Assembly: GCA_020438905.1 (NCBI GenBank)
Contig: JAGQTQ010000062.1
Coordinates: forward strand, 1 to 33,202
Length of the DNA stretch: 33,202 nucleotides
Reading direction: 5' to 3'
Source of the DNA: Mycobacterium sp.
GTDB lineage: Bacteria > Actinomycetota > Actinomycetes > Mycobacteriales > Mycobacteriaceae
A model generated the notes under the pieces. It did no database searches. It worked only from the letters and a program-made list of their open reading frames with translations, and was not told the origin of the DNA. The position numbers and the translations under genes were made by a program. Positions 1 to 33,202 of this stretch are shown here, piece by piece. The stretch's first letter is position 1. Each line of letters opens with the position of its first letter.

Positions 1-2
1 CG

Positions 3-1115
3 CCGGGCACCGAGGCGCCGGCCGAGATGCACTTCTACTTCCCGGCATTCCGTGCGCTGTGCATGGCCGAGAACGCCACCCACAACCTGCACAACCTGAT
101 CACCCTGCGCGGTGCGCTGGTGCGCGACCCGCACGCCTGGTCGGGATACCTCACCGAGGCGATCGACACCTTCGCCGATCGAACCGACGTCGTGTTCGCC
201 TCTCACCACTGGCCGACCTGGGGCCGCGACCGCATAGTGGAATACCTTTCGCTGCAACGGGACCTCTACGCCTACCTGCACGACCAGACTCTTCGCCAGC
301 TCAACCAGGGGTTCACCGGAATCGAGATCGCCGAGAACTTCGCCATGCCGCCCGCACTCGAACGCGCCTGGCACGCCCACGGCTACTACGGGTCGGTGAA
401 CCACAACGTCAAGGCGGTCTATCAGCGCTACATGGGCTGGTTCGACGGAAACCCCGCCCGGCTGTGGCCGCACCCGCCCGAGCAGGCCGGCCCCCGCTAC
501 GTGGCCGCCATGGGCGGTATCGACCGGGTCGTCGCACTGGCCCGAGAGGCCTTCGACTCCGGTGACTTCCGCTGGGCGGCAACGCTGTTGGATCACGCGG
601 TTTTCACCGATCAGAACAACGAGGGCGCCCGCCGACTGTATGCCGACGCCCTGGAGCAATTGGGCTATGGGTCCGAGTGCGCGACCTGGCGCAACTTCTT
701 CCTGTCCGGGGCGACGGAGCTGCGGTCGGGCAACTTCGGCACCCCGGTGAGCACCACGGCCCCGACCATGCTCAGCCAGCTCACCCCGGAGCAGATGTTC
801 GACATCCTCGCGCTGTCGGTCAACGGCCCACGGGCCTGGGATCTGGACCTCGCCGTGGACGTCACCTTCGCCGACCTGGACGTCAACTACCGTCTGACAC
901 TGCGCAACGGGGTGCTGGTGTACCGTCAGCGCCCGGCCGAGCCCGCGACGGCCGGGGCGACGGTCACGCTGGCGGCGAAGATGCGCCTGCTGGCCGCGGC
1001 GATGGGCGACTTCGACTCGCCCGGTCTCGAGGTCGGGGGCGACGCCGGGTTACTTCAGGCGCTGATGAGTGTGCTGGACCGGCCCGACCCGAATTTCAAC
1101 ATCATCACCCCGTGA
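3..1115 (+). CDS. Alkyl sulfatase, MBL fold (C-terminal part; 5' end outside window)
   Basis: The reading frame is open from the window edge, so the gene starts upstream. The visible 370 or so residues begin with the end of a metallo-beta-lactamase domain (TEAPAEMHFYFP, then FASHHWPTWG, which carries a metal-binding His region typical of SdsA1-type enzymes). An alkyl-sulfatase dimerisation domain follows, then a C-terminal SCP2-like domain beginning near LTPEQMFDILALS at about base 780. SdsA1-like enzymes hydrolyse alkyl sulfate esters such as SDS to alcohol and sulfate using two zinc ions. Most of the metal-binding HxHxDH region lies outside the window. The nearest M. tuberculosis counterpart by order and content is Rv3762c. 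The gene ends 14 bp before the next gene on the same strand and is probably co-transcribed with it. Confidence 0.9.
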   Translation, partial: PGTEAPAEMHFYFPAFRALCMAENATHNLHNLITLRGALVRDPHAWSGYLTEAIDTFADRTDVVFASHHWPTWGRDRIVEYLSLQRDLYAYLHDQTLRQLNQGFTGIEIAENFAMPPALERAWHAHGYYGSVNHNVKAVYQRYMGWFDGNPARLWPHPPEQAGPRYVAAMGGIDRVVALAREAFDSGDFRWAATLLDHAVFTDQNNEGARRLYADALEQLGYGSECATWRNFFLSGATELRSGNFGTPVSTTAPTMLSQLTPEQMFDILALSVNGPRAWDLDLAVDVTFADLDVNYRLTLRNGVLVYRQRPAEPATAGATVTLAAKMRLLAAAMGDFDSPGLEVGGDAGLLQALMSVLDRPDPNFNIITP

Positions 1116-1129
1116 GTTAGGAACATCGC

Positions 1130-1429
1130 ATGAGCAACCCCAAAGTGAATCTGACCAAACAAGAGAACGAGCTGATCGACGAGACCGCGGAGCACCGTCT
1201 CAACCATCTGGACGCGGACGCGCTGAAAGATCTGCAGAGCCGGCTCCGCAAGGCCCGGGAGAAGAATTTCAGCCTGCTGCGCCGCCAAGGCGCAGCTCGA
1301 GTCGAGGCCGAAGGGGCCCGCGGTGCGGCCGAACCGGCCAATCAGAAGCGCGAGGACAAGGTGGATGTCTTCGCCGAGGCGCTCACCCGGGTCGCCGCAC
1401 GGCTGGATGCCGTCAGCGACGAGGGGTAG
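1130..1429 (+). CDS. Small charged, helical hypothetical protein
   Basis: This 99-residue protein has no domain I recognise. It is rich in Lys, Glu, Arg and Ala, contains a stretch likely to be helical or coiled-coil (DALKDLQSRLRKAREKNFSL), and has no signal peptide or membrane segment, so it is probably cytoplasmic. The ATG start is supported by an AGGA Shine-Dalgarno motif about 8 bases upstream (TAGGAACATCGC). It lies 14 bp after the alkyl sulfatase, which suggests a shared transcript. Its function is unknown. Composition and codon use look like the neighbours, so it is probably a real gene. Confidence 0.75.
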   Translation: MSNPKVNLTKQENELIDETAEHRLNHLDADALKDLQSRLRKAREKNFSLLRRQGAARVEAEGARGAAEPANQKREDKVDVFAEALTRVAARLDAVSDEG

Positions 1430-1438
1430 CGCTTGCGC

Positions 1439-1804
1439 TCAGCCGGCCGCCCATTGTTTGGCCGCCTCGAGCTGATCGAGTCCGAACACCGCGACCTCAC
1501 CGGGGATCATCCACGCCAGCGCGTGGGTGGCGTGGATCATCCACTCCTTGTCGGTGACGACGGCGGTGCGCTTGAACGCGCGAATGTGTTTGAGGGTGCT
1601 GAAGCCCTGTTTGATATCGGCGAGCAGCGCGCCGGGTCCGAAGCCCTCGTAATCCGGTCCGATGACTTCGATGAATCGGATCTCCTCAGATGCCAGCATC
1701 TGATCGAGGGTGGGCTTGAACTGGTGGAAATCGTCGGCAGTGACGCGGCCGGACACCCAGATGCCGACGACGCCGTCGGGAACATCCTTCAATACTTCGA
1801 TCAT
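1439..1804 (-). CDS. SpoIIAA-like / STAS-domain protein
   Basis: This 121-residue protein has the alternating beta/alpha pattern of the SpoIIAA-like (DUF3478) branch of STAS domains. An N-terminal strand MIEVLKDVPDGVVGIWVSG is followed by a helix (DDFHQFKPTLDQML), a strand (IRFIEVIGP), and a C-terminal part with WMIHATHALAWMIPGEVAVF. Such proteins are small, cytoplasmic and of poorly known role, often lipid- or nucleotide-linked. A TTG 12 bases further upstream is possible, but GGAGG stands 5 bases before the ATG at 1804 and fixes that start. It converges on the preceding plus-strand gene with a 9-bp gap. Confidence 0.8.
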   Translation of the reverse strand: MIEVLKDVPDGVVGIWVSGRVTADDFHQFKPTLDQMLASEEIRFIEVIGPDYEGFGPGALLADIKQGFSTLKHIRAFKRTAVVTDKEWMIHATHALAWMIPGEVAVFGLDQLEAAKQWAAG

Positions 1805-1924
1805 GAGAACCTCCAATACTCCGACGGTAGGCCGTCGTGGCGGTCACGGCCAGGGCCGATGGTCCCCGGCGGCGATGCCGACCGATCGCCGGCCGCGCGG
1901 TGTCATGTCCCTGCGCGGGGCCAT

Positions 1925-1985
1925 GTCATACGCGGGGTCATGTCATACGCGGGGTCGTGTCATACGCGGGGTCATGTCATACGGT
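1925..1985. repeat. 17-bp tandem direct repeat, about 3.6 copies
   Basis: The unit GTCATACGCGGGGTCAT occurs at 1925-1941, 1942-1958 (one A-to-G change) and 1959-1975, and a partial copy starts at 1976. A degenerate relative (GTCATG..GCGGGGCCAT) precedes it from about 1902. The array lies 30-90 bp before the start of the binding-protein gene at 2017 and sits entirely between two divergent genes (minus-strand start at 1804). Its place suggests an array of protein-binding sites controlling one or both genes; this is inference. A slippage-prone repeat with no function is the alternative. Confidence 0.85.
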
Positions 1986-2016
1986 GGAAAGTCGAACCCG
2001 ACGAGAGGACCCTCGA

Positions 2017-2832
2017 GTGAGGCTTTCACCGACTCGCATCATCGGCGCGGCGCTGTGTGCCATCGCGCTTCCGCTGGCGGCGACGGCGTGCGGAGGCGGT
2101 TCCGGCTCCGGCGACACGATCGTGATCGGCACCAAATTCGATCAGCCGGGTCTGGGGATGAAGAACCCCGACGGCTCGATGAGCGGGTTCGACGTGGATG
2201 TCGCCCGTTATGTCGCCAAGGAACTCGGCTACCCCGAGGACAAGATCGAATGGAAGGAATCGCCCTCGGCGCAACGTGAGAACCTGATCGACAACGACCA
2301 GGTGAAGTTCGTCGTTGCGACGTACTCGATCACCGATGCCCGCAAACGGAAGGTCGACTTCGCCGGGCCCTACCTGCTCACCGGGCAGAGCCTGCTGGTC
2401 AAGTCCGACAACGCCGATATCGCCGGACCGGAATCCCTGCAGAACAACAAGAAGCTGTGCTCGGTGTCGGGATCCACTCCGGCGCAACGGATCAAGGACC
2501 AATACCCGGGCGTTCAGCTCCAGCAGTACGACACCTACTCGGCATGTATGGAAGCGCTGCGCAACGGGGCCATCGACGCGGTCACCACCGACGAAGTGAT
2601 CCTCGCCGGGTATGCCGCGCAGTCGCCCGGCGAGTTCAAGATCGTCGGCAAGCCGTTCTCCGAGGAGCGCTACGGCGTCGGATTGAAGAAGGGCGACTCC
2701 GGGCTGCGGGCCAAGATCAACGACGCCCTGGCGAAGATGGAGGCCGAGGGCGCCTGGGCGGCGGCCTTCGACAAGAATCTCGGCCCGGCCGGACTGACTG
2801 CTCCGGAACCGCCGCCCATCGACAGGTACTGA
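2017..2832 (+). CDS. Glutamate/glutamine-type ABC substrate-binding lipoprotein
   Basis: This 271-residue protein belongs to SBP family 3 (GluB/GlnH type) and would capture a polar amino acid, probably glutamate, outside the membrane. The N-terminus has Arg residues, a hydrophobic stretch and a lipobox-like ATAC, so Cys25 would be the lipid anchor. Family features are VIGTKFDQPGLG, GFDVDVARYVAKELG (near residue 66), a ligand-site SITDARKRKVDFAGPY and DAVTTDEVILAG. The GTG at 2017 is chosen because GAGAGGA lies about 8 bases upstream and because the reading further upstream runs through the tandem repeat. No permease or ATPase gene adjoins it, so it must work with a transporter encoded elsewhere, or act as a sensor. 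Confidence 0.88.
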   Translation: MRLSPTRIIGAALCAIALPLAATACGGGSGSGDTIVIGTKFDQPGLGMKNPDGSMSGFDVDVARYVAKELGYPEDKIEWKESPSAQRENLIDNDQVKFVVATYSITDARKRKVDFAGPYLLTGQSLLVKSDNADIAGPESLQNNKKLCSVSGSTPAQRIKDQYPGVQLQQYDTYSACMEALRNGAIDAVTTDEVILAGYAAQSPGEFKIVGKPFSEERYGVGLKKGDSGLRAKINDALAKMEAEGAWAAAFDKNLGPAGLTAPEPPPIDRY

Positions 2833-2872
2833 GTCTGGACAGGTTATCGGGCCGCGAGCCGGGCGGCGGTGA

Positions 2873-3232
2873 CTACTTTTTGCGGGCGAACTGAAGGTTG
2901 CGCTTGGCAACCCGGCGCAGCTGGAACATCCGCGCGGCGCTGACCAGTGCCGTGATCAGGCCGCCGCACACGGCCGCAAGCAGGATCGCCACACCCAATG
3001 GCAGGCTCCAGTGCCAACTCAGAAAGGTGAACGGAGTCGCGGCCGTGTTCTGGGCGATGAAGATCAGCAACACGATCAGGATCAGGAAACCCAGGATGAG
3101 CGACGACCACAGTGCGGCGGCCCGGGTGAACTTCACGTCCTGGGCCTGCTCGCCGGGCAGTCCACCGGTGCCGGGTTCCGCTACCGCCGGTGCCGAGGGG
3201 TCGGCCGGCGGGATGTTCGGATCGCTGCTCAT
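2873..3232 (-). CDS. LapA-like (DUF1049) small membrane protein
   Basis: This is a 119-residue protein with a Pro/Ala-rich cytoplasmic N-terminus (about 35 residues) and two membrane segments. The first runs near LWSSLILGFLILIVLLIFIA, the second near LGVAILLAAVCGGLITALVS. It ends in a basic tail (RRVAKRNLQFARKK). Between the segments is the QNTAATPFTFL motif typical of lipopolysaccharide-assembly-protein-A-domain proteins. In E. coli LapA helps set outer-membrane lipid levels; its role in mycobacteria is not known. The same frame stays open far upstream, but that part is antisense to proX and has no support. The ATG at 3232 starts the conserved part. By position it corresponds to Rv3760. Confidence 0.82.
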   Translation of the reverse strand: MSSDPNIPPADPSAPAVAEPGTGGLPGEQAQDVKFTRAAALWSSLILGFLILIVLLIFIAQNTAATPFTFLSWHWSLPLGVAILLAAVCGGLITALVSAARMFQLRRVAKRNLQFARKK

Positions 3233-3370
3233 GGGGTCATCATCGTCGCTGGCGGCCCGGAAGGAAACCACTATTGCGGCAACGGGTCGGTAACGGAGTC
3301 GGCCCGTTCGGGCAGACAGGCCCGGGCCGGATGGATATGGTCGAAGGGACGGGAGCGAAAGGACGTAGGG

Positions 3371-4306
3371 GTGCGACGCTGGCTGGCCGCGATGGTCCTG
3401 GCTGTCGCGATGCCGGTTCTGGGTGCCTGCGGCAGTTCCAACCCGCTGGGCGGCGGCGAGGTTTCCGGAGACCTCAAGACGCTGGTCGTCGGTTCGGCGG
3501 ACTTCCCGGAGTCGAAGATCCTCGCCGAGATCTACGCCCAGGCACTGGCCGCCAACGGGTTCACGGTGGCCAGGCAGTTCGGCATCGGGAGCCGGGAGAC
3601 CTACATCCCGGCCCTGCGTGACCACTCGATCGACCTGATCCCGGAGTACACCGGCAATCTGCTGCAGTACTTCGACCCCGACAACACCGTGACCACCCCC
3701 GACGAGGTGGAGTTGGCCCTGTACCGCGCGCTTCCCGGAGATCTGGCGATCCTCAACCCGTCGCCGGCCAACGACAGCGACACCGTCAGCGTCACCGAGG
3801 CCACCGCCAAGAAATGGAACCTCAAGACCATCGGCGACCTGGCCGCCCACTCGGCGGAGGTGAAGTTCGGCGGGCCCTCCGAGCTTCTCCAACGCGCCGA
3901 GGGGCTGCCCGGTCTGAAGGCCAAGTACAACCTGGACATCGGTGCGAACAACTTCGTCGCGATCAACGACGGCGGCGGGCCGGCGACGGTGCGGGCACTG
4001 GTGGACGGCACCGTCAACGCGGCCAACATCTTCAGCACCTCGCCGGCGATACCGCAGAACAAATTGGTGGTTCTGGAGGACCCCAAGAACAATTTCCTGC
4101 CCGGCAATGTGGTGCCGTTGGTGAGCCCGCAGAAGATGTCGGACCCACTCAAGACGGTCCTGGACGCGGTGTCGGCGAAGCTGACCACCGAGGATCTCAC
4201 CGAACTCAACGGCGCGGTGGCCGGCAACTCCGGGGTGGATCCCGATGAGGCGGCGCGGAAATGGCTGCGCGACAACGGCTTCGACACCCCGGTGGGCACC
4301 CGGTAG
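3371..4306 (+). CDS. proX: Osmoprotectant (glycine betaine/choline-type) binding lipoprotein ProX
   Basis: This 311-residue OpuAC/ProX-family binding protein is anchored by a lipobox LGAC (Cys20). It begins TLVVGSADFPESKILAEIYA and continues through GIGSRETYIPALRDHSIDLI and PEYTGNLLQYF, all hallmarks of the glycine betaine/carnitine/choline binding class. It binds quaternary-amine osmoprotectants outside the membrane and hands them to ProW/ProZ. GTG 3371 is preceded by AAAGGA (3359-3364). Its TAG stop is immediately followed by the ATG of proV with no spacer, so the two are translationally coupled. It is the first gene of the operon and the orthologue by position of Rv3759c. Confidence 0.93.
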   Translation: MRRWLAAMVLAVAMPVLGACGSSNPLGGGEVSGDLKTLVVGSADFPESKILAEIYAQALAANGFTVARQFGIGSRETYIPALRDHSIDLIPEYTGNLLQYFDPDNTVTTPDEVELALYRALPGDLAILNPSPANDSDTVSVTEATAKKWNLKTIGDLAAHSAEVKFGGPSELLQRAEGLPGLKAKYNLDIGANNFVAINDGGGPATVRALVDGTVNAANIFSTSPAIPQNKLVVLEDPKNNFLPGNVVPLVSPQKMSDPLKTVLDAVSAKLTTEDLTELNGAVAGNSGVDPDEAARKWLRDNGFDTPVGTR

Positions 4307-5464
4307 ATGATCTCCTTCAGCGGCGTCACGAAGTGCTATCCGGACGGGACGGTGGCCGTTGACGATCTGGACCTGGAGGTTCCCGAGGGCTCGCTGACAG
4401 TGTTCGTCGGGCCGTCCGGGTGCGGCAAGACGACCTCGATGCGGATGATCAATCGAATGGTCGAGCCAACCTCTGGGACCGTCGCCGTCGACGGCCGGGA
4501 CGTCTCCACGGTCGATCCGGTCACCCTGCGCCTGGGTATCGGGTACGTCATCCAGAGCGGCGGTCTGATGCCCCACCAGCGGGTCGTCGACAACGTCGCG
4601 ACCGTTCCGGTGCTCAAGGGACAGTCACGCCGGGCCGCCCGGCGCGCAGCCTACGAGGTGCTGGAACGGGTGGGCCTGGACCCCAAACTGGGCCAGCGGT
4701 ACCCGGCCCAACTCTCCGGCGGCCAGCAGCAGCGGGTCGGCGTCGCCCGCGCGCTGGCGGCCGATCCGCCGATCCTGTTGATGGACGAACCCTTCTCGGC
4801 GGTGGACCCGGTGGTCCGCGACGAACTGCAGGCCGAGATCCTGCGCCTGCAGAATGACCTGCATAAAACCATCGTCTTCGTCACACACGACATCGACGAG
4901 GCGGTCAAACTCGGCGACTCGGTGGCCGTGTTCGGCACCGGCGGGAAGCTGCAGCAGCACGACACGCCGGTCCGGCTGCTGTCGAATCCCGTCAACGACT
5001 TCGTCGCCGGGTTCGTCGGCACCGACCGCGGATACCGGCTGCTGCAGTTCTTCACCGGTTCCGGTCTCGACCTCAAACCCGTTGCCACGGTGAGCGAGTA
5101 CGAGATCGACGAACTGGTACTCGGGGAGAACGAGTGGCGTCTGGTGACCGGTTCGGACGGGACACCGTGCGGGTGGATCGACGCCGACGGTGTCGAGTGT
5201 CATCGGGATGGTGACTCACTGAATGACAGCGTGACCGCCGGCGGCTCGCTGTTCCGTCCGGACGGCACCCTTCGGGCCGCGCTCGACGCCGCGCTGTCCT
5301 CGCCGGCCGGAATCGGGGTCGCCGTCGACGAGTCCGGCGCCCTACTCGGCGGCATCATGGCCGACGACGTCATCGACGCGCTCGACGAACAACGTCAGGT
5401 TCCCGAACCGGAATCCGAACCAGGACCGGAGCTTGAGCCGGCACCCGGGCCCGAGTCGGTCTGA
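4307..5464 (+). CDS. proV: Osmoprotectant ABC transporter ATPase ProV
   Basis: This is the 385-residue ATPase of the osmoprotectant importer. Walker A is GPSGCGKTT (residues 35-43), the Q-loop region is VIQSGGLMPHQ, the ABC signature is LSGGQQQRVGVARAL, Walker B is ILLMDEPFSAVDP and the switch His is in VFVTHDIDEA. After about residue 235 comes a C-terminal regulatory region that looks like a worn CBS-type module. It ends in an acidic Pro/Glu tail (PEPESEPGPELEPAPGPE), which is unusual and probably disordered. It starts directly on the base after the proX stop and ends 6 bp before proW. Confidence 0.95.
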   Translation: MISFSGVTKCYPDGTVAVDDLDLEVPEGSLTVFVGPSGCGKTTSMRMINRMVEPTSGTVAVDGRDVSTVDPVTLRLGIGYVIQSGGLMPHQRVVDNVATVPVLKGQSRRAARRAAYEVLERVGLDPKLGQRYPAQLSGGQQQRVGVARALAADPPILLMDEPFSAVDPVVRDELQAEILRLQNDLHKTIVFVTHDIDEAVKLGDSVAVFGTGGKLQQHDTPVRLLSNPVNDFVAGFVGTDRGYRLLQFFTGSGLDLKPVATVSEYEIDELVLGENEWRLVTGSDGTPCGWIDADGVECHRDGDSLNDSVTAGGSLFRPDGTLRAALDAALSSPAGIGVAVDESGALLGGIMADDVIDALDEQRQVPEPESEPGPELEPAPGPESV

Positions 5465-5470
5465 GAACCC

Positions 5471-6127
5471 GTGCGCTACCTTCTCGGCCATCTCGACAGC
5501 GCTTGGGCGCTGACCCTGATCCATCTCCGGCTCTCCCTGATCCCACTACTGCTCGGGCTGTTGATCGCCGTTCCGCTGGGGGCGCTGGTCTGGCGGCGCA
5601 CCGCGCTGCGGCGGCTGACCACGCTGAGCGCCAGCATCGTCTTCACCATCCCCTCGCTGGCCCTGTTCGTGGTGCTCCCGCTGATCATCCCGACCCGTAT
5701 CCTCGACGAGGCCAACGTCATCGTCGCGCTGACGCTCTACACCACCGCCCTGCTGGTGCGCGCAGTCCCGGAGGCGCTGGACGCCGTACCCCTCCACGTC
5801 CGCGACGCCGCCGCCGCGATCGGTTACAGCAGGATCGGACAATTGCTCAAAGTCGAACTGCCACTGGCGATCCCGGTCCTCACCGCGGGCCTGCGTGTGG
5901 TCGCCGTCAGCAACATCTCGATGGTGGCCGTCGGTTCGGTGATCGGGATCGGCGGTCTGGGGGTGTGGTTCACCGAGGGGTACCAGGCCGACAAGAGCGA
6001 CCAGATCGTGGCCGGGATCATCGCGATCTTCGCACTGGCGGTCATCATCGACCTGCTCATCCTGGCCGCCGGACGGTTGATCACCCCCTGGGTGCGGGCC
6101 AAGCCGAGGCGAAGGGCGCCGGCGTGA
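5471..6127 (+). CDS. proW: Osmoprotectant ABC transporter permease ProW
   Basis: This is a 218-residue permease with about five or six membrane segments. The ABC permease coupling region near SRIGQLLKVELPLAIPVLTAG carries the typical EAA-loop layout. It forms, with ProZ, the membrane channel of the ProXVWZ importer. The start is GTG 5471, six bases after the proV stop; no better start is seen. The gene ends TGA at 6125-6127, overlapping the GTG of proZ by 3 bp (GTGA). Orthologue by order: Rv3757c. Confidence 0.94.
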   Translation: MRYLLGHLDSAWALTLIHLRLSLIPLLLGLLIAVPLGALVWRRTALRRLTTLSASIVFTIPSLALFVVLPLIIPTRILDEANVIVALTLYTTALLVRAVPEALDAVPLHVRDAAAAIGYSRIGQLLKVELPLAIPVLTAGLRVVAVSNISMVAVGSVIGIGGLGVWFTEGYQADKSDQIVAGIIAIFALAVIIDLLILAAGRLITPWVRAKPRRRAPA

Positions 6128-6900
6128 GCTTTCTGCAGCAGGCCCTGGACTACATCTTCACCGCCGACAACTGGGGCGGCAGCACCGGATTGGGCGCCCG
6201 AATCGTCGAACACCTGCAGTACACCGGGGTTGCGGTGGCGGTGGCCGTCGTCATCGCGGTCCCGATCGGGATGGTGATCGGGCATACCGGCCGGGGATCC
6301 TTCCTGGTGGTCAGTGCCGTCAATGCGCTGCGCGCCCTGCCCACCCTCGGGGTGCTGTTGCTCGGCGTGCTGATGTGGGGCCTGGGACTGCTGCCACCGA
6401 CGGTGGCGCTGACACTGCTCGCGATTCCGCCGTTGCTGGCCGGAACCTACGCCGGAATCGCCAACGTCGATCCCAAGGTGACCGACGCAGCCCGGTCGAT
6501 GGGGATGTCCGAACGCAGGGTGCTGACCCGGGTGGAGGTGCCCAACGCGCTGCCGTTGATCCTCGGCGGCCTGCGCACGGCCACCCTGCAGGTGGTGGCG
6601 ACGGCGACCGTGGCGGCCTACGCGAGCCTGGGCGGGCTGGGCCGGTATCTGATCGACGGCATCAAGGTGCGCCAGTTCTACCTGGCTCTGGTCGGTGCGT
6701 TGTTGGTGACCGCTCTGGCGCTGCTGCTCGACGGCCTGCTCGCGTTGGCGGTGTGGTCCTCGACACCCGGATCCGGGCGGTTCCGGCGTCGTCTCCCCCA
6801 ACCGCTGCTCGACGACGAGGTCCGCGTCGATACCGCCACCCGAAGCCGGACTCCGGACTACAGCGGTGAGCAGCCGTCCCTTACGGTAGAGGGGTGGTGA
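6124..6900 (+). CDS. proZ: Osmoprotectant ABC transporter permease ProZ
   Basis: This is the second permease of the importer, 258 residues. It has six or so membrane helices and an EAA-loop (DAARSMGMSERRVLTRVEVPNALP) that contacts ProV, followed by a cytoplasmic tail of about 50 residues. The GTG at 6124 overlaps the proW stop in a GTGA arrangement, which argues for this start over the longer open frame that reads antisense-like through proW. Its end overlaps the start of the next gene (6894), so five genes from proX on form one transcript. Confidence 0.94.
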   Translation: MSFLQQALDYIFTADNWGGSTGLGARIVEHLQYTGVAVAVAVVIAVPIGMVIGHTGRGSFLVVSAVNALRALPTLGVLLLGVLMWGLGLLPPTVALTLLAIPPLLAGTYAGIANVDPKVTDAARSMGMSERRVLTRVEVPNALPLILGGLRTATLQVVATATVAAYASLGGLGRYLIDGIKVRQFYLALVGALLVTALALLLDGLLALAVWSSTPGSGRFRRRLPQPLLDDEVRVDTATRSRTPDYSGEQPSLTVEGW

Positions 6901-7487
6901 CTTCCAGCACGCGAGAGTGGCCGGCGATTCTGACCTGGCGGTCCCCGGACGCCTCGCGGATGGAATCGGTCCGTGTTCAGTTGTCGGGCAACCGAATCAA
7001 GGCGCACGGGCGGATCGTCGCTGCCGCCACCGAGCACAATCCGGCCTTCGGTGCCTCCTATGACCTGGTGACCGATGACAGCGGTGTGACCAAACGCCTG
7101 TCGCTCAACGTCACCCTCGCCGAGCGGGACCGGCAGATGTCGCTGGCCCGCGACGAGGAGGGCATGTGGCTGGTCACCGATCAGCAGGGTGAATCCCGTG
7201 GGGCTTTCGAGGGTGCGCTGGACGTGGACGTGGTGCTGAGCCCGTTCTTCAACGCACTGCCGATCCGGCGGACCGGCCTGCACCGCGTCGCCGAGTCGGT
7301 GAAGTTGCCGGTGGTTTACGTTCACCTGCCCGAGTTGACCGTGGCTCCGGCCACCATCAGCTACGCAAGCTCCGATCCGGAGACCGGTGAGGGGATCAAG
7401 GTGCACTCACCGGTCGCCGACACCACCGTCGTCGTCGACGACGACGGGTTCATCATCGACTACCCGGGCCTGGCAGAGCGGATCTGA
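6894..7487 (+). CDS. Putative glycolipid-binding domain protein (DUF1089 family)
   Basis: This 197-residue soluble protein starts at GTG 6894 (or GTG 6897), overlapping the proZ stop. Its N-terminal half ([20 protein letters not shown], then [19 protein letters not shown]) and its C-terminal YPGLAERI match the putative glycolipid-binding family (PF06475) by eye. Such proteins have a spiral beta-roll fold like LolA/LppX. It has no signal peptide. By order it is the counterpart of Rv3755c, always carried behind proZ, so a link to envelope stress is possible but unproven. Its 3' end overlaps tyrA on the other strand by 35 bp. Confidence 0.8.
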
Positions 7488-8409
7488 TCACCGCGCCGGA
7501 GCGGCCGGCGGCGGCGAGGTGATCACGCCAGCGCGGGTCGCCCAGGGTGATCCCGACGAGGTCTGGACGGGTGAAGTTGTCGAATCCGGTCCGTGCCGAA
7601 TGGCCGGCATCGACCAGTTCGGCCACCGACCGGCTCTCGGCGAGTGATGCCCGGGCCTGTCCGAGCAGCTCCAGCGCTTGATCGAGGGCCGGGATCAGCT
7701 GATCGGCGTTGGCCTCGCACATAGCGCGAACCAGTTCCGGGGCGGTGCCGGCCACCCGGGTGCCGTCCCGGAAGGACCCGGCCGCCAGGGCGAAAGCCAA
7801 CGGCACGTCGGCGGCGGTGGCGGCCAGCGCCTCGGCGAGCAGATGCGGAAGGTGGGAGATGGCCGCCGCGGCCCGGTCATGCTCATCGGAGGTGGCGGGC
7901 ACCACGACGGCCCCGCAGTCCAGGGCCAGGTTCATCACCTGTGCGAAGACCCGGGCGTCGACATGGTCATCCACGCTGACCACCCACGCAGCGTCGTTGA
8001 ACAAGGTCGCGTCCCCGGCGAACCAGCCGGACTCTGCGGTGCCGGCCATGGGGTGGCCGCCGACATATCGGTCGAGCAGATCCGCTGCGGCCACCGCGTC
8101 ACGCACCGGGCCTTTGACGCTGATGACATCGGTCAGCGGACAGCCGGGGGCCAATTCCGAGACCGGGCCGAGCAACCCGGGCACCGCGGGCATCGGAACA
8201 GCCACGACGATCAGGGCCCGTCGCTCGGCGGCCCAGGTCAGCGCCCGGTTCAGATCGGTGTCTGCGGCGAAACCGTCCGCTTGGGCGGCCCGGGCGGCGT
8301 CGGCGGAGCGGTTGTAGCCGAACGTCTCCCGTCCCGAGGCCGCCGCGGCGCGCAGCACCGACCCGCCGATCAGGCCCAGACCGAGTACGCACACCGGTGT
8401 TTCGTCCAC
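7453..8409 (-). CDS. tyrA: Prephenate dehydrogenase TyrA
   Basis: This is a 318-residue cytoplasmic enzyme that oxidatively decarboxylates prephenate to 4-hydroxyphenylpyruvate in tyrosine synthesis. It begins with a Rossmann NAD(P) motif GLGLIGGS and has VISVKGPV and [13 protein letters not shown], the conserved prephenate-site segment carrying the catalytic His. The all-helical dimerisation half includes [19 protein letters not shown]. No ACT domain follows. The GTG at 8409 is preceded by CTGGGA. Orthologue by order: Rv3754. It is divergent from the gene at 8503 and overlaps the 3' end of the glycolipid-binding gene by 35 bp. Confidence 0.94.
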
Positions 8410-8488
8410 GCGTCCCAGGTTGACACACGGGCGAGGGCGGGTCGTGGCCGGACCAGCCGTCTTCTGGTCAACCGCCCTGGTCAGCGAC

Positions 8489-8494
8489 TAGCGT
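8489..8494 (+). promoter_or_regulatory. Probable -10 element for a leaderless transcript
   Basis: TAGCGT fits the mycobacterial TANNNT -10 consensus, and a start 7-9 bases downstream would fall on the ATG at 8503, giving an mRNA with little or no leader. No clear -35 is seen, which is common for such promoters. No Shine-Dalgarno lies before 8503, which supports leaderless translation. Evidence is from sequence pattern only. Confidence 0.4.
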
Positions 8495-8502
8495 ATGGCG
8501 CC

Positions 8503-9021
8503 ATGGAAACGCAGCGGGCGGCCGCGCCAGGGTCGGGGGACACCCCTTACGGGTTCGCTGTCGCGGTGGTCCGCGAGGACGCGACGTGGCGGTGCTCGCC
8601 GCTGGCCGCCAAGGCTTTGAACAGCCTCACGGCCGCGGAGACGGAATTGCGCGAATTACGCAGCGCCGGGGCCGTATTCGGCTTGCTCGACATCGACGAC
8701 GAGTTCTTTCTCATCGTGCGGCCCGCGCCGTCGGGTACCCGTCTGCTGCTGTCGGACGCCACAGCGGCTCTGGACTACGACATCGCCAACGAGGCGCTGG
8801 AGAAGCTGGACGCCGACATCGCCACCGACGACCTTGAGGATGCCGACCCCTTCGAGGAGGGCGATCTGGGCGTGCTGGCCGACCTGGGGCTGCCCGAGGC
8901 GGTACTGGGGGTGATCCTCTCCGAGACCGATCTCTACGCCGATGAGCAGATCGGCCGTATCGCCCGCGAGATGGGTTTCGCCGACGAACTCTCCGCGGTG
9001 CTGGACCGACTCGACCGGTGA
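8503..9021 (+). CDS. tRNA adenosine deaminase-associated protein
   Basis: This 172-residue acidic protein is always found just before tadA in Actinobacteria and is named for that link; its own function is unknown. Recognisable parts are GFAVAVVREDATWRCSPL near the N-terminus and a C-terminal half rich in Asp/Glu (DPFEEGDLGVLADLGLPEAVLG). It has no signal peptide. Its stop TGA overlaps the GTG start of tadA (GTGA), so the two proteins are made together. Counterpart by order: Rv3753c. The ATG at 8503 has no SD, consistent with a leaderless message. Confidence 0.9.
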   Translation: METQRAAAPGSGDTPYGFAVAVVREDATWRCSPLAAKALNSLTAAETELRELRSAGAVFGLLDIDDEFFLIVRPAPSGTRLLLSDATAALDYDIANEALEKLDADIATDDLEDADPFEEGDLGVLADLGLPEAVLGVILSETDLYADEQIGRIAREMGFADELSAVLDRLDR

Positions 9022-9500
9022 GCCGCGCCGGCGAGCAGGCCACCGCCGACGAAGCCCTGGTCCGCGCCGCCCTCGCTGCGGCCGCCGAGGCCGGCCCAGG
9101 CGACGTGCCGATCGGCGCGGTGGTGTTCGACTCCGACGGGGTAGAGCTGGCCCGTGCCGCCAACGCCCGCGAGACGCTCGGTGACCCGACCGCGCACGCC
9201 GAGATCCTCGCCTTGCGGGCGGCCGCGGCGCGGCTCGGCGACGGTTGGCGACTGGAGGGCGCCACGATCGCGGTGACCGTCGAACCGTGCACGATGTGCG
9301 CCGGAGCCCTGGTGATGGCCCGGGTGGCGCGGGTGGTGTTCGGCGCCTGGGAACCCAAGACCGGAGCGGTGGGATCGCTGTGGGACGTCGTGCGGGACCG
9401 GCGCCTTACCCACCGGCCGGAGGTGCGGGGCGGGGTGCTCGCCGACGAGTGCGCGGGCCTGCTTGAGGAGTTCTTCGCTCGGCAGCGCGATCCGGGATAG
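9018..9500 (+). CDS. tadA: tRNA adenosine-34 deaminase TadA
   Basis: This 160-residue zinc enzyme converts adenosine to inosine at position 34 of tRNA-Arg(ACG). The cytidine-deaminase-fold motif HAE (His60, Glu62) and PCTMC (Cys91, Cys94) supply the zinc ligands and the proton shuttle. VPIGAVVFD and GALVMARVARVVFGAWEPKTGAVGS are typical of TadA rather than of free-cytidine deaminases. The GTG start overlaps the preceding stop. The tRNA-Ser gene follows about 60 bp later. Counterpart by order: Rv3752c. Confidence 0.93.
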   Translation: MSRAGEQATADEALVRAALAAAAEAGPGDVPIGAVVFDSDGVELARAANARETLGDPTAHAEILALRAAAARLGDGWRLEGATIAVTVEPCTMCAGALVMARVARVVFGAWEPKTGAVGSLWDVVRDRRLTHRPEVRGGVLADECAGLLEEFFARQRDPG

Positions 9501-9523
9501 CCGGGGCCGCCGGTCTGGGCGAT

Positions 9524-9552
9524 TTGGGGTGTCGGGGTGTGAACCGTAAGAT
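9524..9552 (+). promoter_or_regulatory. Promoter of tRNA-Ser
   Basis: TTGGGG at 9524-9529 and TAAGAT at 9547-9552 are separated by 17 bp, close to the ideal SigA-type arrangement. Transcription would start near 9559, one base before the tRNA acceptor stem. This is the best-formed promoter in the window. Confidence 0.72.
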
Positions 9553-9559
9553 TCGTCGC

Positions 9560-9650
9560 GGTGGCGTGTCCGAGCGGCCTAAGGAGCACGCCTCGAAAGC
9601 GTGTGACGGGTAACCCCCGTCCGAGGGTTCAAATCCCTCCGCCACCGCCA
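9560..9650 (+). tRNA. tRNA-Ser (anticodon CGA)
   Basis: The acceptor stem GGTGGCG (9560-9566) pairs with CGCCACC (9640-9646), followed by G and an encoded CCA (9648-9650). The anticodon stem 9587-9591/9599-9603 closes the loop CTCGAAA with anticodon CGA at 9594-9596, which reads UCG serine codons. A long variable arm (about 9604-9622) and a T-loop GGTTCAAATCC complete the class II tRNA typical of serine. Total length is 91 with CCA. Confidence 0.97.
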
Positions 9651-9802
9651 TCTTTTCCCGGCCGACGTGGGCCCCTCGGTCAATTTTCTACGAGCACTGG
9701 CGCTGGTAGTCGATTACACGGCCCAGGGCGTTCAGTCACCCAGAGGACGCCGGTCGTTCACTCGGCCGGCCCGCCAAGGGCGCCTGACGAGATAGGGAAA
9801 TA

Positions 9803-9846
9803 TAACGCTAGCTCGACTAGCTCGACAAGCGTTAAGACGGTACCGT
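9803..9846 (+). promoter_or_regulatory. VapB operator (inverted repeat around a 9-bp tandem repeat) and -10
   Basis: TAACGCT (9803-9809) and AGCGTTA (9828-9834) are perfect 7-bp inverted arms. Between them lie two direct copies of a 9-bp unit, AGCTCGACT (9810-9818) and AGCTCGACA (9819-9827). TACCGT (9841-9846) matches TANNNT and would start transcription at the ATG at 9853, giving a leaderless message. Antitoxins of this type bind such palindromes to repress their own operon. The stretch from 9651 to 9802 holds nothing else I can name. Confidence 0.65.
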
Positions 9847-9852
9847 TGTTCC

Positions 9853-10092
9853 ATGCCGATTGAGAAGGTCAGCAGCACGGAGGCCAAGAATCAGCTCAAC
9901 CGGCTCCTGGTGGCCGTCAAGAGCGGCAACTCGTTCGTCATCACCAGCCACGGTGAACCTGTGGCCCAGCTGATTCCGATCGAAGAGGCGCCGCGACGCT
10001 TCGGACAATTGCCAAATCTGTTGGTGCCCGAGGATTTCGATGACGTGCTGCCTGAGGACGAACTGGCGGCATGGGCAGGCGACCGGGAGTGA
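9853..10092 (+). CDS. vapB: Type II antitoxin, Phd/YefM (prevent-host-death) family
   Basis: This 79-residue antitoxin has the Phd-type N-terminal DNA-binding domain (SSTEAKNQLNRLLVAVKSG and FVITSHGEPVAQLIP). Its acidic C-terminal tail (PEDFDDVLPEDELAAWAGD) would wrap around and inhibit the toxin. It has no good SD; a leaderless start fits the -10 at 9841. The stop TGA overlaps the toxin's GTG start (GTGA). In VapBC pairs, the complex represses its own promoter, here at the operator just upstream. The family name VapB is used loosely for any partner of a PIN toxin. Confidence 0.9.
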   Translation: MPIEKVSSTEAKNQLNRLLVAVKSGNSFVITSHGEPVAQLIPIEEAPRRFGQLPNLLVPEDFDDVLPEDELAAWAGDRE

Positions 10093-10478
10093 ACGTTCTC
10101 CTCGATACCCACACACTGCTGTGGCTCGTCAGCGACCCCTCTCAGGTGGCCCAATCGGCACTCGCGGTCCTGTCCAGCCCAGAGGCAAATCTCTGGGTGA
10201 CCGCTGCCTCGGCGTGGGAGATCTCGATCAAAACCCGGCTTGGACGGCTCGACGGCGAAGCGTTGTTGTCGGCATGGGCGGACATCCTTGCCGACATGAG
10301 CACCTCCGAGCTGCCCATCGAATCGCCCGACGCGATCCTCGCGGGTCGGCTTCCCTGGCAGCACAAGGACCCGTTCGACCGTGTCATCGTCGCGCAGGCG
10401 TTGCGCCGCAACCTAACCATCGCGACCCGCGACACGAAGATCATCGCCGCAGCGATGACGCCCACTCTCACCGCCTGA
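10089..10478 (+). CDS. vapC: Type II toxin VapC, PIN-domain ribonuclease
   Basis: This 129-residue PIN-domain protein has the acidic cluster that binds the catalytic metal: Asp6 in LLDTHTLLW, Glu44 in WEISIK, Asp94/Asp97 in HKDPFDRVIVAQAL, and a further Asp in ATRDTKI. VapC toxins cut specific tRNA or rRNA sites and stop translation when the antitoxin is lost. GTG 10089 is preferred to an ATG-like start 18 bases upstream because the start overlaps the antitoxin stop and the family begins right at the LLDTH strand. The pair sits next to a tRNA gene, a common site for mobile or accessory insertions, but no attachment repeat is seen. Confidence 0.92.
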   Translation: MNVLLDTHTLLWLVSDPSQVAQSALAVLSSPEANLWVTAASAWEISIKTRLGRLDGEALLSAWADILADMSTSELPIESPDAILAGRLPWQHKDPFDRVIVAQALRRNLTIATRDTKIIAAAMTPTLTA

Positions 10479-10530
10479 AGCCTCTCGGTTGAGCGGAGCC
10501 CCGTAGATTGGTCGGCAACAGGAAATCTCG

Positions 10531-10560
10531 TTGACGGACGTGCAGTTTCACAGCTATCGT
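10531..10560 (+). promoter_or_regulatory. Promoter of the beta-propeller gene
   Basis: TTGACG (10531-10536) and TATCGT (10555-10560) are 18 bp apart and would start transcription near 10567, leaving a leader of about 42 bases before the ATG at 10609. TAGATT at 10504-10509 is a second possible -10 without a clear -35. The TTG at 10531 is part of the -35 box and should not be read as a start codon. Confidence 0.55.
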
Positions 10561-10608
10561 CGAGTCAATCCACAGCAAAATCTCAGCAATTGGCGGACAG
10601 AGGTGCCG

Positions 10609-13230
10609 ATGTCGGTGTTGAAACGCGTCGCGCGCTCCGGGTTGGCGACCGTCACGCTGGGCTTGTCGCTGGTCGGGCCGCAGGCCGCCGGGATTGCCGC
10701 GGCCGAATCTCCTGCCGGTGACTCATCGGAGGCGTCGAATCCGCAGCCATCGTCCCAGCGCAGTCCGTCGGGGCAGGCGAGGGCATCTCGAAAGGCTCCG
10801 ATCAGTGGTTCGGTCGCCGGAGTCGGCCGTGGGGGGCGCCCCGGCGACAACCGGCCCGGACCCGCGGCGACCAGCGGTTCGGCCGCGGTCCCCGTTGCGA
10901 TCGCCGAATCGGGATCAGCGGGGCGGGTGCCAGGGCGTCGGGCGCAGCGAGGCGGTTCCACCCTGCCGACAGGGCCGATCGGACAGCTAAGCGCGCCGGT
11001 TCCGGCTACCGGCGAAGGTACCGGCAGCAACGCAGCAAACCCGATGGCCACGCCGGGAACGCCGGGTGCCGCGGCAAGCGTCAACGATCTCAGCGCCCTG
11101 GTACGGCCCGCAGCGCTGCCGGCCCGGCTCACCGCCGCCCAGACGGCCGTCGCCGCGCGGCCGGTCGCCACGATCGGGGTGGCGGTCAACGTGCTCTTCG
11201 ACTCCGCCGCGAATTGGCTGTCCGGCCTGCCCGCCAGCCCGATCGCCGAACTGCTGGAGGGTGCCCTGCTGCTGGTCCGGCGCACTCTGGTCAACCTTTT
11301 TCCGGCCCTCGGCGCAGGACAGTCCACGGTCGAGTCGGGCGAGACCGGCACGGATGCCTACCTGACCGAGGAGGAACTGAACGCCTATCTTCTCGAACTG
11401 GCCGCCCAGCAGTACGCCGGGCTGTTCGGGCAGACCGTCCCGGTGTACGGATACGGGTACGGTCCCTGGCCGCTGTACCTCAGGGCCGACATGGATGCAG
11501 GCGGCGTCCCGTCGGGCACCAACACCCAGGTCGACGGCGTCGACGAGGCCGACTTCGTGGAGACCGACGGCCAGTACATGTACGTCGCGCACAACGGCCG
11601 GTTGACGATCGTGCGCACCGACGACCTGACGGTCGCCTCGGAGTCGGCGCTGTCCGGAGAGGTGGTCGGATCGTTCTTGTCCGGCGACCGGCTGACGGTG
11701 ATCACCCAGACGGGATCGGGCTGGTACGGCCCGATGGTGCGGATGGCCTACGGCTACTGGGGACCGTGGAACCCGCAGACCTCGGTGAGCGTCTATGACG
11801 TCTCGGATCGCGGCGAGCCCGTAGTGGTCAGCGAAACCGTGTTCGACGGGGCCTACCAGGATTCGCGGGCGGTCGACGGTGTGGTCTACCTGGTCCTGCT
11901 GCGATCGGTGGATCTGCCCGCACCGCAGTACACCGAAACCCCGGTGGTCAAGGACCCGGTCGGGGTCATCGGCGATTCCGGCGACGCGCTGCTGAAGATG
12001 CCCTGGGGCGGGTCCGAAATCACCGCTTACCGCACCTATGAGAGCTGGGACTCCTACGTCGCCCGGGTCGGTCCGCAGATCGCGGATCTCGCTCTGGCAC
12101 ATGCCTACACCGTCGACGCCGAGGGCAACATGGTCGATCTCGGCCTGATCGCCGGCGCCGGGGACATCGTGCGTCCGCAGGGCCAGGATCAGCAGACCAT
12201 GATGACGGTGGTGTCGCTGGACTCCGCGGACAACGGGGGCGGCTTCGCCGACTCGGTGGGCAATCTGGTCTCCGCCTACGGCGGCACCGTCTACATGACC
12301 ACCGACGCGGTCTACGTGGCTTCCGGTGCGGACCGCTACACCGACTCGAGCTGGTCCACCGAGACCCGCATCGACCGCTTCGCCGTTGCGGGAACCGATA
12401 TCGACTGGCAGGCCTTCGGCGTCGTGTCCGGAACGCTGATCAACCAGTTCGCCATGGACGAGCAGGACGGGCACCTGCGGGTGGCCACCCACACCAATAG
12501 CTCGCAGTGGGGCGCGGGCACCTCGAGCACCCGCAACGACAACGGCGTCTACATCCTCGACACCGAGGGGGACACCCTCGACGAGGTCGGCCGGCTGACC
12601 GGGCTGGCACCGGGCGAGCAGCTCTACGCCGTCCGGTTCATGGGCGACACCGCCTACCTGGTGACGTTCCTGCAGACCGATCCGCTGTTCGCCATCGACC
12701 TGGCCGACCCGACCGCCCCGGCGCTGCAGGGCGAGCTGATCATCCCCGGGTTCTCCAACTACCTGCAGTCCGCGGGTGAGGGACTGCTGCTCGGCATCGG
12801 CCAGGAGCGTGAGACCGGAGGCTGGGAAAACCATCTGCACGCCAGCCTGTTCGACGTCAGCGACGGCGCCAACCTGACCCAGATCGACCGGGAGTTCCTC
12901 GATTCGGGCTTCCAGTGGTCCTTCTCCGAGGCGCAGTTCGACCATCATGCGCTGCTGTATTCGCCCGAGGACGGGATTCTGGTGGTGCCGGTCTCCGGCA
13001 GTGGCTACGACCCGCAAACGGGCTATCGCGCGGAGAGCTTCCTCGCGGTGTTGCAGCTGACTCCGGAGGGCATCGACGTGCTCGGCGAGATCCATACCGA
13101 TCAGCCGACCGTCCGAACGGTGCGTATCGGCGATGTCCTCTACGCGGTCGGGGACACCTCGGTGACCGCCTACCGGCTCAGCGACCTGGCGGAGATCGGC
13201 CGGACCGACCCGGTGCCTGCGGTGGTTTAG
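10609..13230 (+). CDS. Exported beta-propeller domain protein
   Basis: This 873-residue protein has a signal peptide (KR, then LATVTLGLSLVGPQAAGIAAA) and a disordered Ser/Pro/Gly/Arg-rich linker to about residue 180. A helical stretch follows, then the secreted beta-propeller C-terminal domain family (PF09826) from about residue 300, beginning NTQVDGVDEADFVETDGQYMYV. The repeated blade pattern ('D...VYAV..', 'SVYDVSD', 'LYAVRFMGDTAYLVTF') continues to the end. Its role is unknown; such proteins are secreted or surface-attached. ATG 10609 follows ACAGAGG and the promoter above. It has no clear operon partner upstream; the small exported protein at 13270 starts 39 bp downstream and may be co-transcribed. 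Confidence 0.88.
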   Translation: MSVLKRVARSGLATVTLGLSLVGPQAAGIAAAESPAGDSSEASNPQPSSQRSPSGQARASRKAPISGSVAGVGRGGRPGDNRPGPAATSGSAAVPVAIAESGSAGRVPGRRAQRGGSTLPTGPIGQLSAPVPATGEGTGSNAANPMATPGTPGAAASVNDLSALVRPAALPARLTAAQTAVAARPVATIGVAVNVLFDSAANWLSGLPASPIAELLEGALLLVRRTLVNLFPALGAGQSTVESGETGTDAYLTEEELNAYLLELAAQQYAGLFGQTVPVYGYGYGPWPLYLRADMDAGGVPSGTNTQVDGVDEADFVETDGQYMYVAHNGRLTIVRTDDLTVASESALSGEVVGSFLSGDRLTVITQTGSGWYGPMVRMAYGYWGPWNPQTSVSVYDVSDRGEPVVVSETVFDGAYQDSRAVDGVVYLVLLRSVDLPAPQYTETPVVKDPVGVIGDSGDALLKMPWGGSEITAYRTYESWDSYVARVGPQIADLALAHAYTVDAEGNMVDLGLIAGAGDIVRPQGQDQQTMMTVVSLDSADNGGGFADSVGNLVSAYGGTVYMTTDAVYVASGADRYTDSSWSTETRIDRFAVAGTDIDWQAFGVVSGTLINQFAMDEQDGHLRVATHTNSSQWGAGTSSTRNDNGVYILDTEGDTLDEVGRLTGLAPGEQLYAVRFMGDTAYLVTFLQTDPLFAIDLADPTAPALQGELIIPGFSNYLQSAGEGLLLGIGQERETGGWENHLHASLFDVSDGANLTQIDREFLDSGFQWSFSEAQFDHHALLYSPEDGILVVPVSGSGYDPQTGYRAESFLAVLQLTPEGIDVLGEIHTDQPTVRTVRIGDVLYAVGDTSVTAYRLSDLAEIGRTDPVPAVV

Positions 13231-13269
13231 CCTGGGAAGCGAAGCAATTCAGGCATCCCGGGAGTGAGC

Positions 13270-13569
13270 ATGGCCCTGAAGATCTCCGGTCGCCGGCTGA
13301 TCTGTGTCGCCGTGGGGGTCGCCATCGCGCTGGCCCCGGCGATCGCCCTCAACGCATCGCCGTCGTCCGCGCCGCGGCTGTTGGCCGAATGCAATGACCT
13401 CGTCGACACCACCGACAGCTTCTCGATGGACTGCGTGCCCACCGTCATGCCCGACGTCAGCGATCAGTTGACCGAGGCCGAGGTCGCCGAACCCGGCTGG
13501 AACGCCCGTCCCGGCGGCGGTGGCGGAGCGGGCGCGGGTGCAGGGGCCGGTGGTGGCGGCCACCGCTGA
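13270..13569 (+). CDS. Small exported glycine-rich protein
   Basis: This protein of 99 residues (ATG 13270; GTG 13264 is possible) has an N-terminal signal peptide (KISGRRLICVAVGVAIALAP). The mature region holds two Cys (ECNDLVD and SMDCVPTV), which could form a disulfide. A conserved-looking TEAEVAEPGWNARP follows, and the protein ends in a glycine/alanine tail and HR. No known domain is recognised. GGGAG lies just upstream of the ATG. After the stop, a weak stem (13563-13566/13576-13579) followed by T6 at 13585 may help termination. It converges with the lipoprotein gene at 13616. Confidence 0.72.
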   Translation: MALKISGRRLICVAVGVAIALAPAIALNASPSSAPRLLAECNDLVDTTDSFSMDCVPTVMPDVSDQLTEAEVAEPGWNARPGGGGGAGAGAGAGGGGHR

Positions 13570-13615
13570 TTCGTTGCGGCGCTGATTTTTTCGGGCGCTG
13601 GTTCTGCGGCCCCGA

Positions 13616-14182
13616 TCAACTCGGGCGCAGATCCTCGTCGAGGATTATCTTGGCCCGGTTCAGGTGCTCGACGGCCTTGGCCAGGTAATCCTGGTAGACG
13701 ATGGCATCGTTGGGGTTGCGCGCCAGGACGAACCGCAGACACGCGTGGGTCGCGATGTTCATATCGTCGATCATCCGCTGCAGTTCTGCGGTCAGTTCCG
13801 GATCCGGCGTGGGCAGGTCGCGCTGCAGCCCGATGGCGTTGGCGTCGTGCAGTTGCTGACATCCGGAGCGGACCGCCGCCTCGTCGCCGGCCTCCGCGGC
13901 CTCGGAGACCTGTTGCAGCGCCCTGGCCGACCTCTTGAAGTGCTCGCCGGCCAGTGCCTCCCATTCCCGCATGGCCTGGGCCCGGTCCGCGGTCCCCGCG
14001 GGGCCGGGTGTGGTGGTGGTCACCGGAGTCGGCGAAGTGCTCGTGACGGTCGTCACGGTTGCGGTGTTCGGCGATTGCGAAGGCGATGGCGAAGGGGTGC
14101 CGGTGGTGCCGCATCCGCCCGAGGTCAGGGCCACCGCGGCGAGGGCCCCGGCGATGCGGAAGGCGGGCGTGAGCACCATGTC
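13616..14182 (-). CDS. Putative lipoprotein with helical domain
   Basis: This is a 188-residue exported protein. A hydrophobic N-terminus ends SGGC (Cys23), a lipobox-like site, although -3 is Ser rather than Leu. A Thr/Ser/Pro linker (about residues 27-60) leads to a helical domain with two Cys (GCQQL and ACLRF) that could pair. The function is unknown. Start choice is uncertain: ATG 14182 has GGAG only 2 bases away, while GTG 14179 is spaced better; both give the same mature protein. It is divergent from the WS/DGAT gene at 14279, with under 100 bp between them. Confidence 0.75.
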   Translation of the reverse strand, partial: DMVLTPAFRIAGALAAVALTSGGCGTTGTPSPSPSQSPNTATVTTVTSTSPTPVTTTTPGPAGTADRAQAMREWEALAGEHFKRSARALQQVSEAAEAGDEAAVRSGCQQLHDANAIGLQRDLPTPDPELTAELQRMIDDMNIATHACLRFVLARNPNDAIVYQDYLAKAVEHLNRAKIILDEDLRPS

Positions 14183-14278
14183 TCCACCGTAAGCTGTGGA
14201 GACCAACCGGGCTTTTCAGCCCCAGCCTGGCCTATCGTTTGACCCAGGCGGTCGAGGCAGCAACGGAAGGCGGGGCCC

Positions 14279-15703
14279 ATGGAACTGATATCGCCGGTCG
14301 ATTCGATGTTCCTGCTCGCCGAATCGCGCGAGCATCCCATGCACGTCGCCGGGCTGCAGCTCTTCGAGCCGCCGGAGGGCGCCGGACCTGATTTCCTCCG
14401 AGACATGTATCAGAACCTGATCAATCGGGATGACGTCGCGCCGACGTTCCGCAAGCATCCCGCCGAGCTGCTGGGCGGAATCGCCAACGTCACTTGGGCT
14501 TTCGACCGTGACATCGACCTCGAGTACCACATGCGCCGTTCGGCTCTGCCGTCTCCGGGGCGGGTGCGGGAGTTGCTGGAGCTCACCTCGCGACTGCACG
14601 GTTCGCTCCTGGATCGCCACCGTCCGCTCTGGGAGAGCAATCTCGTCGAGGGCCTCAACGACGGCCGGTTCGCCGTCTACACCAAGATCCATCACGCCCT
14701 CGTCGACGGTGTCAGCGCCATGCGGATGATGCGCCGGTCGCTGTCCACCGACGCCGATGATCACGAGATGCGGGTCGCCTGGGGCACCAACGGGCGGTCT
14801 TCGTCCAGTCGCCGGCCTCGTCCCTCCCGGCTGGGCGAGTTGGTGAAGATCGCCGAGTCCCTCGTGGGGTTGGGGCCGTCGGCTCTCTACCTGGCGCAAA
14901 AGGGTTTGTTCGAGCAGCAGCTGACACTTCCGGTCGGCGCGCCGCGGACGATCTTCAACGTGCCGATCGGCGGTGCCCGGCGCTGCGCCGCGCAGTCCTG
15001 GCCGATCCAGCGGTTCACGGCCATCAAGACCGCCGCCGGCGTCACCCTCAACGATGTCGTTCTGGCGGTGTGCGGCGGTGCCCTGCGGGCCTACTTGATC
15101 GAGCAGGACGCGTTGCCGGACAAGCCGCTCATCGCGATGGTTCCGGTCAGCCTGCGCGACGACGACTCCAGCGGCGGCAACCAGGTCGGGGCGTTGCTGG
15201 CCAGCCTTGCGACCCACCGCGAGGACCCCGCGCAGCGACTGGCCGAGGTCAGCGGGTCGATGCGCAGCAACAAAGAGGTCTTCAAGCAGTTGCCCAAACT
15301 GCAGCAGATGGCGTTGTCGGCCTTCAACGTCTCGCCGCTGCTGCTGTCGATGCTGGCCCCGGCCATCGGATCGGCCGCGCCGCCGTTCAACCTGGTGATC
15401 TCCAACGTGCCCGGTTCGCGAGAGCCGTTGTACTGGAACGGCGCTCGACTCGACGGCAACTATCCGCTGTCGATCGCCCTGGACGGCCAGGCGCTCAACA
15501 TCACGCTGTCCAACAACGCCGATAACCTCGATTTCGGGCTGGTCGGGTGCCGGCGCAGTGTGCCGAGCCTGCAGCGCCTGCTCGGCCATCTGGAGGACTC
15601 GCTGACCGACCTCGAAGCCGCGGTGGGGGTCGGGCAGAAGAAAGCGGCGGCGCCCCGTCGCAGGAGCGCCGCCGCATCGTCCAAGCGTTCTAAGGGCAGG
15701 TGA
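14279..15703 (+). CDS. Wax ester synthase / diacylglycerol acyltransferase (WS/DGAT)
   Basis: This 474-residue enzyme transfers a fatty acyl group from acyl-CoA to diacylglycerol or a fatty alcohol, making triacylglycerol or wax ester for lipid storage. The catalytic motif HHALVDG is at residues 138-144 (His139 is the likely base), and the second family motif NLVISNVPGSREPLYWNGA lies in the C-terminal domain. It opens with ISPVDSMFLLAE, typical of mycobacterial members. The C-terminus is an Arg/Lys/Ala-rich tail after about residue 450, probably flexible. The 3' end overlaps the LpqH-like gene on the other strand by 14 bp. The closest M. tuberculosis relative by position is probably Rv3740c. 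Confidence 0.93.
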   Translation: MELISPVDSMFLLAESREHPMHVAGLQLFEPPEGAGPDFLRDMYQNLINRDDVAPTFRKHPAELLGGIANVTWAFDRDIDLEYHMRRSALPSPGRVRELLELTSRLHGSLLDRHRPLWESNLVEGLNDGRFAVYTKIHHALVDGVSAMRMMRRSLSTDADDHEMRVAWGTNGRSSSSRRPRPSRLGELVKIAESLVGLGPSALYLAQKGLFEQQLTLPVGAPRTIFNVPIGGARRCAAQSWPIQRFTAIKTAAGVTLNDVVLAVCGGALRAYLIEQDALPDKPLIAMVPVSLRDDDSSGGNQVGALLASLATHREDPAQRLAEVSGSMRSNKEVFKQLPKLQQMALSAFNVSPLLLSMLAPAIGSAAPPFNLVISNVPGSREPLYWNGARLDGNYPLSIALDGQALNITLSNNADNLDFGLVGCRRSVPSLQRLLGHLEDSLTDLEAAVGVGQKKAAAPRRRSAAASSKRSKGR

Positions 15704-16199
15704 CCTCGATCTCGAACGGCTTGGTGGTGGGCTGCATGGGGTTGGCCATGTCCACTCCGGTGGCGGTTCCGCTGACCTTGTAGGTCTTGTCGTTCTTGGT
15801 GGCCGAGGCGCTGCCACCCGGCGCGCCCTCCTGGAAGCCCAGTGCGACGCCGTCGACGTTGCCCAGGCCCACTGAAGTCACGGTGGAGGCGTCCTCGGAC
15901 ATCACCACGGCGATACCGGTGGTGGCGTCGCCGATCCCGATGTTGAGGTTGCCGCCGTTGGTGGCGCACACGACCTGGCCCTCGATGTCCTTGGGCTGGC
16001 CGTCGATGGTGACCGTCGCCGTTCCCGCACCGGCCGATGCGCTGATCGGGCCGGAGGAGACCGTGGCCGCGCCCGCCGAGGTCGTCGCCGTCGCGCCCTC
16101 GCCGGCTTTCTTCTCCGACGACTTGTCGCTGGAACAGCCGATCAAGCCGGCCATCAGGACCGCAGCGCCCCCGACGCCGACCACCAAACCACGTATCAC
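15690..16199 (-). CDS. lpqH: LpqH family lipoprotein (19-kDa antigen)
   Basis: This is a 169-residue envelope lipoprotein. GTG 16199 gives a signal peptide ending LIGC, so Cys22 is acylated; this start lines up with the M. tuberculosis LpqH start (VKRG there, VIRG here), and a GAAGGGA motif lies at suitable distance. A Ser/Thr/Ala-rich linker, where LpqH is glycosylated in tuberculosis, precedes the domain carrying VTIDGQ, VVCATNGGNLNIGIGDATTG, VGLGNVDGV and GTATGVDMANPMQP. Two Cys (VVCAT and VTCP) likely form a disulfide. LpqH is a TLR2 ligand whose cell function is unsettled. In M. tuberculosis lpqH adjoins Rv3762c; here it lies about 15 kb away, so this may be a paralogue. Confidence 0.92.
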   Translation of the reverse strand: MIRGLVVGVGGAAVLMAGLIGCSSDKSSEKKAGEGATATTSAGAATVSSGPISASAGAGTATVTIDGQPKDIEGQVVCATNGGNLNIGIGDATTGIAVVMSEDASTVTSVGLGNVDGVALGFQEGAPGGSASATKNDKTYKVSGTATGVDMANPMQPTTKPFEIEVTCP

Positions 16200-16307
16200 G
16201 GACATTCCCTTCGTCGCAGTGGCCCACGTCAGGGGCCACCGATTTGCCAATTGACGAACGGGTAATGCCCATTCCCCGCCGGATCTAATCACCGGGACCT
16301 TGGTTAG

Positions 16308-17537
<1,230 letters not shown>

Positions 17538-17588
17538 GCGGCGCCCAAAGGCCCTGAGGGTCGAGCGCAGGCAGGCGAGGGCGCGGGG

Positions 17589-17636
17589 AAAAACCGAAAA
17601 ATGAAGGACCGAAAGCCGCAGCCTCTGTGGTCCTTC
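17589..17636 (-). terminator. Intrinsic terminator of the reverse transcriptase operon
   Basis: On the minus strand GAAGGACC (17636-17629) pairs with GGTCCTTC (17610-17603), a perfect 8-bp stem with an 18-base loop. ATTTTTCGGTTTTT (17602-17589) follows at once, a good U-tract. It stands about 60 bp after the RT stop. For the plus-strand tgt transcript the same stem has no U-tract, so it acts mainly for the minus strand. Confidence 0.72.
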
Positions 17637-17639
17637 GGA

Positions 17640-17695
17640 GAATTCCGCCCGGAAGCGGGGTCCGCGCCCTCAGCGGAATTCAATCGCGCTGCGCG
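17640..17695 (-). other. Structured 3' region after the RT gene (two hairpins)
   Basis: Just after the RT stop (17699), CGCG (17685-17688/17692-17695) closes a 3-base loop. GAATTCCGC (17640-17648) then pairs perfectly with GCGGAATTC (17673-17681), with a small inner GCGG/CCGC stem at 17655-17665. Together with the terminator there are three stems in about 95 bases. It may be part of the terminator or a structured RNA used by the RT. The rest of the tgt-RT gap (17538-17588) holds no recognisable gene. Confidence 0.5.
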
Positions 17696-17698
17696 GTA

Positions 17699-19027
17699 TC
17701 AACGCAAGTTGCGCAGGTGCACCAACGACGTCAGGCCGAACTCGCCGTGCAGCATCCGGGGCGGCACCTGCCGGAAACCGCGGACACCGAGGCGTCCCGT
17801 GGCGGCCTGGGCCACCTTTCGGGCGATCCGGAAGTCCAGGTCCTTCAGCACCCCGCGATCGGTGGTGTTCTCCAACACCACCGACAAGCCCTGAACCGCA
17901 AAGGGATTCGTCACATCCAGCATGACGTTGGTGGCGGCGACGAGGTGGCGTGCCCGTTCGGCGGGCGCAAGTGAGGCCAGAGCGGGGACGGTCCCGTCGA
18001 TCCGGTCCGAAACCCGTGCGACCAACCGGCGCAGATGATGCGGTCCGACGGCCATCGTGCCGGCGTGGAACACCGACAGGCCCAGGCAGTCGATCCGGTT
18101 GCCGCCCAGATAGGCGGGATCCCGCGTCGAAGCCATTCCGTTGCCGCTGAGTGCGGTGCGCACTTCCTTGGCCGGTTTGCGCCGCACGCCCAGGCCATCG
18201 AGGAGGGTGTCGATCCGGGCGTCGACCTCGTTGATCGCGGCCAGATCGGGATGGGCGATGAGGAAGTCGTCGTTGTAGCGGGCGTAGAAGATCCCCTCGA
18301 CGCTCAGGATCGCCCGGTCCATCGGCACCACAGCGAGATTGGCCAGCATCGGGACGATCGGGGTGCCCATGGCCACCCCGTGCAGTCGGGTGAATTGCGT
18401 CCCATCCTGATCCCGGACGACCGGCCGGGCCAGGCCGGTGATGAGGTTCCAGGTCCGTTCGGAGATGCCGCCGGAGCTTCCCAGCGAGGCGACTTCACGC
18501 AGGATGGGCCACAGCGGGGCGTCGGGCCCCACCGGCAGAGTATCGCCGTACTTCTCGAAATCGGACTGCAGGACGTACAGCGGCGGGCCGTTGGGTCCGA
18601 CCCGCTTGCGATGGTTGCGGACGAAGTCGGCCAGTGCCCGCATGGCCGTCACGTTCGTCACTCCGGGCAGATAGGAATAGACCCCGGGCAGGCCGTAGCA
18701 GCGCGCGTTGCGGGAAAGTAGTTGGTAGAGAGCAGAACCCACGACGTGGTCGATGAAGGCGGGCATGTGCGCGGCGCGGCTCTTGCCCTTGGTCTCCAGA
18801 ATCCACAGGTCAACGGGTTCGGGTCGGTAGGTCCCCGCGGCGACGCTGTGGGCGATGGCTCGCGCCAGGGACCGTCGCTTGGTCGCGGTGTCGAAGAAGG
18901 TGACTCCGCTGCCCGCCTCGGCATACGCCATCCCGCGTTGCCGGCGCTTCTCGAAGATCCGCAGGATGGCGTCTTCGTAGGTGTCCGGATCGGCCAGCAG
19001 TCGTTCGACGTCGACGGGCTCAGCCAC
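17699..19027 (-). CDS. Free-standing reverse transcriptase (RNA-directed DNA polymerase), unclassified group
   Basis: This is a 442-residue RT-fold protein with the catalytic motifs in order. Finger motifs are ETKGKSRAAHMPAFIDHVVGS and LPGVYSYLPG. Motif A is SDFEKYGDTLP with Asp156, motif B is HGVAMGTPIVPMLANL (residues 216-231), and motif C is YNDD (Tyr251-Asp254) in FYARYNDDFLIAH. A motif D/E region includes LGVRRKPAKEV and CLGLSV (Cys314). All three metal-binding Asp are present, so it should be active. After motif E about 125 residues form a helical thumb-like end. No maturase X, HNH, nitrilase, protease or CRISPR-related domain is attached. The GTG start overlaps the membrane-protein stop by 8 bp, so it is translationally coupled. 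It does not fit retrons, DGRs or group II introns; it may belong to the unknown-group/defence RTs, but I cannot place it. Confidence 0.88.
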   Translation of the reverse strand: MAEPVDVERLLADPDTYEDAILRIFEKRRQRGMAYAEAGSGVTFFDTATKRRSLARAIAHSVAAGTYRPEPVDLWILETKGKSRAAHMPAFIDHVVGSALYQLLSRNARCYGLPGVYSYLPGVTNVTAMRALADFVRNHRKRVGPNGPPLYVLQSDFEKYGDTLPVGPDAPLWPILREVASLGSSGGISERTWNLITGLARPVVRDQDGTQFTRLHGVAMGTPIVPMLANLAVVPMDRAILSVEGIFYARYNDDFLIAHPDLAAINEVDARIDTLLDGLGVRRKPAKEVRTALSGNGMASTRDPAYLGGNRIDCLGLSVFHAGTMAVGPHHLRRLVARVSDRIDGTVPALASLAPAERARHLVAATNVMLDVTNPFAVQGLSVVLENTTDRGVLKDLDFRIARKVAQAATGRLGVRGFRQVPPRMLHGEFGLTSLVHLRNLR

Positions 19028-21077
19028 TGAACTTCCAGAGTTTCACGGCGCGAATCCATTCGCGCAGAGAGTCCGGGTCGGCGCCGGTCGGGAGGACGAA
19101 CAGCAGTCGCAGCGCCACGCCCGCATACACCGGGGTCATCCACTGCTCGCCGAGCCGGACCAGATCGTTGCCCTCTCCGGCGCTGGCCAGCGCGGCCGGC
19201 AGGGCCTGGGCCAGGACTCCGTTGTCGAGGTCGCGCATATCCCTTGCACCGCTGAGGGTTTCGGTATCGAACACGATGCCTTCGGGGAAGATTCCCCGGA
19301 AATCGTTGATCAAGGTGTCGAGGTCTCTGGGCTGCTCCGTGACGGCGCCGCCGGGGAAGATCCGCCTGTCGGCGGTGGCCCGTTCGCGGGCGGCACGTCC
19401 GTCGGCCGCCGCGAATGACGTGGACGAACCGCGGCCCGCAGCGCAGCCGGTGAGTTCCTGCAACTCCAGGTGGTCTCGTGGCTCGGGGTCTTCGTTCCCG
19501 CACCGCCGGTAGTAGAGCAGGATCTCCGGGGAGCGGAACGCGACATGGCCTCGTCCGTCGAAGTGGTTGTCCACCAGTGTCACAACGGCGGACTTCTGCT
19601 TGGGCAGGATCGACTTCGGCATCGAGACGGTCCCCACGACCGCAGGTCCGGGTTCCGCGGCCAGCGAGGTCATCCAGTCCCGCACCGGCACCAGGGTGGG
19701 CAGCGGCAGTGTCCTGCGGTCACGCAGATGCTGGAGATTGATCAGGACGATCAGTTGCACGGTCATCGCCGCCGTGATCTGGATCAGGTCCCCGGCGGGA
19801 TTGGGGTTGATCCAGACCAGGGTCAGCAGCACCACGAGCAGTACCAGTGTGGCGATGTGGGTGGTGAACAGGCCCTCGGCGAACAGCCGGATCTGGTAGG
19901 CCCCGATGAAGCTGCGCAGCACGAACAATGGCAGCAGTGCGAGCAGGAAACTGACCGGGACGTCGTGCAGGACGAGAATTCCCAGCCCTGCGGCCAGCGT
20001 CCAGAAGAACAGCGCGATCACCGGCGCCGTCCAGAGCAACTTCCGGAAGAACCGCAACTGCAGTTCGCGCATCCCCGGGGCCCGGCGAAGCCGCACCAGG
20101 TCGAAGTAGAAGATCCCGGCGCTGTCGTAGGTGCCCCGGAACAGGGGCATGACCAGATAGAAGAACTCGAAGGCGTCGATGTGCTGCCAACTCGTCAGAC
20201 CGGCGGTGAGGTCGAACGTGCGAGTGTCGGTGCCGTAGAAACCGACGAGGGCGAGAACCAGGACGGCGTCGAGGCGCAGGCTCAGCCCGGACAGCGTGGC
20301 CTGGAATCCGGTCCAGAGCGGAATAGCCGGAAGATGGCGCCAGAACCGGTGCTCGTCGCTGCTGTACCTCGGCCGCAGCCCCATCAGCCGGTAGATCTCC
20401 AGACAGAAGTGGACGGTGATCCAGATGGCCAGCGCGTTGGACACCACGATCGCGGTGATGATCGCGGCGGTGGGGTACAGGTAGAACCCGACGCCCAGGA
20501 TCGCCAGTTGGGCGAGGGTCGGCACGAAGATCGCCCAGGCCGGCTTGTAGACCCGGCGGGTCGCGTATATCCCCGAGTGCAGCACCCGGACCGGCAGGTC
20601 GATGGCCAGCTCGAGAACGACCAGGAACGCGTAGAGGCGGGACACCGGGTCCCCGCCGGAGGCGTTCAACGCGATCACCACCGCTCCGCCGGCGATCGTC
20701 GAGATCAGCGCGACGAACACCGACAAGACCAGCCAGCGGCCTATTTCCAGTTCGCTGGCCGAGCGGTCCCCGGCGCGGGCGAAGGTCCGCAGCCTTTCCC
20801 GCATGATCTCCAGGAGCCCCCACCAGCCGCCGGAGACGATCAGGCTGCCGGCCCGCAGCACCATGACGGTGAAGGCCGCCACCCCGCCGAGGCTGGAGAG
20901 CAGGATGAAGAACTCCGCGACGTGCACCAGGAACCGCACGGTGGCGATGAGGAAGGGGTAGCGCAGCCGGTAGCGGAAGTAGGGGAGGATCCGGCCGGTG
21001 AGAAGGCACGGGTAGAGCGAGACCGGTTGGCGGGTGGCGCGCGCCGTGCGCTCGAACCAGCGGTCGATCTCGTTCAC
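19020..21077 (-). CDS. Polytopic membrane protein with soluble C-terminal domain (RT operon partner; possible MOP-flippase-like)
   Basis: This protein has 685 residues. Residues about 35-450 contain 10-12 hydrophobic helices (for example FFILLSSLGGVAAFTVMVL, FLLALLPLFVLRSFIGAYQI and ATLVLLVVLLTLVWI), with a layout reminiscent of MOP/Wzx-type lipid flippases; this is inference, since no signature motif is certain. From about residue 452 a soluble tail of about 230 residues follows, of unknown fold, with VVTLVDNHFDGRGHVAF, YRRCGNEDP, TGCAAGRGSS and IVFDTETL. GTG 21077 is chosen because GGAGAG stands about 9 bases upstream; ATG 21119 would add 14 residues and overlap the RNase T2 start. A 6-codon reading frame (ATG 21094 to TGA 21074) ends in a GTGA overlap with this start and may couple translation. 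It is the first gene of the RT operon. Confidence 0.85.
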   Translation of the reverse strand: MNEIDRWFERTARATRQPVSLYPCLLTGRILPYFRYRLRYPFLIATVRFLVHVAEFFILLSSLGGVAAFTVMVLRAGSLIVSGGWWGLLEIMRERLRTFARAGDRSASELEIGRWLVLSVFVALISTIAGGAVVIALNASGGDPVSRLYAFLVVLELAIDLPVRVLHSGIYATRRVYKPAWAIFVPTLAQLAILGVGFYLYPTAAIITAIVVSNALAIWITVHFCLEIYRLMGLRPRYSSDEHRFWRHLPAIPLWTGFQATLSGLSLRLDAVLVLALVGFYGTDTRTFDLTAGLTSWQHIDAFEFFYLVMPLFRGTYDSAGIFYFDLVRLRRAPGMRELQLRFFRKLLWTAPVIALFFWTLAAGLGILVLHDVPVSFLLALLPLFVLRSFIGAYQIRLFAEGLFTTHIATLVLLVVLLTLVWINPNPAGDLIQITAAMTVQLIVLINLQHLRDRRTLPLPTLVPVRDWMTSLAAEPGPAVVGTVSMPKSILPKQKSAVVTLVDNHFDGRGHVAFRSPEILLYYRRCGNEDPEPRDHLELQELTGCAAGRGSSTSFAAADGRAARERATADRRIFPGGAVTEQPRDLDTLINDFRGIFPEGIVFDTETLSGARDMRDLDNGVLAQALPAALASAGEGNDLVRLGEQWMTPVYAGVALRLLFVLPTGADPDSLREWIRAVKLWKFSG

Positions 21078-21102
21078 GGGGCGAGGCTCTCCATGGGGGT
21101 GT

Positions 21103-21112
21103 TGAATAGGTT
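21103..21112. promoter_or_regulatory. Possible shared core of two divergent promoters
   Basis: TAGGTT (21107-21112, plus strand) fits TANNNT and would start transcription at the ATG at 21118, a leaderless message for RNase T2. On the minus strand TATTCA (21108-21103) could serve as the -10 for the membrane-RT operon. Only 40 bp separate the two genes, so the promoters must overlap. This is pattern-based. Confidence 0.35.
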
Positions 21113-21117
21113 GCGCC

Positions 21118-21870
21118 ATGAAGCGAGGCGACGCAGCCGTATTCTCCATCTCTGCCGCACTGGCGGCCACCGTGGTGATCGCCGTCGCGTACAGCCTGCT
21201 GGTTCTGGATCGCAAGACCGTCGAGCCGCCGGTGGGGGCCGCCGACAGCACCTCCAGTCTGCTGGTGGTGACGTGGGGTCCCAGCCTGTGCAAGGTCGAG
21301 CAGTCCAATCCGGGGTGCCGTTCCGGTCACGTCGAGCGGATGGGCCGGACCTTCGTCCTGCACGGTCTGTGGCCGCAGCCGTCCAGTCAGCAGTACTGCG
21401 AACTGCCCAAACGTGCCGCCGACCGCAAACGCAACCCGGTGCCACTGCCCAGGGACCTTCAGAAGAGCCTGAAGGCGCTGATGTCGGACTCGGCGGTGAT
21501 GACCTCACACGAGTGGTACGCGCACGGAACCTGTTCCGGGGTGGCGCCGCCGGAGTACTTCGGCATCGCCGCGGCGCTGACCGACCAGGCAGTGCGGGTG
21601 CTGGACCCGGTGTTCGACAAAGCCTCGCCCCAGGTCTCGTCGAAGTCGTTGCGCGAGGCTTTCGACGCCGAGTTCGGCCGCGGTGCCGGACGGCGGATCG
21701 GGCTGGACTGCCGCAATGCCAACGGCCAGGGATCGGTGGCCTACGAGGTGCGGCTGTCCCTGCCGGCCGTGGTGGAACTCAATGCGAACAACGGCCCGAT
21801 GTCGCTGGGGGAGGCTCTGGCCAAGGGCCCGGCGGTGCCCGCCGGTTGCGGGCAGGGCCGCGTGCCCTGA
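21118..21870 (+). CDS. Ribonuclease T2 family protein (secreted or membrane-anchored)
   Basis: This 250-residue protein has an N-terminal hydrophobic segment (FSISAALAATVVIAVAYSLL), a signal anchor or signal peptide. The two RNase T2 active-site boxes are CAS I, FVLHGLWP (His82), and CAS II, SHEWYAHGTCSG (His131, Glu132, His136). T2 enzymes cut single-stranded RNA through 2',3'-cyclic phosphates, usually outside the cytoplasm. The usual Lys just before the second His of CAS II is Ala135 here, which may lower activity. Several Cys (SLCKVE, PGCRSG, QYCEL, GTCSG, LDCRN, AGCGQ) suggest disulfides. It diverges from the RT operon by 40 bp, and the P450 gene follows 20 bp later. Confidence 0.9.
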   Translation: MKRGDAAVFSISAALAATVVIAVAYSLLVLDRKTVEPPVGAADSTSSLLVVTWGPSLCKVEQSNPGCRSGHVERMGRTFVLHGLWPQPSSQQYCELPKRAADRKRNPVPLPRDLQKSLKALMSDSAVMTSHEWYAHGTCSGVAPPEYFGIAAALTDQAVRVLDPVFDKASPQVSSKSLREAFDAEFGRGAGRRIGLDCRNANGQGSVAYEVRLSLPAVVELNANNGPMSLGEALAKGPAVPAGCGQGRVP

Positions 21871-21890
21871 GGGCAGGGCAGACTGGTCCG

Positions 21891-23105
21891 GTGACTCCTG
21901 CCCCCCAATCGCTGCTGATGCAACTGCTCGACCCGGGCAACCGCCCCGATCCGTACCCGGTTTTCCGGCAATTGCGGGAGAGCTCCCCGGTTCGGCTCCC
22001 GGACTCCAACGTCGTCGTCTTCGCCGGATTCGAGGATTGCGAGAAGGTGCTTCGCCACCCCGACTCGTGCAGCGACCGGCTCAAGTCGACCATCGCCCAG
22101 CGGGCCGCAGCCGCCGGTGAGGAGGTCAGGCCGTTCGGAACGCCCGGCTTTCTGTTCCTCGACCCGCCCGACCACACCCGTCTGCGCAGGCTGGTCAGCA
22201 AGGCGTTCTCGCCCAAAGTGGTGAAATCCATGGAACCGGGTATCGCCGAACTCGTCGACGGGCTGCTGGCCAACGCCGGCGCCGACGGGAGCTTCGAGGC
22301 GATCTCCGAGTTGGCCTACCCGCTGCCCGTCGCGGTGATCTGCCGGTTGCTCGGGGTGCCGATCGAGGACGAACCCAAGTTCAGCTGGGCGTCGACGATG
22401 CTGGCGCAGGGATTGGATCCTTTCATCGCCTTCAGCGGTCAGCCGCAGGGATTCGAGGAGCGTCTACAGGCCGGTCTGTGGCTGCGGGAGTACCTGCGCG
22501 ACCTGGTCCGCCACCGCCGCGCCCACCCCGGGGAGGACCTGATGTCCGGGCTGATCGCCGTCGAGGAGGCCGGTGACCAGCTCACCGAGGAGGAGATCGT
22601 CGCGACCTGCAACCTGCTTCTCATCGCCGGCCATGAGACGACGGTGAACCTGATCGCCAACGCGATCCTGGCGATGCTGCGTCACCCGCAGCACTGGAGC
22701 GCGCTGAGCGAGGATCCCGGCCGGTCATCGGCCATCGTCGAGGAGACACTGCGTTACGACCCGCCGGTTCAGCTGGTCGGGCGGGTCGCGGGACAGGACA
22801 TGAACATCGGGGACACGGTGGTTCCCAAGGGGGACACCATGATGCTGCTGCTGGCCGCGGCGCACCGCGACCCGGCGGTCACCGAACGCCCCGACGAGTT
22901 CGACCCGACCCGCCCGTCGATCCGCCATCTCGCGTTCGGCCTCGGTCCGCATTTCTGCCTCGGCTCGCCACTGGCCCGGCTGGAGGCCGCCGTCGCGCTC
23001 TCGGCGGTGACCAAACGCTTCCCCGGGGCGCGCCTGGCCGCGGAGCCCGACTACAAGCCGCATGTGACACTGCGCGGCATGGCCAGCCTGCACGTCGCGG
23101 TGTAG
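21891..23105 (+). CDS. Cytochrome P450
   Basis: This is a 404-residue soluble bacterial P450. The heme-binding motif is FGLGPHFCLGSPLAR with Cys356 as thiolate ligand. The I-helix oxygen-activation motif is AGHETT, the K-helix ExxR is EETLR, and HTRLRRLVSKAFSP is the C-helix region. It inserts one oxygen atom into an organic substrate, with electrons from a ferredoxin and reductase not encoded here. The substrate is unknown. The start GTG 21891 lies 20 bp after the RNase T2 stop, and the saccharopine-dehydrogenase-like gene begins 9 bp after its end, so the three may share a transcript. Confidence 0.95.
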   Translation: MTPAPQSLLMQLLDPGNRPDPYPVFRQLRESSPVRLPDSNVVVFAGFEDCEKVLRHPDSCSDRLKSTIAQRAAAAGEEVRPFGTPGFLFLDPPDHTRLRRLVSKAFSPKVVKSMEPGIAELVDGLLANAGADGSFEAISELAYPLPVAVICRLLGVPIEDEPKFSWASTMLAQGLDPFIAFSGQPQGFEERLQAGLWLREYLRDLVRHRRAHPGEDLMSGLIAVEEAGDQLTEEEIVATCNLLLIAGHETTVNLIANAILAMLRHPQHWSALSEDPGRSSAIVEETLRYDPPVQLVGRVAGQDMNIGDTVVPKGDTMMLLLAAAHRDPAVTERPDEFDPTRPSIRHLAFGLGPHFCLGSPLARLEAAVALSAVTKRFPGARLAAEPDYKPHVTLRGMASLHVAV

Positions 23106-23114
23106 CTTTCGCCC

Positions 23115-24326
23115 ATGAGGATTCTGCTGGTGGGTGCCGGAGGTGTGGGTTCGGCGTTCTGCGCCATCGCCAAGCGAAGGGATTTCTTCGAGCGGATCGT
23201 GGTCGCCGACTATGACGAGGTCCGAGCCCAGCAGGCGGCAGACGCCGTCGATGACCCCCGGTTCACCGCCACCCGGGTGGACGCGTCCTCCGAGGAGGAC
23301 GTCGCGGCCCTGATTCGCGGTTACGGCGTGACGCACGTGGTCAACGCGGTGGACCCGCGCTTCGTGATGTCCATCTTCAACGGCGCGCTGGCCGGCGGGG
23401 CGGACTACCTCGACATGGCGATGAGCCTGTCTCGGCGGCACCCGGATAAGCCCTACGAGCTGACCGGGGTGAAGCTGGGCGACGAGCAGTTCGAGGCCGA
23501 GCCGAACTGGAAGGACGCCGGCCGGCTGGCGATGGTCGGCTTCGGAGTGGAACCCGGTCTGGCCAACGTGTTCGCCCGTTACGCGGCAGATCACCTGTTC
23601 AGCGAGATCGACGAACTGGGCGTCCGGGACGGAGCGAACCTGACCGTCGCGGGATACGAGTTCGCCCCGTCCTTCTCGATCTGGACGACCATCGAGGAGT
23701 GCCTCAATCCTCCGGTGATCTGGGAGAAGGACCGCGGCTGGTTCGTCACCGAACCCTTCAGTGAGCCTGAGGTTTTCGACTTCCCCGAGGGAATCGGCCC
23801 GGTCGAGTGCGTCAACGTCGAGCACGAAGAAGTGCTGCTGATGCCGCGGTGGATCGACTGCAAGCGCGCCACGTTCAAATACGGTCTGGGCGAGGAATTC
23901 ATCGACGTTCTGAAGGTGCTGCACAAACTCGGGTTGGACAGCACCGAGAAGGTGCGGGTCTCCGGCGTGGAGGTCGCACCGCGCGATGTGGTCGCCGCCT
24001 GCCTGCCCGATCCCGCCACCCTGGGGCCGAAGATGCGCGGCAAGACCTGCGCGGGACTGTGGGTGACCGGCACCGGCAAGGACGGGCTCCCCCGATCGAC
24101 CTACCTCTACCACGTCGTGGACAACGAGTGGTCGATGGCCGAATACGGCCACCAGTGCGTGGTCTGGCAGACCGCGATCAATCCCGTTGTGGCACTGGAA
24201 CTCCTGGCAAACGGAACCTGGAGCGGTGTTGGCGTATTAGGCCCGGAGTGCTTCGATTCGGTGCCGTTCCTGGAATTGCTGACCTCCTACGGTTCACCCT
24301 GGGGACAGCGGGAACTGGCCGTCTAG
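23115..24326 (+). CDS. Saccharopine dehydrogenase family protein
   Basis: This 403-residue protein begins with a Rossmann NAD(P) motif VGAGGVGSAF, followed by a strand ending IVVADYD. The catalytic-domain segment FGVEPGLANVFARYAADHLF is typical of the saccharopine dehydrogenase/carboxynorspermidine dehydrogenase group. These enzymes reduce or oxidise C-N bonds of amino acids or polyamines; here the substrate is not known. It starts 9 bp after the P450 gene, which hints at a joint pathway. Its 3' end overlaps gluQRS on the other strand by 4 bp. Confidence 0.88.
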   Translation: MRILLVGAGGVGSAFCAIAKRRDFFERIVVADYDEVRAQQAADAVDDPRFTATRVDASSEEDVAALIRGYGVTHVVNAVDPRFVMSIFNGALAGGADYLDMAMSLSRRHPDKPYELTGVKLGDEQFEAEPNWKDAGRLAMVGFGVEPGLANVFARYAADHLFSEIDELGVRDGANLTVAGYEFAPSFSIWTTIEECLNPPVIWEKDRGWFVTEPFSEPEVFDFPEGIGPVECVNVEHEEVLLMPRWIDCKRATFKYGLGEEFIDVLKVLHKLGLDSTEKVRVSGVEVAPRDVVAACLPDPATLGPKMRGKTCAGLWVTGTGKDGLPRSTYLYHVVDNEWSMAEYGHQCVVWQTAINPVVALELLANGTWSGVGVLGPECFDSVPFLELLTSYGSPWGQRELAV

Positions 24327-25231
24327 GCGGTGCCTTGATCTGGGTCGGGCCGGTACACCCACGGCTCGCGCGGAAGCCGTGCCGGGTCGAACAGCGCCAG
24401 CAATTCGGCCATGTCGGCGCCCGGCCGACCCAGCGATGTGGTGATCAGTGACCACGCCCGGTCGGCGCCTAGGTCGGCGAGAGTCACCGCGCCGTCGCGT
24501 TTGGCCAGCCGCTTGCCGTCGCCGTTCAGGGCCAGTGGCACATGGCCGTACACCGGTTCGGGATAGCCGAGCAGGGCCGCCAGGTAGGCCTGTCTCGGGG
24601 AGGATGAGAGCAGATCGTCACCGCGGACGACCTGGTCGATGCCGGCGTGGGCGTCATCGACCACCACCGCGAGGTTGTAGGCCGCAACCCCGTCGCCCCG
24701 GCGCAGCACGAAATCGTCCACGACCCCGGTGTAGCTGCCGTGGACCAGGTCGGTGACGGTGTACTCGGTGGCGGCGGCCCGTAGCCTGAGGGCGGGCGGG
24801 CGACCCGCGGCCAGGTGCTGTTCGCGCTGGGTTCCCGTCAGGGTCCGGCAGGTGCCCGGATAGGCCCCCTCCGGGGCGTGCGGCGCCCGCGGCGCGTTGA
24901 GGATGTCCTTTCTGCTGCAGAAGCATTCGTAGACCAGATTCCGCTCCATGAGCCCGTCGATCACGGCGCCGTAGCGGTCCGGGTGCTCGGACTGCCACTC
25001 CGGAGGCTCGTCCCATCTCAGCCCGATCGCGGCGAGATCGGCCAGTTGGCGCCGGCCCACGTCGGCATGGGTGCGGTCGTCGAGATCCTCGACCCGGATC
25101 AGGAAGCGGCGACCGGTCGAGCGGGCGAACAGCCAGGCGAGTACCGCGGTGCGCAGGTTGCCGATGTGCAGGTCGGCTGACGGACTCGGCGCGAACCGGC
25201 CGGCGCCGCGCGGTTCGGGGGTGGTGTGCAT
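24323..25231 (-). CDS. gluQ: Glutamyl-Q tRNA(Asp) synthetase (GluQRS)
   Basis: This 302-residue truncated relative of GluRS lacks the anticodon-binding domain. It attaches glutamate to the queuosine base at position 34 of tRNA-Asp. It has the class I HIGH-like motif SADLHIGNLR after RFAPSP and the KMSKS-like RLAKRDG near the end. Zinc-binding Cys are in ECFCSRKD and YPGTC. The start GTG/ATG region at 25231 is the first codon before HTTPEPRGAGRFAPSP. Its presence implies queuosine in this organism's tRNA and so pairs functionally with tgt at 16308, although they are not in one operon. Confidence 0.93.
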   Translation of the reverse strand: MHTTPEPRGAGRFAPSPSADLHIGNLRTAVLAWLFARSTGRRFLIRVEDLDDRTHADVGRRQLADLAAIGLRWDEPPEWQSEHPDRYGAVIDGLMERNLVYECFCSRKDILNAPRAPHAPEGAYPGTCRTLTGTQREQHLAAGRPPALRLRAAATEYTVTDLVHGSYTGVVDDFVLRRGDGVAAYNLAVVVDDAHAGIDQVVRGDDLLSSSPRQAYLAALLGYPEPVYGHVPLALNGDGKRLAKRDGAVTLADLGADRAWSLITTSLGRPGADMAELLALFDPARLPREPWVYRPDPDQGTA

Positions 25232-25249
25232 CGCAAGAGAATGTACGAC

Positions 25250-25281
25250 GATGGTCGTTGTGGATGATGGTCGTTGTGGAC
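25250..25281 (+). repeat. 16-bp tandem duplication across the ligC start
   Basis: GATGGTCGTTGTGGAT (25250-25265) is followed directly by GATGGTCGTTGTGGAC (25266-25281). The unit length is not a multiple of three, and the second copy contains the probable GTG start. The copy upstream offers out-of-frame or in-frame ATG codons (25251, 25264, 25267), so the start of LigC is ambiguous. Confidence 0.85.
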
Positions 25282-26322
25282 CTCCCCCTTGCCCCGCCGG
25301 TCCAGCCCATGTTGGCCAAGGCGCAGACCAGGGTGCCGGACACCGACGGCGAGTGGTCCTACGAACCCAAGTGGGATGGTTTCCGCGCGGTGGTATTCCG
25401 CGACGGCGACGAGGTGGTGATCCAGTCCCGCAGCGGCAAGGATTTGGGCCGGTACTTTCCGGAGCTGGTAGCGGACATGCGCGAGCGACTGGCGACGCGG
25501 TGCGTGCTCGACGGGGAGGTGGTGGTGCCGCGCCGGATCGACGGGCGCACCCGGCTGGACTGGGATTCGCTGGCGCAGCGCATCCACCCCGCGGCGAGCC
25601 GGATCCGGCTGCTCGCCGACCAGACGCCCGCGCATTTCATCGGGTTCGACGCCCTGGCTTCCGGGAATCGGGCACTGACGGGTGAGATGTTCCGGGCACG
25701 TCGCGAAGCCCTGCTGGCCGCGGTGAGCCGTGGTGGTCGGTGTCATGTGACTCCGACCACCGAGGATCCGGGGCTGGCGGCGCAATGGTTCACGACATTC
25801 GAGGGCGCCGGACTCGACGGGGTGATCGCCAAACGGCTCGCCGGGACCTATCAGCCCGGCCGGCGCGACATGATCAAGGTCAAGCACGCCCGCGACGCGG
25901 ACTGCGTGGCGATGGGTTACCGCATCCACAAGAGCGGTACCGGTCTGGGATCGGTACTGCTGGGCCTCTACGGCCAGTACGACGAACTTCGGATGGTCGG
26001 GGGCGCGACATCGTTCAACGCCAAGGACAGGGTTCGCCTGCTGGCGGAACTCGAGCCGCTGCGTGAGGGAGCCGACGTCGTCAAGGAGGGGGAGCCGAGC
26101 AGGTGGAACTCGGCCGCCGACAAGCGCTGGATCCCGATCCGCCCGGAGCGGGTCGCCGAGGTGGCCTACGACCAGATGGAAGGGGTCGGGAACGGACGAC
26201 GATTCCGCCACGCCGTGCGTTTCCTGCGCTGGCGCCCGGACCGCGATCCGTCGAGCTGCACTTTCGGCCAACTCGACGTCCCGCCGGACTACGACGTCAC
26301 CGACGTGCTGGGGACGCTCTGA
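25276..26322 (+). CDS. ligC: ATP-dependent DNA ligase LigC
   Basis: This is a 348-residue ATP-dependent ligase. The catalytic lysine is Lys32 in EPKWDGFRA, which becomes adenylated. Nucleotidyltransferase motifs follow: LDGEVVVP, FIGFDALA, LDGVIAKRL and MIKVKHARDAD. An OB-fold domain covers the C-terminal third. LigC takes part, with PolD and LigD, in back-up repair of DNA ends and gaps in mycobacteria. GTG 25276 aligns with the start of M. tuberculosis LigC (VQLPVMPPV there, VDLPLAPPV here); ATG 25267 or 25264 would add a few residues. Its stop overlaps the polD start by 1 bp (TGATG). Confidence 0.93.
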   Translation: MDLPLAPPVQPMLAKAQTRVPDTDGEWSYEPKWDGFRAVVFRDGDEVVIQSRSGKDLGRYFPELVADMRERLATRCVLDGEVVVPRRIDGRTRLDWDSLAQRIHPAASRIRLLADQTPAHFIGFDALASGNRALTGEMFRARREALLAAVSRGGRCHVTPTTEDPGLAAQWFTTFEGAGLDGVIAKRLAGTYQPGRRDMIKVKHARDADCVAMGYRIHKSGTGLGSVLLGLYGQYDELRMVGGATSFNAKDRVRLLAELEPLREGADVVKEGEPSRWNSAADKRWIPIRPERVAEVAYDQMEGVGNGRRFRHAVRFLRWRPDRDPSSCTFGQLDVPPDYDVTDVLGTL

Positions 26323-27362
26323 TGGCCGGTTCCGCCGAGGAGATCGACGTCGAGGGTGTCAGCGTCCGAATCACCAACCGCGACAAGGTTTTCTTTCCCG
26401 AGCTGGGCGCGAACGGCACCAAGGGGGCGCTCATCGACTACTACCGCGCGGTGGCGCCGGGGCCGATGCTCACCGCGTTGCGGGACCGGCCGACGCATCT
26501 GCAGCGCTTCCCCGACGGCATCGACGGCGAGCAGATCTACCAGAAGCGGGTTCCGGAGAAACATCCGGACTATCTGCAGACCTGCCGGGTGAGGTTCCCG
26601 TCCGGCCGTACCGCCGACGCACTGCGGGTCACCCATCCCTCGGCGATCGTGTGGGCCGCTCAGATGGGCGCGATCACGCTGCACCCCTGGCAGGTCCGCT
26701 GCCCGGACACCGACCATCCCGACGAGTTGCGGATCGACCTGGACCCGCAGCCGGGCACCGGATTCGCCGAGGCGCGCACGGTGGCCGTCGAGATCCTCAA
26801 ACCGGTGCTCGACGAACTGGGCCTGGTGGGTTACCCAAAGACTTCGGGCGGTCGCGGCGTGCACGTGTTCCTGCGGATCACCACCGACTGGGACTTCGTC
26901 GCGGTGCGTCGCGCCGGTATCGCCCTGGCCCGCGAGATGCAACGGCGGGCACCCGATCTGGTGACCACCTCATGGTGGAAAGAGGAACGGGGTCAGCGCA
27001 TCTTCATCGACTTCAACCAGAACGCGCGCGATCGCACCTTCGCCGCCGCCTACTCGGTGCGCCCCACCCCGATCGCCACGGTGTCGACCCCGCTGACATG
27101 GACCGAACTGGCCGCGGCCCAAACCCCCGACGACTACACCATGGCGACCGTGCCGGACCTGCTCGCGCGGCGCGGAGACCCGATGGCGGGTTTGGATTCG
27201 GTGTCCCAGTCGATCGAGCCGCTGCTGGCCATGGCCGACGCCGATGCCGAACGCGGATTGGGTGATCTTCCGTATCCCCCCAATTACCCGAAGATGCCGG
27301 GCGAACCCAAGCGGGTGCAGCCGAGCCGGGACCGGGACTTGAAGAGGGGAAAGGGGGATTGA
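26322..27362 (+). CDS. LigD-type primase-polymerase domain protein (PolD)
   Basis: This 346-residue stand-alone polymerase of the archaeo-eukaryotic primase fold matches the POL domain of LigD. Metal-binding Asp139 and Asp141 are in RIDLDPQPG and Asp230 is in IFIDFNQN. The nucleotide-binding SGGRGVHVF lies between. It adds ribo- or deoxynucleotides at breaks and gaps, for repair by LigC. It corresponds to Rv3730c and to the M. smegmatis protein called PolD1. The ATG overlaps the ligC stop. The C-terminal 30 residues are Pro/Lys-rich and probably flexible. The gap to the next gene (27363-27502) has a CCTGG/CCAGG hairpin (27423-27436) and AT-rich sequence, perhaps promoter. Confidence 0.92.
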   Translation: MAGSAEEIDVEGVSVRITNRDKVFFPELGANGTKGALIDYYRAVAPGPMLTALRDRPTHLQRFPDGIDGEQIYQKRVPEKHPDYLQTCRVRFPSGRTADALRVTHPSAIVWAAQMGAITLHPWQVRCPDTDHPDELRIDLDPQPGTGFAEARTVAVEILKPVLDELGLVGYPKTSGGRGVHVFLRITTDWDFVAVRRAGIALAREMQRRAPDLVTTSWWKEERGQRIFIDFNQNARDRTFAAAYSVRPTPIATVSTPLTWTELAAAQTPDDYTMATVPDLLARRGDPMAGLDSVSQSIEPLLAMADADAERGLGDLPYPPNYPKMPGEPKRVQPSRDRDLKRGKGD

Positions 27363-27502
27363 GCAAGCCGCGCACGGCTTCGGCGGCAGGCGGAGCAGGC
27401 CTTCGCCGGGGGCGAACACCCACCTGGATTCCCAGGAAGGTGTGGTAGACATCTCAGTAAATCTTAAGGTTTCTGGAGCCGATTCCGTAGGGGGTCCCGT
27501 CG

Positions 27503-29467
27503 ATGTCCCAATCAGCGCGTAAGCGTGGCGGAAACCGCCGCATCCAGCCCTACACCTGGCTCGGCGCCGGCGCGGTAACCCTGGGTATGGGTGTGGCTCT
27601 GGTAGGCGGGACCGCGGTGGCCTTCGCCGACACCGGGGCGGAATCGACGGGCGCGACGTCGACCTCCGAGAGCGCAGGCGCTGCCGGCGCAGCCTCGGCA
27701 AAGTCCGACACAGTCGGCCCGCGCCGCAAGGCCCTGCGCCCGTCCCGCTCTGCCGCGGCGGACGCGGACGGCTCCGCGGGATCGACCGCACCCCCGGCTC
27801 AGGGCCGTATGGGCCGTGTCCCGGTGGCGCCGGAGCTTCCCGATGCTGCGCTCGATCTTGAAGCCGTCCAGGCCGAGACAAGCACTCCGCTGCCGGCCGC
27901 CGCGGTCGTCGACGACCCGGTTGCCACCGATCAGGTTGTCACCGAGCCAGTCATCGCCGAGTCCGCTCTGGCCGACCCGGTTGTCAGCGAGCCGACGCCG
28001 AAGCGGGCGGTCCGGGCCTCCCGCGGCGCGGCCGTCGCGGTGCCGTCGGGGTCCGAGTCTGACGGGGCGACCACGGACGCCGAACCGGCGGCGGTCGAGG
28101 TCGCCGAACCGTCCTCCGATCCGGCCCCGGCAGCGTCGGTTCCCGGCCCCGCCGCCGATCCGGCTCCGGTGATGACCTCGTGGCTGCCCGGAGCCGGGGG
28201 AAACCCGGGCAGCCAGATCGTGCCCGGATCCCACGTCCAGTTGGCGCTTCAGGAGATCGCCGACGCCCAGGGCATCCTCACTCAGCAGACCTGGGGTTCG
28301 GGCAACATCCTGGCCGGTGTGGTCGCGATCGTTCCGCAGGTGTTCCTCGCCGGGGCGTCGCTGTCGCTGACCGCGTGGGGCGCGACGAATCCGGGCGTTC
28401 AGGATTTCCTTGCGGGCACGGCGGGAATTCCGCTGATTCACCAAATCGCGCAGGTCACCCTGCTCAGCAACATGCTGCTGCCCGGCCTGGCTGAGTTCTC
28501 GATGGGTGGAGCGGCGTTGATCATGCCCCTGGTCGGCGTGTTCGGCGCTGACATCAGTGCCGCGGAGACCCAGGTCGCCGCCGCCCGTCAGGACGGCAAG
28601 ATCTACGCGGTGGTGCCGGTGCGGATGGTGGCTACCACCCAGCCCGTGGTCGGAGTTTCGGTGAACGGCGGATCGGCCGCCACCTTGCTGGTCGACACCG
28701 GAGCCTCCGGACTGGTCACCACGGCGGACAAGGTCGGCTCAGGGGACCTCGGCCCGATGACCGGTGAGGGCAACAGTTGCTTCAGCGGCGGGATCTGCTA
28801 TCACTACGAGACCTACGACACCACGGTCGACCTCGGCGGGGGGGCGGTCACCACGGCACCGGTGAACATCGTGACCAACAACGATGAATACCCGGACAGC
28901 GTCGCGGTCTTCAAGGATTTCTTCTCCTGGGGCGCCGACGGCATCCTCGGTGTCGGCGCCAACACCGCCGGTCCGGGTCCGGCCCCGATCCCGACCGCGC
29001 TGATGCCCGGCGAGCTGAGCAACGGCCTTCTGCTCTACCAGAACGCGTGGCCGTTCGGTCTGGGCGGCTTCATGATCCTGGGTCCCAACGCGCTGCCCAC
29101 CCGAGTCTCGGTGCCGGGCGCCCCGGACGCCTATGTGAAGGTCAGCGTCAACGGTGGGGCGAAGACCGACGCCGGCGCCATCATCGACTCCGGTGGCGTC
29201 TTCGGAACCCTCAACACCGCCAACGACCCCACCGGCACGGCGGTCGGCCAGAACCTCCCGGCGGGCACCACGATCGCGGTGTACACCGCCGACGGTGCCA
29301 CGCTGCTCTACAGCTACACCACCGGCAGCGGCGTTTACGGCACCCCGGTCATCGGGAGCGGTCTGATGAACACCGGTAACGCGCCGTTTGCTCAAAACCC
29401 GATCTACCTCAACTACGGGTTCGACGACCCCTACGGCATCGGTTCGACCGACTTCTCCATCTGGTGA
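27503..29467 (+). CDS. Exported PecA-like aspartic protease
   Basis: This 654-residue protein has a long basic N-terminus (SQSARKRGGNRR), then a signal sequence (LGAGAVTLGMGVALVGGTAV). A low-complexity Ala/Pro/Ser/Glu/Val linker to about residue 225 is followed by a hydrophobic region (WGATNPGVQDFLAG and around). A pepsin-like aspartic protease domain covers the C-terminal half, with catalytic Asp398 in LLVDTGASG and Asp562 in IIDSGGVFG. This domain matches the PecA group that cleaves PE/PE_PGRS exported proteins in pathogenic mycobacteria, but there is no PE domain here, so its own secretion and substrates are uncertain. ATG 27503 follows a purine-rich GTAGGGGG. Confidence 0.85.
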   Translation: MSQSARKRGGNRRIQPYTWLGAGAVTLGMGVALVGGTAVAFADTGAESTGATSTSESAGAAGAASAKSDTVGPRRKALRPSRSAAADADGSAGSTAPPAQGRMGRVPVAPELPDAALDLEAVQAETSTPLPAAAVVDDPVATDQVVTEPVIAESALADPVVSEPTPKRAVRASRGAAVAVPSGSESDGATTDAEPAAVEVAEPSSDPAPAASVPGPAADPAPVMTSWLPGAGGNPGSQIVPGSHVQLALQEIADAQGILTQQTWGSGNILAGVVAIVPQVFLAGASLSLTAWGATNPGVQDFLAGTAGIPLIHQIAQVTLLSNMLLPGLAEFSMGGAALIMPLVGVFGADISAAETQVAAARQDGKIYAVVPVRMVATTQPVVGVSVNGGSAATLLVDTGASGLVTTADKVGSGDLGPMTGEGNSCFSGGICYHYETYDTTVDLGGGAVTTAPVNIVTNNDEYPDSVAVFKDFFSWGADGILGVGANTAGPGPAPIPTALMPGELSNGLLLYQNAWPFGLGGFMILGPNALPTRVSVPGAPDAYVKVSVNGGAKTDAGAIIDSGGVFGTLNTANDPTGTAVGQNLPAGTTIAVYTADGATLLYSYTTGSGVYGTPVIGSGLMNTGNAPFAQNPIYLNYGFDDPYGIGSTDFSIW

Positions 29468-29568
29468 TCAGGCGAATGGTTCTTTTCTGTCAATTTGGGA
29501 AACCTGCCCTAAGAAGAAGCTGAGGCGCGTTACTGTGCGCTGAGGCTTCGCACTCGGGAGGAAACGTC

Positions 29569-32160
29569 ATGGGCGCATCGAAATTCGTCGGTCGAGTCGG
29601 GGGATTGGCGGTGGCCCTGGGGGTCGGCGCCGCCGCGTTCTCCTCGAGCGTGGCATGGGCTGAGGTCTCCGGATCCGGCTCGGATCCCGGCGGCGCCTCG
29701 CGCGGTAACGACTCGTCCTCCTCGCAGTCGGCGTCGCGGGGCCGCAAAGCCTCGGCGCAGGCTCCCAGTGCGGCACCGTCGAGGAACGTCGTTCGGCAGC
29801 AACGCAATTCGCGCTCGGACTCGGGGCCGACACCTTCGGCGCCCACGGAGTCGGGCGGGCAGTCCTCGGCCCTCGAGGTCGACGTCGATCCCGCGCCGGC
29901 CGCGGTACCGGTGCCCGCCGCGGCCTCCGCCGCGGCTCCGAGCGTGCCGACCGCGGCCGTGGTCGAGGCTTCGAACGATTCGGCGTCACCGGCGTCGGCG
30001 GCGGCTCCGGCGGAGATCGTCGTCGCCGTGGTGCCGGCCGCGGAACCCGATCCGGCGCCGGCCGGCGAGGTAGCCGGTTTCCTGTCCGAAGCCGATAACG
30101 GGCTGTCCGACGGCGCCGGTAGCGATCCGCTCGTTCCGGTCGATTCGCCACTGGCCTGGGCCCTGCTCGCCGTCGCCCGCCGCCAACCGCTCAGCGCCGC
30201 GAGCACCGCCGGCCCGCTCGCCTCGGTCACCACAGCGCAGGCGGTCACCAGCAAGGGAATCACCGTCGATCCGTCGGTGGAGTTCATCGACGGCTTCTTC
30301 CAGGGAACGCTCAACGCCACCAGCGCCCGCGGGGCCGCTCTAAGCTACACCTCGCTGGACGGCAGCAACGGCGGCAAACTGGACCTCGGCACGGTCCCGA
30401 TATCGCCGACCGAGACCGACCCGCAGAGCTACACGATCCTGCCGTACGCCACCTGGCTGGACGTCGGCGGCGTGAAGGGCACCGAGCAGTTCTCCGTCCG
30501 GATCAGTGAGACCACCGACTTCAATCAGTTCCTGATCAATATCCCGGTCGTCGGCCTGATCGCCGCCCCGGTGATCGACCTGCTCCAGAAACTGCCGCTG
30601 ATCAGCGATCTCCTGGCGCCGATCATCGGCAGCTCGATCGTCGCCACCATCGACGTCAACGTGGCCGCCGACGCCCCGGGCGACACCCCGCTGTCGTTCA
30701 CCTATGACGTGATCTCCTTCGACGGCACCGCGATCAGCACCAACTTCTTCCCGGCGACCGGTATCGCGGAGGGCGAGACCGCCCCCACCTTGCTGAACGG
30801 ACCGGGTCTGGGCTCGCCGGGGGAGACCGATCCCTACAACGTGCTGGGTACCTTCGGCTCGGTTCCCGGCGTGGACCCCATGCGTGACGAGGGCTACAAC
30901 GTGGTGACCTGGGATCCCCGCGGCGAGTTCGCCTCCGGTGGTGTGCTGCAACTGGACAGCCCGTTCTTCGAGGGCCGCGACGCCTCCGCGATCGTCAGCT
31001 GGGCCGCGAACAACCCGCTGGTCGAACTGGACGCACCCGGCGACCCGGCGGTCGGCATGGTCGGCGGATCCTACGGCGGCGGCATCCAGATGGTCACCGC
31101 CAGCACCGACCCCCGCATCGACGCCATCGTGCCGAACGGCAACTGGTACTCACTGATGGACGCGCTGTACCCCTCGGAGGTCCCCAAGACCGCCTGGTCG
31201 GCGATTCTGCTGCTTGACCTGGTGACGGCGGGTGCGCGGATCAACAACCAGCTTTACGTCGGTGCACTGACGGGGCTGTTCGGTTTCATCACCCAGACCG
31301 GTCAGGCGGTTCTGTCCAGCAGTGGTCCGACGACCCTGCTCAATCAGCTGCAGATCCCGACCCTGCTGTTCCAGGGCACCGTTGATGCGCTGTTCCCGCT
31401 GGATCAGTCGGTATTCAACGCCGAGACCATCACCGAGAACCCGTTCGGCGCCCCGGTGAAGCTGGCCTGGTTCTGCGGCGGTCACGGCTCCTGCTCGACC
31501 GGGGTGAGCCCGACCCAGCAGCAGCAACTCTTCACCGACACCTTCGCCTGGCTCAACCAGTACGTCGCCGGCACCGGCCAGGGCGCCGACGCCGTCCCGG
31601 TGTTCCAGTGGTGGGACCAGAATGCGGATTACTACACCTCGGACCTGCTGCCCTTCCAGGACGGCTTCAACCAGCTGGATCCCTACAGTGCCTCCAGCGC
31701 CGGTGGGACTCTGGGAATCATTCCGTTCGTCGGAGGATCGGGTTCCCTGTTCGGATCGTTCCCGATCGGCCTGATCTTCCCCACCCCGGCAGATAACGCG
31801 ATCAATGTCGCGCTGACCCCCGACGTCGGGGAGCAGATCGTCGGCGCGCCCCAACTGAGCTTCACCTACCGAGGCCTGGGCACGGGCGAGGCGGTGTTTG
31901 CACAGCTGGTCGATAACGCCACGGGCGAGGTGGTCGGCAACCAGGTGACGGCGGTCCCATTGACCCTGGATGGCCGCGAGCGCACGGTGTCCATGCCGCT
32001 CTATGACATCGCCTACACGGTCGGCGCCGGTGACTCGCTGACGCTGCAGATCGTGAGCTGGTCCTCGATCTTCGCCAACGCGGCGATCGGCGTGGTCGAC
32101 ATCTCCGACATCCAGGTGGACCTGCCGCTGCGGGAGATCCCGCCGGTCGCAGTCGTCTAA
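29569..32160 (+). CDS. Exported alpha/beta hydrolase, S15/CocE-like
   Basis: This 863-residue protein has a signal peptide (FVGRVGGLAVALGVGAAAFS then VAWA) and a disordered Ser/Ala/Pro linker to about residue 170. The X-Pro dipeptidyl-peptidase/CocE-type alpha/beta hydrolase domain follows, with nucleophile Ser501 in GGSYGG, acid Asp606 in GTVDALFP and His639 in CGGHGSC. A beta-sandwich domain of the PepX C-terminal kind covers the last 130 or so residues. Such enzymes cut peptides or esters; the substrate is unknown. ATG 29569 is strongly supported by GGGAGGAAACGTC. It follows the protease gene by 101 bp. Confidence 0.86.
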   Translation: MGASKFVGRVGGLAVALGVGAAAFSSSVAWAEVSGSGSDPGGASRGNDSSSSQSASRGRKASAQAPSAAPSRNVVRQQRNSRSDSGPTPSAPTESGGQSSALEVDVDPAPAAVPVPAAASAAAPSVPTAAVVEASNDSASPASAAAPAEIVVAVVPAAEPDPAPAGEVAGFLSEADNGLSDGAGSDPLVPVDSPLAWALLAVARRQPLSAASTAGPLASVTTAQAVTSKGITVDPSVEFIDGFFQGTLNATSARGAALSYTSLDGSNGGKLDLGTVPISPTETDPQSYTILPYATWLDVGGVKGTEQFSVRISETTDFNQFLINIPVVGLIAAPVIDLLQKLPLISDLLAPIIGSSIVATIDVNVAADAPGDTPLSFTYDVISFDGTAISTNFFPATGIAEGETAPTLLNGPGLGSPGETDPYNVLGTFGSVPGVDPMRDEGYNVVTWDPRGEFASGGVLQLDSPFFEGRDASAIVSWAANNPLVELDAPGDPAVGMVGGSYGGGIQMVTASTDPRIDAIVPNGNWYSLMDALYPSEVPKTAWSAILLLDLVTAGARINNQLYVGALTGLFGFITQTGQAVLSSSGPTTLLNQLQIPTLLFQGTVDALFPLDQSVFNAETITENPFGAPVKLAWFCGGHGSCSTGVSPTQQQQLFTDTFAWLNQYVAGTGQGADAVPVFQWWDQNADYYTSDLLPFQDGFNQLDPYSASSAGGTLGIIPFVGGSGSLFGSFPIGLIFPTPADNAINVALTPDVGEQIVGAPQLSFTYRGLGTGEAVFAQLVDNATGEVVGNQVTAVPLTLDGRERTVSMPLYDIAYTVGAGDSLTLQIVSWSSIFANAAIGVVDISDIQVDLPLREIPPVAVV

Positions 32161-32255
32161 GCCCAGTCGCGCAAGGCCGGCCCAGAGGCTTCGGGCGTCG
32201 GGGGTTCGCTTCGTGGCCGGGTCGGGACCGCGGTGTGGTTCAGCGGATGTGTGAT

Positions 32256-33143
32256 TCAGCGGCGCAGTCGCCGGCGGATCTTGCCGGAGGGGCGCCGGTT
32301 GCGTAGCGCCCCGGCAGCCGGTTGACCGTCGGTAGTGGGATCTGCTGAGGAGTTCGTGGCCGCGTCGGTTGTGCCTGCGGCGTCCTCCTCGGCGTCATCG
32401 ACGGCGCGGTCGGAGGTGTTCGGCTCCTCGGTGCTGCCGGTAACGGTCATGTCGTCGGCGCGGTTGCCGTCGGTCGTCTCGTCGGTGCTCTGCGAGCCGG
32501 TCCCATCGGTGCTGTCGACAGGGGAATCTGGCTCCGCATCGGCTTCGTCGCCGTCCGCGGAGTCCGACGGGCCGGTCTCGGTCTCGGTCCCGGCATCAGT
32601 CCCAGTGTCGGCGTCAGTCTCAGTGGCCGCGTCGGACTTCTTGCCGCGCGGCTTCTTCGGCTTCTTTTCCTTCTTCGTCTTGGGGGGCTTCTGCGCCTTC
32701 GGCGGCTTGGGTGCGGCCGGCGGCTTCTCGGCGATGAAGGACAGGTAGAACGCCGTAACGGCTAACACTGCGATCGCCGCCGCCGCGCCGTAGACGCCGA
32801 ACAGATACGGCCCCCCGACGTCGAGGCGAAGCCAGATCTCGGTGATCGCCGCCAGCAGAATCAGCGCTCCGGCGAACAGGTGCAGCGCCCCCGACCAGGC
32901 GCGCAGCCGCAACGCCAGTTCGGGGGTGGCCGCACTCGGGCGCAGGGAGCGCTGCAGCACCAGCCACACCGGCGCGGCAGCCGCACCGATCGGCAGGGCT
33001 GCGGAAATGCGGCCGACCGTCGCCAGCGTGGCGGGCATGGCACCGGTGAGCACCCACCAGCGCGGCAGGACGAACAAGAAATACAGGACCGCGCCGATCA
33101 GGATCAGGGCCAGGTGCAGTGCTGTTGCGGCGCGCCGCCCCAT
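32256..33143 (-). CDS. Membrane protein, LucA (Rv3723)-like
   Basis: This 295-residue protein has four membrane segments in the first 140 residues (ALHLALILIGAVLYFLFVL, IGAAAAPVWLVLQ, LHLFAGALILLAAI and AAAIAVLAVTAFYLSFIA). A basic Lys/Pro patch follows (KPPKTKKEKKPKKPRGKK). The tail is acidic, Thr/Asp/Glu-rich and probably disordered, and ends in an Arg-rich stretch (RNRRPSGKIRRRLRR). The N-terminal part (PRWWVLTG, PATLATVGRI and TPELALRLRAW) resembles my memory of LucA, which coordinates fatty acid and cholesterol uptake with Mce transporters; its place after ligC/polD fits Rv3723. The match needs a search to confirm. From 32161 to 32255 nothing else is seen. Confidence 0.75.
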   Translation of the reverse strand: MGRRAATALHLALILIGAVLYFLFVLPRWWVLTGAMPATLATVGRISAALPIGAAAAPVWLVLQRSLRPSAATPELALRLRAWSGALHLFAGALILLAAITEIWLRLDVGGPYLFGVYGAAAAIAVLAVTAFYLSFIAEKPPAAPKPPKAQKPPKTKKEKKPKKPRGKKSDAATETDADTGTDAGTETETGPSDSADGDEADAEPDSPVDSTDGTGSQSTDETTDGNRADDMTVTGSTEEPNTSDRAVDDAEEDAAGTTDAATNSSADPTTDGQPAAGALRNRRPSGKIRRRLRR

Positions 33144-33202
33144 GCCCCTCCTTGTGTTTGTGGGTCCGGGGTGCGACCGTGCCGCTGATCGGGCCGATCG
33201 CA

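Follow-up and report, generated by a model that had tools for sequence, protein, structure and literature searches.

A four-part Mycobacterium locus joining a reverse transcriptase and a structured RNA to a predicted MOP-fold membrane protein and an RNase T2

The closest described systems are DRT9 and DRT10. DRT9, in the portion of PMC12483538 drawn on here, consists of a reverse transcriptase (RT) plus an RNA, sometimes with SLATT proteins; the RNA has a poly-U template, and this U-rich stretch templates poly-dA. DRT10, in the corresponding portion of PMC12632851, combines an RNA, a SLATT membrane protein and a UG17 RT, and its RNA has an alignment/template (A-B-A') layout. Here we describe a locus from Mycobacterium sp. 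(assembly GCA_020438905.1, contig JAGQTQ010000062.1, positions 1 to 33,202, forward strand; this whole stretch of 33,202 nt is the window). It is near certain from the sequence that the unit, or module, has four parts: an RNase T2, a membrane protein, an RT and a structured RNA. Like DRT10, it brings an RT, a membrane protein and a structured RNA together as a single unit. It differs from DRT10, as far as that account goes, in that its membrane partner, for which Pfam gave nothing up to E 10, is predicted to be MOP-like rather than SLATT; in that its RNA lies downstream of the RT instead of upstream of the membrane gene; and in that it adds an RNase T2. With DRT9 it shares an RT and a structured RNA with a U-rich stretch, here a candidate template only, and the DRT9 structure 9vma is among the best structural matches of the module RT, but DRT9 is described in the cited portion without an RNase T2. 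By fold, and by profile comparison with four single RTs, the nearest relatives of the module RT are group II intron RTs and G2L4; unlike these, the module has constant membrane partners and a sub-cut-off maturase score. In the text that our literature searches returned, neither a MOP-fold membrane protein nor an RNase T2 was found linked to an RT. The locus adds an RT clade outside the tested classes, an RNA for which Rfam 15 has no family and, as far as those searches go, two kinds of partner new to RTs.

A unit inherited as a whole

The RNase T2 gene is divergent from the genes for the membrane protein and the RT, which share the opposite strand (Table 1). A preliminary description of this DNA had seen a two-gene operon of membrane protein and RT; that proved too narrow, because the divergent RNase T2 gene and the RNA after the RT stop are also constant parts of the unit.

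Table 1. Positions of the module's features in the window
Feature	Coordinates	Strand	Evidence
RNase T2 gene, 250 aa, N-terminal anchor and ectodomain	21118..21870	+	PF00445, conserved residues
Conserved transmembrane anchor of RNase T2	21136..21207	+	residue conservation, one hydrophobic peak
Membrane protein, 685 aa, GTG start	19020..21077	-	conserved start, alignment, co-occurrence with RT
About 12 transmembrane helices, predicted MATE/WzxE/MurJ-like (MOP superfamily) fold	19713..21077	-	structure model, Foldseek
Soluble C-terminal alpha/beta region of membrane protein	19023..19700	-	DSSP of model
RT, 442 aa, GTG start, 8-bp overlap with membrane protein gene	17699..19027	-	alignment, structure model
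RT motif A aspartate D156	18560..18562	-	invariant 41/41
RT motif C YNDD, residues 251-254	18266..18277	-	invariant 41/41
Structured noncoding RNA, about 95 nt, outer stem first to last paired base	17577..17671	-	covariation, position after RT
U-rich unpaired linker UUUUUC-GG-UUUUUC, candidate template	17587..17602	-	direct repeat
Promoter-like boxes TTGCGT-18-TTGAAT	17678..17707	-	similar boxes in related loci

Of 41 related loci, 38 have the RNase T2 gene next to the membrane protein and RT genes, and three are cut off by contig ends; the structured RNA follows the RT in all 42 loci. The RT occurs in 17 of 148 genomes from the genus, and the membrane protein and the RNA occur in the same 17, so that the pairing of membrane protein with RT foreseen at the outset does hold across genomes. 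RNase T2 is present in 19 of the 148, namely the 17 module carriers and two more; in one of these two (L063), where its immediate neighbour is tgt, the other three parts of the module (membrane protein, RT and RNA) are all missing together. The unit also occurs in three Rhizobiaceae (3 of 297 in the sample of that family). As judged by these sequence comparisons, the RT, its RNA, the MOP-fold membrane protein and the RNase T2 are inherited as one unit. The wide genome searches scored 2 to 11 first-look candidates per genome (five in the Rhizobiaceae sample), so distant relatives can escape them; alignment A1 omits locus L028, and A2 (membrane protein) and A3 omit L013, L021 and L028.

When loci with two or more common flanking families are joined, the 42 fall into 21 flank groups, 13 loci sharing one context and seven another; because of short contigs, L023 and L024 may be wrongly split. 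L025, L029, L032 and L040 have one flanking family, c17, in common. The gene map of the loci follows a simple GC3 rule, by which some genes are missed or shifted. Ten flanking proteins scanned against Pfam were ordinary or of no known kind, without the look of a defence island. We also scanned 89 of 110 flanking ORFs with PADLOC; they came from every context but that of L024, 20 of the 21 in all, and no defence family recurred: 75 families were matched, by one protein each among the best 25 of the 75. Searches of phage and viral collections found no RT of this kind, and the plasmid collection held no member either, its eight matches (24.8-27.1% identical) being other RTs, four of them annotated as group II. 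The membrane protein was likewise absent from the plasmids searched.

The reverse transcriptase and its RNA

D156, Y251-N252-D253-D254 and, within the motif B stretch, G221/T222 do not vary among the 41 aligned relatives, the window's RT included. The catalytic residues that had been read in motifs A, B and C are thus intact throughout the group, and the RT looks active from its sequence. It was also described as lacking any domain of the group II, retron, Cas1 or nitrilase kind; domain searches agreed, with nothing beyond RVT_1 under the Pfam threshold and RT models below their cut-offs.

We then compared the RT with the classes present in the PADLOC 2023 release (UG, Abi, retron and RT-Cas), where the highest score among the best 25 of 49 matches was 60.3 bits, on a generic RT model; the RT of locus L033 reached 43.3 bits on the same RT profiles. 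By comparison, among 19 reference RTs, those of Drt9, AbiP2, Drt4 and retrons scored 382-731 on their own class. The RT is not a DRT9/UG28 enzyme, with 57.7 bits on the Drt9 profile against 523.3 for a member (L117), nor a DRT10/UG17 enzyme, with 29.5 bits on RT_UG17. A retron RT is rejected too, since the NCBIfam retron St85 model gave 27 bits for a cut-off of 235 and retron RTs form a separate clade in the tree, as is a group II maturase: on TIGR04416 the RT scored 52.6 bits and that of L033 51.5, for a cut-off of 300 and 407.3 for a true member, L068. No Rfam family, group II intron RNA included, reached its gathering score between positions 9000 and 26000 of the window. Profile scores also rejected the RT-Cas class, and the RT profile searches gave no match to the diversity-generating retroelement class. 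In a 57-row RT tree, ten module RTs group as a single clade (SH-aLRT 100) with a long stem, whose position relative to the neighbouring group II-like, DRT9 and Abi RTs the tree does not resolve. There is a meeting of long branches in this tree, most of its 'GII' labels are presumed (three of seven reference RTs checked pass the NCBIfam cut-off) and most UG classes are absent from its reference set; for these reasons we give the module RT no placement. By profile scores, all below member level, the clade lies outside the classes tested, and in that sense the initial judgement that the RT belongs to no named class stands.

The RNA has a core pattern that is exact in 34 of the 42 loci and slightly different in eight, L015 and L038 having ATAGAGG. 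Its proposed fold is paired in 96.2% of 1091 cells, and two-sided change affects 10 pairs and 57 cells, against 5.4 and 12.1 (12 +/- 4 cells) in shuffles, none of 500 being as high; sliding the fold along the alignment gives 2-4 pairs and 4-16 cells with such change. Further pair types are less clear (27 against 23.5, with 7 of 500 shuffles reaching 27). Folding of single sequences gave z of -2.9 at best, and the proposed fold was not the minimum in two of five sequences. The outer stem, with compensatory changes, closes beyond the U run, and the apical part hardly changes from Mycobacterium to Rhizobiaceae. Model R1 of the RNA matches the 17 RT genomes among the 148 and none of the 131 RT-less ones, and a search of Rfam 15 found no family for it. 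RNA distances correlate with those of T2 at a Spearman coefficient of 0.83 and with those of the RT at 0.62, both uncontrolled for the host tree.

Two U runs are present in the linker of 40 of the 42 RNAs, which lie 3' of the RT; L005 and L006 are the two exceptions. The following letter is C after both runs in 30 loci, G after both in five and different in five. The mean longest repeat is 5.5, against 3.6 in shuffled linkers, but the repeat is short and U-rich, single-locus shuffle p-values range from 0.002 to 0.73 and the loci are related, and we treat the linker as a candidate template only. Upstream, the promoter-like boxes end 6 nt before the first stem, the first box overlapping the last RT codons; similar boxes stand in 38 of 42 loci, against a mean of 0.27 (at most 3) in 200 shuffles, for a pattern fitted after the sequences had been seen. 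A consensus promoter scan of the region found no promoter-like box. The RNA, its likely ends and a candidate template are now defined.

Two membrane partners

The mechanical ORF of the membrane protein has 762 aa from position 21308; relatives conserve a GTG start at 21077, which gives the 685 residues first reported. The 8-bp overlap with the RT gene has its counterpart in 40 loci, where the RT start overlaps the membrane protein stop by 4-17 bp; the exact starts in these loci are not proved, because the start nearest 8 bp was picked. In a structure model of pLDDT 80.7 (residues 1-15 and 283-293 below 50), DSSP gives helices to about residue 454 and mixed alpha/beta from there to 685, in line with the soluble tail proposed earlier. 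Foldseek matched the model to 6hfb (MATE) at E 2.7e-6, to WzxE 9g9o at E 1.6e-4 with a TM-score on target of 0.61, and to MurJ 7wax at E 1.3e-3; the 31 PDB matches at E <= 0.001 are all MATE-type or WzxE by title, with TM-scores on target of 0.47-0.61 and rmsd of 7-10. As a predicted model, residues ~30-454 have the two-lobed fold of 12 or more helices of the MOP superfamily (MATE, WzxE, MurJ), which accords with the flippase-like partner suspected before. The protein differs from that superfamily in having no sequence-family match (none in Pfam, NCBIfam, PHROGs or PADLOC) and in the extra region of some 220 residues, which belongs to no known family and is probably cytosolic. A PDB profile search with the protein, soluble region included, found nothing up to E 1.

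The RNase T2 matches PF00445 with E 9.6e-16 and 58.9 bits for a cut-off of 26. H82, W85, E132, H136 and six cysteines are invariant in 39 of 39 sequences, and H131 is kept in 35, with Y in the other four. By sequence the product is an RNase T2, retaining both catalytic motifs and the cysteines. It stands apart from the family in its conserved anchor and its tie to the RT, 17 of the 19 carriers in the genus having the module. The anchor spans about residues 7-30, flanked by R3, D5 and D31; R3, V8 and L15 are conserved in 39 of 39, D5 and D31 in 38, and S12 and S26 in 36. From anchor and cysteines, we infer that the RNase is extracytoplasmic. The two orphan copies both have D5, S12 and S26 altered and both retain R3 and L15; L062 keeps three of the seven residues (R3, V8, L15), as does L063 (R3, L15, D31). 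Both copies thus still have an anchor, R3 and L15 included, and its presence does not by itself imply that RNase and membrane protein touch.

Possible functions

Our analysis leads us, tentatively and with less than even confidence, to an RT system at the cytoplasmic membrane in which DNA made by the RT-RNA pair would control the membrane protein-RNase pair, with an antiphage role. The RNA would be transcribed from its own promoter and bound by the RT, which might copy the U-rich linker into A-rich, perhaps tandem-repeat, DNA, as in DRT9 and DRT10. The membrane protein, itself presumably translated together with the RT, may then sense the DNA or the loaded RT-RNA complex with its cytosolic C-terminal domain. 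This MOP-like protein might hold the RNase T2 by the latter's conserved transmembrane helix and, on changing state, give the RNase access to RNA substrates. Abortive-type antiphage defence would be the likeliest use, ending in RNA destruction or membrane failure. The patchy distribution (17 of the 148 genomes from the genus, 3 of the 297 from Rhizobiaceae, 21 flank groups) was counted for such a role. Against it stand flanks unlike defence islands and the failure to find any copy in phage or viral collections or any true member on plasmids; against all four parts acting together stand the two genomes that keep the RNase T2 alone. An extracytoplasmic RNase is a further difficulty, as it would have to reach intracellular RNA. 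If the mechanism holds, it bears on how RT products act on membranes, a possibility that the DRT9 authors raise in the portion of PMC12483538 cited above.

A more specific version, which we think doubtful, has a telomerase-like RT and its template RNA making tandem A-rich DNA as a second messenger for the MOP-type protein, which would gate the anchored RNase T2. It draws on the UUUUUC...UUUUUC repeat around a short spacer, with the following letter usually the same in both; if true, this would be an RT system with an effector outside the cytoplasm.

MOP-fold proteins are transporters. It is conceivable, if unlikely, that the locus instead serves RNA or nucleotide scavenging or the envelope, with the RNase T2 cutting extracellular RNA, the MOP-like protein moving some product, such as a nucleotide or a lipid-linked compound, and the RT-RNA pair only regulating. 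The ectodomain with its six conserved cysteines fits this, as do the absence of a recurrent defence neighbour, the ability of the T2 to exist alone and the flanks of L033, where adenine deaminase, nucleoside hydrolase and a phosphoribosyltransferase-domain protein are encoded; the Rhizobiaceae copies adjoin purine-salvage genes. The mycobacterial copies, however, sit in many unrelated contexts, their distribution is patchy and a conserved, active-looking RT with its own RNA is hard to square with a plain regulator.

A role in DNA repair or end joining has been proposed for some group II-like RTs. The module RT could likewise be domesticated for such work, its membrane neighbours only localising it, which we regard as quite improbable. 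Foldseek does place it near group II intron RT 6ar1 (E 5.4e-14) and G2L4 RT 9d4s (1.1e-12), close to DRT9 9vma (6.2e-14), and hhalign with single sequences ranked L068, a group II RT above NCBIfam's cut-off, first (E 1.7e-9), followed by DRT9 (1.7e-7), retron (5.3e-4) and AbiP2 (3.2e-3) RTs. Yet every copy has a dedicated covarying RNA, both membrane partners are there wherever the DNA suffices, and the RT lies outside the core genome (17 of 148).

We give still less credence to the idea that the RNA merely terminates transcription of the operon, or is some other cis element, with no part in RT action. A U run does come after hairpin P3, and a terminator scan flags 17623-17607, though with two sites against 1.4 expected in the region. 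The compensatory outer stem closing past that run, the near-invariant apical part, the promoter-like element upstream and the confinement of model R1 to RT genomes all speak against it, and in L005 the U run is missing. Finally, that the neighbours keep company by chance or through shared ancestry of one chromosome region, as the two large flank contexts might hint, is scarcely credible and already contradicted, for the same four parts recur, their order unchanged, with unrelated flanks around them and also in a second phylum.

A four-part module inherited together

The preliminary description of this DNA had proposed a possible new system made of two genes, a reverse transcriptase (RT) and a membrane protein, and both genes match its account. 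The pair itself is confirmed; its two-gene extent is not, as the system is larger, and an RNase T2 gene and a structured RNA directly after the RT also belong to it. The membrane protein gene lies immediately upstream of the RT in every locus with sufficient DNA, and the RNase T2 gene lies divergently on its other side in 38 of 41 loci, the remaining three being incomplete (L028 begins within the RT; L013 and L021 are cut within the membrane protein gene). The reading frames of the RT and the membrane protein share 4-17 bp in 40/40 loci, when the RT start nearest to the window's own overlap is chosen.

Features of the module and its surroundings (window coordinates unless stated)
Feature	Position	Strand	Size or basis
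19 kDa lipoprotein family gene (mycobacterial)	15690-16272	minus	PF05481
tgt (queuine tRNA-ribosyltransferase)	16308-17537		PF01702
RT	17699-19027	minus	442 aa
Membrane protein	19020-21077	minus	685 aa
RNase T2	21118-21870	plus	PF00445, E 9.6e-16
Purine-salvage genes flanking the Rhizobiaceae module (on L033)	3024-4421, 9473-12174		Pfam scan

Among 148 genomes of the window's genus, the RT occurs in 17 and the membrane protein in the identical 17, bearing out the idea that the two travel together. The RNA has this distribution as well, with no hit among the 131 other genomes; RNase T2 is found in these 17 and in G098 and G106. Judged from coordinates, each of the 17 carriers has the complete set of four within a 5-kb stretch of a single contig. 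In G106 (locus L063), the orphan RNase T2, at about 9572-10333, abuts tgt and its start codon overlaps the tgt end; in the window, the RT, membrane protein and RNA lie between these two genes. In G098 (locus L062), the flanks are like those of module loci such as L007, RNase T2 (from 8417) lies some genes away from the site equivalent to that of the L007 module, and the other three parts are missing. These comparisons imply that the membrane protein, RT and RNA are absent jointly in both.

Distances among the four parts correlate (Spearman 0.62-0.83 across 39 loci, or 0.40-0.74 across 36 without Rhizobiaceae; Mantel p 0.001), in statistics that ignore host kinship, and RNA distances correlate better with those of RNase T2 than with those of the RT (alignments A1-A4). 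Between the window and a Rhizobiaceae module, L033, the RT (54.5% identity) is far better conserved than its protein partners (membrane protein 37.9%, RNase T2 36.9%). Taken as sequence comparisons, these data indicate that the four parts are inherited together; every step beyond that is interpretation.

Searching a single genome for each species, an approach that detects close relatives only, returned 41 RT relatives: 38 from records of Mycobacterium, Mycolicibacterium, Mycobacteriaceae or further actinobacteria (65-92% identity) and three from Rhizobiaceae (~54%). One of these 38, the Mycobacterium-like contig L024, is filed in a Bifidobacterium breve assembly, a label that is probably a binning error. 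Wider searches, in which few candidates were scored per genome, found the RT in 2/396 genomes of the window's phylum, both of its own genus, in the same two among 150 of the order, and in 3/297 Rhizobiaceae, all three already known; the membrane protein was found in 1/398 genomes of the Rhizobiaceae phylum, again a known copy. The phage and viral-contig collections searched gave no RT match, the plasmid search gave only eight records, with RTs 24.8-27.1% identical, and the plasmid collection searched gave no match to the membrane protein. The 42 module loci sort into 21 flank groups.

A conserved RNA downstream of the RT

A conserved noncoding element follows the RT in 42/42 loci, with its core 60-145 nt past the stop; the core pattern is exact in 34 and has minor changes in eight. 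The fold (alignment A4) is an outer stem of 10 pairs around two hairpins. RNAalifold gave 22 pairs, nine with compensatory changes. In our own 26-pair model, which is favored by having been built from the same sequences on which it was scored, 96.2% of 1091 cells are paired, versus 91.8 in shuffles, and two-sided change affects 10 pairs and 57 cells, versus 5.4 and 12.1 in 500 shuffles, none of which scored as high. Sliding the partners reduces two-sided change to 2-4 pairs and 4-16 cells. Further pair types number 27, a value attained by 7/500 shuffles, against 23.5 when shuffled. Single-sequence folding of five RNAs provides weak evidence (z -2.9 to 0), with alternative folds preferred at L014 and L022. 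Rfam gave no family at threshold in 17400-17900 or 9000-26000 of the window.

A promoter-like element (a TTGCG-type box, 16-18 bases, then TWNNNT), in a pattern fitted after the sequences were seen, ends 3-8 nt upstream of the outer stem at 38/42 loci (shuffle mean 0.27); in the window, its first box overlaps RT codons. A consensus promoter scan of the region detected none. In 40/42 RNAs, the linker that joins hairpin P3 to the closing strand contains two U runs, 2-5 bases apart. The longest direct repeat in this linker averages 5.5 nt (3.6 shuffled), and the base following each U run is identical in 35/40 linkers (C/C in 30; G/G in five, three of them related Rhizobiaceae loci). This repeat is no more than suggestive, as it comes from short, U-rich linkers in related loci.

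Besides its intact module, genome G018 carries a degenerate extra copy of the RNA on a different contig (L118, 6105-6223, minus; 43.6 bits). By eye, P3 is retained and the outer stem mostly gone; no module protein was detected within 12 kb around it.

The proteins and a proposed mechanism

D156 and YNDD of the RT are invariant in 41/41 aligned sequences. The best structural matches of its predicted model (pLDDT 90.7) are the group II intron RT 6ar1, DRT9 and G2L4. Against PADLOC models the window RT scored 60.3 bits on generic RT, 57.7 on Drt9 and 40.4 on UG4, whereas reference RTs scored far higher on their own classes (AbiP2 552.3 and 563.7, Drt4 666.5, retrons 382-731). Identity with DRT9, whose reference member scored 523.3, was rejected on this basis. 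The group II maturase model gave 52.6, versus 407.3 for a reference group II RT. In an RT tree, the ten module RTs included form a single clade on a long stem.

The membrane protein is modeled with about 12 helices in a predicted MATE/WzxE/MurJ-like fold. Its soluble region, in which no known family was found, would be cytosolic, judging from an even count of helices and from how K+R residues are distributed over the loops. The catalytic residues and six cysteines of RNase T2 are invariant (39/39). The enzyme has one membrane anchor, whose sequence is unusually well conserved (R3, V8 and L15 in 39/39; D5 and D31 in 38; S12 and S26 in 36); in the two orphans, D5, S12 and S26 are altered, R3 and L15 retained, and V8 and D31 each kept in one. 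With only two orphans, this pattern hints weakly that the anchor may contact the membrane protein.

In the published reports, a U-rich stretch of the DRT9 RNA is the template for poly-dA, and the DRT9 authors raise the possibility of nucleic acids acting on membrane proteins (PMC12483538); DRT10 comprises an RNA, a SLATT membrane protein and an RT, and uses an A-B-A' template to add DNA repeats, as telomerase does (PMC12632851). We place our module among the RT-RNA-membrane protein systems, as a further form distinct from DRT9 and DRT10. We propose that its RT-RNA would make A-rich DNA, that the membrane protein's soluble domain would sense this DNA, and that the MOP-like part would then alter the state of RNase T2. 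Among the listed papers on RTs partnered by RNase T2, a flippase, MATE or unknown-group membrane proteins, none describes the module; the 2022 UG survey may mention it.

Flanking genes and function

When 89 flanking proteins from 20 contexts were compared with PADLOC, 75 families had a match at E <= 1e-15, every one of them to a single protein. Those listed, 25 in number, are JetC, GajB/UvrD helicase, RTasHel, PD-T4-6 and mad6 types, of which JetC (Wadjet-type), from one protein of flanking set A5, is by far the strongest. The ten flanking proteins scanned with Pfam are ordinary or of unknown kind: they include beta-lactamase-family, hydrolase, kinase-like, Clp ATPase and ABC transporter proteins, and two without a family. 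At L033, a phosphoribosyltransferase-domain gene lies on one side of the module, and adenine deaminase and nucleoside hydrolase genes lie on the other. The flanks weigh against a defence role, and the purine-salvage genes at L033 make a nutrient-related one possible.

ARAGORN places a tRNA-Ser (cga) at 9560-9650 of the window, and Rfam reports no family there at gathering score within 9000-26000. The tgt gene adjoins the module in the window and throughout its flank context (13/42 loci). A minus-strand ORF at 24323-25231 resembles, by reading alone, a glutamyl-Q tRNA(Asp) synthetase, which we take to be queuosine-related too.
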